Source of the DNA: Neorhizobium galegae bv. orientalis str. HAMBI 540
GTDB lineage: Bacteria > Pseudomonadota > Alphaproteobacteria > Rhizobiales > Rhizobiaceae
Length of the DNA stretch: 64,000 nt
Assembly: GCF_000731315.1 (NCBI RefSeq)
Contig: NZ_HG938354.1
Span: 806,001 to 870,000, forward strand
Reading direction: 5' to 3'
Part shown: positions 1 through 64,000 of the stretch, piece by piece
How the letters are laid out: each line of letters opens with the position of its first letter
Numbering within the stretch: the first letter of the stretch is position 1
Program-made: the position numbers and the translations under genes
The notes under the pieces: model-generated
Seen by the model: the letters and a program-made list of their open reading frames with translations, nothing else
The model's database searches: none
What the model was told of the DNA's origin: nothing

Positions 1-436
1 TTTCGAGCATGCTGGGCCCCGCACCCGGTAGCACCGGAGGGACACTGAGGCCGAAGACCGCGTCAAACAGATCCGGACGCATCACCGCCGCGCTCCAGCT
101 CACCGTCGCACCGAAGTCGTGGCCGACCAGGGTAGCGCGCTCGATCCCGAGTTCCGTGAGGATGCCGACAAGGTCTCCAACATGGTAGAGAACCGTGTAA
201 AGCGCGGCGTCTTCAGGCTTGGAGCTATCGCCGTAGCCACGCGTATCGAACGATATCGCGCGGTAACCCGCGGCCGCGACTGCCGCCATCTGCCGGCGCC
301 AGCCCCGCCATCCGTCAGGAAAGCCGTGGACGAACAGCACAGCCGGCCCCTCGCCTTCCTCGACAACGTTCAGCTTGACGCCATTGGTTTCTACAAAGGT
401 CTGCTTCAGCGATTTATTCCGATCCACGAAAGTCAT
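1..436 (-). CDS. Epoxide-hydrolase-type alpha/beta hydrolase (3' end outside the window)
   Basis: The first 145 residues of an alpha/beta-hydrolase are visible and the frame is open to the window edge. It carries the oxyanion-hole motif HGFP (residues 37-40) and the nucleophile elbow GHDFGA with Asp at about 107. Asp in place of Ser at the elbow is typical of soluble epoxide hydrolases and haloacid/fluoroacetate dehalogenases. FDTRGYGDSSKP (about 63-74) is the usual loop of these enzymes. The start at 436 was chosen because the ATG at 443 is in another frame. The cap domain and the catalytic acid and His lie outside the window, so the substrate cannot be inferred. No signal peptide is seen; cytoplasmic enzyme likely. 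Confidence 0.85.
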   Translation of the reverse strand, partial: MTFVDRNKSLKQTFVETNGVKLNVVEEGEGPAVLFVHGFPDGWRGWRRQMAAVAAAGYRAISFDTRGYGDSSKPEDAALYTVLYHVGDLVGILTELGIERATLVGHDFGATVSWSAAVMRPDLFDAVFGLSVPPVLPGAGPSMLE

Positions 437-643
437 CTTTCATGCTCCATTTGAATTGTGAAATTGACGCACGCGATGCGGCGACCGCTGAGATCGGTCT
501 GTGAAGTACACAGTTCGATAATAGTTCGCGTGCGATCGAGATGGTGTTCGGCTTTACTTTGAATTCTCTGTCATCCGTCTCTGAGGCAGGTCGCAGACTA
601 GCCGCTGCCTGACTCCGAGAATTGATGTCAGCACCGGATCGAG

Positions 644-1432
644 TTACTTCCCGGAGAACTGGATCTTCGGAATCGGCTCATGTTTCCGTACAGCCGCGAC
701 TGCAATGGCCATTCCCTCTGCGCCGTCTTTGGTGTCGAGGATGCCAGCGCCGAGCTGGGTGGAGATGATGTCGGCAGCCGAGACGCCACCGGTAGCCCAA
801 GTGCGGATGAGCGTACGCGCCTTGCCGTACGCAAGGGTCGGCCCTGTCGCGAGATGCCGCACGAGTTCGTCGGAGACCTCCTCCAACTTGCCGTCAGGGG
901 CTGAATGGGTTGCGATACCCAGATCGACTGCGACCTTTCCGAAAATTGGCTCCGAAAGCAGGACGAAGCGAGTAGCGAGTGTTTTGCCGACGCGATCGGC
1001 GAGCCGCTGCACCGCGCCTGCCATTGGAATGCCGCCGACCGACACTTCCGGGAGGACGAGCATCGCCGACTCTGCGACGACCAGGAAATCGAACGCCAGG
1101 AGCAGTTCGAAACCGCCGCCCAGGGCCATCCCTGCTACCGAAGCAACCGTGGGGACGGGCAGTTCCTCGATGAGACGGATCGAAGCCAGGATGTCAGCCG
1201 CAAACGCTTCGAGAAATTTCGAGCCCTTGTCACCGATGGCGCCCAGATCGTCTGCCACGGCGACGTTGCCGGACGCGGACGTCAAGTGAAGGACGCGGAT
1301 GTCGCTTGCATATGCCTGGCGAACGGCGGCCCGCAGCGACGAGGGAAAGTCGGACCCTGGCTCGCTGTCTGCATCACCGAGCAAGATCAGTTTGCCCACC
1401 GCACCGTGTTGCTCGAAGCGGAACGAACTCAT
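644..1432 (-). CDS. Enoyl-CoA hydratase/isomerase family protein
   Basis: This 262-residue crotonase-fold protein is normal in length for the family. The oxyanion-hole segment ALGGGFE ends in Glu109, and PEVSVGGIP carries Glu129. These match the two catalytic Glu residues (144 and 164) of rat enoyl-CoA hydratase, so hydratase chemistry on an acyl-CoA is plausible. The N-terminal half is divergent and the specific substrate is unknown. The gene is divergent from the double TetR gene that starts at 1567. The 134-bp gap holds an imperfect palindrome at 1535-1550, so control by that regulator is likely but inferred. It lies downstream of no other gene on its strand. Confidence 0.85.
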   Translation of the reverse strand: MSSFRFEQHGAVGKLILLGDADSEPGSDFPSSLRAAVRQAYASDIRVLHLTSASGNVAVADDLGAIGDKGSKFLEAFAADILASIRLIEELPVPTVASVAGMALGGGFELLLAFDFLVVAESAMLVLPEVSVGGIPMAGAVQRLADRVGKTLATRFVLLSEPIFGKVAVDLGIATHSAPDGKLEEVSDELVRHLATGPTLAYGKARTLIRTWATGGVSAADIISTQLGAGILDTKDGAEGMAIAVAAVRKHEPIPKIQFSGK

Positions 1433-1534
1433 GTTTTACCTCCTCATTTGCTGACTATCTAGCCAGGCAGGCCTAACACCTGCTACAAAATGGCCCGTGT
1501 CTCACGTCGATTGGCGGATGACCAAAGCCTGTTA

Positions 1535-1550
1535 TGTTATGTACGTTACA
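1535..1550. promoter_or_regulatory. Candidate TetR operator in the divergent promoter
   Basis: The 16-bp sequence TGTTATGTACGTTACA is an imperfect palindrome (12 of 16 positions symmetric) centred on GTAC. It sits 16 bp before the start of the double TetR gene and about 100 bp from the divergent hydratase start. TetR-family regulators usually bind such dyads in their own divergent promoter. Binding itself is inferred. Confidence 0.4.
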
Positions 1551-1566
1551 GAATGGAGCGCTGTCA

Positions 1567-2796
1567 ATGGCCCGCCCCCGCGCGTTCGAAGAAAGCGAAG
1601 TGCTAGATCGCGCGGCGGACGTCTTCGGTCGCCGGGGCTACGACGGCTCAACCATGGCGGAACTGACGGCCGCAATGGGCTTGAACTCTCCCAGCATCTA
1701 CGCGGCTTTCGGAAGCAAGCGCGGGCTTTTCGACGCTGTTCTCGGCCGCTGTAGTGCGCGCGAGGACGAGCACTGGGAGTGGGCGCTCACAGCCCCCACG
1801 GCCGAAGAAGTCGTCAAGCGCTTGCTGACGACCTCGCCAGCGCAGGAGTCCAGCCGTATACTCGTTCATGCGGGCTTGGCGATGGGCAGTGAGAATGCCG
1901 ACATTCCCGCTGCCCTGCTTCATCGCCGCCAATCGGCAGAACTGAAACTGCGAGACCGGTTCGAAAAGGCGAAACGGAGTGGCGAACTCCCTGTGGACGC
2001 TGATGCCTCAGGGCTGGCGAGCTATGTGACGTCGGTTCTCGGCGGCCTCGCCATGAAAGCCGCGGGCGGCGCGCCGCACGACGACCTACGAGAGGGTGCC
2101 GAACAGGCGATGGCTGCCTGGCGGGCGATCAGCGACGTTGCGGCCGCCGCGAGCGCTTCAACGAGGGGATCGACGCCGGCCGATCAACTTCGCGAACCAC
2201 GAAAATTCAGTGCTGACGCAGCGCTCGATGCCGCCATGAAGGTCTTTTGGACCAAGGGTTTCGCGGGCGCGTCGCTAAATGATCTGACCGAGGCCATGGG
2301 AATTACCCGCCCAAGCCTCTATGCCGCATTCGGCAACAAAGAAGCGCTCTTCTTCAAGGCCCTCGAGCTCTATCAATCCCTTCGAGGGGACTACATGGCT
2401 AGAGCGCTCCAGTCTCCGACAGCGCGAGGCGTTTTCGAAGCAATCCTGAGGGGGACGCTACGCACCCAACTGGCGGAGGGACAACCGCGCGGCTGCCTCA
2501 TGGTCCTTAACTCAATGCCGGGCGGCGATGAGGCGCAGGTGATCCGCAACGAGATCCTCAGGCGCCAGGCCGTCGGGCGCGATCTCCTCGCCGCCCGGTT
2601 TGAAAGGGCCAAGATCGAGGGCGACCTACTGCCCACCGTCAATATCGACGGCCTTGTGCGCTTCGTCCAATCCATGATGAACGGCATCCTCATGCAGGGG
2701 GCGGCAGGGGCAAGCCGAAGCGAGCTTGAGGGACTCGTCGAGAGCAGCTTGGCTATGTGGACCGCATCCGCCCGATTACCGATCAGTAAAGATTAG
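1567..2796 (+). CDS. Tandem (fused) double TetR-family transcriptional regulator
   Basis: This 409-residue protein is twice the normal TetR length of about 200 and contains two complete TetR repressor units. Unit 1 has the HTH segment TMAELTAAMGLNSPSIYAAF near residues 30-50; unit 2, starting near residue 210, has SLNDLTEAMGITRPSLYAAF. Each HTH is followed by an F-x-K-x-x-L-F segment and a helical ligand domain. The two units are clearly related, so the gene arose by tandem duplication and fusion, joined by an Ala/Ser-rich linker near residues 193-210. The start at 1567 (MARPRAF) is preferred over an upstream ATG at 1534, which would add 11 atypical residues and overlap the operator-like dyad. 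It probably represses itself and the divergent hydratase gene. Confidence 0.9.
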   Translation: MARPRAFEESEVLDRAADVFGRRGYDGSTMAELTAAMGLNSPSIYAAFGSKRGLFDAVLGRCSAREDEHWEWALTAPTAEEVVKRLLTTSPAQESSRILVHAGLAMGSENADIPAALLHRRQSAELKLRDRFEKAKRSGELPVDADASGLASYVTSVLGGLAMKAAGGAPHDDLREGAEQAMAAWRAISDVAAAASASTRGSTPADQLREPRKFSADAALDAAMKVFWTKGFAGASLNDLTEAMGITRPSLYAAFGNKEALFFKALELYQSLRGDYMARALQSPTARGVFEAILRGTLRTQLAEGQPRGCLMVLNSMPGGDEAQVIRNEILRRQAVGRDLLAARFERAKIEGDLLPTVNIDGLVRFVQSMMNGILMQGAAGASRSELEGLVESSLAMWTASARLPISKD

Positions 2797-2832
2797 TCGC
2801 AACTAATCTGTCAAGATCTTTACCGATCGGTA
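2777..2832. promoter_or_regulatory. Paired TACCGATCrGTA palindromes flanking a small hairpin
   Basis: TACCGATCAGTA (2777-2788, inside the last codons of the TetR gene) and the perfect 12-bp palindrome TACCGATCGGTA (2821-2832) are near-identical sites 44 bp apart. Between them lies a perfect 7-bp hairpin with a CGCA loop (2791-2808). This layout resembles an operator pair for a TetR protein controlling a gene to the right. The gene now found there is a broken remnant, so the original target may have been lost. Confidence 0.45.
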
Positions 2833-2969
2833 GATTGCCTTCGCTGTCTGGGGCCTGCCGGGTTGGAGTAGCCATCGCGGACGCCACAATTCCCGAAGAG
2901 ACCACTCGCTGCGCTCACGATTTCCGTGAACCCAAGCACGCGCGCGGCGATTAGTCTGAAACACCGGTA

Positions 2970-3548
2970 GGGCAATTTCTCGTTTGTTGACTCGAAGGAC
3001 CGCTCATGGGTGCAGGTGTCCGACGCGATAGCTGGCCTTCTCGGGAAGTTCTTTGATACCCCGGATGTCAGCTACAAAGGCGCACCGATGGTGGGGCCAC
3101 GCATGCTGGTGGTCGGCCTCGCCACTACGCGAGGATTTGGGCCCGTAGTCAGCCACCACCGGCTGATTCCGCGCAGCGACAATCCCTATCTCGAGGACGT
3201 CTTCGACCCCGAAAGCGGCTCGCTCGCAATCAACAACGGCCGGCTGGAGATCACCCTACGCTTCTTTCTCACCGCCGGCGGCTGGGACAGATTTACCAAG
3301 ACTTTCAGCTTCGCCTGGAACAGGACCGGCTTCGAACTCGCCCGATTCGACTACGACTATGACCACCGTCGCACCGGCCTCACCCGGCACTGGATTGCTG
3401 ACTACAGGGCCGGCACGCTGATATACAGCACAGGCAAATCTTCGTCAGATGCGCCGGTGAAGAGCAGTAAATCGAAGCTGCGCGGCCGAAGCGGATCACC
3501 TTCAAGAACGTCGGCAACGGGCTGGAGTTCGATCCATTCAGCAAGTAA
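2970..3548 (+). pseudogene. Remnant of a conserved hypothetical protein (N-terminus lost, one frameshift)
   Basis: One frame runs from an in-frame stop at about 2967 to about 3480. It reads as a beta-rich domain with segments such as GRLEITLRFFLTAGGWDRFTK and FAWNRTGFELARFDYD. The conserved-looking end RITFKNVGNGLEFDPFSK continues in another frame and stops at 3548. A one-base deletion near 3485 would explain the shift. No start codon with a ribosome-binding site precedes the fragment, so the N-terminus is missing too. The ending GNGLEFDP resembles that of secreted rhizobial and Caulobacter hypothetical proteins (from memory, not searched). No function is proposed. Confidence 0.55.
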
Positions 3549-4015
3549 TTGTATCGCGGGTGCATACACGCATTCCGAGTGCGCGGAGCCTGCCCGGACA
3601 ATGGCAATAGCGACCGCCCCTGGCGCCTTGTCATAGGGACCAATAGTCGATGGTGTGAATTCATTCAACGATCTGGACTCAAAAGGAAGCCCGCCGGAGC
3701 GGGCGCGTTAAGGGACATTTTGCGGAGTAGTCTGGAACGCAGCGGACGGGACGTCGGTGAAGTGGGCGATGGGATTGCGGCCGCCACGTCTGTTATTCTA
3801 ACTGCGGCTGGAGACAATCGCTCCGCCCGGCGGGCTGCTTGCCGTGCTGAACGAGAAGACCTCGCCGCTCGACGCGATTATTGTCAATCGCAAGCTTATG
3901 GGTCTTGTGGCTGACTGAATGCAATATTCTGAAGCGGGCTAGGACGGCTGCTTGTAAGGACCGGACGCGTCAGGCGCATAGTTGCCCCTCTTGGAGCTTT
4001 TCTGTCTCCCCTACC
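3549..4015. other. Gene-poor gap with a hairpin and a possible coding scrap
   Basis: No convincing gene is seen. A perfect 6-bp hairpin GCCCGC-CGGA-GCGGGC lies at 3689-3704; read on the minus strand it is followed by TTCCTTTT, so it may be a weak terminator for the minus-strand gene at 4016-4246. A plus-strand frame ending at 3918 encodes about 40 residues with protein-like composition (PPGGLLAVLNEKTSPLDA) but no start. It may be the tail of a decayed gene. Confidence 0.35.
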
Positions 4016-4246
4016 CTACTGGTGTTGCTGGCACGACTGTTGGTCGGACTTTGTCTCAGCCGTCATGTTAGCCAGGATGATGACGTACTCATCCGCGGCG
4101 TCTGCGAGGATCAGTGCGATTTCTCGCCGGCCGAGCCCTTCCTGCTGAAGGCGCTCGATCATCTCCAGCATCGCCGCTTCGACCCGGAAGCGGTGCGCAG
4201 GTGGAGGCTCGTATGGTTCATCGGGTGTCTGAGTTCGCATGTCCAT
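4016..4246 (-). CDS. Small hypothetical protein
   Basis: A 76-residue acidic, mostly helical protein. The centre reads as two amphipathic helices: EAAMLEMIERLQQEGLGRRE, then a stretch containing IALILADAADEY. The start at 4246 (MDMRTQ) is preferred to the upstream ATG at 4297 because GGGGAAA lies just before it, and because the upstream extension looks non-coding. The combination of a short helix, a GLGRREIA turn and a second helix suggests a small regulatory or structural protein, but no family is recognised with certainty. It stands alone on its strand. Confidence 0.55.
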   Translation of the reverse strand: MDMRTQTPDEPYEPPPAHRFRVEAAMLEMIERLQQEGLGRREIALILADAADEYVIILANMTAETKSDQQSCQQHQ

Positions 4247-4414
4247 GATCAATTTCCCCATGTAAGGGGAGCATCGCACACCGTTCGTTGTCCGCAAGCA
4301 GATGCTTAATTAACAGTTAACGCGACCGCCCGGCTGCTGTCCAAGTCAGACCAGACTCGAGCCATTCCCGGGTCGGCGCTCTCGGAGGCCATTGAGGACG
4401 AGACCTGTAGAGTG

Positions 4415-4608
4415 GTTCACCGGTGAACGCGGATGCTGACGGGGAACAGGCATTGGGAGACGCGCTGAAATCAACATCCGCGTTCGATCCCTTAACAAGT
4501 GCAGTTCATGGAAGTTTCGTGTGCCTGGAAATTTTGTTGAAGATAGTCCGACCGCAAGGTGCGGCTATGTCTCGGAAATCCCGGCTAACGATTTGGATCT
4601 AGATCCAA
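4415..4608. repeat. Cluster of perfect palindromes in a 446-bp intergenic region
   Basis: The gap 4247-4692 has no gene but three exact dyads: GTTCACCGGTGAAC (4415-4428, 14 bp); an 11-bp inverted repeat GAACGCGGATG (4425-4435) with CATCCGCGTTC (4475-4485) around a 39-bp spacer; and TTGGATCTAGATCCAA (4593-4608, 16 bp). The last lies about 85 bp upstream of the small membrane-protein gene at 4693. They may be operators for that gene or the edges of a lost element. Confidence 0.5.
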
Positions 4609-4692
4609 GTCTTTCGGAACATAGTAGCGGGCAACGGCATTCCGTTGGCGATCCAACCGGATCTGAAATCAGACCCACCAGTAGGTGACACC

Positions 4693-4767
4693 ATGAATAG
4701 CATCGTATGGCTCGTCGGAGCCGTCGTTATCGTCCTCTTTATTCTCGGCTTCTTCGGACTGAGGTAG
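4693..4767 (+). CDS. 24-residue single-span membrane micropeptide
   Basis: A short frame encoding MNSIVWLVGAVVIVLFILGF plus four residues (FGLR). It starts at an ATG with AGGTGA seven bases upstream and ends with TAG. Nearly the whole chain is one hydrophobic helix ending in Arg, so it should insert in the inner membrane. Very short proteins of this MN-IVWLVG...GFxGLR type occur in rhizobial genomes next to stress-related small genes (remembered, not searched). The good ribosome-binding site and the coherent composition support a real gene in spite of its size. Function unknown. Confidence 0.6.
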   Translation: MNSIVWLVGAVVIVLFILGFFGLR

Positions 4768-4934
4768 TATTTACTCGAGCGACGCACGAATGTTGCCCCA
4801 AAACTGCAGCCGTAGCGACTAGATATCGGTTCGTGGACGAGCGCTTCCGACGCGCCAAAACGTCGTCCAGCCGTAGCCGACCATTTGCCTTCCCCTCGGG
4901 CTGCGATATTTCCTGTTTAGGAGGATCTAATATC

Positions 4935-5154
4935 TTGACGCTGAAGTGGGAGAAACCGGTTCGGGCCGCAGGACAACAGATAGCCGGGCCGCGCGAGGCG
5001 CACCAATTCTTGATGGAACGGATGGCCGCATCGGAAAAATGAGGAATGGTCAGCGGCTGAGAACAGCGCACTGGCGGCTCTTGATGGTCGGAAATCCCCT
5101 GATGAAGCACGCGAGAAATTTGAGACGGCCCTTAAGTCGGCTCAATTGAACTGA
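4935..5154 (+). pseudogene. DUF982 family small protein, frameshifted
   Basis: The first frame (TTG start at 4935, AGGAGG ten bases upstream) reads LKWEKPVRAA...GPREAHQFLMERM and stops at 5042. The rest, NEEWSAAENSALAALDGRKS...AREKFETALKSA, follows in the next frame and ends at 5154. Joined, they give the W-x-x-P-V ... G-P-R-E-A ... FL-x-x-x-W ... A-x-x-A-L-x-G layout and the length of about 74 residues typical of DUF982, a small rhizobial family of unknown function. The shift falls in a run of five A at 5035-5039. It could be a true mutation, a sequencing error or slippage. Confidence 0.7.
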
Positions 5155-5257
5155 AGCGGAACGAAGCAGAGACTGTCCCGTTCCTGTCTAACCCTGACGT
5201 CCACATCGATGAGGCGAACATTCGGCCCCGTGGACCACTCAGAGGAAAGGCACGCTT

Positions 5258-5545
5258 ATGAAAAACTTTATCCTCGCCGCCGCCCTTGTTGCAGTGGCCA
5301 GCGGCGCGTTTGCTCAGCAACCTACGGCGGCTCCACCCGACAAGGCGGTGGATTTTGTCAGCAGGCAACCCATGCCGGCCAATCCTGTCCAGGTCAGCGA
5401 GAAGATTGCGCTTGGTCAGCCGATACCAAACAACCTCGTGCTGTCACCTATTCCGGATACGCCGAACTTCGCCTTCGCGATCGTCAATCAGAAGCGGCTG
5501 ATCATCGACCCCAAGTCCTTCGTGGTGGTTAGGATCGTTGAGTGA
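5258..5545 (+). CDS. DUF1236 family secreted protein
   Basis: A 95-residue precursor with a clear Sec signal peptide (MKNFILAAALVAVASGAFAQ, cleavage after AFA) and a mature domain ending FAIVNQKRLIIDPKSFVVVRIVE. That ending, N-x-R-x-x-I-x-P-x-T/S-x-x-V-V-x-I-x, is the hallmark of DUF1236, a periplasmic domain common in rhizobia. The start has GAGGAAAG eight to fifteen bases upstream. Its function is unknown; family members are often stress- or envelope-associated. The gene is followed by two more small envelope genes on the same strand. Confidence 0.85.
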   Translation: MKNFILAAALVAVASGAFAQQPTAAPPDKAVDFVSRQPMPANPVQVSEKIALGQPIPNNLVLSPIPDTPNFAFAIVNQKRLIIDPKSFVVVRIVE

Positions 5546-5659
5546 CGGACGGAGGCATAGCCCGTCCCGGCGATCGACTATGATCCACCTTAATATCTGC
5601 TGGCGGAACGATGGCCTCCGTCCGACGTTCTCTCTGCGCTAGAAATTAGAGGCAATCCC

Positions 5660-6067
5660 ATGCGAAACTATATCCGACTGACGACGCTGCTCGTCGGACT
5701 CTCCGCTACTGTCGCTTTCGCTCAGTCTCCGCCGGCCGACACCTCCCCGCTGCCGAAGGCACCCCCGGAAGTAACAGCAGACAATCCGCCACCACCACCT
5801 CCTGGTCCACGTGGACCAGGACCGGACATGGGCCACCGCCCACCGCCGTCAGAACGTGGAGCGCGCATCCACGTCGAGAACGGTCGGACCCGGGTCGACC
5901 TGCGCTGCGCTGATTCAGATTCTACAAAAGAGTGCGCCGACGCATTGGTGCAGATCCTCGACAGGCTCCAAACGTCATCTTCGGCCGACGGGGAATCGGG
6001 ACGCGGCTTCAGCCGCGATCGTGGGAGCGACCGAGGATATGATCGCGACCGGGATGATCGGAGATAG
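5660..6067 (+). CDS. Secreted proline-rich hypothetical protein
   Basis: A 135-residue precursor. The signal peptide is MRNYIRLTTLLVGLSATVAFAQ. It is followed by a Pro-rich linker (a run of seven Pro near residue 44), a small central domain (RIHVENGRTRVDLRCAD...ECADALVQILDRL) and a tail rich in Arg, Asp and Gly (SRDRGSDRGYDRDRDD). The central domain with two Cys may be a periplasmic module. A similar layout of a signal peptide and an acidic motif of the type VENG-x-x-x-VDLRCA is known from rhizobial hypothetical proteins (memory only). It is two bases from the next gene, so the two are probably co-transcribed. Confidence 0.75.
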   Translation: MRNYIRLTTLLVGLSATVAFAQSPPADTSPLPKAPPEVTADNPPPPPPGPRGPGPDMGHRPPPSERGARIHVENGRTRVDLRCADSDSTKECADALVQILDRLQTSSSADGESGRGFSRDRGSDRGYDRDRDDRR

Positions 6068-6069
6068 TC

Positions 6070-6354
6070 ATGAAGCGCGACTACATTTCCGAGATCGACC
6101 GCATTGGCACACAACTTGCCGATCTCCGTACTGCGCTCGCTGGGCAAGCTGGCGACGCAGCGGAAAGTGCGGCGACATACATCGTTCCTACGGCTCGCCA
6201 GTTCGCATGGCAATTCCAAAAGGAAAGTTACGGTCTTGGCAAGGCTGCCCAACGGAACCCTTCGGCAGCAACTGGAGCCATCGTCGGTGTTATGCTGCTT
6301 GGGGCGGCGGTAGCTTGGCTGTTAACGGCGAGTGGTAGAGAGAGGGACGAGTGA
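6070..6354 (+). CDS. DUF883/ElaB-like small membrane-anchored protein
   Basis: A 94-residue protein with an N-terminal amphipathic helical part (EIDRIGTQLADLRTALAG), a middle helix, and a C-terminal hydrophobic anchor (GAIVGVMLLGAAVAWLLT) followed by a basic/acidic tail. This layout, with a NPSAATGAIVGVMLLGA segment before the membrane helix, matches the DUF883/YqjD/ElaB class, whose E. coli members attach to the inner membrane and bind ribosomes. Assignment rests on layout and so is moderate. It starts two bases after the proline-rich gene. Confidence 0.65.
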   Translation: MKRDYISEIDRIGTQLADLRTALAGQAGDAAESAATYIVPTARQFAWQFQKESYGLGKAAQRNPSAATGAIVGVMLLGAAVAWLLTASGRERDE

Positions 6355-6459
6355 CTCTTTTCAGCTGTCCAAAATTCACCTAGCAAAAGGGATGGCGTTC
6401 CCAAGCGCCACCCCAAACCATGCTGTTCATGGCGAAATAGATCTGCCCCCAAACGCTTT

Positions 6460-6702
6460 TGTCTCGATGGCTTTGAGGTCGATCGCACATCCTCAATCGA
6501 ACTTGGCCGAACGCATCCTCAGGCCATGATGGTCTCGGTCCACCCCGGCACCGTCCGCACGAAGCTGTCCGATCCCTCGCAGGGCCACAAGATGGTCAGT
6601 GCCGAGGAGGCCGCAATCTCGATCATTGACACTCTTGATAGGTTACCAGCCGACCCGTCGGGCAGCTTCGTCGTCTACGATGGAACCGAGATGCTATGGT
6701 GA
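6460..6702 (+). pseudogene. C-terminal fragment of a short-chain dehydrogenase (SDR)
   Basis: From 6526 an open frame of 58 codons reads VSVHPGTVRTKLSDPSQGHK...SAEEAAISIIDTLDRL...GSFVVYDGTEMLW and ends in TGA. HPGTVRT is the post-catalytic segment of CsgA/C-factor-like SDRs, and the C-terminal F-x-x-YDG-x-E fits too. Upstream residues (ALRSIAHPQSNLAER) continue in a different frame, so there is a shift near 6515. The Rossmann and YxxxK parts are absent. It is a dead 3' remnant, and nothing nearby on the same strand could complete it. Confidence 0.65.
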
Positions 6703-6839
6703 GATTGCCTCAAGGCCTAAGAGCTAGCGCTTTCGACATTTCGCAACTGGTCGGCTGATGATTTCTCCCTAAATGAGAATTCGAAAGGGCGCTCTCCCTA
6801 AGGAAGAGTTCCAGAAAATCTCTTGGGAGGGGACAATTC

Positions 6840-8447
6840 ATGCTGCGTTCAAGCCTTATGTCGGCCGCAACCATCTTCGTCGCGTTGAATGCTTCCTCGG
6901 CGCTCGGCCAAACGACAGGCAAGCCGATCGTCAACAAGGGCACACCGACACCGGAATGCAGCGCGCGGGTAAACGTAGACCGCAATGGAGAGCTGCCAGG
7001 CTACGTTGCGGAATGGGATGGCAAAAAGGTCTGCCTCCCCTTCACGCTCACAAATCAACTTTTACCGCTCGGTGTCTCGCCAGACGATTTCTATATCAAG
7101 GACTTCTCCGACGTCCGGATCCGCGAGAAATGGGCGGCTTGTAAATCTGATCCGGCTTGCGCGGAAAAAACACTGACGGCGGCGAAAGGTTTTGCCAAGT
7201 TCGAGCCGCGCGATACCGGAACGGTCGACAAGAAGGGCGCGATCGATTTCGATGGCACCGTTGATCTGACGACCATCCGCCGCCCGGCCTATTTCGGATC
7301 AGGCCCGTACACCGAAGCGATCGCCAGCGCCGATACGCGCACCTTTATCGTCGAATTCACCGCACCACGCGACAGCTTCGAACAGCAACATCTGAAGCTG
7401 ACGGGCGATATCAAGCTCCGAGGCTGGTATATTCGAGGCGAAGGTGTCGCCGACGATACGGGCAAGAAGACCCGCGGCCTGGTGATCATGAACAATGGCG
7501 GCGGCAGCGAATTCACCGCGATCGACAATCCCAAGACGGCTCCGTTCACAGTCGACAAAACGAGTGGCGACTACAGCCCGGCCAAGAATGACGACGTGAC
7601 GGAAGAGCCGGGCATCCGCTACTGGCGCGGATTCCTGTCCGATCTGAACGCTGCGGGTTTCGACGTTCTCATCACGGATCGGCGCGGCAACGGCATTTCC
7701 GGCGGCCGAAATGGCTTCAACACCGCCGAGCAAGCAAACGACATCTTCCGCGAGTTGGATCAGCTTGAAACCGGTAAGGGTCTGCGGGTCCTGGGACCCG
7801 ACGGCAAAGAGTCGGAAGGTGATACAGCGGCCAAGGCGTTGCGCGATGGCGCTTCCTTCCGTGACATACCGGTGATCGTCGGTGGCTATTCGCGCGGCTC
7901 CTACGCCACGCAGTGGTTCATGCACAAGAATTTCGTCGAAAACTGCAATTATGACCTGGCCAAGCCGACCTGCTCGAAAGCCGTCGGCTTGCAGAACATC
8001 AAGGGCGCGATCCTCTACGGTCCGAACTCGGCGGGCCTGGGTTACCGTTTGGCCGGACACGATGCGGTGGAAGGCGCGCTTCGGGTGGCCCTTAACACCA
8101 CCTATTATGTCGATTCCGTCGTCCCGGCGAATGTCGACAAGTGGCCCGGCCTGCAGATCATCAAGGGGACTTGGGACTATGTAGAAGGCCTTGAAGGATC
8201 GCTCGATACCTATCGGCGTGCCAAGGGTCTCAAGGACATCAGCGTTTTTCTTGGACCCCATATCCTACAGACGCAAAATCCGGCGAACATGAAGTTCGCA
8301 GGTCAACGCATGGTGGCCTTCGCCTCGGCGGCGATTCTCGGCAAAAAGGAGGTAACCGGGGCTGTCAATCCGAAGGACCTCAAGGAACTGGTGACGTCAG
8401 CCCCGCATATCTGGGAGCTGTCGACGGCGATTTCTGCCGAAAATTGA
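6840..8447 (+). CDS. Large secreted alpha/beta hydrolase
   Basis: A 535-residue protein with a Sec signal peptide (about residues 1-23, ending SALG-Q) and a strong ribosome-binding site (GGGAGGGG). The C-terminal half is an alpha/beta-hydrolase: the strand LVIMNNGGGSEF (oxyanion region), DVLITDRRGNGISGG, and the nucleophile elbow GGYSRGS with Ser351. A catalytic His is likely in GPHILQ. The N-terminal 150 residues contain paired Cys (ECSAR, KVC, ACKSDPAC) that could form disulphides in the periplasm. It resembles secreted esterase/lipase-like hydrolases of unknown substrate in alphaproteobacteria. Neighbours give no pathway. Confidence 0.8.
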   Translation: MLRSSLMSAATIFVALNASSALGQTTGKPIVNKGTPTPECSARVNVDRNGELPGYVAEWDGKKVCLPFTLTNQLLPLGVSPDDFYIKDFSDVRIREKWAACKSDPACAEKTLTAAKGFAKFEPRDTGTVDKKGAIDFDGTVDLTTIRRPAYFGSGPYTEAIASADTRTFIVEFTAPRDSFEQQHLKLTGDIKLRGWYIRGEGVADDTGKKTRGLVIMNNGGGSEFTAIDNPKTAPFTVDKTSGDYSPAKNDDVTEEPGIRYWRGFLSDLNAAGFDVLITDRRGNGISGGRNGFNTAEQANDIFRELDQLETGKGLRVLGPDGKESEGDTAAKALRDGASFRDIPVIVGGYSRGSYATQWFMHKNFVENCNYDLAKPTCSKAVGLQNIKGAILYGPNSAGLGYRLAGHDAVEGALRVALNTTYYVDSVVPANVDKWPGLQIIKGTWDYVEGLEGSLDTYRRAKGLKDISVFLGPHILQTQNPANMKFAGQRMVAFASAAILGKKEVTGAVNPKDLKELVTSAPHIWELSTAISAEN

Positions 8448-8509
8448 ATCATGTTGCGGAAAGCCCTCCATCTGCGATCTCGCCGTAGCAACGCGGCGAA
8501 CGTGACTGC

Positions 8510-8914
8510 TCACGTTTCAAGCGGGAAAGGTCTGAGGTTTTTCGGACAAGTCGGCTTGTGGCCCGCTCGATGCGACGACACGAATTTCAGCAGTTTGGCG
8601 AGGTCGCCGTCGGCTACAGGTTTAGCTGTAACGCCAAGAGCCCCCTCGACGCCGTCTGCCACCGCTTCAGGGTTGGCGGTCATGAAGACGACCGATATCC
8701 CTTTCTCGGAAAGCTCACGAGCAATCGCGACGCCGCTAGCTCCATCCAGGAGATTGATATCCACGAGCGCAATTTCCGCGACATCAAGGAAATCACGGGC
8801 TTGGCTCTTGCCAGCCGCGATCCCAACCACATCGTGACCGAGTTTAACGATCGCTTCTTCTAGAGCCATCGCAATCAAGAACTGGTCTTCGACGATGAGG
8901 ATCTTGTGCTGCAA
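8510..8914 (-). CDS. Single-domain response regulator (CheY-like receiver)
   Basis: A 134-residue stand-alone receiver. It has the acidic pair ED near residues 9-10, the phospho-acceptor Asp52 in ALVDINLLDG, a Thr in FMTAN and the Lys of TAKPV. There is no output domain; the C-terminus is a short basic tail. Such receivers accompany HWE/HisKA_2 kinases in rhizobia and act as phosphate sinks or in general stress signalling. A decayed kinase C-terminus on the same strand just upstream (9011-9215) may be its lost partner. Without that kinase its input is unknown. Confidence 0.85.
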   Translation of the reverse strand: MQHKILIVEDQFLIAMALEEAIVKLGHDVVGIAAGKSQARDFLDVAEIALVDINLLDGASGVAIARELSEKGISVVFMTANPEAVADGVEGALGVTAKPVADGDLAKLLKFVSSHRAGHKPTCPKNLRPFPLET

Positions 8915-9010
8915 CTGACGTCTCCTTGAAGCAGTTCCGGAAAACGGCGAAATTGTGTCATTTGTTCCAGCAGCGGTCTCGCTTATGTGAGCGTTTAGGC
9001 CTTAATGCCG

Positions 9011-9215
9011 CTATCTGGACGGGATGGCGATATCGACGCTCAGGCCGTCATCCGCCCATTTTCGAGATATCCGCCTACCAAGCTGCTTTTCGACAATCGC
9101 TCCAACGATGGCTGTGCCGAACCCTGGACGGTTTCGCCGGTTGGCTGTTGGCTTCCGCGTTCCAACCAAGACAAATCAAAAGCATCAGAACCGGTTCCTA
9201 CTTTCGATTAGATCG
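9011..9215 (-). pseudogene. Remnant of a histidine kinase C-terminus (HWE/HisKA_2 type)
   Basis: On the minus strand two frames together give DLSWLERGSQQPTGETVQG and then GFGTAIVGAIVEKQLGRRIS followed by RKWADDGLSVDIAIPSR, ending at TAG 9011-9013. This matches the end of the ATPase domain of HWE/HisKA_2 kinases: L-x-W-x-E-x-G, then a G-F-G-T lid with an E-L-G-G-like helix, then the last strand. A frameshift near 9122 and a stop just upstream show decay. It is about 100 bases upstream of the lone receiver gene. The remaining gap to 9389 has no recognisable gene. Confidence 0.6.
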
Positions 9216-9389
9216 CCGCGCTACCGCCAGCTTCGGAGGACAGCGACTGTCACCACAATCAAGATGGGCGATGACGTCGATGGCAAGGTCTGGGTAACCG
9301 AAGCCATGGCCAAAAATCGAAGCCTTCAAAGATGGAGCGGGTGCGCGGAACCGCGTCCATCCGTCACCCCTGTTCTGCTCTGTCCAGCC

Positions 9390-9737
9390 TCACGCCAGCA
9401 TAAGGCCCGACACGAGTCCCACCGAAACGCAGGCTAAAACGATCGCCACGAGCTTCGCGCTGAGCGGAAATCCAGTAGGCCTTTGGGATTGCGAGGGTTG
9501 GGCTAGAGAGCCGGAGCCAGCTTTTACTTCTGCGGGCTCCTTAATGTCGTCCAGCTTAGCCGGGAGGCGGCCATCGGGTGGGCGAGAGACCACCGTGTGG
9601 GAAACATGATTGTCGTCGAGTTTGACGGTGAATGCCACCGTCGCACTGCTACTGATCTTTTCAAGCACTGCCATTGCAGCGCTTTCCTCATCATCGGCCT
9701 CGATCAACGACGTCTGCGTCACAAGATAAAACGGCAT
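9390..9737 (-). CDS. Small tail-anchored hypothetical protein
   Basis: A 115-residue protein. The N-terminal domain is MPFYLVTQTSLIEADDEESA with VTVKLDD-like strands (AFTVKLDDNHVSHTVV). A Pro/Ser-rich linker follows, and the chain ends in a hydrophobic helix (LVAIVLACVSVGLVSGLMLA). The start at 9737 was chosen over 9818 because AGAGGGA lies seven bases upstream and MPFYLVTQTSL looks like a true N-terminus. Orientation is probably N-in with a C-terminal tail anchor. Proteins beginning MPFYLVTQTSLVEA are known as rhizobial hypotheticals (memory only). Function unknown. Confidence 0.65.
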   Translation of the reverse strand: MPFYLVTQTSLIEADDEESAAMAVLEKISSSATVAFTVKLDDNHVSHTVVSRPPDGRLPAKLDDIKEPAEVKAGSGSLAQPSQSQRPTGFPLSAKLVAIVLACVSVGLVSGLMLA

Positions 9738-9866
9738 GAAGTCCCTCTGCACTACCCAAGATATAAGCCGCGGGATCGTTGGAACAAGCTCTGGCCGGTA
9801 AACGCCTCTCTCCACCACCGAGCCTTGCCTCCGCCCGGCGTTTCTGGACCTCCATGGTTGATTTCA

Positions 9867-12254
9867 TCAGATCGACCTCAGGTGGCGCAATGCCCTGCCA
9901 CTCGTCAGCCCCTGCGCCGCGGCAAGGATACCTTGGGCGTCAATCCCGTAGTGGCGATAGAGATTAGCAATCGTACCGGTCTGGCCGAAATGTTCGACGC
10001 CGAGTGATCGTGCCCGATGGCCGTGCACCGATCCTAGCCAGGCCAACGTCGCTGGATGGCCATCAACGACAGTGATCAGCCCACAATGCAATGGCAATTC
10101 CAAGAGCAGCCTTTCGACATGCGAGCGGGCGTGCACAGATCCATGCTCGCGTGCTCGTTGTGCAGCAGTCCAGCCCGCATTCAACCGATCCGCGGAAGTG
10201 ATAGCCAACAGACCGACGTCACGTCGATCTCCAGCCATCAGACCCACGGCCTCGATCGCCTCTGGGGCGACCACGCCGGTATAGGCGACGACGACCTCGG
10301 CATTCGGTCCGGGCTTGCGGATCCAGTAGCCACCATTGACAATGTCCTGTGCCAGGTCGGCGGAGATCTCGCGCTTCGGCTGGGCGATGGCGCGGGTCGA
10401 GAGCCGAAGATAGACAGATCCGCCGCTGGCGTCGCGCAGCCACGTAACTTCATCCGGATCGGCATCTCTAGCGCGCTGCATGTAGTCGAGTGAGAACCGT
10501 AGTATCGTCGCAAGCTCATCGACGAAGGCCGGCTCGAAACTAGCCAGACCATCCTGCGCCATGCCGATCAGCGGTGTCGCGATCGATTGATGGGCGCCAC
10601 CCTCCGGGGCGAGCGTGATACCGGATGGCGTGGCGGCAATAATGAATCTGGCATCTTGATAGCAAGCGTAGTTCAGCGCATCGAGGCCGCGTTCGATGAA
10701 GGGATCGTAGAGCGTGCCGATCGGCAACAATCTTTCGCCGAACAACGAATGGGACAGGCCGAGCGCCGAAAGATTCAGAAAGAGATTCATTTCAGCAATG
10801 CCAAGCTCCATGTGCTGGCCAGCCGGTGAAAACTCCCAATTGAATGTGGAGGGTACCCGCTCCTTCTTGAAGAGGTCCTTCATCTCGTTTCGGGCAAAAA
10901 GCCCGCGTCGGTTGACCCAGGCACCGAGGTTCGTGGAGACTGTGACGTCCGGTGATGTGGTAACGATCCGGCCGGCCAGCTCATCGGTAGACTTGCCGAG
11001 TTCATGCAGGAGCAGTCCGAATCCTTGTTGCGTGGACATCGAGGGCTGAACTGCGACCTCCAGTGTCGGAGGCACCGAGATTGTCGTCGCAGAATAGCGT
11101 CGGCGTCCTGAGGCGTTGAATGGTGCCTCGCGGAGAAATTTCGCGAGATCGCTCGGTTGGCTGGAAAGTCCCTCGAATGCGTCCCATTCATGACGTTCGC
11201 GGATATGCATGGATTGCCGCAACGTCTCGATCTGGGTTGGAGTTAACAGGCCCGCATGATTGTCCTTATGCCCGGCGAGGGGCAGGCCATGCCCCTTGAT
11301 GGTGTAGGCAAGGAAGCAGACCGGACGGTCATGCCCCCTCGCCTCTTGGAATGCGTCCAGGAGTAACGGAAGATCGTGCCCGCCAAGATTGGTCATGAGC
11401 GCTGCGAGTTCTGGATCCGTTCGCCGCTCGATCAGCGCCGTTACGGTGCTCTGATCACCGATATCGTCGAGGAGCCGTTTACGCCAGGCTGCACCGCCCT
11501 GGAATGTCAGGATTGAATAAAGCTGGTTCGGGCAGTGGTTGATCCAGTCACGAAGTTCCGATCCTCCCTCTTCCCTGAAGGCAGCCTCCTGCAGGCTGCC
11601 GTGTTTGAGGACAACGACCTCCCAGCCGAAATTGCGAAAGATCGCCTCAAAGCGCTCCCATAACCCTTCGCGAACCACAGCATCAAGGCTCTGGCGGTTA
11701 TAATCGACAACCCACCACGTGTTGCGCAATCCGTATTTCCAGCCTTCCAGCAGAGCCTCGAAGATATTGCCCTCGTCCATCTCGGCATCACCGACGAGCG
11801 CCACCATCTTGCCTTCGGGGCGGCCGGTGGACAGTCTCTTCGCGCGGAGATAGTCCTGCACCATTGAGGCAAAGATGGTCTGTGCCGCACCGAGGCCGAC
11901 TGAACCCGTCGAGAAGTCGACATCGTCAATATCCTTTGTTCTCGATGGATACGACTGCGCCCCTTTCCAGGCTCGGAAGCCTTCCAGCTTTTCGCGCGTC
12001 TGGTTTCCGAACAGATACTGGATGGCGTGGAAGATCGGGCTGGCATGCGGCTTGACCGCGACGCGGTCTTCGGGCCGCAGTGCCGAAAAATAAAGCGCCG
12101 TCATCACGGTCGCGAGCGACGCGGAGGATGCTTGGTGCCCACCGACCTTCAGGCCATCGTCGTTCGACCGGAGGTGATTGGCGTTGTGGATCATCCAGGT
12201 TGCCAGCCAGAGAACCTTGCGCTCGAGCTGTTCGAGATATTCAAGCTTCGTCAT
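9867..12254 (-). CDS. AceE-type 2-oxoacid dehydrogenase E1 (transketolase family; MdeB-like)
   Basis: A 795-residue thiamine-diphosphate enzyme of the homodimeric E1 class (E. coli AceE is about 887). The N-terminal domain has HQASSASLATVMTALYF and the ThDP/Mg motif GDAEMDEGN...DYNRQSLD. A transketolase-like pyrimidine domain (WVNRRGLF, GQHMELGIAEMN) and a C-terminal domain (GTIANLYRHYGID) follow. The start at 12254 is used because GGAGGGAGG precedes it and the upstream extension looks non-coding. It is divergent from an Lrp/AsnC gene. In Pseudomonas putida a similar E1 (MdeB, alpha-ketobutyrate) is paired with the Lrp-type MdeR, so a role in methionine-derived 2-ketobutyrate oxidation is a reasonable inference. 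No methionine gamma-lyase or E2/E3 gene is present here. Confidence 0.85.
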   Translation of the reverse strand: MTKLEYLEQLERKVLWLATWMIHNANHLRSNDDGLKVGGHQASSASLATVMTALYFSALRPEDRVAVKPHASPIFHAIQYLFGNQTREKLEGFRAWKGAQSYPSRTKDIDDVDFSTGSVGLGAAQTIFASMVQDYLRAKRLSTGRPEGKMVALVGDAEMDEGNIFEALLEGWKYGLRNTWWVVDYNRQSLDAVVREGLWERFEAIFRNFGWEVVVLKHGSLQEAAFREEGGSELRDWINHCPNQLYSILTFQGGAAWRKRLLDDIGDQSTVTALIERRTDPELAALMTNLGGHDLPLLLDAFQEARGHDRPVCFLAYTIKGHGLPLAGHKDNHAGLLTPTQIETLRQSMHIRERHEWDAFEGLSSQPSDLAKFLREAPFNASGRRRYSATTISVPPTLEVAVQPSMSTQQGFGLLLHELGKSTDELAGRIVTTSPDVTVSTNLGAWVNRRGLFARNEMKDLFKKERVPSTFNWEFSPAGQHMELGIAEMNLFLNLSALGLSHSLFGERLLPIGTLYDPFIERGLDALNYACYQDARFIIAATPSGITLAPEGGAHQSIATPLIGMAQDGLASFEPAFVDELATILRFSLDYMQRARDADPDEVTWLRDASGGSVYLRLSTRAIAQPKREISADLAQDIVNGGYWIRKPGPNAEVVVAYTGVVAPEAIEAVGLMAGDRRDVGLLAITSADRLNAGWTAAQRAREHGSVHARSHVERLLLELPLHCGLITVVDGHPATLAWLGSVHGHRARSLGVEHFGQTGTIANLYRHYGIDAQGILAAAQGLTSGRALRHLRSI

Positions 12255-12391
12255 ATTCGTCGCCTCCCTCCGTTGACGGAGCAACCCTAGCGCAGGCTGG
12301 AAACGCAATGTAGCTAATCTCGATGACCCGACATGACTGAAATAGCTAAAATCACCCAAATCAACGGCATTGGCGAAAGGGATCTGCTAAA

Positions 12392-12850
12392 ATGAACTTG
12401 GACGAGATCGACCGCAGAATACTCGCTGCACTTCAGAAAGATGCGCATGTCACCACTGATCGATTAAGCGAGATGGTTGGCCTTTCGCAATCCCCGTGCG
12501 CTCGGAGGGTGAGACGATTGCGCGAAACGGGCGTCATCAAGTCCTATGTGGCGATCCTCGACCAGGTGAAGGTCGGCCTTCCCGTCAGTGTATTCGCATC
12601 GATAAAGCTCGAACGTCAGCGAGAGGAAGAGCTTGATCGATTTCAGGCGGCGGTTGCGCGCTGGCCGGAGATTGTTGAATGTTATCTGATGACCGGCCAG
12701 CGAGACTATCTCCTGCGCATCGTGGTGAAGGATCTCGAATCGTACGAGCGATTTCTGAAGCAGAAACTGACACGTCTGGACGGCGTGGCCTCGATTGAGT
12801 CAAGCTTTGCGCTGAGCCAGGTTAAGCATTCCCAGGCGCTGCCGCTTTAG
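12392..12850 (+). CDS. Lrp/AsnC family transcriptional regulator
   Basis: A 152-residue protein with an N-terminal AsnC-type winged HTH (LDEIDRRILAALQKDAHVTT, then LSEMVGLSQSPCARRVRRLRE) and a C-terminal RAM ligand/oligomerisation domain (VECYLMTGQRDYLLRIVVKDLESYE). Length and motifs are complete. It is transcribed divergently from the E1 gene with 137 bp between the starts. Local regulation of that gene in response to an amino acid or 2-oxo acid is likely. The layout recalls mdeR-mdeB of Pseudomonas putida, although the identity is inferred from context only. Confidence 0.9.
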   Translation: MNLDEIDRRILAALQKDAHVTTDRLSEMVGLSQSPCARRVRRLRETGVIKSYVAILDQVKVGLPVSVFASIKLERQREEELDRFQAAVARWPEIVECYLMTGQRDYLLRIVVKDLESYERFLKQKLTRLDGVASIESSFALSQVKHSQALPL

Positions 12851-13501
12851 AACTCGATCGGCGGAGATCCGATGTATCGTACAAACCGATGAATTCTCCG
12901 GGAACTGCGTTCGATGCACTTGCGCGACAGCCGGTCCTGATCCTCTTTGGAGGAAGGAGCGGTTTGTCCGTCAGTGCGCGACACGCGCCAACGCATGTCG
13001 GACCGGCTACGTTTCGGAGACATCCTTCACCGCTGATGAATTTCCGTGACCCGGACGGCAGTCGGGCAACCGGGGCTCGTCGTCCTTCGGCGATGGCATC
13101 GACGCGCGCGGTGGAACGGATCCGTCGCCGATGAGCATTTGCCGCAGCCGTGCTGTGGAAAGAGCGGGAGCGAACATGAAAGTGGTATGTCTGTCATTGA
13201 TTATCGGTGAACCGTAACGACGCGGGATCTGCTTACAAGCTGCAGAAGGGGTTTTCCCCGGAACTTCACAGGTTTAATCGGCTCAATCCGGGGCAGTCAC
13301 AATCTATAATTGCAACAGAAATCTGCCGTGGTCTCAGGAACGATGCGCGCTGCATTTTGGCTTCGGACTGGGCGTGGGAGGCCTTACCACGAAAGCATTC
13401 GATCCAAATCCGGCAGTGTCACCGGGATCAGGAATCCCTTCGAGACCATACTCTTTCGATCACTACCCCCTTAGTGCTTCACAACGTTGCAGCTGCATCA
13501 G
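12851..13501. other. 650-bp intergenic region without a recognisable gene
   Basis: Open frames here show no protein-like composition or ribosome-binding sites. The only structure noted is a short GGGG-TTTT-CCCC hairpin at 13248-13259. The region separates the Lrp gene from the end of the nucleotidyltransferase-HEPN gene, so it is a 3'-3' (convergent) gap. Confidence 0.5.
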
Positions 13502-14431
13502 CTATTCGTTGTCCCGTTCCAGCTTCTCCAAGTGCGCGGAGCAGACCGATTTGACCAGGTCGAGCAGGATTGCAGTCCGCTCTGCCAGCCATAACAGGGC
13601 CTCCTCGCTGATCTCGTAATGTTTGGAGTACCGCGCCTTCACATAGGCTTCGTTAAGCGTGTTGAACCAGGCGCGCTCGCGGTGCTGATCGCGCGGAAAC
13701 GCCTCGGCCAGACGCCGGTCCTGTTCCTCGGCAAGCGAGCGCAGGAACTTGATGTTGTGCGAGGGCGGGCCGTAGTTCGTGAGTGTGAGGAGGACGCAGG
13801 AATAGGCCTGCTCGAGCGATTGGTGAAGGCTAAAGGCTGCCAGATTACCCCAAGCATCTCCGCCCGTTTCAGATTTTGCAAGTTGGAACTGAGCGGTTCC
13901 TAGAAATGCGGTGGCTTCGGCAATCCTCCGTTCGAAGTGCTCCGTCGCAACCCGCAGCCGATCCGCCGGCGACAGAGGTTGCGGCTCAGCAAGCGGCTCA
14001 TCATCGAGTTCATATAGAATGATACCTTCCTTGCGGATGTCGGTGAAGAAGTACTGCCCTTCCTTCAGGTAGGTATTCACCTCGCGCCTGGAATGGACGA
14101 TGAAGCTCACCGGTGTCTCGATCGTCTTGTCGCGGATCAGCCGGTCGGCGGCGTTGTACCAGTAGTCGGCGAACGCGCAGAGCCGACGGTCGTTGACGAT
14201 GACCAGCAGATCGAAGTCCGAGCGATAGCCCTTCATGGTGAACGGTTCATCGACCCATCCGCCCTTGGCATAGGAGCCGAACAGGATGATCTTCAGGATC
14301 CGGCCGCGCTTCTTGAAGCCGGCGGTCCCCTCTTTCAGCGCGTCCTCGAACTCCTCATGCAGAATTTCCTGGACCAGGCCGAGCTCTCGCTGTTTGCGCA
14401 ATGGTATATGATCGAGGGATGACTTCATCAT
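13502..14431 (-). CDS. Single-chain nucleotidyltransferase-HEPN protein
   Basis: A 309-residue two-domain protein. The N-terminal part is a minimal nucleotidyltransferase: IILFGSYAKGGW, then SDFDLLVIVND with the metal-binding D-x-D, and a later strand with PVSFIVHSRREV. The C-terminal part is a helical HEPN domain (AAFSLHQSLEQAYSCVLLTL, HNIKFLRSLA, YVKARYSKHYEIS). The RYSKHYE segment is the candidate for the basic R...H nucleotide-binding or RNase motif. In two-gene MNT-HEPN systems the two halves form an antitoxin-toxin pair in which the transferase modifies the HEPN toxin. Here they are in one polypeptide, as in COG2250-type fusions. It stands alone with no obvious partner gene. Confidence 0.8.
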   Translation of the reverse strand: MMKSSLDHIPLRKQRELGLVQEILHEEFEDALKEGTAGFKKRGRILKIILFGSYAKGGWVDEPFTMKGYRSDFDLLVIVNDRRLCAFADYWYNAADRLIRDKTIETPVSFIVHSRREVNTYLKEGQYFFTDIRKEGIILYELDDEPLAEPQPLSPADRLRVATEHFERRIAEATAFLGTAQFQLAKSETGGDAWGNLAAFSLHQSLEQAYSCVLLTLTNYGPPSHNIKFLRSLAEEQDRRLAEAFPRDQHRERAWFNTLNEAYVKARYSKHYEISEEALLWLAERTAILLDLVKSVCSAHLEKLERDNE

Positions 14432-14709
14432 GGGCGGGTTTGGTCCGCAGGCTGCTTCAAATCAATGGAAAATATCTAAGTTCCGGTTCGGTTTACACCA
14501 ACCGCGCTCAATCACAAATAGGGCTTGGTCCCTCACCACAGTCCATCGCTTGGGGGCAGCTGGAAATCTAGGACTAAACGTGTCCCCCAACTTCCAAAAA
14601 CGTCGTCTCCGATATCCCCAAATGAGATCTTATCGAAAGTGGCAACGAACATCGCGTGGCGCGCCTGTGTTGGCGGCTCCAATCATTGTCGCATATGTTG
14701 CTATTTCAT

Positions 14710-14877
14710 CTATCGTGCCCAACATAGCTCCAAGCGGGCACGGACTTCGGGCGTCAGTATCCGCAGTTCGTTTAAGACCAGGCGATACCTGATTGGGACG
14801 TTGCGCCGCTTGATATCTTCTGCCATAAATTCATTGCTGTCGTCGGCAAGGGACCGCGCGAATCTACGACCGCGCAT
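14710..14877 (-). CDS. Possible 55-residue small protein (weak)
   Basis: A minus-strand frame with ATG at 14877, an AAAGG-like site eight bases upstream, and TAG at 14710. It encodes a basic helical peptide containing SLADDSNEFMAEDIKRRNVP and RYRLVLNELRILTPEVRARLE. The composition is more protein-like than other frames in the 655-bp gap 14432-15086. No family is recognised, and it could be the end of a decayed gene. Nothing else in the gap is interpretable. Confidence 0.25.
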   Translation of the reverse strand: MRGRRFARSLADDSNEFMAEDIKRRNVPIRYRLVLNELRILTPEVRARLELCWAR

Positions 14878-15086
14878 TTCGCCTTTGGGTAACGTCCGGA
14901 CCGAGATGGCATGTCGTCATGCCCGCGCCGGACGGTTTCGGGGCTGCCCTTGGCTGGCAATTTTCAAGCGACATTCGCGTTTGCTTCCGTTGAAGTCCGC
15001 AGGTCCTGTCCAACCGCCGACACGCACCTGAGCTCTCTCTTGCACGCAGAACATGGACTGTCGTCCCGACACGCGGGTGGTCGGCG

Positions 15087-16007
15087 ATGAATCTCAGGCA
15101 GATCGAGGTTTTTCAGGCGGTGATGCGCACCGGCAGCATCACGGCCGGCGCCGAATTGCTTAATCTTTCCCAACCCGCCGTCAGCCGCCAGATCGAGCGG
15201 CTGGAACAGGTCTCGAAACTGAAACTCTTCCGTCGTGTCGGCCGCGGCATCCAGCCAACCCCTGAAGGCATGGCGTTTTATGAAGAGGTGAAGCGCGCAT
15301 TCGTGGGGCTGGAAAACCTTCGCCACATTGCCGATACGATCAGCAATTTCAACACCGGCCATCTGCGCATTACCTCGATTTCCGCGCTTGGGTTCGGTTT
15401 TTTGCCGCGTGCCATCACACGCTTTTCGAAACAGTATCCGACCGTCGACGTTTCGCTGCAGGTTCGCAGCGCTGGCGCCGTCAGAGGCGTGACGGCCACG
15501 CAGGAGTTCGATCTCGGATTTCTACCGGGTCCCCTGAATGCCGGCGACCAGCATCTGGAACATTTTGCCCGTGTTGATGGGATATGCATCCTGCCCTCGG
15601 GCCACCCTCTGGCGAAAAAATCCGAAATCTTACCCGGAGACCTTTCCGGTTTGCCGTTCATCGGCTTGGTCAAGGACGACGTCACCCGGCGGCAGGTCGA
15701 CCAGATCTTCGCCAATGCCGGTGTCAAACCGAAGCTGCATATCGAGACCCAGTATGCGGCGACCGTCTGCAATTTCGTCGCCAACGGCGCCGGTGTGTCG
15801 ATCGTCAGCCCATTCGCCGCGCTCGACTTTGCGGGCCATGGGCTTGTCATGCGCCCCTTCCGCCCAACGGTCAAACTTGACTATCTGATGGCAAGGCCGA
15901 GCTTGCGACCCCAGTCGGCGGTGACCAGCAGGTTCCTTGCAGTTCTGAAAGAGGAGCGGGACAGCACCCTCGCCCAGTTCAATATGGCCGCTGTCGGGTG
16001 CGACTGA
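15087..16007 (+). CDS. LysR family transcriptional regulator
   Basis: A 306-residue LysR protein of normal length. The N-terminal winged HTH is MNLRQIEVFQAVMRTGSITA followed by AELLNLSQPAVSRQIERLE. A linker helix and a periplasmic-binding-like effector domain follow (TSISALGFGFLPRAITRF, FDLGFLPGPLNAG, GAGVSIVSPFAALDF). It is upstream of, and on the same strand as, an ABC binding-protein gene (16408), with a 400-bp gap that may hold its binding sites. It probably regulates that transporter operon, most of which seems to have been lost at a junction near 17.5 kb. The effector is unknown. Confidence 0.9.
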   Translation: MNLRQIEVFQAVMRTGSITAGAELLNLSQPAVSRQIERLEQVSKLKLFRRVGRGIQPTPEGMAFYEEVKRAFVGLENLRHIADTISNFNTGHLRITSISALGFGFLPRAITRFSKQYPTVDVSLQVRSAGAVRGVTATQEFDLGFLPGPLNAGDQHLEHFARVDGICILPSGHPLAKKSEILPGDLSGLPFIGLVKDDVTRRQVDQIFANAGVKPKLHIETQYAATVCNFVANGAGVSIVSPFAALDFAGHGLVMRPFRPTVKLDYLMARPSLRPQSAVTSRFLAVLKEERDSTLAQFNMAAVGCD

Positions 16008-16407
16008 CGGCCCCGTGATTGTTTTCCGGGTCGAGAACCCCTGGGAAGGGTGGCCCCAACGGACAGCCGACATGGCTTTCCGCCATCTTCGTGATTGCCT
16101 TCGGTTTTCTCTGCCTTCCTGGCGAGCCCGATATCCCGGGATCACCTGGATCGGCTTCAACTCATATTACACCCATGCATGAGTTGCGATCATATTTCGA
16201 TTGGACGTCGACCCTTGGATCCGCTGAATTCGCGGTCGTTCGGTAGGCAACCGTTTCAATCATTCCGACCGGCTTTCCGATCGCGTCGCTAGCTGCTTCG
16301 AGCGCCTGGCCTCGAGTGCGAGAAAAGCGGTTGCCGCCGACTGTGGATCTCGATTGCCAACAATCCGTCGCGCCAGACGATGGGCGAACCAACAGGGGAA
16401 GGCAGAC
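16008..16407. other. 400-bp leader region between LysR gene and binding-protein gene
   Basis: No gene is recognised. The region probably contains the promoter and LysR sites of the binding-protein gene at 16408. The last 30 bases supply its ribosome-binding site (AGGGGAAGG). No clear terminator for the LysR gene was found. Confidence 0.4.
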
Positions 16408-17490
16408 ATGCAGTCAAAAACGCAAACAAGGATGACGGCCATCGATCGCAGGGGCTTCATGGCGGCGACGGGCACCGCGCTCCTGGCCGCACCATTCATA
16501 CGAACAGCCTCGGCCAAAAGCCGCACCCTGACCATTCGCGATCCCGGTGGCCCAGTTGGAGAAGCCTACAGGCGGTCATTCTTTGAACCGTTCAGCAAGC
16601 GGACCGGGATTGATGTCATCGGCGTGCAATCGTCTCATGGGCCCACCGGTGAGATCAAGGCGATGGTCGAGGCCGGCAACTATGCCTGGGACGGCGCGCT
16701 GCTTGATATGAGCGATGTGGTTGTCCTCACCGACCGTCAGTATCTCGAAACGGTGTCGGGACCGGGCGGGCTCGGGCCGAATGCCTCGCAGATCCCCGCC
16801 GACCTGCGGAACGACTTCCTGATCGGAGCCATGGGTTATGCGACGGTCCTGGCCTACCGCACCGACACGATGGGTAAGCAGCCCCCGAAAAACCTTGCGG
16901 ATTTCTGGAATACTTCCGCCATCCCCGGGGTGCGTTCGCTTCGCAAACATCCCAATGGAACACTTGAACCCGCTCTGTTGGCGGACGGGGTCCAAAAGGC
17001 GGATCTTTATCCGCTCGACCTCGATCGGGCATTCAGGAGCCTCGACCGGATCAAGAACGATATCGCGGTGTGGTGGACGGGTGGGGCGCAGACCTCTCAG
17101 ATGCTCAAGACCGGCGAGGTGGACTGCCTCCTGACCTGGAACGCGCGGGCCCAGGTCGCAATCGACGACGGTGCGCCGGTGAACATCGTCTGGAAGGACG
17201 GGATGTTCTCGTTTGCCGGTTTCGCCATTCTCAAAGGCGGCCCGAATGTCGAGTTGATGCGCGAGTTCATCGAATTCGCGTCTGCCGGCGAACGTCAGGC
17301 GGAGTTCGTCAAGCATTCGACGAGCGGCCCCTGCAATCCAAGGGCATTCGACTTCATCGAGCCGAAACTTGCCGAGATCCTTCCCACACATCCCGACTAT
17401 TTCGCGGAGATGTTCGTCATGGACGCGAAATGGTGGGGGAGCAACAACGCCGTGGCGCAAGAGCGCTACGAGAGCTGGCTGGTCGGGTAA
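16408..17490 (+). CDS. ABC transporter substrate-binding protein (polyamine/iron-type, Tat-exported)
   Basis: A 360-residue extracellular solute-binding protein of the PotD/PotF/FbpA class. The N-terminus carries a twin-arginine signal, DRRGFMAATGTALLAAPF, near residues 12-30. The mature part has typical family features: GPTGEIKAMVEAGNYAWDG (hinge region), GYATVLAYRTD, an ALLADGV segment and a closing W-x-x-GAQ-x-x-x-ML-x-x-GEVD motif. The start at 16408 has AGGGGAAGGCAG upstream; an upstream ATG at 16354 is less likely. No permease or ATPase follows, because a minus-strand plasmid block begins just after its stop. It is therefore an orphan subunit and probably no longer part of a working transporter. 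Confidence 0.85.
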   Translation: MQSKTQTRMTAIDRRGFMAATGTALLAAPFIRTASAKSRTLTIRDPGGPVGEAYRRSFFEPFSKRTGIDVIGVQSSHGPTGEIKAMVEAGNYAWDGALLDMSDVVVLTDRQYLETVSGPGGLGPNASQIPADLRNDFLIGAMGYATVLAYRTDTMGKQPPKNLADFWNTSAIPGVRSLRKHPNGTLEPALLADGVQKADLYPLDLDRAFRSLDRIKNDIAVWWTGGAQTSQMLKTGEVDCLLTWNARAQVAIDDGAPVNIVWKDGMFSFAGFAILKGGPNVELMREFIEFASAGERQAEFVKHSTSGPCNPRAFDFIEPKLAEILPTHPDYFAEMFVMDAKWWGSNNAVAQERYESWLVG

Positions 17491-17959
17491 GGCCTGGCCG
17501 GGCTTCACGATGACCTGAACTCGGGCATCGATCAATCGCATAGATGTCCGCAAGCGTGCCCGCCAACGGCTGCGTCATTCGAAACAGCCGTCGCGCCCGC
17601 TCTGTCGCCGGCCGCTCGACCGGAGAGGCGTCACTCGCGTCGCCTCTGAGGTCCGACACCGGTTCGGGTTGGGGCAGACTGAGAAAATGACGCGCCTCCT
17701 CGGCAACGTCCCGGAAGTCCACGAGGCCACAGGTCTCGCGGACGAGATCGAGCAGGTCACCGAACTGGCCTGTTGCCGCATCCGTCCACCGGCCAGCACG
17801 CGGGCCGGCCAGATGCACGTAGAGCGACCGGCCCTTGTTGTTGGCGACATCGCCGACGAGCCAGTAGTTGCCGGCGCGGCGGCCGGCGGAAAGATAGTGA
17901 CGGCAGACCGCCTCCGCGTCTTGCGCGAGACGGCCCGCCAGATCAGCGGCGGACAGCAT
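17417..17959 (-). pseudogene. Truncated toprim/primase-like gene of the plasmid block
   Basis: The first 140 residues (MLSAADLAGRLAQDAEAVCR, GNYWLVGDVANNKGRSLYVH, GRWTDAATGQFGDLLDLVRE, VDFRDVAEEARHFLSL) match the N-terminal DUF7146-type region of rhizobial and phage toprim-domain proteins that normally run to about 300 residues or more. The toprim domain is missing. After MTQPLAGTLADIY (near 17540) the frame enters unrelated sequence and continues antisense through the end of the binding-protein gene to 17417. The gene starts 12 bases after the helicase gene and is the last member of that operon. It was cut by the rearrangement that placed it beside the LysR/ABC genes. Confidence 0.75.
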
Positions 17960-17971
17960 GGCGGGGCTCCG

Positions 17972-20900
17972 TCACGACCGGCGCGCGACATCGACGAGGC
18001 GATGACGCTGCATCAGCTTCGACAGGACCTCCGTGCCCTCATCTGTCACCGGCACGAAGAAGCGCAGCTTCCAATTGATCATCTCGGAGAACAGACCGAT
18101 CGACCGCAGCCAGTCGCGCATGCCGTCGGTAAAGCCGGTTAGTTCGACTCGGTACTCGTTCATGACGCGGACGCGGCGGAGCGTCATGTCACCGGCAAGG
18201 CCGACGATCGAGGATCCGTCGACCAGCGCCGTCCAGGCTTGGTCGCCGCTCAATACTTGCGTCTGATCGATCCCGAAGTTGCGGCAAAGGCCGGCCAGCC
18301 AGTCGGGCGCGATGACGCGGCCGACGATCTGCTCGCCGTCATCCGTCTGCAGACGACGAATGCGGCAGAAATCCTGCGGCAGCAACCTCCAGATCGGCAG
18401 CAGCAGTCCGCTGACGATATGCATCACCGACGACGAGAACTCCGGCACGGCGGCGACCTCGGTATTCCAGGCAAGGGCGAAGGCCTGTTCGTCGGCTTCC
18501 TCCCAGGACGTCTCTTCAAGCTGGCGGGTCTCGAACCGGAGCTCGTCCATCGGCCGGATCACCGACACGCGCGGCTGGACCGAGCCATCGTCCAGCATGA
18601 TCGCCCGGGTCGGCACCATCACCGCCGGCCGCCCCGACTTGCCGTTGATCATCAGCTTCACGCGGGGATCGCGACCGACCAGAGCCTGCACATCATGGAG
18701 CAGCATCGGCGCATTGCGATCCCTCCGCTCGATGGTCAAGAGGTGCGACTGCGCGCCGGTGACCGGATGCGTGTAGATCAGCCGCCGGCCGGCGATTGTC
18801 ATGCTGTCGGCGGTGATCGTCTCCAGGCCCTTGTCATAGATGCCGGCGGCGATCGCCCCCTCGATGCGGGCGGCCAGCAGCTGCTCGAAGGCCTCGAACA
18901 GCAGGTTCTGTATGGTGATGGTCAGTGCCAGCATCCGATTGAGGAATGTCTGGATCGGCGGCAGTTCATCCTTCAGTCCGCCCTCCTCCGAGGTGAGCGA
19001 CAAACCAGTAATGCTCTCAAACTTGTCCAGCGAGCAGCCTTCGATCCTGCCGGCATACAGCAGTCCGTAGAATTGCCGCAGCGCGTCGCGGGCATATTGG
19101 GATTCGAGATTGTCCTCGCTGCGAAACATGCCCTGTCCGCCGGTCTGACGCTGGCCACGGGTGATGGCGCCGAGCGTGTCGAGACGCCGGGCGATGGTCG
19201 AGAGGAAGCGCCGTTCGGCCTTGACGTTGGTGGCGATCATCCGGAACCGGGGCGGCTGCTTCTGATTGGTGCGATGGCTGCGCCCGAGGCCCTGGATCGC
19301 CACGTCGGCGCGCCATCCCGCTTCCAGAAGATTATGCAGGCGCAGGCGCTGGTTCCGTGCGGCGAGATCCGCGTGATAGGATCTGCCGGTTCCACCGGCA
19401 TCGCTGAAGACGAGAATGTCTTTGTCGTCGTCCATGAAGGCGCGGGCCTCGTCGAGATTGGCGCTGCCCGGCCGGCTCTGCACCGCATAGCGGGCGATGG
19501 ACGTGCTGTCCTCACGGCGGACGATGCGGCGCGAGCGGCCGGTGATCTCGGCGACCTGGCTGGTGCCGAAATGCTGGACGATCTGGTCGAGGGCCGTCGG
19601 GATCGCCGGCAGGCTACCCAAGGTTTCCACTAGCTCGTCGCGCCGACGTTCCGCCTCCCGGCAGATGACAGGGTTGCCGTCCGCGTCATAAACCGGCCGC
19701 GAGCTGAGATTGCCCTCGGCGTCGGAATATTCTTCGAAGAGCTGCACCGGGAACGAGTGCATCAGATAGTCGATGACATATTCCCGCGGCGTGACGTCGA
19801 CCTGCAGAGCGCCCCATTCCTCGGTCGGGATCTGTGCCAGCCGGCGCTCGGTCAAAGCCGCGCCCGTCGAGACGAGCTGGACGATCGCAGCGTGACCCTC
19901 TTTCAGATCTGAAGCGGTCGCTTTGAGAAGGGCCGGCGTCTTCATCGAGGTCAGAAGATGATTGAAGAAGCGCTGCTTCGAGCTTTCGAAGGCCGAGCGT
20001 GCGGCGGCCTTGGCTTGTCTGTTCAACGTTCCGGTTTTGCCGGTTATACCGGACGCCTCCATCGCTGCGTCCAGATGGTTGTGGATGACCTGGAATGCCT
20101 CGGCATAGGAATCGTAGATGCGGATCTGTTCCTCGGTGAGCTCGTGCTCGAGGATCTCGTAGTCGACGCCCTCGAAGGATAGTGAGCGCGATGCGTAAAG
20201 ACCCATGGCTTTCAGGTCGCGCGCCAGCACTTCCATGGCGGCGACGCCGCCGTCCTCGATCGCCGCGATGAATTCGGAGCGCGTCGGGAAGGGAAAGTCG
20301 GCGCTGCCCCAGAGACCGAGCCGTTCGACATAGGCCAGCGACTCGACGTCCGTGGCGCCGGTCGCCGAAACGTAAACGACGCGGGCATCCGGCAGTGCGC
20401 GCTGCAGGCGAAGGCCTGCCCTGCCCTGCTGCGACGCCGCCTTGTCGCCGCGCTCGGACTTGCCGCCGGCTGCGTTTGCCATCGCATGGCCTTCGTCGAA
20501 GACGATCACGCCGTCGAAATCGTCGCCGAGCCAGTCGACGATCTGCTGGACGCGCGAGCGTTTGCCTTCCCGCTCGTCGGTGCGCAGCGTCGCGAAGGTC
20601 GTAAAGAGGATGCCCTCTTCCAGCTTGATCGGCCTGCCCTGGCGGAACCGCGACAGCGGGGTCACCAGCAGCTTTTCCTGGCCCAGCGCGCCCCAGTCAC
20701 GCTGGGCGTCCTCGATCAGCTTGTCGGACTTCGAAATCCAGACATGGCGACGGCGGCCTTTGAGCCAATTGTCCAGGATGATGCCGGCGGCCTGGCGGCC
20801 CTTGCCCGCGCCCGTGCCATCGCCGAGGAACCAGCCGCGACGGAAGCGGACGGCGTGGTCGATGTCAGGCGCGACAGCCTTCAGGTTGTCGAAGGAGGCA

Positions 20901-22393
20901 TCGACATTCCAGTAGCCGGCGAGATAACCGGAATGGGCTTCGCCGGCATAGATGACGCTCTCGAGCTGGGCGTCCGAGAGATCGCCGCTGGTGACGGCGC
21001 GCTTCGGCAGGTGCGGACGATAGGTCGGTTTCGGCGGTGCGACGGATGCCATGGCAAGGGATTCGACCAGCGTGTCGGGATGGGGCCTTGCGTCGGGGAT
21101 GTGGATCGACTGCAGCCGATAGGGCTCGTAGAGACCATCGGCGCCGCCAATATGGTCCGGCGCAGCAGCATCGTGCAGTTCGTAGGAGAGTTCGATGATT
21201 TCATCGCTCACAGGTGCGAGATGCTCGACCGTTGCGCGGGGAATCCGGGCAGCAGCAGTTGGCCGATGCGAAGGAGCGATGACCGCCGCAGGCTGCACGG
21301 CGCCGGCGGCCTTGCGCGCCGCCGTCTTCGCTACGACATGACGGTGGGTTCCGTCGGAGAGCGTGCCGATGGACGTCGGCGATGGCGAACGCGTTGGAAG
21401 GCCGCTGATCCAGGCGTGCAGCGTTTCCAGATCGGGCGCGGTGCCCTTCGAGGCCACCACCTTGGCCGGATCATCGGCGGTGATCTTGTCGATGACGGTG
21501 AGCCGCGTCTCCGTCGTGGTGCCATGGCGGGCGTAGATTCCGCCATCCATCGCTGCACTGAACAGGACGGTGCCCTCCCCTTGGAGCCGGACGAAGGCGT
21601 CGCGCCATGAGCGGTTATCGGGGGAAAGGCCTGAGCCGGTGATCGCGACCAATCGGCCGCCGGGGGCAAGGCGGGCAAAGGCTGCGGCGAGATGACGCCA
21701 GGCGGCGTCAGTGACTCGGCCCTCGACGTGAACGCCGGCGGAGAACGGCGGGTTCATCAGCACCACGGCCGGCCGCACAGTGCGATCGAGATAGTCGTCG
21801 ATATGGGCGGCGTCGTGCTGCGAGATCGACGTTCTGGGAAAAAGCTGTGCCAGCAGTGAGTGGCGGACGGAGGCATATTCGTTGAGCGATAGGCGTGCGT
21901 GTGCGAGCTCTGCGAAGATCGCCAGGAGGCCGGTCCCGGCCGACGGTTCCAGCACCACGTCGGCCGCCATCATATCGGCGGCGAGGGCTGCGACATAGGC
22001 AAGCGGCAATGGTGTCGATAGCTGCTGCAGCGCCTGGCTCTCCGTGGATCGCCGGCTATGGGTTGGCACGAGCTTTGCCACCTTCGTTAACATCGAGAGC
22101 ACAGATTGCCGTGCATCGGTGCGGGCCATGATCGCCGGACCGAACTTGCGCAGAAACAGAACCTGGGCGGCTTCCGTTGCCTCATAGGCATCTTTCCAGA
22201 GCCAAAAGCCCTCGGCGTCGCTGCCGCCAAATGCCTCATTCATGATTTGCCGCAAATCAGCGGTGCCGACGGCTTTACCCCGTTCAAGAAGCGACGTGAT
22301 TTGAGCGGCAGCATCCAAAAGTGCTTCAGCGCTGCTTCTGACATGAGGTCGTGGAGAGGTGGAAACGGTTTGAGGATGTGAGATGATACTCAT
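17972..22393 (-). CDS. Strawberry-notch-type helicase with N-terminal DNA methyltransferase-like domain
   Basis: A 1473-residue giant protein. Residues about 130-310 form an N6-adenine methyltransferase-like domain: motif I VLEPSAGTG (about 147-155) and catalytic motif LMNPPF (about 213-217). Residues about 500-720 form a superfamily-2 helicase-like core with Walker A GDGTGAGKGRQ (about 525-534), DEGH (about 633-636) and SATG. Later parts (LVFSDAGGTGRSYHADLA, IQGLGRSHRTNQ) are the strawberry-notch C-terminal helicase region. Proteins like this mark large alphaproteobacterial plasmids, integrative elements and phages; their role is thought to be in DNA processing or anti-restriction. The start at 22393 (MSIISHPQ) was chosen over 22435. 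Confidence 0.85.
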   Translation of the reverse strand: MSIISHPQTVSTSPRPHVRSSAEALLDAAAQITSLLERGKAVGTADLRQIMNEAFGGSDAEGFWLWKDAYEATEAAQVLFLRKFGPAIMARTDARQSVLSMLTKVAKLVPTHSRRSTESQALQQLSTPLPLAYVAALAADMMAADVVLEPSAGTGLLAIFAELAHARLSLNEYASVRHSLLAQLFPRTSISQHDAAHIDDYLDRTVRPAVVLMNPPFSAGVHVEGRVTDAAWRHLAAAFARLAPGGRLVAITGSGLSPDNRSWRDAFVRLQGEGTVLFSAAMDGGIYARHGTTTETRLTVIDKITADDPAKVVASKGTAPDLETLHAWISGLPTRSPSPTSIGTLSDGTHRHVVAKTAARKAAGAVQPAAVIAPSHRPTAAARIPRATVEHLAPVSDEIIELSYELHDAAAPDHIGGADGLYEPYRLQSIHIPDARPHPDTLVESLAMASVAPPKPTYRPHLPKRAVTSGDLSDAQLESVIYAGEAHSGYLAGYWNVDASFDNLKAVAPDIDHAVRFRRGWFLGDGTGAGKGRQAAGIILDNWLKGRRRHVWISKSDKLIEDAQRDWGALGQEKLLVTPLSRFRQGRPIKLEEGILFTTFATLRTDEREGKRSRVQQIVDWLGDDFDGVIVFDEGHAMANAAGGKSERGDKAASQQGRAGLRLQRALPDARVVYVSATGATDVESLAYVERLGLWGSADFPFPTRSEFIAAIEDGGVAAMEVLARDLKAMGLYASRSLSFEGVDYEILEHELTEEQIRIYDSYAEAFQVIHNHLDAAMEASGITGKTGTLNRQAKAAARSAFESSKQRFFNHLLTSMKTPALLKATASDLKEGHAAIVQLVSTGAALTERRLAQIPTEEWGALQVDVTPREYVIDYLMHSFPVQLFEEYSDAEGNLSSRPVYDADGNPVICREAERRRDELVETLGSLPAIPTALDQIVQHFGTSQVAEITGRSRRIVRREDSTSIARYAVQSRPGSANLDEARAFMDDDKDILVFSDAGGTGRSYHADLAARNQRLRLHNLLEAGWRADVAIQGLGRSHRTNQKQPPRFRMIATNVKAERRFLSTIARRLDTLGAITRGQRQTGGQGMFRSEDNLESQYARDALRQFYGLLYAGRIEGCSLDKFESITGLSLTSEEGGLKDELPPIQTFLNRMLALTITIQNLLFEAFEQLLAARIEGAIAAGIYDKGLETITADSMTIAGRRLIYTHPVTGAQSHLLTIERRDRNAPMLLHDVQALVGRDPRVKLMINGKSGRPAVMVPTRAIMLDDGSVQPRVSVIRPMDELRFETRQLEETSWEEADEQAFALAWNTEVAAVPEFSSSVMHIVSGLLLPIWRLLPQDFCRIRRLQTDDGEQIVGRVIAPDWLAGLCRNFGIDQTQVLSGDQAWTALVDGSSIVGLAGDMTLRRVRVMNEYRVELTGFTDGMRDWLRSIGLFSEMINWKLRFFVPVTDEGTEVLSKLMQRHRLVDVARRS

Positions 22394-22529
22394 CGGACGA
22401 TGCTCCAAAATTGAGGAAAGAGCGGCGCACCCCAAGCGTCCTGCCGAAGGTTTGGATGAGCAAAACGGGGGGTAGCCAGTGAGGAATTGCGGGATCGCCG
22501 ACTGAAACTCAGCCAGCGATCATCAGCGC

Positions 22530-22784
22530 TTAGGTTGCCGAACTCGCAATGAAGCCGGTCGGATCGTCGGAGCCGGGCGGCAGATAGGCTTCGTAAGGAT
22601 TGCCGTCGGCGAGATGGCCGAACGGCGTGAAAACGTATTCGTCCTCACTGCGGCTGACGGCGCAAAGCACGTAACGCGGCTCGCGCGTCGCGGCATCCAG
22701 GCATTCCAAGAGAGCAAGATTGCCATCGGACGCGGCGCGCAGCAGCGTGTCGAAGTTTGTGCGGGCATGATCGGGGATGGCCAT
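22530..22784 (-). CDS. DUF6117 family small protein
   Basis: An 84-residue protein starting MAIPDHARTNFDTLLRAASD. It has the segments LALLECLDAATREPRYVLCA and EDEYVFTPFGHLADGNPYEAYLPP. This is the usual small companion protein between the DUF932 and helicase genes in rhizobial plasmid blocks (DUF6117). Its function is unknown; the family is strongly linked to plasmid or element maintenance genes. TGGAG lies eight bases before the ATG. It follows a GC-rich intercistronic hairpin and is probably translated from one long mRNA with its neighbours. Confidence 0.75.
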   Translation of the reverse strand: MAIPDHARTNFDTLLRAASDGNLALLECLDAATREPRYVLCAVSRSEDEYVFTPFGHLADGNPYEAYLPPGSDDPTGFIASSAT

Positions 22785-22803
22785 GGGGTGCTCCAGACAT
22801 AAA

Positions 22804-22827
22804 GAGGCCCGGTGCTTGGCCGGGCTC
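22804..22827. repeat. Intercistronic GC hairpin (DUF932 / DUF6117)
   Basis: GAGGCCCGG and CCGGGCTC form a stem with one bulged base around a six-base loop. It resembles the hairpin at 24839-24869 in the same operon. Confidence 0.55.
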
Positions 22828-22893
22828 TGGGATGACGATGACGGGATTTTGAGACGCGCCTGGAGTTCGGAGCCCATCCGCGTATGAAAATCG

Positions 22894-24084
22894 TCAGGCG
22901 GCGCTCTCGAGCAGTTTTTTCGCCTTGCCCTCAAGCTCCAGGCGCGTGTCCTGATTGGTCCTGCCGCGGGCGAGCGCGGTGATGCCCTGCACAAAATCGA
23001 AGATCGACTCGGGCGGCCGGCCTTCTTCGGAAAGAACTGTTTCGATGATCTTGCCGGTCTCCGTTTTCGAGAAACCGCGCCGGCGCAGGAACGCCTGGCG
23101 GTCCTCATCATCTCGCGCAACAATGCGCTCGCGAGCCGCCTTGATGCCGGCAACGAACGACGCGGGAGAGGAATTGGCAAAGCTCGTCAGTGCGGGTGCT
23201 GCTTCGTGGGCGAAACGATCGGCCGCGAATTTCGAGTGCCGGATGGTGATTTCCTCGAATTTTTCGCTGCCCCAGATGTTTCGGTTGGCACACACGGCCC
23301 GAAGGTAGAATGAGGCGATGCCGAGCGTCTTCGATCCGACTTCGCTGTTCCAGGCATAAAAGCCCCTGAAATACAGATCGGGCTCTCCGTTGCGAAGCCG
23401 CCCGGCCTCGATGGGATGGGCATCGTCGACGAGAAACACGAACACGTCTCGATCCGAGGCATAGAGCGTGGTCGTATCCTTGGAGATATCGACGAATGGA
23501 TTGTGGGTCATGCTGGCCCAGTCGAGAAGGCCGGGCACCTTCCAGATCGTATCGCCGGTTCCATTGCCGGCAATCTTCTTGACCGCAGACACGAGTTCAT
23601 GATCCCAGATGCGCCCGTATTCCGGGCCGGTTACCGCTCGTAGCTCGACACGGCCGTCCTCCATTTCGAGCGTCTTCACCAATTCCGCACGATGATTAAG
23701 CAGGCCGTGCTGCAGGTTGATCGCCGCGAGCGGCGCGGGCAGCTGACGCATATAGGTCGCCGGCGCGCCGACCAGGCCGCAGAGCTGGCCGTAGCTCCAA
23801 TGGGTCGGCGCGATCGGCTGATGCCGGCCGGGAACGACGAGTTCGAGCCGCTCGGCATTGTCACGTGTGGCCTCGACCCGGATCGCAGCGCTTTCGACGG
23901 TTCGGGCATGCGCGCGCTCGGCCCGGGACCGGACGGTTTCGTAAAGCTCTGTCAACGACAGGAACCGCTCGTCGTCTGGACGGGAAAACCATTCGGACGA
24001 GACCCGGCCGATACGTTCGCCGCGCGAGATATCGACCTTGAAGCCGGAGGACACCGGCTGCGTGCTGGGGACTGAAGTGTTCAT
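22894..24084 (-). CDS. DUF932 domain protein (plasmid/phage type)
   Basis: A 396-residue protein of the DUF932 family (phage/plasmid-like TIGR03299 relatives). Recognisable segments are HQPIAPTHWSYGQLCGLVGA, TYMRQLPAPLAAINLQHGLL, RAVTGPEYGRIWDHELVSAV, a central YASDRDVFVFLVDD strand and FYAWNSEVGSKTLGIASFYL with an ICANR-like VCANRNIWG. The length is normal. DUF932 proteins are common on mobile elements beside ParB-like and strawberry-notch genes and may affect replication or host defence; the mechanism is unknown. It is the third intact gene of the block and is separated from its neighbours by short hairpin-bearing gaps. Confidence 0.85.
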   Translation of the reverse strand: MNTSVPSTQPVSSGFKVDISRGERIGRVSSEWFSRPDDERFLSLTELYETVRSRAERAHARTVESAAIRVEATRDNAERLELVVPGRHQPIAPTHWSYGQLCGLVGAPATYMRQLPAPLAAINLQHGLLNHRAELVKTLEMEDGRVELRAVTGPEYGRIWDHELVSAVKKIAGNGTGDTIWKVPGLLDWASMTHNPFVDISKDTTTLYASDRDVFVFLVDDAHPIEAGRLRNGEPDLYFRGFYAWNSEVGSKTLGIASFYLRAVCANRNIWGSEKFEEITIRHSKFAADRFAHEAAPALTSFANSSPASFVAGIKAARERIVARDDEDRQAFLRRRGFSKTETGKIIETVLSEEGRPPESIFDFVQGITALARGRTNQDTRLELEGKAKKLLESAA

Positions 24085-24105
24085 TGGAGTGTCTCCTGAA
24101 AAACA

Positions 24106-24118
24106 AGCGCCCGGCGCT
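24106..24118. repeat. Small intercistronic hairpin upstream of the DUF932 gene
   Basis: AGCGCC-C-GGCGCT is a perfect 6-bp dyad just upstream of the DUF932 start codon region. It is the third hairpin at a gene boundary of this operon. Confidence 0.35.
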
Positions 24119-24159
24119 GTGGCCAGGCTGGGTTGAGGGGAAGCGAAGATGGTCTTCAG

Positions 24160-24816
24160 TCAGTCTGGATAAAGGCGCCGATGCGCTGCCCGGATCGCTG
24201 CAAGTGCTGACTGGAATTCGGCGTTGCCGACGACGTCGGAGAGGTCCATCGTTATCGCGATGTCGAGGCACGCCGCATGGATTTCGTCGTCGGTCACCGC
24301 GGCCACCGATAGCGCACCGAAACTGCGGTCGACATCCAGCACCTCCGCGATCGCATTGCGAACCTGATCTTCCTGTAAGCGAGCGAGGATATGGCTTGCC
24401 TTTGGTGGATCGACAGGCTGATCAGGGTCCGGCGCGCGGCCGAGAATGGCACCGCCCCGCGCAATCTCCCAAGCCGAACGCGTTAGCCAGTCGGGTGATG
24501 GCGGCCGCGCTGCCTGCGCGTCGTCGAAGAAGATCTTCAGCAGGCCGAGCAGGATCTCGAAATGACGTGCACGTCGCTCGACGGCTTCATCGAATTGCGA
24601 GGGCACCGGGATCGACGGGCCGGTATAAGCGCTGTGCGTGCCTCCCCAGACGGCGGTGACATGAACTTCGCCGGGCGATTCGTGATCTTTCTCGGCGATA
24701 TCCCAATTGTCGTCCTCGATGGCCGCGCGGCAGGCCGCCTCGAGCGTTTCGGCGGCAAAGGTGCGATGCCGGAAAATCGGCAAATGGTAGGTGGTTTCGA
24801 TCGTAAAGTCGGGCAT
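24160..24816 (-). CDS. Hypothetical protein of the plasmid block
   Basis: A 218-residue protein starting MPDFTIETTYHLPIFRHRTF, with AGGAGCAG six bases upstream. The first 70 residues look like a beta-rich module (HVTAVWGGTHSAYTGPSIPV). The rest is helical and acidic (EAVERRARHFEILLGLLKIF, TDDEIHAACLDIAITMDLSD, ALAAIRAAHRRLYPD). It sits between the ParB-like and DUF932 genes, where rhizobial plasmids usually carry an uncharacterised gene of this size. No catalytic motif is visible. Co-transcription with ParB and DUF932 is likely. No function is proposed. Confidence 0.7.
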   Translation of the reverse strand: MPDFTIETTYHLPIFRHRTFAAETLEAACRAAIEDDNWDIAEKDHESPGEVHVTAVWGGTHSAYTGPSIPVPSQFDEAVERRARHFEILLGLLKIFFDDAQAARPPSPDWLTRSAWEIARGGAILGRAPDPDQPVDPPKASHILARLQEDQVRNAIAEVLDVDRSFGALSVAAVTDDEIHAACLDIAITMDLSDVVGNAEFQSALAAIRAAHRRLYPD

Positions 24817-24838
24817 TGGACTGCTCCTGAAACTGGAA

Positions 24839-24869
24839 ACGGCCCGGTCTCCTTGCGGAGCCGGGCCGT
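24839..24869. terminator. Strong GC hairpin between the ParB-like gene and the next gene
   Basis: ACGGCCCGG-T-CTCC pairs with GGAG-CCGGGCCGT around a TTGC loop. Read on the minus strand no T-run follows, so it may stabilise or process the mRNA, or attenuate transcription, and is not clearly a rho-independent terminator. Confidence 0.5.
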
Positions 24870-24890
24870 GGGTTGATCGCAAAAAAACGA

Positions 24891-27008
24891 CTATTCGGCT
24901 GCGTCGGGGTGCTGCTGCTCGTCGAGCTCGTCCGTCTGCGGGGACACATCCTCCGCATCATCGGTCAGGAATGCCGGAAGATCGGGATTCTTGGTCTCGT
25001 CGGCACCCTCATTGGAAACCTCGCCGGTTGCGCTGGTCGCTTCGTCGACGGAAGCGACGTCTGCGGCGAGACGGAGAGGTTCGGGAAGCCAGCCGCTGCC
25101 GGTCATCAGCCGTTCGGCCTCGCGGGCCATATCGGCCTTCTTGAGATGGCCGATCAGCTCCGCTGATTGATCGCCTTTGGCCTCGCGGACCGCCTGCAGA
25201 ATGCGAGCCTTGGTGACCCGGCCGAGATAGTTGTCGGCCGTCGGCACCCAGCCGGCCTCGACCATGCCGAAGCCGATCGAGCGGGCCAGGAGATCGGCAT
25301 GCGCGAGTGCGCGAGTGCGCTTGTTCCACGGCTCGATGACTGCGTTGATCGACAGCGAGGCGCAATGCGCGAACAGCGCCTGACGGCTCACCTCGTCAAG
25401 TGCGATCAGAAACGCCCAGACGTCGTTCGGGTCCTTGGGAAGATCATGTCCCCAGGCCTCCTGCCGCTGGTCGATTTCCTTGGCCCAAACAGTGTCGCCA
25501 AGCCCGGGGGTCTGGCTGAACCGAGCACTTTGCAATGTCAGTTCCAGGCACGAATCCGCGCCATAGAGATAGAAGGTCTTCAGCACAAAGGCATGCAGCA
25601 CGGCGATGAAGGCCATGAGTGGATCGTTGGCGAGCGCGTTGCGCAACGCGATGGTCCGTGCTGCGGTCAAGTCGAGAACAAGACGATCGGGAAGCGGCTT
25701 GATTGCCTCGTCATCGTCGTCGGCTTGGTCGACCACCTCGCTCGGTGCCGCGGCTGCGGCTGCGGCTGCGGACGAGTTGCTGTCTCCACTGCCGTCGGCA
25801 TCGCTTGAAGCGAAATCTGCCCGGAGCTCGTCTTCCGGTCGCACGAAACCGCGTTCGATCTTGAGTTCGCCACTGGCGGCGAGCGAGATGAAGACGCCAC
25901 CGCGGAGAACATCTTCAGGGTCGAACACATACGGTCGGTCGTTCAGCCGATCGAATGCGGCGCCAAGCTCTTCGAGCTTCTGTTCAGTTGCCTCCGAATA
26001 ATCGCTGGCCTCGGCATATTCGGCATCGAGCCTGTCGTATTCAGCGCGGATGGCGTCGTGGCGCGCCAGCTCCTCCTCGGTCATCTCGGCCTGGGTGCCG
26101 TAGACGCGGCGAAGGCCGGATGTGTGGCCATACGGGAAGTCGAACGCCGTCTCGACCCATTTCCAGCCCTCGGCCGACCGGATTGCCTCGGCGTCAGCCT
26201 TGAGTTTTTCCGTGGCAAGCCGTTCCAGCAATGCAGGATCCTGCAGCCATCCGCCCTGATCCTGCTCGAACAGGTCGCGCATCACCACACCGCCGGCAGC
26301 TTCGTAGACGTCGATGCCGACATAAACGGCGCGACGATCGGCGGCGCGGACCGCGGTTTCCGTCAGCAGGCGTCGGATATAGTAGGGCTCGCGGCTATGC
26401 GAGCCCGAGATCGCATCCCAGACCTGCTCCTGGCGAAGGTGATCGTTGGCAATCGAAAACGCCATGATTTGCTCAAGCGTCATCTCGTCTTCGGCATAGA
26501 AATCGAGGAGCCGTGGGGAGACGGACGCAAGCCGCAGGCGCTGTTTCACGGTTGCGACCGAGACGAAGAACCGTGCAGCGATCTCCTCCTCGCCAAGCCC
26601 CTGCTCCCGAAGCGTCTGGAAGGCGCGGAACTGGTCGAGCGGATGCAGGCTGACGCGCTGGACATTCTCTGCAAGCGAGTCCTCGACCTCAAGCGTCTCG
26701 CCGCGGCTGACGATGCAGGGAACGCCAGCGGTTTTTGCCAGCCGCTTCTGGGAAACCAGCCGTTCAAGCGCACGGTAGCGGCGGCCACCGGCGGGAATGC
26801 GGTAGATGCCAGTCTCGTTGCCGTTCTCGTCAAGCTCAGGACGGACGTTGAGGCTGGTCAGAAGACCGCGATGGGCGATGTCTTCCGCGAGCTCCTCGAT
26901 CGAAACACCGGACTTTATCCTACGGACGTTCTGCCGGCTCAACACCAGTTTGTTGAAGGGAATATCGCGGGCTGCACTGAGGGTGATCTTTTCGATGGCC
27001 TGGGCCAT
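24891..27008 (-). CDS. Large ParB/RepB/Spo0J-type protein
   Basis: A 705-residue protein. Residues about 14-130 are a ParB N-terminal domain: NKLVLSRQNVRRIKSGVSIE, EDIAHRGLLTSLNVRPE, the AGGRRYRAL version of the G-E-R-R motif, and DSLAENVQRVSLHPLDQFRA. A HTH (LGEEEIAARFFVSVATVKQR) follows. The C-terminal 550 residues are unusual for a partition protein: a long helical region, an Ala run encoded by GCN repeats near residue 420, and an acidic tail. There is no ParA gene, so plasmid partition is unlikely. It is the promoter-proximal gene of the DUF932/strawberry-notch block and may act as a nuclease or CTP-dependent clamp. GGAGAAA precedes the ATG. Confidence 0.85.
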   Translation of the reverse strand: MAQAIEKITLSAARDIPFNKLVLSRQNVRRIKSGVSIEELAEDIAHRGLLTSLNVRPELDENGNETGIYRIPAGGRRYRALERLVSQKRLAKTAGVPCIVSRGETLEVEDSLAENVQRVSLHPLDQFRAFQTLREQGLGEEEIAARFFVSVATVKQRLRLASVSPRLLDFYAEDEMTLEQIMAFSIANDHLRQEQVWDAISGSHSREPYYIRRLLTETAVRAADRRAVYVGIDVYEAAGGVVMRDLFEQDQGGWLQDPALLERLATEKLKADAEAIRSAEGWKWVETAFDFPYGHTSGLRRVYGTQAEMTEEELARHDAIRAEYDRLDAEYAEASDYSEATEQKLEELGAAFDRLNDRPYVFDPEDVLRGGVFISLAASGELKIERGFVRPEDELRADFASSDADGSGDSNSSAAAAAAAAPSEVVDQADDDDEAIKPLPDRLVLDLTAARTIALRNALANDPLMAFIAVLHAFVLKTFYLYGADSCLELTLQSARFSQTPGLGDTVWAKEIDQRQEAWGHDLPKDPNDVWAFLIALDEVSRQALFAHCASLSINAVIEPWNKRTRALAHADLLARSIGFGMVEAGWVPTADNYLGRVTKARILQAVREAKGDQSAELIGHLKKADMAREAERLMTGSGWLPEPLRLAADVASVDEATSATGEVSNEGADETKNPDLPAFLTDDAEDVSPQTDELDEQQHPDAAE

Positions 27009-27485
27009 GTCGGTTTCTCCATGACGGACCGGCCGGAGCCTCTCTCCAACCCTCTCAATCCGTCAGTGCGCCAAGCACAGCCCTCTAACTCTGAACCGAA
27101 AGGAGGAAACCGAATGGGCTAAAGCCACCAACTACCCTGAGAGGGGCGCAGCCCCTCTCCCGCCCACGCGGTGCAGCGTGCGGCGACCAGCAAGTGGGTG
27201 AGGTTAGGCGACTGCTTCCGGACAGCCGTACATTAGCAGAACCCTTTAAAGCTGGACATGAGCGAACTTCCGGTCCCGAGAGCGGTCCAGCCAGTGGGTC
27301 CGCCATGGAGAGGGAAACTGAACCGACGGATGAAGCCTCGTCAGAGAGGGCCTTACCAACTTCCTGCGACCTTGCATGATGCTCCTTGCGTAGATTCTCC
27401 ACCGGGCGCGCACCTTTGCCGACAGGTCCTAGTTGCACGAAGTCTCGGTTTATACCACTGTGTAGTCGTGACGGAGGGTACAGTG
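27009..27485. promoter_or_regulatory. Divergent intergenic region with a perfect 9-bp hairpin
   Basis: This 477-bp gap separates the minus-strand plasmid block from the plus-strand XRE/YcaO locus, so it should hold both promoters. GAGAGGGGC-GCA-GCCCCTCTC (27140-27160) is a perfect inverted repeat. Open frames in the gap have no coding character. Exact promoter boxes could not be assigned with confidence. Confidence 0.45.
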
Positions 27486-27926
27486 ATGGATCAGAAGAAG
27501 CCGAACCCGATTGATGTACATGTTGGATCAAGGATCCGATTGAGACGGGCCATGCTGAAGATGTCCCAGGAGAAACTGGCCGACGGGCTTGGGATTACCT
27601 TCCAGCAAGTGCAGAAATACGAAAAGGGAACCAATCGGGTTGGCGCCAGTCGTCTTCAGATGATTGCAACTATACTGAACGCGCCTGTCGGCTATTTCTT
27701 TGCCGATGCGCCAACCCCGTCATCGGCGACCGATAGCAAGCCTGTCGTGCACGAGGAAGATGCGGTGACCTCTTTTCTGGCAACCCGTGAGGGGGTGGAA
27801 CTCAATCTGGCATTCCAGAGGGTGGCAAATGCGAAGCTGCGCCAAAACATCGTTCAACTGGTCAAATCCTTGGGGGCTCCGTCAGGTCTGGATCGCGATC
27901 ACGCGGATCCGGGCGCAACGCGTTAA
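27486..27926 (+). CDS. PraR-like XRE family transcriptional regulator
   Basis: A 146-residue regulator with a Cro/CI HTH: PNPIDVHVGSRIRLRRAMLK, SQEKLADGLGITFQQVQKYE and KGTNRVGASRLQMIATILNA. This is nearly identical in layout to rhizobial PraR/PhrR and to other alphaproteobacterial XRE proteins with the FQQVQKYEKG-x-NRV core. The tail (VELNLAFQRVANAKLRQNIVQLVKS) is helical. The start at 27486 has GGAGGG ten bases upstream. The next regulator gene begins 12 bases after its stop, so the two are co-transcribed. PraR-type proteins repress quorum-sensing and surface genes in rhizobia; here a role in controlling the peptide-modification genes is inferred from position. Confidence 0.9.
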   Translation: MDQKKPNPIDVHVGSRIRLRRAMLKMSQEKLADGLGITFQQVQKYEKGTNRVGASRLQMIATILNAPVGYFFADAPTPSSATDSKPVVHEEDAVTSFLATREGVELNLAFQRVANAKLRQNIVQLVKSLGAPSGLDRDHADPGATR

Positions 27927-27938
27927 CGGATCATTCCG

Positions 27939-29750
27939 ATGCTCCGGCTTGTGACATTCGGGGGCCTTTGGCTTGCTGACGAGGAACGAGGGACAGTGCC
28001 ACTGCCACAGAAGGCACTGTTCGGCCTCGCCTATATGTTGGCCAGCGATGAATTTGAGCTGCCGCGAGATTATCTGGCGCGGCTGCTTTGGGCAGGCGAT
28101 CAAGACGCCGCCAAAATCAACTTTCGAAAGATGACCGAGCGCGTGCGCAAATGCGCCATGGACGGCTGGCCCGCGCCACTCGATTTCACGGCTTCGACCG
28201 TACAGCGATCCGCCGAGCCCGTTGAGGCGGATTTCTCCGTCTTCTCCAATGATCTTGAAGCGCTGCCGCGATTGAACGCGATGTCGGAATTGATGACGCG
28301 GCAGTTTATGGACGAAGCCAATTTACCCGTCGGCCTGAAACCATGGGTCGAGAAACAACGGTCGGTCCAGTGGCAACGTTTTCGCGCGGGGCTCTTCGAG
28401 GCACAAGCCGCCGCCGCAAGTCGATCGGAATGGGCCGATGTCAAGGATAGCGCAAAACAACTCCTCGAACACGACCCGGGCGATTCTGCCGTGCGCGAGG
28501 TGCTGCTTGGGGCGCATCGTCATGAAGACCAAATCGGATCCTCTAGATCATCGGTCAGTCGAACCGAGTTCACGTTGCCCATGGGGACAGCAATCGTCCC
28601 CCCGATGCCCATGGAACTCCCCCGGCTGGTATTGCTTCCTCCCCAGGAAGCAGAGCAAAACTCTGCTTATCCAGCTCGCGCGTTGATGGAAGATATCACG
28701 ATAAGTCTTTGCTCCTTGAGGACGGTGGCGGTCGTTGCTCCGTATACGGCAGCCCGCATCCGGCAGGATGCGGATAAGATGGCCCAGCTGGAGAGACATT
28801 CCATCTCCTACGTCCTTGACACCAACATCAGCAGCGAAGGCCTCTTCGTACAGATGGTATTCCTTCCCTCGGACAGCGTTTTGTGGGCGGAGCGTTTCCG
28901 CCTCAACGCCAGCTCACTTGCTTCACACCGCAGACAAGTGGCGCAGATGATCGTGATGGCCATCAGCGACCACCTGCAGCGCACCGAAATTGTGCTCGCT
29001 GATTACCGTGCTCACCCGGACGTCTATAGGTCCTATCTTGCCAGCGCCCAGCATCTCAACAAATTCACGCTCCCTGACGTGCGCCGGGCCAGAAACGCCT
29101 TTCGAGAAACGCTGAGAATGCGCGGGGATTTCGCGCCGGCGTTGGCGGGTTTGTCCCGTACCTACTCCTGGGAATGGGTCTTGACGGCGCGGGGAGAGAC
29201 AGAGCTGCTGGTTCAGGCGGAAGAAACGGCAAGAAAAGCGGTGGCCCTGGAGCCGGAACTGGCATCGGCGCACCGGGAGCTTGGGCTATCGAGGCTTTAC
29301 CGCGGCGATGTCGACGGAAGCCTGGAGGCATTCGATCGGGCGGAGAGATTGAGCCCACACCTTGCCGACGCAATATGCGGATATGCCGACGCTTTGGTTC
29401 ATGCATCGAAGCCTGCCGATGGGTTGGCGAAGATCAGCAAAGCTATCCGCTTAAATCCGATATGCCCGGACGATTATTTCTGGATTGCGGCCGGGGCCAG
29501 CTATTTCCTGGGTGAATTTCATCAGGCTGTCAGCTATATAGACCAAATGGGGGACTCCTCGTCGGCCAGGAGATTGCTTGCGGCGAGTTATGCTATGGCT
29601 GGCGATACCGCGAAGGCACGCGTCCATCGCCGCAGGGCTCAGGAACTCAACCCGCAATTCGATCTCGATAAATGGCTTTCCGTGCTTCCGGTGAAGGAAC
29701 AATGGCAGAAGGAACTCTACCGAGAGGGCCTGATGAAAGCCGGGTTTTAG
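27939..29750 (+). CDS. SARP-like winged-helix / TPR transcriptional regulator
   Basis: A 603-residue protein. Residues 1-75 look like a SARP/OmpR-type winged helix (LRLVTFGGLWLADEERGTVP, LARLLW...KINFRKMTERVRKC). Residues about 75-210 form a BTAD-like helical domain. Residues about 230-330 form a TolB-like beta domain (LPRLVLLPPQ, ALMEDITISLCSLRTVAVVA). Residues about 360-600 contain TPR repeats (ARKAVALEPELASAHRELGL, SLEAFDRAERLSPHLADAIC, KISKAIRLNPICPDDY). Similar winged-helix/TPR proteins sit near TfuA/YcaO genes or adenylate cyclases in rhizobia. It is 12 bases downstream of the XRE gene and 32 bases upstream of the small peptide gene, so it is probably a dedicated activator of this locus. 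Confidence 0.8.
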   Translation: MLRLVTFGGLWLADEERGTVPLPQKALFGLAYMLASDEFELPRDYLARLLWAGDQDAAKINFRKMTERVRKCAMDGWPAPLDFTASTVQRSAEPVEADFSVFSNDLEALPRLNAMSELMTRQFMDEANLPVGLKPWVEKQRSVQWQRFRAGLFEAQAAAASRSEWADVKDSAKQLLEHDPGDSAVREVLLGAHRHEDQIGSSRSSVSRTEFTLPMGTAIVPPMPMELPRLVLLPPQEAEQNSAYPARALMEDITISLCSLRTVAVVAPYTAARIRQDADKMAQLERHSISYVLDTNISSEGLFVQMVFLPSDSVLWAERFRLNASSLASHRRQVAQMIVMAISDHLQRTEIVLADYRAHPDVYRSYLASAQHLNKFTLPDVRRARNAFRETLRMRGDFAPALAGLSRTYSWEWVLTARGETELLVQAEETARKAVALEPELASAHRELGLSRLYRGDVDGSLEAFDRAERLSPHLADAICGYADALVHASKPADGLAKISKAIRLNPICPDDYFWIAAGASYFLGEFHQAVSYIDQMGDSSSARRLLAASYAMAGDTAKARVHRRRAQELNPQFDLDKWLSVLPVKEQWQKELYREGLMKAGF

Positions 29751-29782
29751 ATTTTTCATACCAACAACTTAAGGGGTAAGAT

Positions 29783-30001
29783 ATGGCAAGAGTTGTGATC
29801 ATCGGGCTGCCCGGAGACGATCAGCTTTATCTCGCGGACATCGACGCAGGAACGGTCCTGCCGATGCAGCCGCCCGTTTCCGGACCGTTGGCCGCGGCAA
29901 ACGATCTTAGAAATGCAGGGGGAACAATCGTCAAAGACGTCAACCTAGCGGTTGCAGTCTCCTCTTCCGAACAGGCTTTCTCCGGTGTCTTCGATGGTTA
30001 A
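29783..30001 (+). CDS. Small peptide gene of the YcaO-TfuA locus (candidate modification substrate)
   Basis: A 72-residue protein beginning MARVVIIGLPGDDQLYLADI, with segments GTVLPMQPPVSGPLAAANDL and AVAVSSSEQAFSGVFDG at its end. AAGGGG lies nine bases before the ATG. It contains no Cys and only one later Met, and is rich in Gly, Ser, Ala and Val. It is directly upstream of YcaO (19-base gap) and shares its strand, which is where RiPP precursors usually sit. Gly, Ser or the C-terminal FSGVFDG could be modified. It could instead be a small partner protein rather than a precursor; the first 25 residues look like a folded beta-alpha unit. Confidence 0.7.
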   Translation: MARVVIIGLPGDDQLYLADIDAGTVLPMQPPVSGPLAAANDLRNAGGTIVKDVNLAVAVSSSEQAFSGVFDG

Positions 30002-30020
30002 GCTGCCGACGGCGTAAGCG

Positions 30021-31172
30021 ATGGACCGCATCTGCTTACCCGAGGAGACCTATGAGCGGGTGCGTCCTTTTCTGAAGACGCTTGGAATAACCCGTATCGG
30101 CCGCCAGACCGGACTCGATCATATCGGCATTCCGGTCTGGTGCGCCTATACTCCAAACGCCAAATCGATCGTGGTTGCTCAAGGCAAAGGGCTCACCGAT
30201 GCCGATGCGAGAACATCTGCGGTCATGGAGGCCATAGAGCGGGCTGTCGCTTGCGATCCGTTCCTGTCAATCAGGAATGTCTCCGCGTCAGCTCTTTCAG
30301 ATGCCGACGAGCGTGTCGACTTGCTTGTGCCGCTTCTTGGCCGAAACCAGTCCCCTCCCCGAGCAACCGACATTATGGCATTTGCGGCGGGAGAAGAGCT
30401 CTTCAGTTCTGACCGCGTCTACGTTCCGGCCGAAGCCGTGTCCCTCGATCGGACTCTGTCGAACTGCCGGTACTGGCAATCTTCGGATGGCCTTGCATCG
30501 GGCAACACGCATGGCGAGGCAATCTTCCACGGCCTTCTCGAGCGTGTCGAGCGCGACGCTCATGTCTTGTGGCAGGTTCTTCCTCAATCCAGCCAGCACT
30601 CCAGGTGTCTGCAACCCGACGCATTCAGCGATGAGGACGTTAGGTCCCTCATCGTGAAGATCGAGGATGCGGGTATCCTGCTGCGCATGTTCGACATGAC
30701 AAGCGATATCGGCATACCATGTATCGGCGCCTTCCTTGCGGCGAAAGCCGCGCTCGCGTCGCGTGCGCCGCGATATGTCGACGTGACGTTCGGCTGCGGT
30801 GCTCATCCATCCCCCGAACGCGCTGCCGTGCGCGCGCTGACGGAAGCCGCGCAGTCCCGGGTCACTTATATTAGCGGCGCACGCGATGACGTATTCCATG
30901 AGACCTATCGGCGACCGCTGCCCGAGCGGTTGCTGAGGTTGTTTTCTGCAGATCCTTCACGCGGCGTGCCCTTGCCCGGTCCGAACGACCTTGGGGGAAT
31001 CCTGGGGAACTTGAAGCGGTCGGGTATCACGCAGGCAATCGCGGTTCGATTGAGCGAGCCGGCATTCCCCTTCGCGGTCGTCAAGATATTGGTACCCGGA
31101 CTGGAAAGCCCCGAGGGAGAGCGACGGCACAGATTTGGCGGCAGGGCGATGACAGCATCGTTTACCTCATGA
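30021..31172 (+). CDS. YcaO-family ATP-dependent cyclodehydratase/thioamidase
   Basis: A 383-residue YcaO enzyme. ATP/Mg-binding motifs are visible: SAVMEAIERAVACDPF with Glu70, Glu73 and Arg74, and NTHGEAIFHGLLERVERDA with Asn162, Glu166, Glu174 and Asp179. Further conserved parts are DIGIPCIGAFLA and CGAHPSPERAAVRALTEAAQ. It lacks an N-terminal E1-like partner domain and the Pro-rich C-terminus typical of azoline-forming YcaO; instead the neighbour is TfuA. TfuA-paired YcaO enzymes install thioamides (McrA of methanogens, thiovarsolins, and probably trifolitoxin). The reaction is peptide-backbone activation by ATP. The stop overlaps the TfuA start (ATGA). Confidence 0.9.
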   Translation: MDRICLPEETYERVRPFLKTLGITRIGRQTGLDHIGIPVWCAYTPNAKSIVVAQGKGLTDADARTSAVMEAIERAVACDPFLSIRNVSASALSDADERVDLLVPLLGRNQSPPRATDIMAFAAGEELFSSDRVYVPAEAVSLDRTLSNCRYWQSSDGLASGNTHGEAIFHGLLERVERDAHVLWQVLPQSSQHSRCLQPDAFSDEDVRSLIVKIEDAGILLRMFDMTSDIGIPCIGAFLAAKAALASRAPRYVDVTFGCGAHPSPERAAVRALTEAAQSRVTYISGARDDVFHETYRRPLPERLLRLFSADPSRGVPLPGPNDLGGILGNLKRSGITQAIAVRLSEPAFPFAVVKILVPGLESPEGERRHRFGGRAMTASFTS

Positions 31173-31864
31173 AAGTACTTTTTGTCGGTCCAAGCCTGCC
31201 GGAAGCAGAACGTTTCGTCGCTGACGATATGAGTGTGAGGCCGCCGGCGATGCAGGGGGACGTGCGGTTGGCGGTCGAGCAGGGCGCGAGAGCCATCGGA
31301 TTGATCGACGGCGCCTTCGAATATGTCGCCCCCGTCTGGCACAAGGAAATTCTCTACGGTCTCTCGAAAGGCGTGGCGGTCTTTGGAGCGGCGAGCATGG
31401 GTGCCTTGCGGGCGGCAGAATGTCACGCCTTCGGCATGATCGGCATCGGGGAAATCTTTGCGGCCTATGCAAGCGAAACCCGTGTCGACGATGCGGATGT
31501 CGCACTGCTGCATGGACCTGAAGAGCTTGGATATATTGCTATCACCGTTCCGATGGTCAACGTCGACGCCACGATCGCCGGCTGTTGCACGCACGGTCTG
31601 ATCTGCGACCGGGAAGCGCGGCATCTCGAGGAAAGCGCGCGATCTCTGTTCTTCAAGGCCCGTAGCTGGAACGCGGTCGTCGCAAACTGCTCGGAGATTG
31701 CGAGTGGGCGCGCCAACGAATTGCTGCGAATTCTTTGCCATAACTATGTGGACCAAAAAAGAGCGGACGCCGTCGCCCTGATCGATGCCCTGCGTCACGC
31801 CGACGCCTATTCTCCCCCCACCCACTTTGAATTTAACCGAACATCTCTCTGGCGCGATGACTAG
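31169..31864 (+). CDS. tfuA: TfuA family protein
   Basis: A 231-residue protein with the TfuA core: MKVLFVGPSLPE at the N-terminus, a GDVRLAVEQGARAIGLIDGA segment, VWHKEILYGLSKGVAVFGAA and SMGALRAAECHAFGMIGIGE. The family is named for trifolitoxin production in Rhizobium leguminosarum. TfuA proteins are thought to supply or deliver sulphide equivalents, or to recruit sulphur donors, for the thioamidation catalysed by YcaO. The start codon overlaps the YcaO stop by four bases, which strongly suggests coupled translation. It is the last gene of the set. Confidence 0.92.
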   Translation: MKVLFVGPSLPEAERFVADDMSVRPPAMQGDVRLAVEQGARAIGLIDGAFEYVAPVWHKEILYGLSKGVAVFGAASMGALRAAECHAFGMIGIGEIFAAYASETRVDDADVALLHGPEELGYIAITVPMVNVDATIAGCCTHGLICDREARHLEESARSLFFKARSWNAVVANCSEIASGRANELLRILCHNYVDQKRADAVALIDALRHADAYSPPTHFEFNRTSLWRDD

Positions 31865-31953
31865 CGTCATCAGCCATGCGTTGTGTCACGCCGATGTCAC
31901 GCCCGACGCCCTCAAAGAGTTTTAGATTGCCCGCACAGGTTGGGGGTTGATGC

Positions 31954-32172
31954 ATGGCATGCTCGGATTTGCAAATTGATATGGAAGCAGAACTCGTCGC
32001 TCTGGCGAGGTTGGTGATCTACGCGCGAGAGATCGCAAAGGGCCTCAAGTCGATCGAGGTCGAGGCTGGACTTTCCGTGACGCTCGAAGCGATCACCAAG
32101 GAGCTTACTGGTGATCTGGACGTTACGGCGGCCAGGCACTCGCGCAAGACACCAAGTCAAACCTATCAATAG
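31954..32172 (+). CDS. Small hypothetical protein
   Basis: A 72-residue acidic, helical protein (MEAELVALARLVIYAREIAK, SIEVEAGLSVTLEAITKELT) with a polar tail. The frame has alphaproteobacterial codon use and a G-rich site (TTGGGGGTTG) before the ATG, but no recognised family. It lies 90 bases after tfuA on the same strand, so it might belong to the same transcript. The call is tentative. Confidence 0.45.
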   Translation: MACSDLQIDMEAELVALARLVIYAREIAKGLKSIEVEAGLSVTLEAITKELTGDLDVTAARHSRKTPSQTYQ

Positions 32173-32239
32173 GCGGGAACCGCGATCGAATGATGGGCGA
32201 CGGTTGAGGTCGCTGAACGGTGCAGTGGGGGCGGCACGA

Positions 32240-32330
32240 AGGGCTCGACGGGCGGTATGGAAGCACGTCGAGCCCTCGCCGCAGTGGGGGTAACCGCTGG
32301 GGGCGGCCTGCGGCAGTGGAACTTCCATAC
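32240..32330. ncRNA. Candidate structured RNA or pseudoknot element
   Basis: In the gene-free gap 32173-32525, AGGGCTCGACG (32240-32250) pairs perfectly with CGTCGAGCCCT (32266-32276). The loop of that hairpin contains GTATGGAAG (32255-32263), which is the exact complement of CTTCCATAC (32322-32330), giving an H-type pseudoknot. A third helix CCGCAG/CTGCGG (32279-32284 with 32308-32313) fits between. GCAGTGGGG also occurs twice (32222 and 32281). No known Rfam family is recognised. The strand is unknown because the pairings are symmetric in DNA. Confidence 0.4.
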
Positions 32331-32525
32331 AGCAGTCGCTGTCGTCCAGTTCAGTCAGGAAATGTAGCGTATCTTCGGCAAATTTCCACCGCAACCGACG
32401 AGTTACTGGGACAACTTTTGCAGGTGCATCATCTTGTCGGCGCGCCGGATCAATGCGCCAGCGATCAACTCCTGTAGAATGCCGTTAAAATTGAATGGAT
32501 TTAGACAAAATCGGATAAGACTGGT

Positions 32526-32735
32526 ATGAACGCGAGACTGTCAAAAACTGCTTCTGCTGAAGAAAGTATATCGGCCTTCGGAGTTCCAACCGCGCGCAAT
32601 AACGCGTCGGCCATGAACCTGCGCGGTCCATGGCCGTGGGTTCAACTTGACCGCAGAACGATTGCTGTTTCTCTAGCTCTCCTGAGCGCGCTTTGGATAC
32701 TGGGAGCGGCGATCCTTGTCTATTTACTGACATAG
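32526..32735 (+). CDS. Small single-span membrane protein
   Basis: A 69-residue protein with a polar N-terminal half (SKTASAEESISAFGVPTARN) and one C-terminal membrane helix (TIAVSLALLSALWILGAAIL) ending VYLLT. The frame is alone between the structured intergenic region and the convergent ABC operon. No strong ribosome-binding site is seen, so the call is moderate. Function unknown. Confidence 0.5.
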   Translation: MNARLSKTASAEESISAFGVPTARNNASAMNLRGPWPWVQLDRRTIAVSLALLSALWILGAAILVYLLT

Positions 32736-32851
32736 GGCGTCGGTTGGTCTCATACCGCGCTGCTTGATATGAGCATCATTGGCGCTATCAGCTCCGAACA
32801 TCCTGATTATCCAATTCGATTGCGGATCTCCACCCCGTTGTTCCTTCTTGT

Positions 32852-34540
32852 TTATCTGGCATAGAGGCGATCGAGACGCACGACCTTGCCCAGTACGGTC
32901 AGCGCGATCACGGTAAACAGGATCAGCACCGCTGAGATTGCATGCGCGGTCGGCTCCAGGCTGAAGGTCGATTCCGCGTAGATGCGGACCGGCAAAGTCG
33001 TCAGGCGGGCGGTGGTGAGGAAGCTGGTGACGGTGACTTCACCGAAGCTGAGCAGGAAGCCGACGATGCCCGCCGCAAACAGTCCCGGCGCCAGACCCGG
33101 CATGATGATCAGGAAGAAGCGTCGCACCGGGCTTGCCCCGAGGCTCGCCGCCGCCTCCTCCTGCGCCCGATCGAGCCCCATGACCGAGGTGGTCAGGAGC
33201 GTGATCGCAAACGGCAGGATGACGATCACGTGGATCGCCACGAGGCCGAGGAAAGGCGGGATGATCAGGTAGATCTGCAGCAGCCGCAGCATGCCGACGC
33301 CGATCGCCACATGCGGCAGCGACATCGGTAAAAGCCAGAAGGTCAACAGCGCGGACCGGCCCTTGAAGGGATAGCGGGCGAGCGCGAATGCGGCAGGCAG
33401 CGAGAGCGCCAGCGCCACCAGCATGGAAGTGACGGCAAGCCGCACCGACACCCAGAAGGCATCCGCATAGGTTCCGGCAAAAAACACCGCCTCATACCAT
33501 TTGAGGGTGAAACCGCGGAAGCCTGAAGCGGTTGCCTGCGGCACGTCGTTGAAACTCTGGACGCAGACCAGCACCAGCGGCAGCAGCAGGAGCAGCAACG
33601 AGGTTGCGAGCAGCAGCTTCGACACGATCGGTCCGAGGATGTCGATGATCGGCACCAGCCAGCGCGGAATGCTCCACGGATTGCTGGGTTTGCCCTTTAA
33701 CCACGGCATCAGGCGGTTGAGCGCGTAGGCGCAGAGCGCCGCAAAGGCGAGACCGGTGACGGTCATGATGATCGCAAGTGCGGCCGCAAGCGGTGCATTG
33801 AGGTTCTTGATCGCCTCCTGCAGCACCAGCATGCCGGTGGTCCAGACCTTCTTGCCGCCGAGCAGGGAGGCGGACACATAGGCCGTGGTCGCCATCAGGA
33901 AAACGATGACGGTGCCGGAACGCAGGCCCGGCAGCGACAGCGGCAGGTCGACGGTGAGAAACCGGACCGCCGGAGATGCGCCAAGGCTCTGCGCCGCCTC
34001 ATGAACGCGCGGCGAAGTGTTCTGCAGGTTGTCGTAGAGCGCCAGCACCATGAACGGCAGGAAGACCTGCGCCAATGCGACGGCGACCGCACCATGGGTG
34101 AACAGCATGTATCTCGCCGGCGGAATGCCGATCAGGCCGGTGACCGAATTGATCAGGCCCTCGGGCGCCAGCAGCAGGATGATGCCGAGCGAGCGCACCA
34201 CGACATTGGTCAATAGCGGAATGAGGATGACCGCAAACGCGGCCGCGCGGTATTTCACCGGCATCCGCGCCAGCCAGTGGGCGAGCGGATAACCGAGAAG
34301 CGCGGTGATCACGGTGACGCCAAGGCCGAGCAGGATGGTTTCGGAGACGACGCCGAAATAGAAGCCATCCGATACGATATCCCGGAACTGCGCGATCGAC
34401 GGCGCCAGGAACAGCGGGCCGAAAGGATCGGGATACTCGTGCAGGGAAAGCACGAGTACCACGAACATTGGCGCCGCGAAGGATAAAAGCAGCCAAAGGG
34501 TGACCGGCGCTGCAAGCGCCGGCCCGATCCAACGGTTCAT
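32852..34540 (-). CDS. Fused ABC transporter permease (two permease units in one chain)
   Basis: A 562-residue membrane protein made of two binding-protein-dependent permease units, each with about six helices and an EAA-type loop: VHEAAQSLGASPAVRFLTVD in unit 1 and QEEAAASLGASPVRRFFLII in unit 2. In most PotBC-type systems these are separate subunits; fusions occur in iron(III) FbpB-like systems. The ATG at 34540 overlaps the binding-protein stop by four bases, so the long N-terminal extension of the open frame is not real. It forms the membrane channel for the binding protein and ATPase encoded upstream in the same operon. Confidence 0.9.
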   Translation of the reverse strand: MNRWIGPALAAPVTLWLLLSFAAPMFVVLVLSLHEYPDPFGPLFLAPSIAQFRDIVSDGFYFGVVSETILLGLGVTVITALLGYPLAHWLARMPVKYRAAAFAVILIPLLTNVVVRSLGIILLLAPEGLINSVTGLIGIPPARYMLFTHGAVAVALAQVFLPFMVLALYDNLQNTSPRVHEAAQSLGASPAVRFLTVDLPLSLPGLRSGTVIVFLMATTAYVSASLLGGKKVWTTGMLVLQEAIKNLNAPLAAALAIIMTVTGLAFAALCAYALNRLMPWLKGKPSNPWSIPRWLVPIIDILGPIVSKLLLATSLLLLLLPLVLVCVQSFNDVPQATASGFRGFTLKWYEAVFFAGTYADAFWVSVRLAVTSMLVALALSLPAAFALARYPFKGRSALLTFWLLPMSLPHVAIGVGMLRLLQIYLIIPPFLGLVAIHVIVILPFAITLLTTSVMGLDRAQEEAAASLGASPVRRFFLIIMPGLAPGLFAAGIVGFLLSFGEVTVTSFLTTARLTTLPVRIYAESTFSLEPTAHAISAVLILFTVIALTVLGKVVRLDRLYAR

Positions 34541-35586
34541 CCCGCGATCTCCCGATCGTATTTCGCCTGCCATTTGGCGCGGCTGGCATTGATCACGTCC
34601 CAATCGAAATCGACGAGCTTGGCGACATTGGCATCGCCGAGCACGAGCTTCGACTTGATGTCGTCCGGCACGGTGATGTTGCTGACGGTCGGCGAGTAGT
34701 AGATCTGGCGTGCGTAGGCGAGCATGCAGGGTTCGGAAAGATGCAGGTTGATCCACTCTTCGGCGAGCTTCTGGTTCTTGGTGCCTTCGGTGATGCAGGC
34801 GACGTTCATCGAAAGCGCCTGTCCCTCGACCGGGGTGGCGATCGCTATATTGGGATTGCGCGTTTCGACATAGGACTGGGTGAAGCTGCCGAACTCGACG
34901 GAAAGGTCGGCGAGCTTCTGGTCGAACATTTCGAAGAGTTGCGCCTGGCTGCCCTGGATCGCCGCGAAGGGCTTCAGTTCCTTGACCTTTTCGAAGGCGA
35001 TGTCGGCGTTCTTCTCGTCGCCGCCCCAGACGCGGGCGGCCATCATCAACGCGGAAATGCCTTCGGCGCCCAGACCATCCGGCCAGGCGATACGGCCCTT
35101 CCATTCCGGGTTCCACATGTCCTTCCAGGAGGTGATCGGCTTCGACGCCTTGGTCTTGTCGTAGACGATCGTGCAGGGGTTGAAGGCAACCCCGTAACCG
35201 CCCTTGCGGGCGCTCGGATAGAGCGCTTCGAAGTTCTTGACGGCAGGCGTCGGCGCCTGGGTCACGCCGTCCTTCACCGCCTGGCGGCTTTCGAAGATGT
35301 TAAGGTAGAGAACATCAAAGCTCGGACGGCCGCGTTCCGCATAGGCGCGGGCGCGACGGTCACCGGTGCCGCCGAGAACGTAGCTGATCTTGCAGCCGTA
35401 TTTCTCGACCAGCGGCTTCTCGACATGTTCCTTGACGATCTTTTCCTGCGCGCCGCCCCAGATGCCGACGACCAGTTCGTCGCCCTTTTTCGGCTCCTGC
35501 GCGGAGGCGGGACGGATGATGTGGAACGGTGCGGCAAGGCCGGCACCGGCAATCAGCTTGTTGAATGTACGACGCGAGACGTTCAT
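34537..35586 (-). CDS. ABC transporter substrate-binding protein (PotD/F-like, Tat signal)
   Basis: A 349-residue periplasmic binding protein. A twin-arginine signal (NVSRRTFNKLIAGAGLAAPF) is followed by cleavage after ASA. Mature-chain features are typical of the extracellular solute-binding family 1/PotD group: DVLYLNIFESRQAVKDG, GGYGVAFNPCTIVYDKTK, SWKDMWNPEWKGRIAWPDGL, and a C-terminal WINLHLSEPCMLAYARQIYY segment. In polyamine proteins the YDKTK and W-x-D-LW-x-PE-xKG motifs are conserved; the ligand here could be a different organic compound given its neighbours. It lies 21 bases after the ATPase gene. Confidence 0.9.
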   Translation of the reverse strand: MNVSRRTFNKLIAGAGLAAPFHIIRPASAQEPKKGDELVVGIWGGAQEKIVKEHVEKPLVEKYGCKISYVLGGTGDRRARAYAERGRPSFDVLYLNIFESRQAVKDGVTQAPTPAVKNFEALYPSARKGGYGVAFNPCTIVYDKTKASKPITSWKDMWNPEWKGRIAWPDGLGAEGISALMMAARVWGGDEKNADIAFEKVKELKPFAAIQGSQAQLFEMFDQKLADLSVEFGSFTQSYVETRNPNIAIATPVEGQALSMNVACITEGTKNQKLAEEWINLHLSEPCMLAYARQIYYSPTVSNITVPDDIKSKLVLGDANVAKLVDFDWDVINASRAKWQAKYDREIAG

Positions 35587-35607
35587 GTCTTGGTTCCCCT
35601 TTTTTGA

Positions 35608-36633
35608 TCAGATGAATGTGGCGCCACCCGGCTGGGTCTGGATGCTGCACGGCGTCCCAAGGGGCGGAGGCGGCATATCCGAAGGCACGATCAGGCGGAT
35701 CGTGCCGCATGCGGATTGGATATCGGCTTCGTAGGTGTCGCCGAGGAAAGCTGCGTTGACGAGCGTGCCGGAGACATGCAGCGGCCCCGTCTCGCCGGAC
35801 AGTCTCAGGCGCGAGGCGCGCAGCACGAGACGGGTCGCACCTGACGGTGCCCCCTCGCATGTCAGCCCCGGCGCGGAGAACAGACCGTTCTCGGTCTTGC
35901 CTTCGATCACCGTGCGGGCGCCAAGGAAGGAGGCGGTGAACGGCGAATGCGGCCGGTCGCACAGCGCAACCGGCGTGCCGATTTCGGCCAGCAGTCCCTT
36001 GTTCATCACCGCGACGCGATCCGACATGGCAAGTGCTTCCTGCTGGTCATGAGTGACGAAAACGGTGGTGATGCCAAGTCGCTGCTGCAGCGTGCGGATT
36101 TCGGTGCGCATGTCGGCACGAAGATGGGCGTCGAGGTTGGACAGCGGCTCGTCGAGGAGGAGCACGTCCGGTTCGATCACCAGCGCGCGGGCAAGCGCCA
36201 CGCGCTGCTGCTGGCCGCCGGAAAGCTGGCCGGGATACCGATCGTAATAGCCGCCAAGCCCGACCGTATCGAGTGCTGCGGCAGCGCGGGCGCGGCTGTC
36301 GGCCTTGCCGACATGGCGCATGCGCAACCCAAAACCGACATTGTCGAGCGCCGTCAGATGGGGAAACAACGCGTAGGACTGGAAGACGACGCCGATATTG
36401 CGGGTATGCACCGGCCGCTTGCTGATGTCCTCGCCATTGAGAATGACGCGCCCTTCCGACGGCTGCACGAAGCCGGCGATCATCCGGAGCGTCGTCGTCT
36501 TGCCGCAGCCGGACGGCCCGAGCAGCGACAGAAGTTCGCCCTTGGCGACCTCGATCGTGAGGCCGCTGACGGCGACGGAATCGCCGTAAATAGCCGTGAT
36601 GTTGTCGAGCGTCAGGTAGTGCTTATGCGACAT
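35608..36633 (-). CDS. ABC transporter ATP-binding protein (PotA-like)
   Basis: A 341-residue ATPase. Walker A is GPSGCGKTT (near 40-48), the Q-loop is VVFQSYALFPHLTA, the ABC signature is LSGGQQQRVALARAL, Walker B is LLLDEPLSNLD, and the switch His is FVTHDQQEA. A C-terminal TOBE-like regulatory domain (about 235-341) follows, as in the PotA/MalK/FbpC group. It powers the fused permease encoded downstream. Its first 11 bases overlap the end of the CocE-like gene, so the two are translationally coupled. Confidence 0.95.
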   Translation of the reverse strand: MSHKHYLTLDNITAIYGDSVAVSGLTIEVAKGELLSLLGPSGCGKTTTLRMIAGFVQPSEGRVILNGEDISKRPVHTRNIGVVFQSYALFPHLTALDNVGFGLRMRHVGKADSRARAAAALDTVGLGGYYDRYPGQLSGGQQQRVALARALVIEPDVLLLDEPLSNLDAHLRADMRTEIRTLQQRLGITTVFVTHDQQEALAMSDRVAVMNKGLLAEIGTPVALCDRPHSPFTASFLGARTVIEGKTENGLFSAPGLTCEGAPSGATRLVLRASRLRLSGETGPLHVSGTLVNAAFLGDTYEADIQSACGTIRLIVPSDMPPPPLGTPCSIQTQPGGATFI

Positions 36634-38254
36634 TGTCGGGAGCCTCGGGCATGATCAGGCGCGAACGCGTCGTTCCGCCATGGCAGATGGAAATGGTGAT
36701 CGGTCGCCGCGCCATCTCGGGGACGGATGCGAACGGCTCGTTGCCGGGATGAATTTCGAAGACCGGCGCCCCGGCGCCCTGGAGCGAAAGCCGCAAGGCG
36801 AAACCTTCCAAAACGGTGACGCAGACCGGGCGCAGGCTGACGCGCGCGGAAACCTGCCCACCACCTTCAAGGCGGGCATAACCGGTGCTCAGCACCCTCG
36901 CCTCTCCAGACGGGGCGACGAGCGACAGCGTCGCGCAGAGGTCGAAACCTTCGGATTGCGTTTCGACCTCGATCTCGGCCGAGGCCTCGCCACCGAAGAA
37001 ACGCGCCACGTTGAAGGGCGCACTGGTATAGACGGCGACATCGGCGCGGTTGTCGTGGCCGCTGCGATCGACAAAACCGGCAGGTGTCCCGAGATGACCG
37101 CCGACAAGCGGCGTCGGACGGGTCGGATCGTGCACGAACGTGTCGCGGGCTTGCGCGCCGCTCTCCATCGACAGGCTACCGTCGCTGACCATGGCCGCGC
37201 CAAGGCCTGAGGACGAGAGGAAAAACTCGGCTTCGGAGCTGATGGGACGGTCCCCGAAATCGCACCAGAGCCGCCGCCCCATGTCGAACAACCTCACCGG
37301 CAGCGGCTTTTCGCCAAGACCCTTGAGATAGAAATCGAAAAAGGCCAGCTGCGCGCGGTCGATCGAGAGTTCCGCATTGGCTCCCATATCGGAGGCGCCG
37401 CCTGCACGGTTCCAGGGCGCATGTGCCCAGGGGCCGATCACCAGATGAGTGCTGTCCGGATGCCTGGCCCTGAACGCGGCATCTGCAGCCCAGGTGCCTT
37501 GAAGCAGGAAGTCCGCCCAACCGCCCGTGTGAAGGACCGGAATATCGAGCGGATCGTCGGCCAGTTGCGCGCCCGGCGACACCGCATCCCAATAGTCCTT
37601 CTCGTCCGCCACCCATTTGGCGAGATGCGATATGTTGGGCTGAGAGACGAGCAGGTCGCGGAGGGCCACATCGTCTCCGGCACCGCCGAGTGCCGCATAG
37701 GTTCTGGCATCCTCGCGCCGCGCAGCCGTCAGCCGGGCCATCTGTGCCGCCCAGCCGGCATTGAGCCCGAGCCGGAAGGCATCGCCTTCATAAGCCCAGT
37801 CGTCGCGCGGCATCCACGAGCCCATGGACGGCGCGATCGCATCCGGCCGGCCATTCCCCTTGCCGGCGATCGCCAGATACTGTGTCACTGCCTGGTAACT
37901 GAAGCCGTAGAGGCCGAGCTTGCCGTTGCTTCCCGGCAATCCTGACACCCATTCCAGCGTTCGCGCCCCATCCGCGATCTCGCTGACGAAAGCCTCGAAG
38001 ACGCCACCGGAATCGCCGCAGCCGCGCACGTCCTGGATGACGACAATATAGCCATGTGAGGCGTACCAGGAAGGATGGGCCAGCACGAGGGTGGAGGCGA
38101 TGGCCCGCCCGTAGGGCTGCCGCATCAAGAGGACCGGAAATGTGCCCTCCCCGACCGGGCAATAGATGTCGGACACCAGCACGACGCCGTCATCGAGCGA
38201 AAGCTCGCCCCTTTCGGGGCTGGCAACGTCGTATGGTGCGCGTGACGTCGTCAA
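36623..38254 (-). CDS. CocE/NonD (S15) family alpha/beta hydrolase
   Basis: A 543-residue serine hydrolase of the X-Pro dipeptidyl-peptidase S15/CocE group. The catalytic Ser is in GLYGFSYQAVTQ (G-x-S-Y-x, with Q where the family often has G). The Asp is in VLHTGGWADF and the His in IGPWAHAPWN. The N-terminal part (VLLMRQPYGRAI, IVVIQDVRGCGDSGG) is the hydrolase core, and the last 200 residues are the jelly-roll domain (DFGDRPISS, VAVYTSAPF). Such enzymes cleave esters or amides of imported compounds, e.g. cocaine esterase or cephalosporin acylase. It is in an operon with a creatininase-family enzyme, an acyl-CoA ligase and an ABC importer. Confidence 0.9.
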   Translation of the reverse strand: MTTSRAPYDVASPERGELSLDDGVVLVSDIYCPVGEGTFPVLLMRQPYGRAIASTLVLAHPSWYASHGYIVVIQDVRGCGDSGGVFEAFVSEIADGARTLEWVSGLPGSNGKLGLYGFSYQAVTQYLAIAGKGNGRPDAIAPSMGSWMPRDDWAYEGDAFRLGLNAGWAAQMARLTAARREDARTYAALGGAGDDVALRDLLVSQPNISHLAKWVADEKDYWDAVSPGAQLADDPLDIPVLHTGGWADFLLQGTWAADAAFRARHPDSTHLVIGPWAHAPWNRAGGASDMGANAELSIDRAQLAFFDFYLKGLGEKPLPVRLFDMGRRLWCDFGDRPISSEAEFFLSSSGLGAAMVSDGSLSMESGAQARDTFVHDPTRPTPLVGGHLGTPAGFVDRSGHDNRADVAVYTSAPFNVARFFGGEASAEIEVETQSEGFDLCATLSLVAPSGEARVLSTGYARLEGGGQVSARVSLRPVCVTVLEGFALRLSLQGAGAPVFEIHPGNEPFASVPEMARRPITISICHGGTTRSRLIMPEAPDNVA

Positions 38255-38258
38255 GTCA

Positions 38259-39080
38259 TCAGCCCTTGTAGATGGTTTTGGAAGTGATCCGGTCGAGCGG
38301 GAAATCCAGGACTTCCTTGATCAGCTTCAGGAGGTTGGCGGCGCTGCGCTCGACATAAAGCCGGCCGCGCTCGGCATCGCCGGCAGCGGCATTGCCGCAA
38401 GCGCCGGAGGGCTGCACATCCTGGGTCTGCCAGCCGTAACCGATCCGCCCTTCCGGCATCAGCAACCCGCCGGCTGCTTCCAGCTCGACGGAGACGGGAA
38501 CGAAATCCTCGGCATATTGCATGTCGATCAGCTCGCGATGCAGATGCAGCATGACGCTGGTTTCCGCCTCGCCCCCATGGATACCGTGCTTCATCTCATG
38601 GGCGCTGAACAGGTCGGAGAAATCGGCGCCGGCGCTTGCCCAGGCGCTGACGGCGAACATGCCGAGCTTGATGCGCAGCTCGCGGCAGACGATGTCCATC
38701 ACCTGCGGCTGGCCGCCATGCGAATTGACAAAGATGATCTTGCGGCAACCGGCCCGGTTGACGCTTTCGCCGAGCTCGAACCACATCTTGGCGAGCGTGT
38801 CGTAATTGAAGGTGAGCGTGCCTGGATAGGCGGTATGCTCGACCGACTTGCCGACCGGCATCATCGGCAGGACCAGAACCGGCAGGTCGTCACCCATCAG
38901 CTCGACGGTGCGGGCAACGACGCCGGCATTGATCGCGGCATCGACGCGAACCGGCAGATGCGGACCGTGCTGCTCGACGGCGGCGATCGGCAGGATCGCC
39001 ACGAACTTTTCCATCTCGAATTCGGAGAAATCCCGTGCCGTATGATCCCACCACCAATGCGATTTCAGTTTCATGGTCAT
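38259..39080 (-). CDS. Creatininase family amidohydrolase
   Basis: A 273-residue protein of the creatininase fold. Metal-binding motifs are visible: AAVEQHGPHLPVRVD (Glu, His, Asp), FVNSHGGQPQV (His) and HGIHGGEAETSVML (Glu). All canonical ligands seem to be present, so an active dinuclear metal hydrolase is likely. The family includes creatininase and the 3-dehydro amide hydrolase MftE-like enzymes, which cleave cyclic amides or amide bonds. It follows the acyl-CoA ligase gene by 15 bases and precedes CocE by four. It probably takes part in breakdown of the imported compound. Confidence 0.9.
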   Translation of the reverse strand: MTMKLKSHWWWDHTARDFSEFEMEKFVAILPIAAVEQHGPHLPVRVDAAINAGVVARTVELMGDDLPVLVLPMMPVGKSVEHTAYPGTLTFNYDTLAKMWFELGESVNRAGCRKIIFVNSHGGQPQVMDIVCRELRIKLGMFAVSAWASAGADFSDLFSAHEMKHGIHGGEAETSVMLHLHRELIDMQYAEDFVPVSVELEAAGGLLMPEGRIGYGWQTQDVQPSGACGNAAAGDAERGRLYVERSAANLLKLIKEVLDFPLDRITSKTIYKG

Positions 39081-39095
39081 GTCCTCGATTGTCGC

Positions 39096-40610
39096 TCAGG
39101 CCGCAGCGGCGCGTGCCGCCAACTCCGCCTTGGCGATCTTGCCGGTGGGGGTCATGGGAAGTTCGGTCAGTGAAATGACCGTCATGACGGAGAGGTCGTA
39201 GGGAACCGTGCCAGCGATCTGCGCCTTTGCGGCCTCACCATCGACCGGCGCGGCAGCCTGTACAAAGGCGACCGGCCGGGTCTTCATCGCGGGGTCGGGC
39301 ACGCCGACGACCGCTGCCTGCTCGATGCCGGCCACCGTCGAAAGCGCCTCTTCCACGTCGCGAGGGTACCAGGTCTTGCCGCCCACTTCGAGAAGCTCGG
39401 AGCGGCGCCCCATCATGGTGACAAAACCGTGCCGGTCGATCATGCCGATATCGCCGGTCCACAGCCAGCCGTCACGCAGCGTCTCGGCGGTCTTTTCGGG
39501 CTTGCCCCAGTAACCCCACATGAAGCCGCCGCGGAGTGCGATTTCGCCGACGGAGCCGCAGGCAAGTTCGGAACCGTCGGAATTGAGGATGCGCACTTCC
39601 TTGTCCGGAAGCGGCATGCCGGCGCGTCGGGTCTCGATGTCGGCGGCATCGAGCTTCGGAAAGCCCAGCGCCACGAAACCGCCGAGCTCGGATTGGCCGT
39701 AGCTTTCGACCAGCGGCAGCTTCAGCTTCTCCTGCCAGCCAGCCTTGAGAACCGGTGGAACCGGACCGCCGCCGGACATGCTCATGCGCAGCTTGGAAGG
39801 CGAATGGCCCCGGATGGCGGCTTCGTTGAGCACGTCGGTGAGGATCGGCGGATTGGCGATCAACATGGTGGCGCCGCGGGCTTCCAGCGCATCAAAGCCG
39901 GTCGCTTGAGTCCAGCGGCCCATGACATTGATGGCCGCACCACGCGACAGCTGCGGCAGGAGATTGCCGACCAGCTGATAGGAGCTCGACAGCGCGCTCG
40001 GGCCGAACGAAACGTCGGCCGCGGTGATCTGCAGCCGCTCGGCGATGCAGCGGGTCGCCCTCACCGTCGGCTCGTGCTTCAGGCAGGCACCCTTCGGTTT
40101 GCCGGTCGTCCCGGACGTATAGGAAAGATGGGCAATCGCATCTTCGTTGCCCGGATCGGCAGGCGCCTGCAGGGCAGCCGCCATCAGGTCCGGCAGAGAA
40201 TGAGCGCCTAGTTGCGGGCCGTCCATGCAGATCAAGGCCCGGATTGTCGGCACGCCGGCGGCCGCCGCACTCACCTGCTCATGCTTGTCGTGGGTATAAA
40301 CGACCACCGTCGGCTGGTGATCGCCGAAATAATAGGCAAGTTCGTCGGCGAATTTGACGTTTACGAGAGCTGAAATCGCCCCGAGCCGCCAGCAGCCGAG
40401 CATCATGGTCAGATAGTCCATGCCGTTATGGGCAAAGATCGTCACCCGATCGCCCGGCTTGACGCCGAAACTGTGCAGCGCGCCGGCAGCCCTTTCCATG
40501 GCATCGACGGCCTGCGCATAGGTCAGGCTCTTGTCGCGATCGACCCAGTGGAAACACGCATGGTCCGGATCGCGATTGGCGCCATCCACGAGAAGAGTGT
40601 GCATCAACAT
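39096..40610 (-). CDS. AMP-dependent acyl-CoA synthetase/ligase
   Basis: A 504-residue adenylate-forming ligase of the ANL superfamily. The phosphate-binding loop is HLSYTSGTTGKPKGACLKH, an A5-like motif is SYGQSELGG, a D-x-x hinge region is WLWTGDIGMIDRHGFVTMMG, and the C-terminal lysine is in PMTPTGKIAKAEL. Length and motif order are normal. The start at 40610 (MLMHTLL) is preferred; the upstream part of the open frame is not protein-like. It is the first structural gene of the six-gene operon and probably activates an acid released by the hydrolases. Confidence 0.9.
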   Translation of the reverse strand: MLMHTLLVDGANRDPDHACFHWVDRDKSLTYAQAVDAMERAAGALHSFGVKPGDRVTIFAHNGMDYLTMMLGCWRLGAISALVNVKFADELAYYFGDHQPTVVVYTHDKHEQVSAAAAGVPTIRALICMDGPQLGAHSLPDLMAAALQAPADPGNEDAIAHLSYTSGTTGKPKGACLKHEPTVRATRCIAERLQITAADVSFGPSALSSSYQLVGNLLPQLSRGAAINVMGRWTQATGFDALEARGATMLIANPPILTDVLNEAAIRGHSPSKLRMSMSGGGPVPPVLKAGWQEKLKLPLVESYGQSELGGFVALGFPKLDAADIETRRAGMPLPDKEVRILNSDGSELACGSVGEIALRGGFMWGYWGKPEKTAETLRDGWLWTGDIGMIDRHGFVTMMGRRSELLEVGGKTWYPRDVEEALSTVAGIEQAAVVGVPDPAMKTRPVAFVQAAAPVDGEAAKAQIAGTVPYDLSVMTVISLTELPMTPTGKIAKAELAARAAAA

Positions 40611-40752
40611 TTCGAAATTCCCCGGCGCTAAATCTGCCTGCTCAATTCTTTGGCAGATGTAAATCCTGCCTTCAGCATGAGCAAATTTGCGCCGGAGGTG
40701 AATGCCATGGCCGTCGATAGCGGGTATATCCGTTTGCTTATACCTGCCGGCC

Positions 40753-41736
40753 TCAAGAGGCAGCCCGCAGCGGGATTGCGGATGGCGCGGGGTGGAGTGT
40801 CTGGTCGAAGCGGCGGGCGACGGTGCGGATGACATTGCGCAGCCACCGGTTGGCGCCGCTGTTGTGAGCCCGCTCGTGCCACAACAGATAGAGGTTCATC
40901 TGGTCGAACTCCCTCGGCGCCTCGACGAGCTGCAGATGATTGGCCGGCGCATTGGCGACGATATATTCCGCATAGGGTCGCGCCGTGGTGAAGATCAGGT
41001 CTGTTTCGGCAAGGATTGCCGGGATCAGCGCATATTCCGGAACCGACATGGCGATGCGGCGGCGCATTCCAAGCTGCGCCAGTCGTCCGTCGATCGGGCT
41101 ATAGACGGCGTTGGAGCCGGGCGTCGGCGAGACATGGTCGGCATCGAGATAATCATCGAGCAGAAGGCGCCCGCGCTTCGCCAGCGGATTCGATTTCTGC
41201 ACTACGCAGGCGATGTCGCAATGCAGGAGCGTGCTCGATTTCAGGCTCTGCTGCGGCGCCGGCCAATTGCCGATCACCATGTCCACCCGGCCCGACCCCA
41301 GATCCTCGATCAGGTCGCTCTGTTCCGAGGGCGCGAAGAAGTCCACCGATATACCCGGCGCCTCGTGGCGGATGCTGGTGGCGATCGGCGGAATGAGGAA
41401 GGTGCCGAAGCAGTTGACCGCGGCAATCCGCATCCGGCTGTGAACCATGCCGGGATCGAACTGGCTGCTGCGGTTGAGTGTATCCAGGAGGCCTTCGAGC
41501 ATGGCCGCGATCGAGGCCATCACCTCTTCGCCGCGCTCGGTCAGCACCAGTTTCTGGCCGCTGCGCACGAGAAGCGGATCCGCAAAGATCTCGCGCGCCT
41601 TCTTCAGGCAGGCACTGACGGCCGGCTGACTGTGTCCGAGCAGCACGGCGACCTTGGAGACATTGCGCTCCCTCAGCAGCAGATAGGTGGTGCGCAGCAA
41701 CCTGACGTCGATAGAGGGATTTATGTTCGCGTACAC
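40753..41736 (-). CDS. LysR family transcriptional regulator
   Basis: A 327-residue LysR protein. The HTH is SIDVRLLRTTYLLLRERNVS followed by VAVLLGHSQPAVSACLKKAR. The effector domain includes VDMVIGNWPAP and SPTPGSNAVYSPIDGR. The best start is GTG at 41736 with GAGGAAA upstream; ATG starts further upstream are less good. It lies 142 bases upstream of the acyl-CoA ligase gene on the same strand and is divergent from the lipid operon starting at 41946. It probably controls the catabolic/ABC operon, and could also affect the divergent promoter. Confidence 0.88.
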   Translation of the reverse strand: MYANINPSIDVRLLRTTYLLLRERNVSKVAVLLGHSQPAVSACLKKAREIFADPLLVRSGQKLVLTERGEEVMASIAAMLEGLLDTLNRSSQFDPGMVHSRMRIAAVNCFGTFLIPPIATSIRHEAPGISVDFFAPSEQSDLIEDLGSGRVDMVIGNWPAPQQSLKSSTLLHCDIACVVQKSNPLAKRGRLLLDDYLDADHVSPTPGSNAVYSPIDGRLAQLGMRRRIAMSVPEYALIPAILAETDLIFTTARPYAEYIVANAPANHLQLVEAPREFDQMNLYLLWHERAHNSGANRWLRNVIRTVARRFDQTLHPAPSAIPLRAAS

Positions 41737-41945
41737 GGCCGTTTCCTCTTGCAGGCGGATCGCGGGACGCGATGCAAGTGATGTGCCACCTAACGAACTT
41801 GTATTGCTCCGGCGGTGGAGGGCGTATGAGTGGCGCGGCAGCATCTTCGCGATTTTTCAGCTGGACGTCTGCGAAGTTCCTTTCTTCCGGCGATGACGGT
41901 GCTAGAGTTCGGCCGGCGCGATCACGAACTTCGGCCGGGGGGTGG

Positions 41946-42590
41946 ATGAAAAGTTTTATTGCAAAGGCCGCGGCGGCGGCAATCGTCCTGTTTGCCCGGG
42001 CGGTCACGGCGGTTCGCGCCATATGGCCCGACGAAGGGCTGCCTTCCCGGCCCTGCATCTATTTTGCCAATCACTCCAGCCATGGTGACTTCGTGCTGGT
42101 CTGGGCGGTGTTGCCGCCAAGGCTCCGCCATCAGGCTCGTCCGGTTGCCGGCGCTGAATACTGGCTGAAATCGCCGCTCAATCGCTTCATTGGCAGCGAC
42201 GTCTTCAATGCCGTCCTCATCGAAAGGGAGCGTGACAAGAGGACGGAGGATCCCATTGCGCAAATGGCCTCGGCGATCGACGCCGGTTCATCGCTGATCC
42301 TCTTTCCGGAAGGCACGCGCAACCAGTCCGAGGCCCCTCTCCTTCCGTTCAAGAGCGGTATTTTTCATCTGGTCACGGCGCGGCCTCACATAGATCTCGT
42401 TCCGGTCTGGATCAACAATCTCAATCGCGTCATGCCGAAGGGCGAGATCGTCCCGATACCGCTGATCTGCACCGTCACCTTCGGTAGTGCCCTGCAGTCC
42501 GCTCCGGGTGAAACCAAGGACGCTTTCCTTGATCGAATGCGAAGCGCTCTTTTAGCTTTGTCTCCTAAACCTGCAGGGAGTGGTGAATGA
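41946..42590 (+). CDS. 1-acylglycerol-3-phosphate acyltransferase family protein
   Basis: A 214-residue PlsC-type acyltransferase. The catalytic motif NHSSHGD (Asn42-His43 to Asp48) fits NHxxxxD, the substrate motif is FPEGTR (120-125), and a membrane helix lies near the N-terminus (AAAAAIVLFARAVTAVRAIW). A G-rich ribosome-binding site precedes the ATG at 41946. It should transfer an acyl group to lysophosphatidic acid or a related acceptor. Its stop overlaps the start of the CdsA-like gene (ATGA). It is shorter than E. coli PlsC (245). Confidence 0.9.
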   Translation: MKSFIAKAAAAAIVLFARAVTAVRAIWPDEGLPSRPCIYFANHSSHGDFVLVWAVLPPRLRHQARPVAGAEYWLKSPLNRFIGSDVFNAVLIERERDKRTEDPIAQMASAIDAGSSLILFPEGTRNQSEAPLLPFKSGIFHLVTARPHIDLVPVWINNLNRVMPKGEIVPIPLICTVTFGSALQSAPGETKDAFLDRMRSALLALSPKPAGSGE

Positions 42591-43534
42591 GTGCCGCGAG
42601 TTCCGATCTCTTGACGCTGGTGGCCGGTATCTTCGGCGTGCTCATTTTCGCCTCGGCCATCGGCTACGTGCTGCAACAGCGCCTCTCGCCGACCGGCTCG
42701 AACGCGTCGATCGAAAACCTCAATGCCCGGATCAAGGCCTGGTGGATCATGGTCGTCCTGATCGGCATTGCCTTCGTGGCGGGCCGAATCGGCGTTCTCA
42801 TTCTATTCGGGTTCTGCTCCTTTGCCGCGCTTCGAGAATTTGTCACCCTCATCAACACCCGCCGAGCCGATCACTGGGCACTGGCGGCCGCCTTCTTCGT
42901 CGTGGTGCCGCTTCAGTATTATCTGCTCTGGGCGGAACAATACGGCATCTTCTCGATCTTCATTCCGGTCTATGCGTTCCTGCTGATGCCGATCATATCC
43001 GTGCTCAGGGGCGATACGGAGCGCTTTCTGATCCGCATCGCCGAAGTGCAATGGGCACTGATGATCTGCGTCTTCTGCGCCTCGCATGTCCCGGCGCTGC
43101 TGACCTTGAACATCCCGGGCTACGAGGGGCGCAACGTGCTGCTGATCGCCTTCCTGGTGATCGTCGTCCAGTTGAGTGACGTGCTGCAATATGTGTGGGG
43201 CAAGCTGTTCGGGCGCACCAAGATCGCTCCGAAATTGTCGCCGTCGAAAACAGTCGAAGGTTTTGTCGGCGGCGTCATCAGCGCTACCCTGATCGGCGCG
43301 GCCCTCTGGTGGATAACGCCATTCACGCCGGTTCAGGCAGGGCTCCTCGCCTTCATTATCACATTGATGGGTTTCTTCGGCGGCCTGGTGATGTCGGCGA
43401 TCAAAAGGGATCGCGGCATCAAGGACTGGGGCAATCTCATCGAAGGTCATGGCGGTCTGATCGACAGGCTGGATTCCGTCGTCTTCTCGGCACCGATCTT
43501 CTTCCATATCGTGCGCTACTGGTGGTCGCTGTGA
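42587..43534 (+). CDS. Phosphatidate cytidylyltransferase (CdsA-like)
   Basis: A 315-residue polytopic membrane protein with eight or so helices. The complete CdsA signature is visible near the C-terminus: SAIKRDRGIKDWGNLIEGHG followed by GLIDRLD. It should convert phosphatidic acid and CTP to CDP-diacylglycerol at the inner membrane. Rhizobia have another CdsA in the core genome, so this is a second, plasmid-type copy. It is translationally coupled to the acyltransferase upstream and the small membrane gene downstream. Confidence 0.92.
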   Translation: MSAASSDLLTLVAGIFGVLIFASAIGYVLQQRLSPTGSNASIENLNARIKAWWIMVVLIGIAFVAGRIGVLILFGFCSFAALREFVTLINTRRADHWALAAAFFVVVPLQYYLLWAEQYGIFSIFIPVYAFLLMPIISVLRGDTERFLIRIAEVQWALMICVFCASHVPALLTLNIPGYEGRNVLLIAFLVIVVQLSDVLQYVWGKLFGRTKIAPKLSPSKTVEGFVGGVISATLIGAALWWITPFTPVQAGLLAFIITLMGFFGGLVMSAIKRDRGIKDWGNLIEGHGGLIDRLDSVVFSAPIFFHIVRYWWSL

Positions 43535-43926
43535 TGCCGGATGCGCTGAAACGGCTTGCGCGCAGCGGAACGGTGCATGTGCTGTTTGCATTTCTTGCCA
43601 TGGGTGGCTGGGCGGTTTTTGCCAATCGTGCTTATGAAATGCCAAGGCCGCTTTATTCGGGTCTGGTGCAGGGCGTGATGTCCGCCTGCCTGACGCTTTT
43701 CCTGAAATCGGTGATCGACGGGCTTTCGAAGCGCTTTGAGGGCCTGACACGTTTTTGGGCGCCGCCGCTGATTGCCTGCCTCGGCTCGGCCGCGGTTCTC
43801 GTCGCCATCCACGCGGCGAGCGGCACACCGGAAATCCTCAAGACCGTCGCGGTTCCGCTTCTGGTATCGACGAGCTACGCCACGATCTACAATTATTCGA
43901 TCTCCGCACGAGGAGCCAAGACATGA
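43534..43926 (+). CDS. Small polytopic membrane protein of the lipid operon
   Basis: A 130-residue protein with about four membrane helices (VLFAFLAMGGWAVFANRAYE, GLVQGVMSACLTLFLKSVID, PLIACLGSAAVLVAIHAASG, AVPLLVSTSYATIYNYSISA). It starts at ATG 43534, overlapping the cdsA stop by one base, and ends four bases into the next gene. No family with known function is recognised. The position between a CdsA and a CDP-alcohol transferase suggests a role as an accessory or chaperone in the same lipid pathway. Confidence 0.8.
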   Translation: MPDALKRLARSGTVHVLFAFLAMGGWAVFANRAYEMPRPLYSGLVQGVMSACLTLFLKSVIDGLSKRFEGLTRFWAPPLIACLGSAAVLVAIHAASGTPEILKTVAVPLLVSTSYATIYNYSISARGAKT

Positions 43927-44579
43927 CCGAGACAGGCGACAGGCGACCTCTGGCAAGCCGCAACACGCGCTGGGCAGGCGCGATCGCGCGGTGGATGGCG
44001 TCGAAAACCATCACGCCCAACCAGATATCCCAGGCCAGCATGGTCGCGGCAGCGCTTGGCGGCGGCGCCTTCTATCTGGCGGGACAAACGGTCGGATGGG
44101 CGCGTATTGCCTGCCTTCTATTGGCCGTCCTCTGCTGCCAGGGCCGGTTGCTTTGCAATCTGTTCGACGGCATGGTCGCCGTCGAAGGCGGAAAGGGAGA
44201 GCCGGACGGGCCGTTCTGGAACGAGCTCCCGGATCGCGTCGCCGATCTTCTGATCTTTGCGGGCGTCGGATATGGGATCGGCATGCCAGGTCTCGGCTGG
44301 GCCGCCGGTGCTTTTGCCGTCTTGACGGCCTATGTCCGGGAACTCGGCCGCGCCACAGGCAATCCGAGTGATTTCTCAGGCCCGATGGCCAAGCAGCACC
44401 GTATGGCAACGATCACCGCGGCAGGATTGGCATCGATCCTTGAACCGTTGTGGGGCGGGTACAACCAGATCCTGATGATTGGTCTTGGAATAATCGCGCT
44501 CGGCGCGGCCTTCACGGCAATCCGCCGCTCAAGGACATTGATCACGCGCCTCAAACTGCTGGGAAAAGCAGGACATTAA
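43923..44579 (+). CDS. CDP-alcohol phosphatidyltransferase family protein (variant active site)
   Basis: A 218-residue integral membrane protein with a CDP-alcohol phosphotransferase motif in residues 79-104: N79-LFD82-G83-MVA86-V87 ... G96-PFWN100-ELPD104. Spacing is that of the canonical D-x2-D-G-x2-A-R-x8-G-x3-D-x3-D, but the first and third Asp are Asn (79, 100) and the Arg is Val87. Either this is a sub-family with a different metal site, or activity is altered. It would combine CDP-diacylglycerol with an alcohol. The operon resembles E. coli ynbAB-type sets. Confidence 0.85.
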   Translation: MTETGDRRPLASRNTRWAGAIARWMASKTITPNQISQASMVAAALGGGAFYLAGQTVGWARIACLLLAVLCCQGRLLCNLFDGMVAVEGGKGEPDGPFWNELPDRVADLLIFAGVGYGIGMPGLGWAAGAFAVLTAYVRELGRATGNPSDFSGPMAKQHRMATITAAGLASILEPLWGGYNQILMIGLGIIALGAAFTAIRRSRTLITRLKLLGKAGH

Positions 44580-44650
44580 ATCAGGCCGGGGAAACATCGC
44601 TACGTGTGTCTTCGGCGGCATGCAAAGTTGCCGCCGATCTGTGGATGAGG

Positions 44651-45568
44651 TCAGCCCAGCGCCGAGCCGTTGGTCGCCAGGAAAACCGAATAGAGCGACT
44701 TGGTGGCGGTGATGAAAAGCCGATTTTTGCGTGGGCCGCCGAACGTGACGTTTGCGACGGTCTGTGGCACCAGGATCTTGCCGAGAAGCTCGCCTTTCGG
44801 GGAGAAGCAATGCACGCCATCGCCGGCGCTGGTCCAGACATTGCCCTGGATATCGACGCGGAAACCGTCGGGCAGGCCATTGTCGAGACTGCAGAAGATC
44901 TTGCCGTTGGCAAGACGCTTGCCGTGGACCACGTCGAAGACACGGATATGACGCGGCGCATTGACATCATGGCTGGAGGCAGAATCGGCGACGTAGAGCT
45001 TCGTTTCATCCGGTGAGAACGCAAGGCCGTTCGGCTGGCCGAAATCGATGACGACCGCCTCAAGGTCGCCGCTCACCGGATCGAGACGGTAGACATTACG
45101 TGTATCCTGCTCCGGCTCGGCCCGATAACCTTCATAGTCGGACTTGATGCCGTAGGTCGGGTCGGTGAACCAGACGCTGCCGTCCGAGCGCACGACGACA
45201 TCGTTCGGCGAGTTGAGCCGTTTGCCCTGATAACGGTCGGCAAGAACCGTGATCGAACCGTCGATCTCGGTCCGGATGACACGCCGGCCACCGTGTTCGC
45301 ACGACACCAGCCGGCCCTGCCGGTCACGTGTATTGCCGTTGACGAAATTCGACGGCGAACGGAAGATCGAGACGCCGCCGTCCGGCGCCCAGCGCAGCAT
45401 GCGCTGGTTGGGTATGTCGCTCCAGATCAGGCAGTTCAAATCCGCAAACCAGACCGGACCTTCGGCCCAGCGGCAATCGGAATAAAGCTCTTCGAGAGCC
45501 GCGCTGCCAACGATCAGGTGCCGAAAGCGGTCGTCGTGGATTTCGTAGATGGAAGGGATTTGCGGCAT
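44651..45568 (-). CDS. SMP-30/gluconolactonase family lactonase
   Basis: A 305-residue six-bladed propeller lactonase. Typical segments are LNSPNDVVVRSDGSVWFTDP, GQPNGLAFSPDETKLYVADS, and GNVWTSAGDGVHCFSPKGEL (blade repeats with N-D and D-x-x-x-Y metal-site residues). It should hydrolyse aldonolactones produced from sugars in the periplasm or cytoplasm. It lies downstream of the two sugar permeases and is on the same strand, so it belongs to the same operon. The ATG at 45568 is preferred; an earlier start at 45622 would overlap the permease gene. Confidence 0.9.
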   Translation of the reverse strand: MPQIPSIYEIHDDRFRHLIVGSAALEELYSDCRWAEGPVWFADLNCLIWSDIPNQRMLRWAPDGGVSIFRSPSNFVNGNTRDRQGRLVSCEHGGRRVIRTEIDGSITVLADRYQGKRLNSPNDVVVRSDGSVWFTDPTYGIKSDYEGYRAEPEQDTRNVYRLDPVSGDLEAVVIDFGQPNGLAFSPDETKLYVADSASSHDVNAPRHIRVFDVVHGKRLANGKIFCSLDNGLPDGFRVDIQGNVWTSAGDGVHCFSPKGELLGKILVPQTVANVTFGGPRKNRLFITATKSLYSVFLATNGSALG

Positions 45569-45593
45569 GGGAGAGGGTCCGATTTGAGTTTGT

Positions 45594-46541
45594 TCATCGG
45601 TTGGATTGACGGCCGCCGGCAACCAGGATGACGGCGATGATGATGAGGCCGGTCAGGATGAGGCGGAACCCGGCACCGAAGCCATAGGTGTTCAACATCG
45701 ACACGACAAGGAACATGAAGAGCGACGCGCCCCAGATGCCGGGGATGTTGGAGTTGCCGCCCGCGACCGCCGTTCCGCCGATCACCACCACGGCGATCGA
45801 CATCAGCAGGTATTCGGACCCCATGTTCAGTGCAGCCCCGCCGGAGAAGCTCGCGAGCAGATAACCGCAGATCGAGGCCAGCACGGCACAGAGGATGTAG
45901 GTGACGAGCCGCGTGCCGTCGACGGGAATGCCGGTCATCCGGGCGGCGAATGTGCTTTGGCCGATCGCCGAGATCCAGCGGCCATAAATGGTCTTTTTCA
46001 GCAGAACCCAGGCGATGACCGAGAGGATCAGGGCGACGATCGCAATGTTGGGGATGCCGAACAGGCTTGACGTCGTGAAGCTCGCCAGCACTTCCGGCGG
46101 CTTGATGCGCAGGCCGCGGTTCGCCCAGATGGCTGTCGACTGCACGATGAAGCTTATGGAGAGGGTCGCGATGATCGGCGGGATGCGCAGGAGTTTTATC
46201 AGCGCATAGTTGCCGATGCCGATTGCGAAACCCAGCAGGATCGACGTCAGCAGGCCGACGAGGATCATGCCATCCTGCACGTCCATCAGCTTCAATGCCA
46301 GCGTCCCGGAAAGCGTCATCGTGGCGGGCACGGAAAGATCGATATTGCCGGGACCAAGGGTGATGACGAACATCTGGCCGATGCCGACGATGACCGAGAA
46401 GGCCGCGAAGGTAAGGGCTGCCTGGGACAAGCCTAGCGAACTCGCGCCGCCGGTAAAGAGGACGGTGACGATCCAGACGATCATCGTGGCCGCGAAAGAC
46501 CATATCCAGGGCTTGGTAAAGAGGAGGCGCGCGGCGTTCAT
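45594..46541 (-). CDS. CUT2-type sugar ABC transporter permease (second)
   Basis: A 315-residue RbsC/XylH-type permease with about ten hydrophobic helices. Conserved parts are SVIVGIGQMFVITLGPGNID, LSVPATMTLSG, and the EAA-like GQSTFAARMTGIPVDGTRLV loop, ending in GGTAVAGGNSNIPGIWGASL. The start at 46541 overlaps the stop of the first permease. It pairs with that permease to form a heterodimeric channel. Confidence 0.9.
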   Translation of the reverse strand: MNAARLLFTKPWIWSFAATMIVWIVTVLFTGGASSLGLSQAALTFAAFSVIVGIGQMFVITLGPGNIDLSVPATMTLSGTLALKLMDVQDGMILVGLLTSILLGFAIGIGNYALIKLLRIPPIIATLSISFIVQSTAIWANRGLRIKPPEVLASFTTSSLFGIPNIAIVALILSVIAWVLLKKTIYGRWISAIGQSTFAARMTGIPVDGTRLVTYILCAVLASICGYLLASFSGGAALNMGSEYLLMSIAVVVIGGTAVAGGNSNIPGIWGASLFMFLVVSMLNTYGFGAGFRLILTGLIIIAVILVAGGRQSNR

Positions 46542-47479
46542 CGGCCCTTCTCCTGCTTTTCCAACCGGTTCAGGAAAAGGCGAAGCGCCAGCACGACGAT
46601 CAGGATCGCGCCCTGCGCGCCGATCTGCCAATCGGGTGATATGCGCATGAAGGAGAGGAAGGAGCCGGCGAGCGTGAGGGTCAATGCGCCGATAACGGCG
46701 CCGATCGGCGAGACCTTGCCGCCGACGAATTCGCCGCCGCCGAGGATGACGCCGGCGATCGACAGCAGCGTGTAGCGCAATGCGATGTTCGCATCCGCCG
46801 AGGTCGTAAGGCCGACGAGCGCGATGCCGGACAGAACGGCGAAGAAGCCGGCCAACGCATAGGTTCCGGCACGGATGCGGATAACCGACCAGCCGGCGCG
46901 CTCGACCGAGCGGACATTGCCGCCGATGCCGCGGATCAGCACACCCGCGGAGGAGCGCATGATGACGAAATGGGTGACCCCCGCGATGACGAGGCTGGCG
47001 ACAATCGCCATCGGCACAAAAGGAGGCCGGGAGGTCATCAGCCAGCGGGCCCAGGCCGGAGCTTCGCCACCGGGGGATGGCAGCATAAGGACCGCAAGCC
47101 CGCCCCAGACGAAGCTCATACCCAGCGTCACGACGATCGAGGGCAATTCTCGAACATGAATGACCATGCCAATCACGGCATAGGCCGCAATGGCGCCAAG
47201 GAAAATCAGCACGCCGATTGCCGGGGAGGCCTGCAGGAACGTCGCCGTCACGCAGGCGCAAAAGCTGACGAAGGCGCCCATCGACAGGTCGAGATCGTTA
47301 ACCGCCATGATCAGCATCTGCGCGACCGTCGCGAGCGCGATCGGCACCGCGAGATTGAAGAGCAGGTTCAGGCCGGTATAACTCATGGCGCGCGGCTGCA
47401 TGTAGAAGACGGCGGTGAGCAGCAGCGCCAGCGACGCGGCAGGGATGATAAGGCGGATCGTGCCGGAGGATATCTTCAT
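46538..47479 (-). CDS. CUT2-type sugar ABC transporter permease (first)
   Basis: A 313-residue BPD_transp_2 permease. The conserved [40 protein letters not shown] loop and [20 protein letters not shown] region are all in place. Its start overlaps the ATPase stop by four bases, so the ATPase, the two permeases and the lactonase are one transcript. Confidence 0.92.
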
Positions 47480-48939
47480 GCCGCCTCGCCTGCGCCGAAG
47501 GAAGCCTCGAGTATGTTTTTCTCGGTGATCGCGTCGCCCGCGAGTTCCGCGACGATGGCGCCTTCCCGAAAAACGTAGACCCGGTCGCAGAGGCGAATTT
47601 CGTCCATTTCCGTCGAATACCATATGAAGGTGCGACCGCCTGCCGCCTCGGAGCGCAGGATGTCATAGACTTCCTGCTTGGTGCCGACATCGACGCCGCG
47701 CATCGGGTCGTCCATCAGCACGATCCTCGCCGTCGTCGCCAATGCACGGGCGAACAGCACTTTCTGCTGGTTGCCGCCGGAAAGCGACAGGATGCGATTT
47801 TCCATATCCGGCGTACGGATCTCGATGCGCGTCTTCCAGCCGTTGCCGAGCACGCCTTCGCGATCATGGTCCACGATGCTCCGCGAGGAAAGATCGCCGA
47901 GCGAGGCGATGCTGAGATTGTTCAGGATGCTCCAGAGCGGGAATATACCGTTCAGGCTGCGGTCGCCGGCAACAAAGGCGATCTCCTTCCGGCGTGCCGG
48001 CCACCAGTTGCTGTTGCGCGAGAGATAGAGATCGAGGAGCGTTTCCGTCTGGCCATGTCCCCCGAGACCGGCAAGGCCGATCATCTCCCCGCGATGGGCT
48101 TGGAAGGCAAGACCGTGACCCCGTCGTGGCGGCATCGCAAGCACCGGCGCGCCATCGCGCTTGTCTGCCGCGCGCAGCCATTCCTGCTCGCGTACCACGT
48201 TGCCCATGGCTTCGACGAGGCTGCGGGTACTGAACTCTGGAGCGGAGCGGTCAGCGACGACCCGGCCGTCCTTCATCACCACGATGCGATCCGAGGTGGA
48301 GAGGATTTCGCCGAGGATGTGCGAGATCAGCAGCACAGAACCGCCCTCCCCGACGAACTTCCGAATATAGGCCATGAGCTGCGCCGCCAACCCCGCGTCG
48401 AGCGAAGAAGTCGGCTCGTCGAGAATGACGAGTTTCGACTTTTCGTTCAGGCCGGCGAAGCTGATGGCGATCTCGACCATCTGTCGTTCGGCGATCGAAA
48501 GCTCGTCGATCGTGCTGTCGCAATCGATGCCGTGGCCGGGAAAAATATCACCCAATTGCTGTTTGACGAGAGCGGCCGCCTTGGTGCGCCAGTTCCAGCC
48601 GGCGAGTTCCGCGTGCATCACGCGGGCGTTCTCGTTGACGGTCAGGTTGGGGCAGAGCGACAATTCCTGGAAGACGCAGCGAACGCCATTGGCTCGTGCA
48701 GTCGAGATGCCATGTTGGGCCCTCGAACCGCCATAGCTGACTTCGCCTGCGTGCGGGCTCAGGCTGCCGTTGATAACATTGACGATGGTGGACTTGCCGG
48801 CGCCGTTGTGGCCCACGAGGCCGACGCATTCGCCGCCGTGGATGACGAGATCCGCTCCGTCCAGCGCCTTGACGGCGCCGAAGGTCACCTTGAGGCCGCG
48901 GACCGCGACCACCTCTCGTCTTGCTGTTATTTCATTCAT
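47476..48939 (-). CDS. CUT2-type sugar ABC transporter ATP-binding protein
   Basis: A 487-residue protein with two ABC domains, as in RbsA/XylG. Domain 1 has Walker [13 protein letters not shown], a degenerate ABC signature [12 protein letters not shown] and Walker [13 protein letters not shown]. Domain 2 has a degenerate Walker A ([12 protein letters not shown], no Lys), a good signature [10 protein letters not shown] and [12 protein letters not shown]. The inactive second Walker A is normal for CUT2 ATPases. The start at 48939 (MNEITARRE) is preferred to 49002. Confidence 0.93.
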
Positions 48940-49026
48940 GCGAAACACATCGTCGATGATCTGGGCAGGGCAATGCGAAGGCACGGCGCCTGCTGGCGCC
49001 ATGCCTGGTTGTTTGGGAGGACCAGC

Positions 49027-50040
49027 CTATTTGGCGCTGATGACTTTCTGAGCGTCTTCCAGCGAATATTCGACATTGGCGACGCCGCCCTTCTGGGTAC
49101 TGGCGAGGTTGGTTTCGAGATTGGCCTGGTCGATGCGCAGGAAAGGAACAACCAAGTCCTTCTTCACCTGCTTGCCGTCAAGGATCTGCTGCGCCACCCA
49201 GAAGGCGAGCGTCGAGACGCCGGGCGCGATCGAGACGGACATGGTCTCGTAGCCGTTCTTGTCTTTCTGCTGCTTCCACCAGACGAGTTCGTCCTCGCGG
49301 TTGCCCATAACGATGGTGGGGGTCGGTCGGTTTGCCGTGGCGAAGGCCTGCGCCGCGCCGTAACCGTCGCCGCCCTGGGTCACGACCGCCGTGATTTCCG
49401 GCAGACTTGGCAGGATGCCGGCGACGGCGCGCTGCGCGACGTCCTGAGCCCAGTCGCCGTTGACGGCTCCGACGATCTTGAATTGCGGGTTTTTCTGAGC
49501 GCCCGCCTGGATGCCGGCGTGGATTTCATCGTCGACCGAAACGCCGGCGAGGCCCCGGATCTCCAGAAGATTCCCACCCTTCGGCATCTTCTTGGCGAGG
49601 TATTCGATCTGGCTTTCGCCCATCCCCTTGAAGTCGACCGCGATGCGCCAGGCGCAAGGCTCGGTCACGATGCCATCGAAGGAAACGACCGTGATACCGG
49701 CATTGCAGGCCTCCTTGATGGCGCCGTTGAGGGCGGTCGGCGAGGCTGCGTTGATGACGATCGCATCATAGCCCTGCAGGATCATGTTCTGGATCTGCGC
49801 GGCCTGCTCGGTCGCCTGATTTTCTGCGGTCGTGAACGGATCGGCAGCGGCAACGATCTTCTTTGCGACGGCGTCCTTGGTGATCTTGTCCCAGCTGGTC
49901 AGCATCGCCTGCCGCCAGGAATTGCCGGCATAGTTGTTGGAAAGGGCAATCTTCTTGCCCGAAGTTTCGGCCAGGGCAGAGAACGGCCCGGCAACGCAAG
50001 CGATTGCGACAGATGCGAAAAGCATCTTTCTGATGATCAT
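49027..50040 (-). CDS. Sugar-type ABC substrate-binding protein
   Basis: A 337-residue periplasmic binding protein of the type 1 (RbsB/XylF-like) fold. The signal peptide is MIIRKMLFASVAIACVAGPF with cleavage after ALA. Mature motifs include LSNNYAGNSWRQAML, ILQGYDAIVINAASPTALNG, IDGAVTEPC-like VSFDGIVTEPCAWRIAVDFK and AVVTQGGDGYGAAQAFA. GGGAGGAAA precedes the ATG. It is the first gene of the sugar operon, separated from the ATPase by about 90 bases. The ligand is probably a pentose or similar sugar, but this is not certain. Confidence 0.92.
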   Translation of the reverse strand: MIIRKMLFASVAIACVAGPFSALAETSGKKIALSNNYAGNSWRQAMLTSWDKITKDAVAKKIVAAADPFTTAENQATEQAAQIQNMILQGYDAIVINAASPTALNGAIKEACNAGITVVSFDGIVTEPCAWRIAVDFKGMGESQIEYLAKKMPKGGNLLEIRGLAGVSVDDEIHAGIQAGAQKNPQFKIVGAVNGDWAQDVAQRAVAGILPSLPEITAVVTQGGDGYGAAQAFATANRPTPTIVMGNREDELVWWKQQKDKNGYETMSVSIAPGVSTLAFWVAQQILDGKQVKKDLVVPFLRIDQANLETNLASTQKGGVANVEYSLEDAQKVISAK

Positions 50041-50162
50041 GATTTCCTCCCTAGAGTTCCCAACGGGGTTCTCCCCGGGCCGCTCCTCAACGGTGGCCGA
50101 AGATAGTGTTTGCGCTGAGCCCCGTTTGCTCAGTAGGAGGAGAATGGAGGAGAAATCAGATG

Positions 50163-50225
50163 TTGTATAGGCGCATACAAGCAACCTTTCTGCGGGTATT
50201 CGCGCAAAATATGCGGGTTCCCGCA
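50163..50225. promoter_or_regulatory. Operator-like dyads between the sugar operon and the two-component genes
   Basis: TTGTAT-AGGCGC-ATACAA (50163-50180) is a perfect spaced inverted repeat. TGCGGGT occurs twice at 21-bp spacing (50191-50197 and 50212-50218), the second within the palindrome TGCGGG-TT-CCCGCA (50212-50225). They lie in the divergent promoter between the binding-protein gene (minus) and the sensor kinase gene (plus), and are plausible sites for the LuxR-type response regulator. Confidence 0.5.
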
Positions 50226-50281
50226 AGACAAGAACCACAACGAAGCGTCTAATGGTTTCAAGGACTGGGAGGAGGTCCGTC

Positions 50282-51520
50282 ATGCTCAATCGGGCGCGAA
50301 ACGCGTTGTTCGACCGTTATCTCGGCATCTCCCGGCTTCTTGCCGGACAGCTCGATTTCAATGCTATCATCCAGGCGGTGGCGGCCGAGATCAGCCACAT
50401 CATTCCGCACGACCATCTCGACGTCTGCATCAAGATGCTGGATGGCAAATATCACATCGCTTACGAAAGCGGACTTGCGACTGCCTGGAGCCAGCAACCG
50501 CCGGCGCTTTTGACTGGCAGCCCGATCCGCACGCTTTTGGCCGGAGAGGTGGATTTCCTTTTGTCGCCCGATGCCTGTGCCGACCCGCGCTTCCATTTCG
50601 AAGGCGCCTTTTCAAGCCCGATTATCGCGCTTTCCCTCAGGAGCAGGCTGCATGTGCCGCTCAAGGTCCAGGGAGATATCATAGGTGCCTTGAGCTGCTC
50701 CAGCCATGAACGTGACAGCTACTCGATGGAGGATGTCGAGAATGCCCGTTCGATCGCCGACCTTTTGGCCCCCTATTTCTTTGCATTGAGGGCGGCCGAG
50801 CAGGCCAAGCGCTCGGCGATCGTCGAGACGGAGGCACGCGCCCGCGAGGAAGGGCTGCGGCTGGGGGCGCTGAAACTGACGGAGGCGCTGGAGGCCGAAC
50901 GCCAGAGGATCGGCATGGACCTGCACGACCAGACGCTTGCCGACCTGACGCGGCTCTCACGGCGCATGGAGCGTCTGTCGAGGCTTGCGGACATGCATGG
51001 CGATGCGCTCGAACCGCTCTGTCGCACCCTGCAGCAATGCATGCACGATCTTCGCGAGATCATCGAGGAGGCCAAGCCGACCGTGCTGCAGCTGTTCGGC
51101 GTGGCGGAGGCGATCGAGAACCATCTCGAGCGCTCGGTGCGCGAAAGCGGGCAGCCAATCGAATGGCGGATGATCGACGAAAGCGACGGCGCACTCGTTG
51201 ACCTCGACCAAACCGTGGCGACGGCCCTGTTCCGCATCGTCCAGGAAGCCGTCAACAACGCCATCAGGCACGGCCAGCCAAAAACCATCCTGGTGCGTCT
51301 TGCGAGCCGCAAGCGGGTGCTTTCGATCGAGGTGGACGACGACGGCAATGGCATCTGCAGCCCACAGGACAAGGCGGGCCATGGGATCGACAACATGAAG
51401 ACGCGGTCGCGGCTCATCTCCGCGCGGTTCGAGATGGCCGGTCATGCCGACCGTCGCGGCACATCCGTGAAGGTCACCCTCCCCGTCGGGCCGAAGCGCC
51501 TGGTGGAGGCGTCGACATGA
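50282..51520 (+). CDS. Cytoplasmic GAF-type sensor histidine kinase (HisKA_3)
   Basis: A 412-residue kinase without membrane helices. The N-terminal 190 residues look like a GAF domain (ISRLLAGQLDFNAIIQAVAA, RLHVPLKVQGDIIGALSCSS). The dimerisation/phosphoacceptor region is ERQRIGMDLHDQTLADLTRL with His215, typical of the NarX/DegS HisKA_3 class. The ATPase domain has FRIVQEAVNNAIRHGQPKTI and VDDDGNGI, with GHGIDNMKTR. It should sense a small cytoplasmic ligand and pass phosphate to the response regulator encoded next (ATGA overlap). GGAGGAGG precedes the start. Confidence 0.92.
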   Translation: MLNRARNALFDRYLGISRLLAGQLDFNAIIQAVAAEISHIIPHDHLDVCIKMLDGKYHIAYESGLATAWSQQPPALLTGSPIRTLLAGEVDFLLSPDACADPRFHFEGAFSSPIIALSLRSRLHVPLKVQGDIIGALSCSSHERDSYSMEDVENARSIADLLAPYFFALRAAEQAKRSAIVETEARAREEGLRLGALKLTEALEAERQRIGMDLHDQTLADLTRLSRRMERLSRLADMHGDALEPLCRTLQQCMHDLREIIEEAKPTVLQLFGVAEAIENHLERSVRESGQPIEWRMIDESDGALVDLDQTVATALFRIVQEAVNNAIRHGQPKTILVRLASRKRVLSIEVDDDGNGICSPQDKAGHGIDNMKTRSRLISARFEMAGHADRRGTSVKVTLPVGPKRLVEAST

Positions 51521-52233
51521 GGGTGCTGATCATCGAGGACGATCCGCTGCACCGGTCCTATCTCCACGAGGCGGTGCGGGCAGCACTGCCGGAATGCGAC
51601 ACGATCCTGGAGGCGGAAAACGGCCACACCGGCGAGGTGCAGGCGCGCCAATCACGGGCCGAACATGTGGTCATGGACCTGCAGATGAGCGAGCGAAACG
51701 GCATCGAGGCTGCCCGCACCATCTGGCGCGAGCGGCCGGACACCAAGATCCTGTTCTGGTCGAACTATTCCGATGAAGCCTATGTCCGCGGGGTGGCACG
51801 CATCGTTCCGGAAGGTGCGACCTATGGGTATGTGCTGAAATCAACCTCCGACGAGCGGTTGAAGCTGGCGCTGCGCGGCGTCTTCATGGAGTCGCAATGC
51901 GTTATCGACCGCGAGGTGCGTGGCATCCAGCAGAAGAGCCTCGGCAATGCGCATGGTTTAAGCGATGCGGAATACGAAATCCTGGTGGATGTGGCGCTCG
52001 GCCTGACCGATAAAGCGATCGCCCAGCGCAAAAGGCTTTCGCTGCGGAGCGTCCAGAACCGTCTCCAGCAGCTTTATGAAAAGCTGGATGTCTACGAAGT
52101 GCCGGGCGACGGACCGGAGGGCTGGTATAACCTGCGCATGCGGGCAGTCGCCGTGGCACTGCTTCGCAAGGTGCTGAACGCCAGCGCGCTCGAAAGGGCC
52201 GAACGCGAATTGCGCAATTCCGGCGGGAATTAA
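51517..52233 (+). CDS. NarL/FixJ-type response regulator
   Basis: A 238-residue regulator. The receiver has ED/DD near residues 7-9, phospho-acceptor Asp54 in EHVVMDLQM and a Lys in VLKSTSD. The C-terminal LuxR HTH is LSDAEYEILVDVALGLTDKA and IAQRKRLSLRSVQNRLQQLY. The tail extends beyond the usual length (about 210). It is coupled to the kinase and probably controls the divergent sugar ABC operon through the dyads at 50163-50225. Confidence 0.92.
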   Translation: MRVLIIEDDPLHRSYLHEAVRAALPECDTILEAENGHTGEVQARQSRAEHVVMDLQMSERNGIEAARTIWRERPDTKILFWSNYSDEAYVRGVARIVPEGATYGYVLKSTSDERLKLALRGVFMESQCVIDREVRGIQQKSLGNAHGLSDAEYEILVDVALGLTDKAIAQRKRLSLRSVQNRLQQLYEKLDVYEVPGDGPEGWYNLRMRAVAVALLRKVLNASALERAERELRNSGGN

Positions 52234-52239
52234 GTGGCG

Positions 52240-52256
52240 AGGCGGCGGCCCCGCCT
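52240..52256. terminator. Possible bidirectional terminator hairpin
   Basis: AGGCGG-CGGCC-CCGCCT forms a 6-bp GC stem in the 24-bp gap between two convergent genes and is followed by TTCA. There is no U-run, so it is a weak candidate. Confidence 0.35.
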
Positions 52257-52257
52257 T

Positions 52258-54348
52258 TCACCGAGTGCCAGGCTTTGACGTGCCCTCCAGCAAATCCGCT
52301 TCATCGGCAACAATCGAGGCAGCTTCGTTCTGCAAGACGTCCTTGGCGTTCTTGCGGGCATTTTCCATGGCGATATCGGCGCTCAGGCTACGCTCGTTTG
52401 CTTCCAGGCCATCGTCTCCACTGCGAGCCAAACCGTCGTTTGTTTGCTCGCGCGCCTTGAGACGGGCTGCCAAGGCCGTCAATTCGTTTTGACGTTCCGA
52501 TTCATTGAGGGAAATGACGCGCTTCTCGCGCTGCGCCTTCAATTCGGCGGCGTCCTCGACAAAATGCTGGAAATTCCGATCGTTTTGCACGCGAGCATCA
52601 TGGCGGCTTTCGAGCTGCGGCAGCAGCGCCGCGATATTGCCCGCGGCCGTATACTTCGCAGGCTTGATCTGGGCCCATGGCAGCGCGTTGTCATAACTCG
52701 CCTCGCCAAGGGTCTTAGGGTCCGAAAGGCCGGGCAAGCTGATATCGGGTGTCACACCCCGCAGCTGTGTTGTCCCGCCGTCGACGCGGAAAAACTGGGC
52801 AATCGTCAACTTTAACTCGCCGAATTTCGGTTTGCTGTTGTGGGCGACATTGTCGAGATTGATAACGGTTTGTACGGTGCCCTTGCCGAAACTAGGCTCG
52901 CCAACAATCACACCGCGACCGTAATCCTGTATCGCTGCGGCAAAAATCTCGGAGGCCGACGCTGAACCGCGATTGATCAGGACACCGACCGGGCCTGCCC
53001 AGGCGGGCGCGGATAAATCATCGCTTTCTACCTCGACCTTTCCTTCGGCGTCGCGTTGCTGAACCACCGGGCCTTTTCCGACGAACAGGCCTGTCAAATC
53101 GATCGCCTCAGCCAACGACCCTCCCCCGTTATCACGCAAATCGATCAAAACGCCGTCGACGTTTTCCCGCTTGAGTTCGCCAAGAAGCTTGGCGACGTCA
53201 CGGCTTGCGCTTCTGTAGTCCTTGTCGCCCTTGCGCCGCGCTTCGAAGTCCTCATAGAACACCGGCAGGGTAATCACCCCAATTCTGCGCGCCGCACCGC
53301 GGTCCTCCACGGATAGGATGGCCTTTTTCGCGGCCTGTTTCTCGAGGCTTATCTTGTCCCGCACCAGGCTGATGACCCGGTGGCTCTCGCCGGCGTCTGC
53401 CGGCAGGACGTCCAAGCGGACAACGGAATCTTTGGTCCCGCGTATCATTTGCACGACTTCATCGAGGCGGGTGCCCACGACTTCTTTTACGGTGCCATTC
53501 TCGCCCTGACCGACCCCGATAATACGATCCCCGACCGCCAGCTTTCCGGACAGTTGCGCAGGTCCTCCCGGTACGAGTTCACGGACCGTCGTATAGCCAT
53601 CGCGTTCCTGCAATACCGCGCCGATGCCAACCAGCGAAAGCTTCATTGAAATGTCGAAGTTGGCCGACGCGGCAGCACCAAAATAGTCCGTATGCGGATC
53701 AACGGACGTGGTGTAGGCGCCCATGAACGACTGGAAAACGTCATCGCTCTTGTATGTATAGGCGCGCTCGAGGATGTTCTGATAGCGCTTGTCGAGCGTC
53801 TCACGAATTGCTGCATCGGCTTTGCCGGCCAGCTTCAAACGCAGCCAATCGCCTTTGACGCGTTTACGCCACAGTTCGTTCCTTTCCGGCTCCGATTGCG
53901 GCCAGGGTTCTTCGTCGCGGAGCAAAGAGTAGCTTTCCCGCACGCTAAAATCGAAGTTCTGCTTGAGCAAGCTGCGCGCGTACGTCATGCGATCGACAAC
54001 GCGCTGCGCATAGACATTAAAAATCGAAAACGGAATATCCAGGTCTTCCTGGACGATGGCATCGTCGATCCTGGCGCTGCCAGCCATGAACTTGTCGATG
54101 TCAGCCTGCAGGAAGAGCATCCGGTCCGGATCCAGGGACTTGATGAACCGATTTGTAATCTTGACCGATAGCGCATCGTTGAGCGGAACCGGCTTATAGG
54201 CATATCGCGTCAGCAACTGTGCGCTCAAATGAGCGGCTTGCGCTTGGCCCTGCAGCGGCGCCAAAGCCGGCGGTGGCCCAACTTCCAGCGCATATGCCGA
54301 TGGTGCGATTGCAAGGAATATGCCGAGGAAACCGTAATGTATGCGCAT
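52258..54348 (-). CDS. prc: Tail-specific protease Prc (carboxy-terminal processing peptidase, long form)
   Basis: A 696-residue periplasmic protease close in size to E. coli Prc (682). It has a signal peptide (HYGFLGIFLAIAPSAYALEV), an N-terminal helical domain (LDPDRMLFLQADIDKFMAGS), a PDZ domain (ISMKLSLVGIGAVLQERDGY, GGPAQLSGKLAVGDRIIGVG), the S41 catalytic core (INRGSASASEIFAAAIQDYG with the nucleophile Ser; EPSFGKGT with the general-base Lys) and a C-terminal DUF3340-like helical tail. It degrades proteins with nonpolar C-termini. Alphaproteobacteria usually encode the shorter CtpA form, so this long form may have been acquired. Confidence 0.92.
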   Translation of the reverse strand: MRIHYGFLGIFLAIAPSAYALEVGPPPALAPLQGQAQAAHLSAQLLTRYAYKPVPLNDALSVKITNRFIKSLDPDRMLFLQADIDKFMAGSARIDDAIVQEDLDIPFSIFNVYAQRVVDRMTYARSLLKQNFDFSVRESYSLLRDEEPWPQSEPERNELWRKRVKGDWLRLKLAGKADAAIRETLDKRYQNILERAYTYKSDDVFQSFMGAYTTSVDPHTDYFGAAASANFDISMKLSLVGIGAVLQERDGYTTVRELVPGGPAQLSGKLAVGDRIIGVGQGENGTVKEVVGTRLDEVVQMIRGTKDSVVRLDVLPADAGESHRVISLVRDKISLEKQAAKKAILSVEDRGAARRIGVITLPVFYEDFEARRKGDKDYRSASRDVAKLLGELKRENVDGVLIDLRDNGGGSLAEAIDLTGLFVGKGPVVQQRDAEGKVEVESDDLSAPAWAGPVGVLINRGSASASEIFAAAIQDYGRGVIVGEPSFGKGTVQTVINLDNVAHNSKPKFGELKLTIAQFFRVDGGTTQLRGVTPDISLPGLSDPKTLGEASYDNALPWAQIKPAKYTAAGNIAALLPQLESRHDARVQNDRNFQHFVEDAAELKAQREKRVISLNESERQNELTALAARLKAREQTNDGLARSGDDGLEANERSLSADIAMENARKNAKDVLQNEAASIVADEADLLEGTSKPGTR

Positions 54349-54634
54349 TCGACTTTGATCCCATTTTGCAATGTCGAGACTATAGTGCTGGGATCTTGGT
54401 GCAACAATTATGGCGTTTTGGCAACGATATCCGAGAATGGTGCATCCGCCACGAAAACACTGGCTCCGGGCGATCGCTTGATCGCCCACACGGGCTCCGG
54501 CGTCATGACCTCTGAAAACCTCCCTGCAGATGACATTGTCGGCGCATATGGAGGCACAGCATTGGTGAAAGGGCTGGCCGCTTGCTGTCAGAATAGTCGA
54601 TGTAGACCCTGCGGCCCGCCTTTGAGGGAAAGAA

Positions 54635-55396
54635 TTACGCGCCGCTTCTTGTTCGGCCGCCATCCACATGAATGATCTGTCCGGTAATAAAGCCCGCTTC
54701 ATCGGAGACCAAAAAAGCCAGAGCGTCCGCCACGTCCCTGGGCAGGCAGGCGCGCTTGATGGTCTGTTGGGATATGATCCGCTCCATCATCTGGTCAGCC
54801 GACGGCCCGTCCAGGGGCAGGCGTCCGGCGAATCCCTCCGTGAGAACGACGGTCGGAGCGAGCGAATTCACCGTGATGCCCCTATCTGCAAGTTCGTTGG
54901 CGAGTGCCTTCGTGACAGCGTGAACGGCGCCCTTGCTGGCGATGTAGGCGAGGTCGCGCGTCTGAGGGTGAAGCGTCACGGCAGATCCCGTCGTTACGAT
55001 TCTTCCCCAACCGGCAGCAGCCATCGCCGGGACAAATTCACGAGCGAAGTGAACAATGGATTCGACGTTGATGGCGTGAACGCGTCGCCAGACTTCGGAA
55101 GTGACCGTTTCAAGCGTTGTGATAGGCATATAGGCGGCGTTATTCACAAAGATGTCGCAGCAACCGAACAGGTCGAGAACGGTCGAGGCAGCGCCTTCAA
55201 TGTTCCAAGGCTCGCTGACATCGCAGACGAGTGCATATTTCTGTCCGTTGCCGGAAAGCGACGGCAGGAGTGGGGTGGCGTCGTCCCTGTCGATGACCAC
55301 GACGTTGGCTCCGTCCGCCGCAAGACGTTCGCAATAAGCCCGGCCGATGCCGCGGGCGCCGCCGGTCACGACAGCAGTCTTTCCTTCGAGTGACAT
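54635..55396 (-). CDS. Short-chain dehydrogenase/reductase (classical SDR)
   Basis: A 253-residue classical SDR. The cofactor motif is TGGARGIGRAY, NNAAYM is the NNAG-like motif, the catalytic Ser is in TTGSAVT, the catalytic YIASK is Tyr-x-x-x-Lys, and GFITGQIIHVDGGRTRSG closes the fold. NAD or NADP preference is unclear (DRDD after strand 2 suggests NAD). ATG at 55396 is used because GGGAGG lies at a proper distance and it overlaps the NIPSNAP stop (TGATG). It is the last gene of the minus-strand operon. Confidence 0.92.
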   Translation of the reverse strand: MSLEGKTAVVTGGARGIGRAYCERLAADGANVVVIDRDDATPLLPSLSGNGQKYALVCDVSEPWNIEGAASTVLDLFGCCDIFVNNAAYMPITTLETVTSEVWRRVHAINVESIVHFAREFVPAMAAAGWGRIVTTGSAVTLHPQTRDLAYIASKGAVHAVTKALANELADRGITVNSLAPTVVLTEGFAGRLPLDGPSADQMMERIISQQTIKRACLPRDVADALAFLVSDEAGFITGQIIHVDGGRTRSGA

Positions 55397-55779
55397 CACA
55401 AGCATCCTCCCGTTGCAGCTTCGCAGGAACCCGCTGAAGGCAGGCTATCGAGCCCGCGCAGAAGAACGGTCTCGACCTTCTTCACGATGACGCGGTCCTG
55501 TCGGATCCTTGCGAGCCCTTCCTGCCATCGCGGATCCGCATGAAAGCGATCCCAGTTGCTCTGGACATCTTCGAGCCGGGAATAGCTCGATATCTGGAAA
55601 AGCCTCTCAGCGGTTTCCTCCGTCCAGAAGCCTACCGGCATGATGCCGTATTCCGGCATCATGGGAAGGGCGAGTTCGGCAAGGACCTGCAACAGGGTCT
55701 CCATCTCGCCCTCGAGGACGTCATAGATCCGCAGGTCATACGGGCCGACCGTGGCCAATTGTGTGATCGTGTCGTTCAT
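55396..55779 (-). CDS. NIPSNAP family protein
   Basis: A 127-residue dimeric alpha+beta barrel (NIPSNAP-type) protein. The first strand is YDLRIYDVLEGEMETLL, and the conserved end includes WDRFHADPRWQEGLARIRQD. Bacterial NIPSNAP proteins often accompany oxidoreductases or methyltransferases and may act as small monooxygenase-like or regulatory proteins. The stop overlaps the SDR start by one base. Confidence 0.82.
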   Translation of the reverse strand: MNDTITQLATVGPYDLRIYDVLEGEMETLLQVLAELALPMMPEYGIMPVGFWTEETAERLFQISSYSRLEDVQSNWDRFHADPRWQEGLARIRQDRVIVKKVETVLLRGLDSLPSAGSCEAATGGCL

Positions 55780-55869
55780 CGTCTTTCCTTGATTGACTTG
55801 GACCGCGTTGGCTGACGTGAACGCTTACGGTGCGGAACCCGCCTTCGAGGCGCGGGTTCTGCATTTCGA

Positions 55870-56745
55870 TCAGCCTGCGTAATATTCCGGGCGACCGAGG
55901 TCGCTGAGAAGGCTCGCCTCCCGCGGCTGCCAGCCGAGGAGCGCGCGGGTCCTCACGCTGGAAGCCGCCATATCGCTTCCCGCGAAATGGGCGAACCAGC
56001 CGAAATGCTCGCGCGGCCGGGACTCGGCTGGAAGACCAAGCGCGGCCCCGATCGCTTCGGCGATCTGCCTGAAGGGCACGCTCTCTTCTGCGACCGCGTG
56101 GTAGACCGCCTCCGTGACGCCTGTTTCCAGTGCAAGGCGATAGACGCGGGCGGCGTCGCGACGATGAGTGCCCGACCAGCAATTGGTGCCGTCGTCGACA
56201 TAGGCGGAGACGCCTGTCTGACGGGCGAAACGGATCAGGGTCGGGACGAAACCATGATCGCCAATGCCATGCACCGAAGGCGCGAGGCGCACCGTGGCCG
56301 CCCGCCCGCCGCGTTCGGCGACAGATCGCGCCGCGACCTCCGATTTGCGCGGAAACGCCGGGTTTGGAAGATCGGCTTCCCTCGCCCCGCGGGGCAGGCC
56401 CATCAGACCGGAGGTGACGATCAGCGGGCGGCTGCTTCCCACCAACGCCTCGCCGAGGGTTTCGATCACGCGCCGGTCCTGCTCGACATTCTCGAGGAAC
56501 TTGGACAAATCGTCGTGATTGAAGGCGGTGTGGATGACGGCGTCGGCCGTTGAGGCCGTTGCGCGCAGCAGCCCAAGGTCGTCCAGCGAACCTTCGACGG
56601 GGGTCGCGCCGATGGCCGATAGCGTGGCTGCCTTTCCACTTGAACGGCAAAGACCGCTCACCGTATGGCCGGCGCCGATCAGGTCCTCGACAACCGCAGA
56701 ACCGACCCAGCCGGTGGCGCCTGTAACGAATACATGCATTTTCAT
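55870..56745 (-). CDS. NAD-dependent epimerase/reductase (extended/atypical SDR)
   Basis: A 291-residue extended SDR. The glycine motif is FVTGATGWVGSAVVEDLI at the N-terminus, followed by VIHTAFNHDD. The usual YxxxK is replaced by FPRKSEVAARSV, so the catalytic Tyr is not evident and the enzyme may be an atypical reductase or an NAD-binding sensor. APSVHGIGDHGFVPTLIRFA is the C-terminal substrate segment. It lies 36 bases after the methyltransferase gene on the same strand. Confidence 0.85.
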   Translation of the reverse strand: MKMHVFVTGATGWVGSAVVEDLIGAGHTVSGLCRSSGKAATLSAIGATPVEGSLDDLGLLRATASTADAVIHTAFNHDDLSKFLENVEQDRRVIETLGEALVGSSRPLIVTSGLMGLPRGAREADLPNPAFPRKSEVAARSVAERGGRAATVRLAPSVHGIGDHGFVPTLIRFARQTGVSAYVDDGTNCWSGTHRRDAARVYRLALETGVTEAVYHAVAEESVPFRQIAEAIGAALGLPAESRPREHFGWFAHFAGSDMAASSVRTRALLGWQPREASLLSDLGRPEYYAG

Positions 56746-56781
56746 TCTCCTATGCGTGGTGTGTTGGCGTGGGTCTCGGCA

Positions 56782-57441
56782 TCAGCCGAGGCGGATGGAA
56801 AGCTCGATGCCCTCGGCGACCGGGGTCGAGAGGTAAGAGGCGGTCTGCGAGCGGACGTGTTTCAGATATTCCGGGCTGAAGTCCACGTCGTCGGCAAGGA
56901 CAAGCGCGCCGGGCCTCAACCGATCCTCGACCAGGGCAAGTACGTCTTCATAGAGGGCCTTGGCGCCGTCGAGCACGAGCAGGTCGATGCCTTCCGGCAG
57001 ATCGCTTGCAAGCGTCTGAAGCGCGTCGCCTTCGCGCACTTCGACAAGATCCGAAAGCCCCGCTTCGGCGATGTTCTGGCGGGCGCGCGCCACCTTGGAC
57101 GGCTCGAACTCGGTGGTGATGATGCGACCTCCGCCGTTGTCGCGCAGCGCGGCTCCGAGAAACAGCGTCGAGACGCCGAAAGAGGTGCCAAACTCGACGA
57201 TGGTTTTTGCTTTCATGCTCCTCGCAAGCATGTAGAGAAGCTCGCCCGTCTCCCTGGACACCGGGAGCCAGAGGTCCTTCAACTGGCTATAGAGGTCGAG
57301 ATATTCGGTCTTGCTTGTCAGCAGGCGGTCGCGTTCTTCCTCCGACATTGCTGCCATGGCGGGGCTGGTAGCGGCGTCGGCCTGCCTGAAGAGGCGATCC
57401 AGGAGGGGAGCGAGCGGAGCGCTCAAAAGGGTGGAATTCAT
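56782..57441 (-). CDS. Class I SAM-dependent O-methyltransferase
   Basis: A 219-residue methyltransferase of the caffeoyl-CoA/catechol O-methyltransferase type. Motif I is IVEFGTSFGVSTLFLGAAL, motif II is GGRIITTEFEPSKVARARQN, and a metal- and substrate-binding loop is LLVLDGAKALYEDVLALV. It would methylate a hydroxyl of a phenolic or similar compound with a divalent ion. It is the first gene of the minus-strand operon, divergent from a TetR gene, and is therefore the most likely direct target of that repressor. Confidence 0.88.
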   Translation of the reverse strand: MNSTLLSAPLAPLLDRLFRQADAATSPAMAAMSEEERDRLLTSKTEYLDLYSQLKDLWLPVSRETGELLYMLARSMKAKTIVEFGTSFGVSTLFLGAALRDNGGGRIITTEFEPSKVARARQNIAEAGLSDLVEVREGDALQTLASDLPEGIDLLVLDGAKALYEDVLALVEDRLRPGALVLADDVDFSPEYLKHVRSQTASYLSTPVAEGIELSIRLG

Positions 57442-57489
57442 GATCAGAACCGTTCGTGTTTGCGTAGGATTGCGTTGAGCCAGAAAATA

Positions 57490-57516
57490 CGATTAATTAG
57501 TCGCATTCGCTAATCG
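57490..57516. promoter_or_regulatory. Candidate TetR operator in the divergent promoter
   Basis: Perfect arms CGATTA (57490-57495) and TAATCG (57511-57516) enclose a region with a second dyad CGATTAATTAGTCG (57490-57503, 12 of 14 positions symmetric). It lies 18 bp before the TetR start and about 50 bp from the divergent methyltransferase start. Confidence 0.5.
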
Positions 57517-57533
57517 CTTTACGGAGCTGGGAC

Positions 57534-58178
57534 ATGAACGGCCGGGCAAGCTATTCAATTTCTTCCAGAAAATTGCCGAAGCAGTCCCGCTCGGAAGAGC
57601 TGGTGAAGGCAATTCTCGAGGCTGCCGTTCGCGTTTTGGCTGAGGAGGGCGCACATCGTTTCACCACCGCGCGGGTGGCTGAGAAGGCCGGCGTCAGCGT
57701 CGGCTCGCTTTACCAGTACTTCCCCAACAAGGCCGCTATTTTGTTTCGTCTGCAGAGCGACGAATGGCGGCAGACCACCAACCTGCTGGCTGATATCCTG
57801 GGCGACCGCTCGATGCCGCCGCTCGCAAGGCTCCGCAGGCTTGTCCACATGTTCATTCAGTCGGAATGCGACGAGGCTGCGGTTCGCGTTGCACTGGACG
57901 ACGCTGCCCCGCTCTACAGAGATGCGCCGGAGGCCTTGGAGGCACGCGAGGCGGGCAGCCGTAACATCGACGCTTTCATGATAGAGGCGCTGCCACGGTC
58001 TTCGGAGGCAGTCCGTAACATGGCGGGTGACCTGATTTTCACGGCAATGAGCACCGTCGGGAAAGAGTTCTCCGAGGCACAGCATGACGCGGCGGAGATC
58101 GAGGGGTTCGCCAATGCAATGGCCGACATGTTCGAAGCCTATATGCGCAAGCTCGGGGGTGATGAATCTTCGCCATAG
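57534..58178 (+). CDS. TetR/AcrR family transcriptional regulator
   Basis: A 214-residue TetR repressor. The HTH is HRFTTARVAEKAGVSVGSLY followed by QYFPNKAAILFRLQ; the ligand domain is of normal length. The gene is divergent from the four-gene redox operon, with the operator-like dyad at 57490-57516 between them. It probably represses that operon and itself, with release by a hydrophobic compound. Confidence 0.92.
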   Translation: MNGRASYSISSRKLPKQSRSEELVKAILEAAVRVLAEEGAHRFTTARVAEKAGVSVGSLYQYFPNKAAILFRLQSDEWRQTTNLLADILGDRSMPPLARLRRLVHMFIQSECDEAAVRVALDDAAPLYRDAPEALEAREAGSRNIDAFMIEALPRSSEAVRNMAGDLIFTAMSTVGKEFSEAQHDAAEIEGFANAMADMFEAYMRKLGGDESSP

Positions 58179-58354
58179 GCGCTGCCGCGTGGACGTGGCA
58201 GTCTCCGTGATCCCGAATTCTATCAGGGATCACATTCCTGGTCGCGCACAGGCCCGAGCCCGATGGGATCGCGTTTTGATTTCCAGTGTCAGCGGCTGAC
58301 TCTTTTCCAGAACCTCGATCGTCTTTGCAATATCGAAGCAAAGGAGCAGAACCG

Positions 58355-59112
58355 ATGAGTCTCAAGGGTAAGAATGTCGTCGTCACCGGTGGAAGCCGCG
58401 GGCTCGGCCTGGGGCTGGTGGAGGCACTTGTTGATCAGGAGGCAAGGGTCACGGTTGTGGCGCGTCAATCCGATGCGCTTGAGGCGGTCCGAACCCGACT
58501 GGCCGTTTCGACGATTGCAGCCGATGCCAGGGACGAGGCCGCCACCCACCGTATCCTTTCGGACGTTCGGCCGGACATCCTTGTGCTGACGCCGGAGCGA
58601 AACCGCCGATGGAGCGATTGGACAAGATCAGTTGGGCCGATTTCACCGCGACCTGGGAGCACGACGTCAAAGCCGGGCTACACTGGCTGCAAGGCGCGCT
58701 GAACCTGCCGCTCGAACCCGGGACCCGGGTTGTCGTCGTGTCGAGCGGCGCGGCCGTCGATGGATCCCCGATGTCAGGCGGCTATGGCGGCGCCAAACGC
58801 ATGCTCCGGTTCATGGCCAAATATGCCACTCGGGTTTCCGAGCAGAGGCAGCTTGGTATCCGTTTCCAGGCAATCCTGCCTCGGCAAATGATTTTAGGCA
58901 CGGGTATCGGTGACACCGCCGCCAGCGCCTATGCCCGGGCCATGGACATCGAACCCGAAGCATTCGTGGCGCGTTTCGGGGCGCCGATGCCCACCGAGGC
59001 TCTTCGGCGAAACGTGGTGGCCGTGCTTGACAATCCAGCTTATTCTGATGGGTTCGCATTCGGATTGTCTGGCGACAAGGGTGTGGACGTAATGGAAAGG
59101 TTTGCGGATTGA
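58355..59112 (+). pseudogene. Short-chain dehydrogenase, frameshifted
   Basis: The first part (SLKGKNVVVTGGSRGLGLGL, VVARQSDALEAVRTRLA) is an SDR N-terminus that stops in the wrong frame. The rest, PPMERLDKISWADFTATWEH, VVVVSSGAAVDGSPMSGGYG, GGAKRMLRFMAKYA, continues one frame later to 59112. A one-base deletion near 58600 (ccggagcg from ccgggagcg) joins the two. GYGGAKR is the Y-x-x-x-K of the active site, so a single repaired base would give a complete enzyme of about 250 residues. It is coupled to the next gene (four-base overlap). It could also be a sequencing error. Confidence 0.8.
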
Positions 59113-60004
59113 GTACTGGATTGTCGGAACCTGACCGCGGCACACGAGCTGAATTCACAGTCCTGGCCGAGGCATTGCGGCCGGAGCTCCATCGCTATTG
59201 CGCCCGCCTCATGGGATCGGTGATCGATGGCGAGGATGTCGTTCAAGACACCTTTGCCAAAGCTCTTGTTGCCCTTGAAGACCTGTACGAGGCGCCGCAC
59301 CCGCGGGCTTGGTTGTTCAAGATCGCCCATAATCGCGCCTTGGATTTGTTGCGCGGCCGGGCGATCCGTGCCGCAGAGCCCGTCGAGGCCGCGGAAAACG
59401 TCGTCGACGAAATCAATCTCGATCCCTTGGAGAGTCTGATGCATGAAGAAGCGATGCACACTGCGGTGTCGCGGTTCCATGAACTCCCTGTCCTGCAGCG
59501 CCGCGCCGTTATATTGAAAGATGTGCTCGACGAACCTTTGGCAGAGATTGCCTGTTTGCTCGGCATCACAATTGACGCGGTGAAGGGGCATCTGGCGCGG
59601 GGCGTGCGCGGCTCCGGGAGATCAATGCTCAAAGCATCCCGCTTCCGAACCGGACGGCACCCTCCCCTGCCGCGGTGCGCTACGTTTCGTTGTTCAACCA
59701 GCGGGACTGGAATGGTCTGCGCGCGCTCCTCGCCGAGGACGTGAAACTTCAGCAGTCCTCGTACCCGCTGCGCTCCGGCGCTGCAGACGTCGGTCTGTTC
59801 TTCACGATCTACGCCAAGTGCGACGAAATATGGCTTGTCCCCGCCTGGCTGGAGGGCCGGCAGGTCATCGCCGTTTTCAGCGCCTAAGGCGACCCGAAAC
59901 CGACCCACGTCATGTGGCTGGAATGGAGCGGCGAACGGATCAGTTTCATCCGCGATTATCGCTACGCTCCTTACAATGTCGATGATGCGGAACTGGTGTT
60001 CTGA
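59109..60004 (+). pseudogene. ECF sigma factor with C-terminal SnoaL-like domain, broken twice
   Basis: The sigma-70 region 2 (LHRYCARLMGSVIDGEDVVQ, DTFAKALVAL, HPRAWLFKIAHNRALDLLRG) and region 4 (LPVLQRRAVILKDVLDEPLA, EIACLLGITIDAVKGHLARG) are in one frame. After 59601 a one-base deletion shifts the frame; the next part (VRYVSLFNQRDWNGLRALLA, EDVKLQQSSY) is a SnoaL/NTF2-like domain. A TAA at 59885-59887 interrupts it, and the frame then continues to a natural stop at 60002-60004 (VMWLEWSGERISFIRDYRYA). SnoaL-bearing ECF factors form a recognised group (ECF41/SigJ-like). The nonsense codon supports true inactivation. Confidence 0.8.
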
Positions 60005-60159
60005 TCCAGCCCAACCCGATTTTCGCCCGTCACACGGAAGGAAAATCGCTCTTCTCGGTTTTGACAGGAGGCGGCTCCGGCGGGTATCTACCGCCGGCTG
60101 ACAGCCGACAACAAGCTTCGGGAAAATAACTTGTCGAGCAGACCTCGGTACGCCGACGT

Positions 60160-60210
60160 CCATCCCGAAGGCGTTGTGACAACCATCACAACGTGCATCT
60201 TTCGGGATGG
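60160..60210. repeat. 51-bp two-part inverted repeat
   Basis: Outer arms CCATCCCGAA (60160-60169) and TTCGGGATGG (60201-60210) are exact complements, and inner arms GTTGTGA (60173-60179) and TCACAAC (60186-60192) are too. The gap 60005-60339 has no gene. It could be a terminator for the broken sigma gene, an operator, or a mobile-element end. Confidence 0.55.
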
Positions 60211-60339
60211 TCCATCGATGACATCGCCAGCTACGAGGGAGCCACTGCGCAAAGGCACTGATCCCTCCGATCAGGCGGCCACGCGCCGCCTTTTCACGAC
60301 ATCGCGGCCGGTCGACTAACCGTGAGGAGTGGATGACGA

Positions 60340-61323
60340 TCAAGCGCTGGTGAACAGATCGCCCGTATAGAACTGTTCCGGGGGCAGCGGATCCTTCACC
60401 GTGCCGAACTCCTGAAACATCTTGTTGAAGTCCGCCAGCCACTTGTTGACCGTGCCGTCCCTTGTGAAGGCGTCCAGTTCTCTGCTTGTCAGCATCTTGC
60501 GGCTGCGGGCGACCTTCTCGGTCGCATCTGCCGGGGCATTGAGGAAGGCCGTCGTAATCTGAATGGACCGGTCGATATTCGCGGCGCGGTAATCCATCGC
60601 CTTCTTCATGACGCGCAGGAATTTCTTCACGAGATCCGGGTTCTGCTGGACGATTTCGTTGCGGGCGACGAAGGTATTGATGAACGACGTCTGCGGATAG
60701 AAATCCTGGTTGGACGCCAGTTCCTTCATATCCGGAACGCGCGGTTTGATCACGTCGATCAGTGGATACCAGATACCGGCACCATCAATCTGCTTTGACG
60801 TGAACGCGGAAACGATCGTTGCAGGATCCATCGGCACGACCTGAATGTCGCCGACCGTCATGCCGGCCCTGGTGAGCGTCATGCGCAGGATCATATCGCC
60901 GGAAGTGCCCTGCGGCACTCCGACCTTTTTGCCTTTCAGATCCTTGATCGTGCTGATATTGCCCTGCACGATAACGCGGTCGGAAAATCCGATATCGTTC
61001 ACGCCGACCACTTTGGCTCGACCGCTCGCTGGCAGCCAGAGCGCTCCGGGGCCGATCGTGCCGAAATTCAAGCTGCCGGCGCCCATCGCCTGGATCTGGA
61101 TCGGGCCGTTGGTGAAAACTTTGACCGACGGCGTGATACCTTCCGCCTCCCAGAGCTTCTGGTCCTGAGCGATTGCCAGGACACTGGCATTGGGAAAGTC
61201 GGCAATGTAGCCGATGGTCATGTCAGCGGATTGGGCACTTGCCTTTCCGCCGATGGAAAATGCGCTCGCCACGGCGGCGACCGCCGTCGTCTTCATCAGA
61301 TTACGTCTCGTCAGCATGTTCAT
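60340..61323 (-). CDS. ABC substrate-binding protein (NMT1/SsuA/TauA-like)
   Basis: A 327-residue periplasmic binding protein. It has a Tat-like signal (LTRRNLMKTTAVAAVASAFS) and cleavage after ASA. The mature chain has GYIADFPNASVLAIAQDQKL, FGTIGPGALWLPASGRAKVV, and VGVPQGTSGDMILRMTLTRA, all typical of SsuA/TauA/NMT1 proteins that bind sulfonates, sulfate esters or nitrate-like ligands. GGGAGGAA precedes the start. It is the last gene of this operon in the minus direction. Confidence 0.9.
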   Translation of the reverse strand: MNMLTRRNLMKTTAVAAVASAFSIGGKASAQSADMTIGYIADFPNASVLAIAQDQKLWEAEGITPSVKVFTNGPIQIQAMGAGSLNFGTIGPGALWLPASGRAKVVGVNDIGFSDRVIVQGNISTIKDLKGKKVGVPQGTSGDMILRMTLTRAGMTVGDIQVVPMDPATIVSAFTSKQIDGAGIWYPLIDVIKPRVPDMKELASNQDFYPQTSFINTFVARNEIVQQNPDLVKKFLRVMKKAMDYRAANIDRSIQITTAFLNAPADATEKVARSRKMLTSRELDAFTRDGTVNKWLADFNKMFQEFGTVKDPLPPEQFYTGDLFTSA

Positions 61324-61357
61324 TTCCTCCCTGTAACAGCCGATGTTTTTGAAAGCT

Positions 61358-62128
61358 TCAGGCCACGGCCGGATGGTAGACCGACCGCCACACCTCGTTG
61401 CGCAATGTCGAGAATTCGGGCGAAAGGCGCATCTCCTCGGTGCGCGGATAGGGCAGATCAACCCGAATTATCTTGTGTAGCCGGCCCGGCCGGGCGGCCA
61501 TGACGACGACGCGGCTCCCCAGGTAAACGGCCTCGTCGACGTCGTGGGTAATGAACATCACCGTGCGCCGCTCCTTGCTCCAGGTGGCTAGCAACTGATC
61601 CTGAAGCTGCACGCGGGTCAAAGCATCCAATGCGCCGAAAGGCTCGTCCATCAGCAAGATCTTCGGATTGACCGCATAGGCCCGCGCAATCGCGCAGCGC
61701 TGCTTCATGCCGCCGGAAAGCGTCTTCGGCAGGGAGTTCGAGAAGTCGCTCAGGCCCACGAGGCCGATGAAATGGTCTGCAATCTTGCCGCGCTCCGCCT
61801 TCGGATGACCTGCAATCTGCAGGCCGAACTCGACGTTCTGGCGAACAGTCAGCCACGGAAAGAGCGCGTATTGCTGGAAGATCACGCCACGTTCAGGCCC
61901 CGGTCCCGTGACCGGCACGTTATCCACCAGCACCTGTCCGGACGACGGATTGGTAAGGCCCGCCGCGATATTCATGGCTGTCGACTTGCCGCAGCCGGAC
62001 GGGCCGACCACGGTGATGAACTCGCCATCCTCGATATCGAGGTTGAGCCCCTGCAACGCGTTGAAGGAGATCTGCCCCGCGATGCTGAAAGTCTTGGTGA
62101 CGCTTTGGAACGAGATTTTTGTGTTCAT
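61358..62128 (-). CDS. ABC ATP-binding protein (SsuB/TauB-like)
   Basis: A 256-residue ATPase: Walker [11 protein letters not shown]-loop [17 protein letters not shown], signature [15 protein letters not shown], Walker [17 protein letters not shown], switch [15 protein letters not shown]. The length and the [12 protein letters not shown] segment are those of the SsuB/TauB/NrtD group. Start and permease stop overlap by four bases. Confidence 0.95.
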
Positions 62129-62937
62129 AGCTTTTCCTGCCAGGCGGTCAACACGCTATCGGTCGTCTGAACGATGCGGTCCATGATGAGACCGAGCACG
62201 CCGATCGCGATGAGGCTGACGAAAATCGTCGGAAGATCGTAGTAGAGCTGCGCCTGCTGCATGCGGAAGCCCAGGCCCGATTGTGCGGCAATCAGTTCGG
62301 CGGCGACGACGGTCGCCCAGGACGACCCGAGACCGATACGGACGCCGACCATGATGTAGGGCAACGAGGCAGGCACGATAACCCGCCGGAAGATGGTGAA
62401 GTCGTTGGCACCAAGCACGCGTGCGGCGTTGATCAGCGTTCTATCGACGTTGACGACGCCCTGATACGTCGCCACGACGCTCGACAGGAAGGATGCCAAG
62501 AAAATGACGAAGATCTTCGGTGTTTCATCGATGCCCATGGTGACGATCGCCAGGGGGATGATGGCAAGCGGCGGGATGGTGCGGAAGAACTGCACGTAGG
62601 GCTCAATGATGCCGCGGGCAATACGATACCAGCCCATCAGGAAGCCCACAGGGATTGCCACCGCGATGCCGAGCGCAAAGCCGGTAAAGACACGGCCAAG
62701 GCTCGAAATCGCATCCGACCACAAAAGCCCGTTCTGCGCCTGGATCACCGCCTGCTTCGCCACGGCAAGAGGCGTCGGAAGGCCGACAACCCCCTGTGAC
62801 GTCACGACGGCCCAGAGAATGATGCCGACAGCCACGGCGGCGATATTGACCGCCATCATTGCAATCGAACCGGACATGAGGGACGGCCGGCTGGCCGGCT
62901 CGGGCTTTTCTTCACTCGTTGTGATGGACAAGGTCAT
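62125..62937 (-). CDS. ABC permease (SsuC/TauC-like)
   Basis: A 270-residue permease with about six helices. The EAA-type loop [20 protein letters not shown] followed by [20 protein letters not shown] is characteristic of SsuC/TauC. GGAGGGAGAC precedes the start. It is coupled to the ATPase gene and lies 43 bases after the sulfatase gene. Confidence 0.95.
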
Positions 62938-62980
62938 GTCTCCCTCCGGGAAGCTGATCTATCCCGACAATATCGATGGC

Positions 62981-64000
62981 TCATCGCGCACCCGCCATGA
63001 CGTCACGCGTCTTGAAGTTGGATTCGATCAGCCAGTCGCGCATAACATCCAGAAGCTCGCGCTTCCGTTCCGCATGGGCCGGATCGCTCCAGAGGTTCCT
63101 CACCTCCTTCGGGTCGTTCTCGAGGTCGAACAGTTGTCCATCCTCAGAGCCCTTGAAGTGGACGAGCTTCCACCGGTCGCTCCTCACACCGGTCATGAAC
63201 TCGACACCGCCGGCCATTGCCACGTCGCCGATCTGTTCGCAGAACACGTGGGCGCGCGGCGTCCAGTCCTTGCCTTCGAGCGCCGGCTTAAGGCTTTTCG
63301 CTTCGAAGGTTTTCGGCGGCACAATGCCGGCATATTCGAGAATGGTCGGACCGAGGTCGAAGAGCTGGCAGAGACCGTCGACCGAGCGTCCACCCTCAAA
63401 CCGGCCAGCCGTCGACCAGATGACGGTCGGCACGCGGGTGACGACGTCATACATCGACCATTTCTGGATCAGGCCATGCTCGCCCAGGCATTCGCCGTGA
63501 TCCGAGGTGAAGATGACGATGGCATCTTCGAGATAGCCGCGCTCCAGAAGTGAACCGAGCAGTTCGCCAACCTTTTCGTCGATCAGCGTGACATTGCCAA
63601 GATAATGCGCCCAGAGCCGCTGCATCTGATCTTCAGACGGATCGAGGCTCCAGACGACGGAGTCGTGATCGACCTCCACGTCGTGCTGGCGCTTGTCCTT
63701 CAGCTCCTGATGGAGGGAGCGCAGCTCTTCTTTCGTCGGCCTTGGCAGCGGCAGGTCGTTGCGCCTGAGATACGGCTCGGCATAGCGCGCCGGCGGATCG
63801 AACGGTGGATGCGGCCCGGGGAAACCGACCTGCAGGAACAGCGGCTCGGTCGTCGGATAGGTCTCGACCCACCACTTCGCCATATTGCCGACGAAGGCGT
63901 CGGAATGCAGCGCCTCGGGCAGTTTCCAGTCGAAGCAGCCCAGCCTGTCACGATAGTCGTCGAGCTTACGGTAGTGTTCGCGCTGCTGTTTGACGAGTCC
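62981..64000 (-). CDS. Sulfatase family hydrolase (5' end outside the window)
   Basis: The frame is open to the window edge, giving 339 C-terminal residues including 39 codons upstream of an internal Met. Visible parts are FPGPHPPFDPPARYAEPY, NVTLIDEKVGELLGSLLERG, the conserved FTSDHGECLGEHGLIQKWSM and MTGVRSDRWKLVHF. The TSDHG-x-x-LGEHG metal/substrate motif is a hallmark of type I sulfatases. The formylglycine C/S-x-P-x-R site must lie beyond the window. With the SsuABC-like transporter downstream, import and cleavage of sulfate esters is likely. A phosphonate monoester hydrolase is an alternative. Confidence 0.9.
   Translation of the reverse strand, partial: GLVKQQREHYRKLDDYRDRLGCFDWKLPEALHSDAFVGNMAKWWVETYPTTEPLFLQVGFPGPHPPFDPPARYAEPYLRRNDLPLPRPTKEELRSLHQELKDKRQHDVEVDHDSVVWSLDPSEDQMQRLWAHYLGNVTLIDEKVGELLGSLLERGYLEDAIVIFTSDHGECLGEHGLIQKWSMYDVVTRVPTVIWSTAGRFEGGRSVDGLCQLFDLGPTILEYAGIVPPKTFEAKSLKPALEGKDWTPRAHVFCEQIGDVAMAGGVEFMTGVRSDRWKLVHFKGSEDGQLFDLENDPKEVRNLWSDPAHAERKRELLDVMRDWLIESNFKTRDVMAGAR

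Follow-up and report, generated by a model that had tools for sequence, protein, structure and literature searches.

What does a YcaO-TfuA enzyme pair produce when it is encoded together with a small peptide and two regulators, and what might the product be used for? This question is raised by a locus in a window (the whole stretch of DNA analyzed) of 64,000 nt from Neorhizobium galegae bv. orientalis str. HAMBI 540 (NZ_HG938354.1, positions 806,001 to 870,000). The locus is a six-gene cassette conserved in root-nodule bacteria and their relatives, and its output is most likely a very short, sulfur-modified peptide derived from the C-terminal end of a small protein. Our best explanation, taken jointly with all its parts, is that the locus is a small RiPP operon, and we regard this as probable.

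The initial annotation described five plus-strand genes in the order XRE regulator, TPR regulator, 72-residue peptide, YcaO and TfuA (Table 1). These agree to the base with the open reading frames, as do the intergenic gaps of 12, 32 and 19 bp followed by a 4-bp overlap, and translation bears out the absence of Cys from the peptide. The overlap, together with matches to PF02624 and PF07812 above cut-off, confirms the adjacency of YcaO and TfuA. The five genes are not the complete set, however, because a sixth gene had been overlooked; an HMM trained on relatives recovers it at 68 of 82 loci, in most cases directly 3′ of TfuA. The SARP/BTAD label also holds only in part. The window protein alone is unmatched at E 0.1, whereas some aligned homologues match BTAD (4 of 38) or Trans_reg_C (2 of 38) at E 0.01. 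Three further features that were previously missed are a core motif in the peptide, relatives with multiple cores, and another YcaO-TfuA locus elsewhere in this genome, which carries an unrelated small peptide.

Table 1. Features of the YcaO-TfuA locus, in window coordinates.
Feature	Position	Strand	Basis
XRE-family regulator, 146 aa	27486..27926	+	HTH_3 2.7e-11; XRE gene adjoins YcaO in split arrangements
SARP-like regulator, 603 aa, C-terminal TPR half at about residues 371-603	27939..29750	+	TPR_2 1.2e-6, above cut-off
72-aa precursor peptide	29783..30001	+	Conserved family; two homologue alignments
Leader-like part, residues 1-62	29783..29968	+	Structure prediction
Predicted core pentapeptide SGVFD, residues 67-71	29981..29995	+	Motif [SAG]Gx[FMLYV][DE]; tandem repeats in relatives
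YcaO, 383 aa, predicted thioamide-forming	30021..31172	+	PF02624 1.6e-58
YcaO Arg144 codon, predicted reader of acidic core residue	30450..30452	+	Tracks acidic core
TfuA, 231 aa	31169..31864	+	PF07812 9.3e-41
Sixth gene, small protein, 72 aa, probably helical (from sequence only)	31954..32172	+	HMM from relatives

Homologues of the peptide are present in 76 of 394 Rhizobiaceae genomes, R. johnstonii 3841 carries a copy, and the sole match when presence beyond the family was sought in 385 genomes drawn from the class was in the source's own genome. Of 85 copies, 71 lie within 5 kb of TfuA, and for 70 of these 71 TfuA follows on the same strand at a distance of 1.3-2.3 kb, which argues that the linkage is not due to chance. 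The peptide is therefore conserved next to other YcaO-TfuA genes, the condition on which its assignment to this enzyme pair had been made to hinge, and the conserved neighborhood supports the assignment. Two of the 85 matches, one in genome G149 and a contig-edge fragment in G335, were left out of the retrieved loci.

The C termini share the core motif [S/A/G]-G-x-[F/M/L/Y/V]-[D/E], of which the window peptide has one copy. Among 243 unique homologues, a set that includes the best 120 of 336 listed database matches, 22 repeat the core two to six times in a manner resembling multi-core RiPPs. In four loci of one genus (L108, L113, L114 and L115), an additional gene resembles a precursor: it starts similarly and contains repeats such as RSDPSDRAFSFDG. 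Another homologue (P0001) has a 13-residue internal duplication. Cys is absent from 240 of the 243 peptides, and no Ser, Thr or Cys is conserved in the core in this same set; core position 1 is most commonly Ser (145 of 229, against 79 with Gly or Ala). Because of these residue frequencies, azoline formation is not expected to be the general outcome.

Structure modeling of the peptide predicts strands at residues 4-8, 15-19 and 24-28 and a helix at 35-44, with block pLDDT values of 67-81 over residues 1-50 and below 50 for residues 50-72. When the leader model was searched for an RRE fold, the first five Foldseek rows were TbiB1 and a sactipeptide enzyme, both of which we take to be RRE-bearing, at non-significant E values of 0.42-0.75; these rows were not listed after structural re-alignment with VIA-align. 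Sequence comparison of the homologues leaves family conservation and the leader/core layout well supported.

The closest solved relative of the YcaO protein is MJ1094 (6pe3, 4.9e-31), and a solved relative of TfuA is 6xp8 (6.5e-28). YcaO carries the ATP-binding motifs SAVMEAIER, EAIFHGLLERVERD and TEAAQSR, and the Glu, Gln and Arg positions of these motifs are overall invariant or nearly so across 98 loci, with Glu70, Glu73, Glu166, Glu174, Glu177, Glu275, Gln278 and Arg280 identical in 98 of 98. Of the family models, the one for McrA thioamidation scores highest with YcaO (198.7 bits, compared to 98 bits for SagD). The cut-offs of the models for McrA-glycine thioamidation (TIGR03266 and NF033432) are missed by both YcaO (198.7 against 365 bits) and TfuA (176.7 against 235.2 bits), and the model for the YcaO accessory factor of S12 methylthiolation (NF040716) gives 21.2 bits against a cut-off of 700. 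We infer that thioamidation would be the chemistry that YcaO and TfuA perform on the peptide.

One YcaO residue tracks the core. Arg144 is present in 119 of 119 unique YcaO proteins encoded beside an acidic core and in none of the 8 beside a tail without it, after six rows were re-read by eye. Sorting the 127 proteins by regular expression had given 114 with acid and Arg, 7 with neither, 5 with Arg but no acid, and 1 with acid but no Arg. Inspection moved L080, L083, L087 and L102 (the acid is where expected, but an earlier residue does not fit the expression) and L124 (tail SGVFDG) to the acidic class, and moved L108 (matched by chance, in a genus whose tails differ) out of it, for final counts of 119, 0, 0 and 8. 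"Without" here means lacking the motif in that place, because the tails of L106, L107 and L113-L115 carry an acid elsewhere or one residue later. The four lineages without the acidic core have four different residues at position 144 (Phe, His, Leu and Ala).

YcaO proteins from other TfuA loci almost never carry this residue: 37 of 38 have something other than Arg at position 144 (40 of 80 such places were retrieved, 37 with a YcaO, to which L005 was added). The sole exception, L228, belongs to a genome (G297) whose acidic-core peptide sits on another contig. The Arg144 rule was recognized post hoc in a residue scan, before it was applied to genomes with separated genes. In 12 of 12 genomes with the peptide located away from YcaO, an Arg144 YcaO is encoded elsewhere, and the six other YcaO proteins in those genomes have His (5) or Tyr (1). 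Nine of the 12 are new to the rule, since G297 and G785 are one assembly, G786 matches G313, and the Arg144 proteins of these pairs had been seen before. Genomes G003, G009, G270, G313 and G381, which have a solo SARP-peptide pair plus a complete locus, were left out. Given the conservation beside TfuA, the tracking of the core by Arg144 and the outcome in the split genomes, the peptide is very probably the substrate of YcaO-TfuA, and the pairing of this enzyme with this precursor is well supported by the comparative data.

The full set of five genes occurs at 62 of 81 loci, and at 67 of 78 when named loci are counted; the SARP-TPR gene is directly upstream of the peptide on the same strand in 80 of 81. 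In several genomes the SARP-peptide pair, the XRE-YcaO pair and TfuA occupy separate places, and SARP remains beside the peptide where YcaO and TfuA lie elsewhere. The locus is therefore self-contained in the window, as originally described, but not in those genomes. Unrelated small open reading frames fill the peptide slot in other SARP-YcaO-TfuA loci. Neighbors of 82 loci were also clustered, and clusters found in at least 4 loci were viewed without an HMM scan. This survey agrees with the earlier statement that a transporter and an E1-like partner are lacking, in that no E1-like gene was seen by eye and no transporter holds a fixed place among these clusters; nor is there a recurring peptidase cluster. 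An ABC ATPase type considered as a dedicated transporter is present at 13 of 82 loci, but its offset varies and it lies on either strand. Neither this type nor the ABC transporter-like open reading frames in the window (32852-36633, minus strand), presumably of the putrescine type, look linked to the locus.

Across 58 loci, the TPR half of the SARP-like regulator predicts core distances beyond what the SARP N half, YcaO, TfuA and XRE predict (beta 0.44). The same beta is 0.28 in a stricter set of 39 loci, 1.03 in 45 further loci and 0.63 in the 98 loci pooled, each at the permutation floor of 1/301. These betas are unstable because the predictors are collinear (SARP N half -0.34 for the core in the 45-locus set); protein distances of all locus genes are strongly correlated (r 0.68-0.91). 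Other associations exist as well. The TPR half has predictive value for peptide residues 1-10 (0.29, pooled), and the 45-locus set shows three more such links: the TPR half with residues 31-62 (0.47), XRE with the core (0.29, p 0.007), and the SARP N half with residues 11-30 (0.75).

When the 72 peptide positions are ordered by branch co-change with the TPR half, core positions 69 and 70 come first and second. On the TPR-half tree, global branch rates place them 1st and 24th, whereas the half's own rates place them 5th and 7th, ranks that are reached by 48 and 61 of 500 permutations. Regulator residues in the highest-ranked pairs of this comparison are 480, 512, 516, 523, 567 and 585. Variable leader positions are also better predicted by TPR-nearest neighbors, and at the loosest cap regulator residues 138-370 (0.773) come close to the TPR half (0.784). 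In a mutual-information scan the TPR half did not stand out, with 24 of the top 100 pairs against 27 for XRE and 25 for the SARP N half, and SARP-core residue contacts were not discriminated. Solo SARPs with a TPR half nearer to the SGH-core group than their N half were considered as possible chimeras, but pool pairs have equally high TPR identity (maxima 0.69-0.70) at the same N-half identity. By these distance and branch comparisons, covariation with the core is stronger for the TPR half than for the DNA-binding half, and less so under the strictest control. This covariation and the position of the SARP-TPR gene upstream of the peptide suggest that the TPR half might sense the mature peptide, a proposal that we make tentatively and would rate at somewhat below an even chance.

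A mechanism that would connect these observations begins with the 72-residue peptide as a precursor, in which residues 1-62 serve as the leader and SGVFD as the core. YcaO would recognize the precursor, with Arg144 contacting the Asp or Glu of the core, and YcaO and TfuA would then swap a backbone carbonyl oxygen of the core for sulfur, most likely beside the near-invariant Gly68. Cell peptidases might trim the leader, and the small thioamidated peptide could bind the TPR half of the regulator encoded directly upstream. The peptide-bound regulator would tune transcription of the operon or of other genes, and the XRE protein might act as a second switch. The thioamide, its position, the trimming, any export and the biological role are all parts that we infer. 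It is conceivable, though we lean against it at present, that these parts form a Gram-negative circuit in which a ribosomally made thioamide pentapeptide is the ligand of a cytoplasmic SARP-TPR factor, encoded by a co-evolving cassette that can operate in trans when split and that uses multi-core precursors in some lineages.

Other interpretations need to be weighed against this mechanism. McrA and ribosomal uL16 are proteins modified by such enzymes elsewhere, and perhaps YcaO-TfuA likewise modifies another protein while the peptide acts intact as a small regulatory or adaptor protein of SARP. Conservation of the leader-like part, its predicted fold (at moderate confidence) and the near-constant pairing with SARP would fit such a role, but core repeats, second multi-core genes, the Arg144 rule operating in trans, and the unrelated small open reading frames in the same slot of other loci make it improbable. 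More improbable still is a different amide activation on the core, yielding an azoline or amidine. YcaO enzymes are versatile and Ser leads at core position 1, yet the TfuA partner, the higher score of the McrA thioamidation model, the lack of a visible E1-like gene by the loci and the core's lack of any conserved Ser, Thr or Cys all favor thioamidation.

It is harder to dismiss the view that the locus is an ordinary biosynthetic RiPP cluster, whose thioamidated peptide is exported, as an antibiotic or otherwise, and whose SARP and XRE proteins only switch the cluster on without binding the peptide. SARP-type activators control biosynthetic clusters in actinobacteria, and this reading is a serious contender, although we do not give it an even chance. 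Against it stand the lack of a fixed-place transporter or recurring peptidase cluster by the loci, the retention of SARP beside the peptide when the enzymes are elsewhere, and the TPR-core covariation. In its favor, known thioamidated RiPPs are characterized as bioactive metabolites in excerpts of a genome-mining report (PMC8120280). The TPR-core covariation and the Arg144 rule might themselves reflect shared ancestry of linked genes without direct contact. The strong covariation of all locus genes, the post hoc origin of the residue rule and the weaker TPR signal on the TPR tree are compatible with this idea. We nevertheless consider it unlikely, as Arg144 was retained in every genome with a separated peptide, four non-acidic lineages made four replacements, and the TPR signal peaks in the core, which lies farther from SARP than the leader does.

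Several known systems share features with the proposed RiPP operon. Trifolitoxin is a rhizobial azol(in)e-modified peptide with a TfuA-containing cluster; the peptide studied here is likewise rhizobial and linked to TfuA but has no Cys and no E1-like partner was seen. The McrA YcaO-TfuA proteins of methanogens provide the closest curated models and solved structures, but they act on a large enzyme rather than a short peptide tail, and the scores here fall below the equivalog cut-offs. From the available excerpts of its report, the thiovarsolin cluster of Streptomyces varsoviensis (VarA/VarY/VarT; PMC6511847) is similar in its YcaO-TfuA pair, its leader with a variable number of short cores, its lack of a specific protease and its tiny linear product. 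It differs in its precursor and core (APR), and the var cluster has heme-oxygenase-like, ATP-grasp, amidinotransferase and MFS genes (PMC6511847, same excerpts) where the present locus has XRE, SARP-TPR and a small protein. None of the first three was found in 8 scanned window proteins (the operon and its nearest flanks).

The locus also has an RRNPP-like layout, with a DNA-binding and TPR domain protein and a small peptide gene directly downstream, although BTAD or Trans_reg_C is detected only in some relatives. In this respect it resembles Rgg/SHP and other RRNPP systems, including the RaS-RiPP operons controlled by Rgg (PMC13361665, in excerpt). In those streptococcal systems the pheromone is a separate SHP, whereas here the RiPP core would be the ligand, and the host is an alphaproteobacterium. 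Genome mining has revealed more than 500 TfuA-related clusters in Rhizobium (PMC8120280, in excerpt). Like the present locus, these belong to an antiSMASH class defined by adjacent YcaO and TfuA genes in Rhizobiaceae, plasmids included, and the portions of main text available to us mention neither this precursor family and its core nor the SARP-TPR link or split loci (PMC8120280, PMC10434180). The locus is thus not a lone, undescribed kind of peptide-modification system, as had been suggested, but one of many rhizobial TfuA-related clusters (PMC8120280, in excerpt). Our literature search, which covered main texts and few subscription papers, turned up neither an account of this precursor family nor a report of a SARP-TPR protein that senses a RiPP.

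One large family gains a defined precursor and a core of five residues, together with an enzyme residue that follows this core and a candidate receptor. With these components defined, the question posed by the locus is directly testable. If the receptor idea is true, bacteria that live with plants would possess a thioamide-peptide signal. If the complete circuit is true, rhizobia would have a modified-peptide equivalent of RRNPP quorum sensing.

The 72-residue peptide encoded in this locus belongs to a real, conserved family. A profile built from 18 sequences places it at 85 sites in 76 of 394 Rhizobiaceae genomes, and of 385 genomes sampled from the class, a broader profile matched just one, the strain's own. 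Lack of conservation beside other YcaO-TfuA genes would have counted against the initial annotation, and the peptide is conserved there: TfuA lies within 5 kb at 71 of the 85 places (70 on the same strand, 1.3-2.3 kb downstream) and is found somewhere in all 76 peptide-bearing genomes. Among 80 fetched neighborhoods plus the window, which represent all but two of the 85 places, the full five-gene set is recognizable in 62 of 81 loci. In a named-taxon set covering Neorhizobium, Rhizobium, Shinella, Ensifer, Hoeflea, Phyllobacterium, and others, all five genes occur in 67 of 78. The nearest named homologues of the window peptide are from Neorhizobium. Source annotations for the best 120 of 336 matches read 'hypothetical' or 'uncharacterized' protein wherever a name is given. 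Because YcaO and TfuA of other peptide loci are often just 42-55% identical to the window enzymes, the gene order has been kept by selection or by repeated transfer of the whole unit.

When the five ORFs were re-read in the window, located at 806001-870000 of a 1.81-Mb contig (the second contig is 4.65 Mb), the coordinates and gaps first assigned to them proved exact. In most loci, TfuA is followed by a small protein that is probably helical and may act in immunity or as an adaptor or regulator. Its profile matches 68 of 82 loci, among them the genome's second YcaO-TfuA locus, L089 (a solo SARP-peptide pair), and several where TfuA is not adjacent.

Features of the window and of the second YcaO-TfuA locus in the same genome (G000)
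Feature	Location	Description
ParB-like protein	window 24891-27008 (-)	large (705 aa); immediately upstream of YcaO-TfuA locus
XRE regulator	window 27486-27926 (+)	
SARP-TPR regulator	window 27939-29750 (+)	603 aa
Peptide	window 29783-30001 (+)	72 aa
YcaO	window 30021-31172 (+)	
TfuA	window 31169-31864 (+)	
Sixth gene	window 31954-32172 (+)	72 aa
ORFs presumed to be ABC transporter-like	window 32852-36633 (-)	close downstream of locus, opposite strand
Second YcaO-TfuA locus	L005 (G000:C1:2386500-2399500), 3228-8404	SARP-TPR, 51-aa ORF, YcaO, TfuA, small helical protein; XRE on opposite strand
51-aa ORF	L005:5264-5419	peptide slot of second locus; unrelated to window peptide

Peptide residues 1-62 resemble a leader domain. 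Asp19 is present in 83 of 83 aligned sequences, and Gly11, Thr24, Ala56, and Lys51 are each present in at least 70. The predicted structure, of moderate confidence, has three strands and a helix within the first 50 residues, with residues 50-72 disordered. A typical tail reads [S/A/G]-G-x-[F/M/L/Y/V]-[D/E] followed by zero to few residues. Of the 243 unique peptides, 229 have such a core-like pentamer beyond residue 58 and 19 have one before it. The core is repeated in 22 of the 243, as in Rhizobium alarense (FSGKL[E/D], four copies), Shinella (GGYMD, three), a Rhizobiaceae bin (RMD, six), and elsewhere (GLHE, three). In one genus, four loci (L108, L113, L114, and L115) carry an extra precursor-like gene between the peptide and YcaO; its start is similar, and it has RSDPSDRAFSFDG-like core repeats. 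Several cores likewise follow one leader in the thiovarsolin precursor VarA, as described in the available text of PMC6511847. An 85-residue homologue on a 940-base contig (P0001) has an in-frame 13-residue duplication in its leader.

The peptide is likely the YcaO-TfuA substrate, judging from how the enzyme varies with the core. Peptide residues 65-72 were scanned for mutual information with four proteins, and the top pair, noticed post hoc, was YcaO residue 144 with core residue 71 (0.81; runner-up 0.44). An acidic core is accompanied by Arg144 in 119 of 119 unique YcaOs, and a tail lacking that motif in 0 of 8, where the residue is Phe (four), His (two), Leu, or Ala across four lineages; the raw pattern counts were 114 acid/Arg, 7 non-acid/non-Arg, 5 non-acid/Arg, and 1 acid/non-Arg, and six rows were re-read by eye. 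Comparison YcaOs came from TfuA loci without this peptide nearby (40 fetched of 80 such places, plus the second locus, giving 38 enzymes), and 37 have Tyr, Phe, His, Met, or Leu at this position. The lone exception, L228, comes from a genome whose acidic-core peptide is on a different contig. Since Arg144 tracks the acidic core, genomes in which the peptide lies apart from YcaO were predicted still to carry an Arg144 YcaO. This was found in all 12 genomes searched, nine of which had not figured in the rule before, and the six other YcaOs found in them have His or Tyr. For eight of the 12 (seven distinct assemblies), the Arg144 YcaO has no adjoining peptide in the stretch seen, and thus the link is independent of neighborhood there.

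The predicted chemistry is most likely backbone thioamidation, which is favored because Cys is absent from 240 of the 243 unique peptides, no Ser or Thr is fixed in their core, and the partner protein is TfuA. Both window enzymes clearly belong to their Pfam families. The curated families nearest to them are those of the methanogen McrA-thioamidation pair, with scores under the cut-off, and the nearest solved structures are MJ1094 (6pe3) for YcaO and 6xp8 for TfuA. The Glu, Gln, and Arg residues of the YcaO ATP motif are invariant or almost so across 98 dereplicated loci. The Met, His, and Ala residues preferred in TfuA-associated YcaOs, according to the available portion of PMC8120280, also seem to be present here, as located via the motif rather than that paper's numbering.

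Unrelated small ORFs fill the peptide slot in some other SARP-YcaO-TfuA loci, including the genome's second locus. A short ORF ending HAVRFR, in that slot of locus L232, resembles the one in the second locus, and three loci (L226, L230, and L208) hold a third precursor-like type of ~140 residues, with SARP-TPR on one side and YcaO on the other. Three further loci (L203, L204, and L210) have a TfuA and XRE pair without adjoining YcaO, and the peptide locus of the same genomes lacks TfuA.

In 80 of 81 loci, the SARP-like gene lies upstream of the peptide with a spacing of -8 to 142 bp between its end and the peptide start. The median across all loci is 25, and the exception, L105, has its SARP ORF split in two pieces. 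In split loci, SARP remains with the peptide and the XRE gene with YcaO. Core distances across 58 dereplicated loci were predicted by the TPR half of the regulator (beta 0.44) and YcaO (0.31), and the SARP N half, XRE, and TfuA were not significant predictors in this set. The corresponding values were 0.28 and 0.38 in a stricter set of 39 loci. In 45 additional loci, none close to the first set, the predictors were the TPR half (1.03), XRE (0.29), and YcaO (0.29), and in the pool of 98 the TPR half reached 0.63; its betas for the core stand at the permutation floor, 1/301. Distances over residues 31-62 were predicted in the first-set regressions by TfuA, plus YcaO in most versions.

Co-change of the 72 peptide positions with the TPR half was ranked on a tree from which that half was left out. 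Core positions 69 and 70 take the first two places, in that order; their ranks are 67 and 52 when the partner is the SARP N half, 44 and 52 with YcaO, 66 and 71 with TfuA, and 57 and 4 with XRE. Using the branch rates of the TPR half itself puts the two at 1 and 4 (0 and 21 of 500 permutations). Nearest-neighbor transfer from the TPR half matches the core better than transfer from the whole N half, by +0.05 to +0.16 depending on the distance cap and with intervals above zero, and it does better on variable leader positions too. The case for sensing is weakened because, on a tree built from the TPR half itself, the two positions take ranks 1 and 24 with global rates and 5 and 7 with own rates (48 and 61 of 500 permutations), because the TPR half also covaries with peptide residues 1-10 and, in one locus set, 31-62, and because the mutual-information scan did not single it out. 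On this sequence evidence, the SARP TPR half might sense the mature peptide, at a little under even chances.

The initial annotation had called this the window's best candidate for an undescribed peptide-modification system. The class is known: the available text of PMC8120280 counts more than 500 TfuA-related clusters in Rhizobium and 797 precursor families, and that of PMC10434180 reports thioamitide-related clusters of unknown role on Rhizobium plasmids. Our literature search found no description of this precursor family with its pentapeptide core, nor of a YcaO residue tracking the core, the SARP-TPR tie, or the split arrangements. Rgg/SHP control is possible for streptococcal RiPP operons (PMC13361665, available text), but there the signal is a separate peptide. 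Perhaps, in a reading we hold more tentatively than sensing itself, the RiPP core here is the signal, and the thioamide-modified pentapeptide would be the ligand of a cytoplasmic SARP-TPR transcription factor in a signaling circuit.
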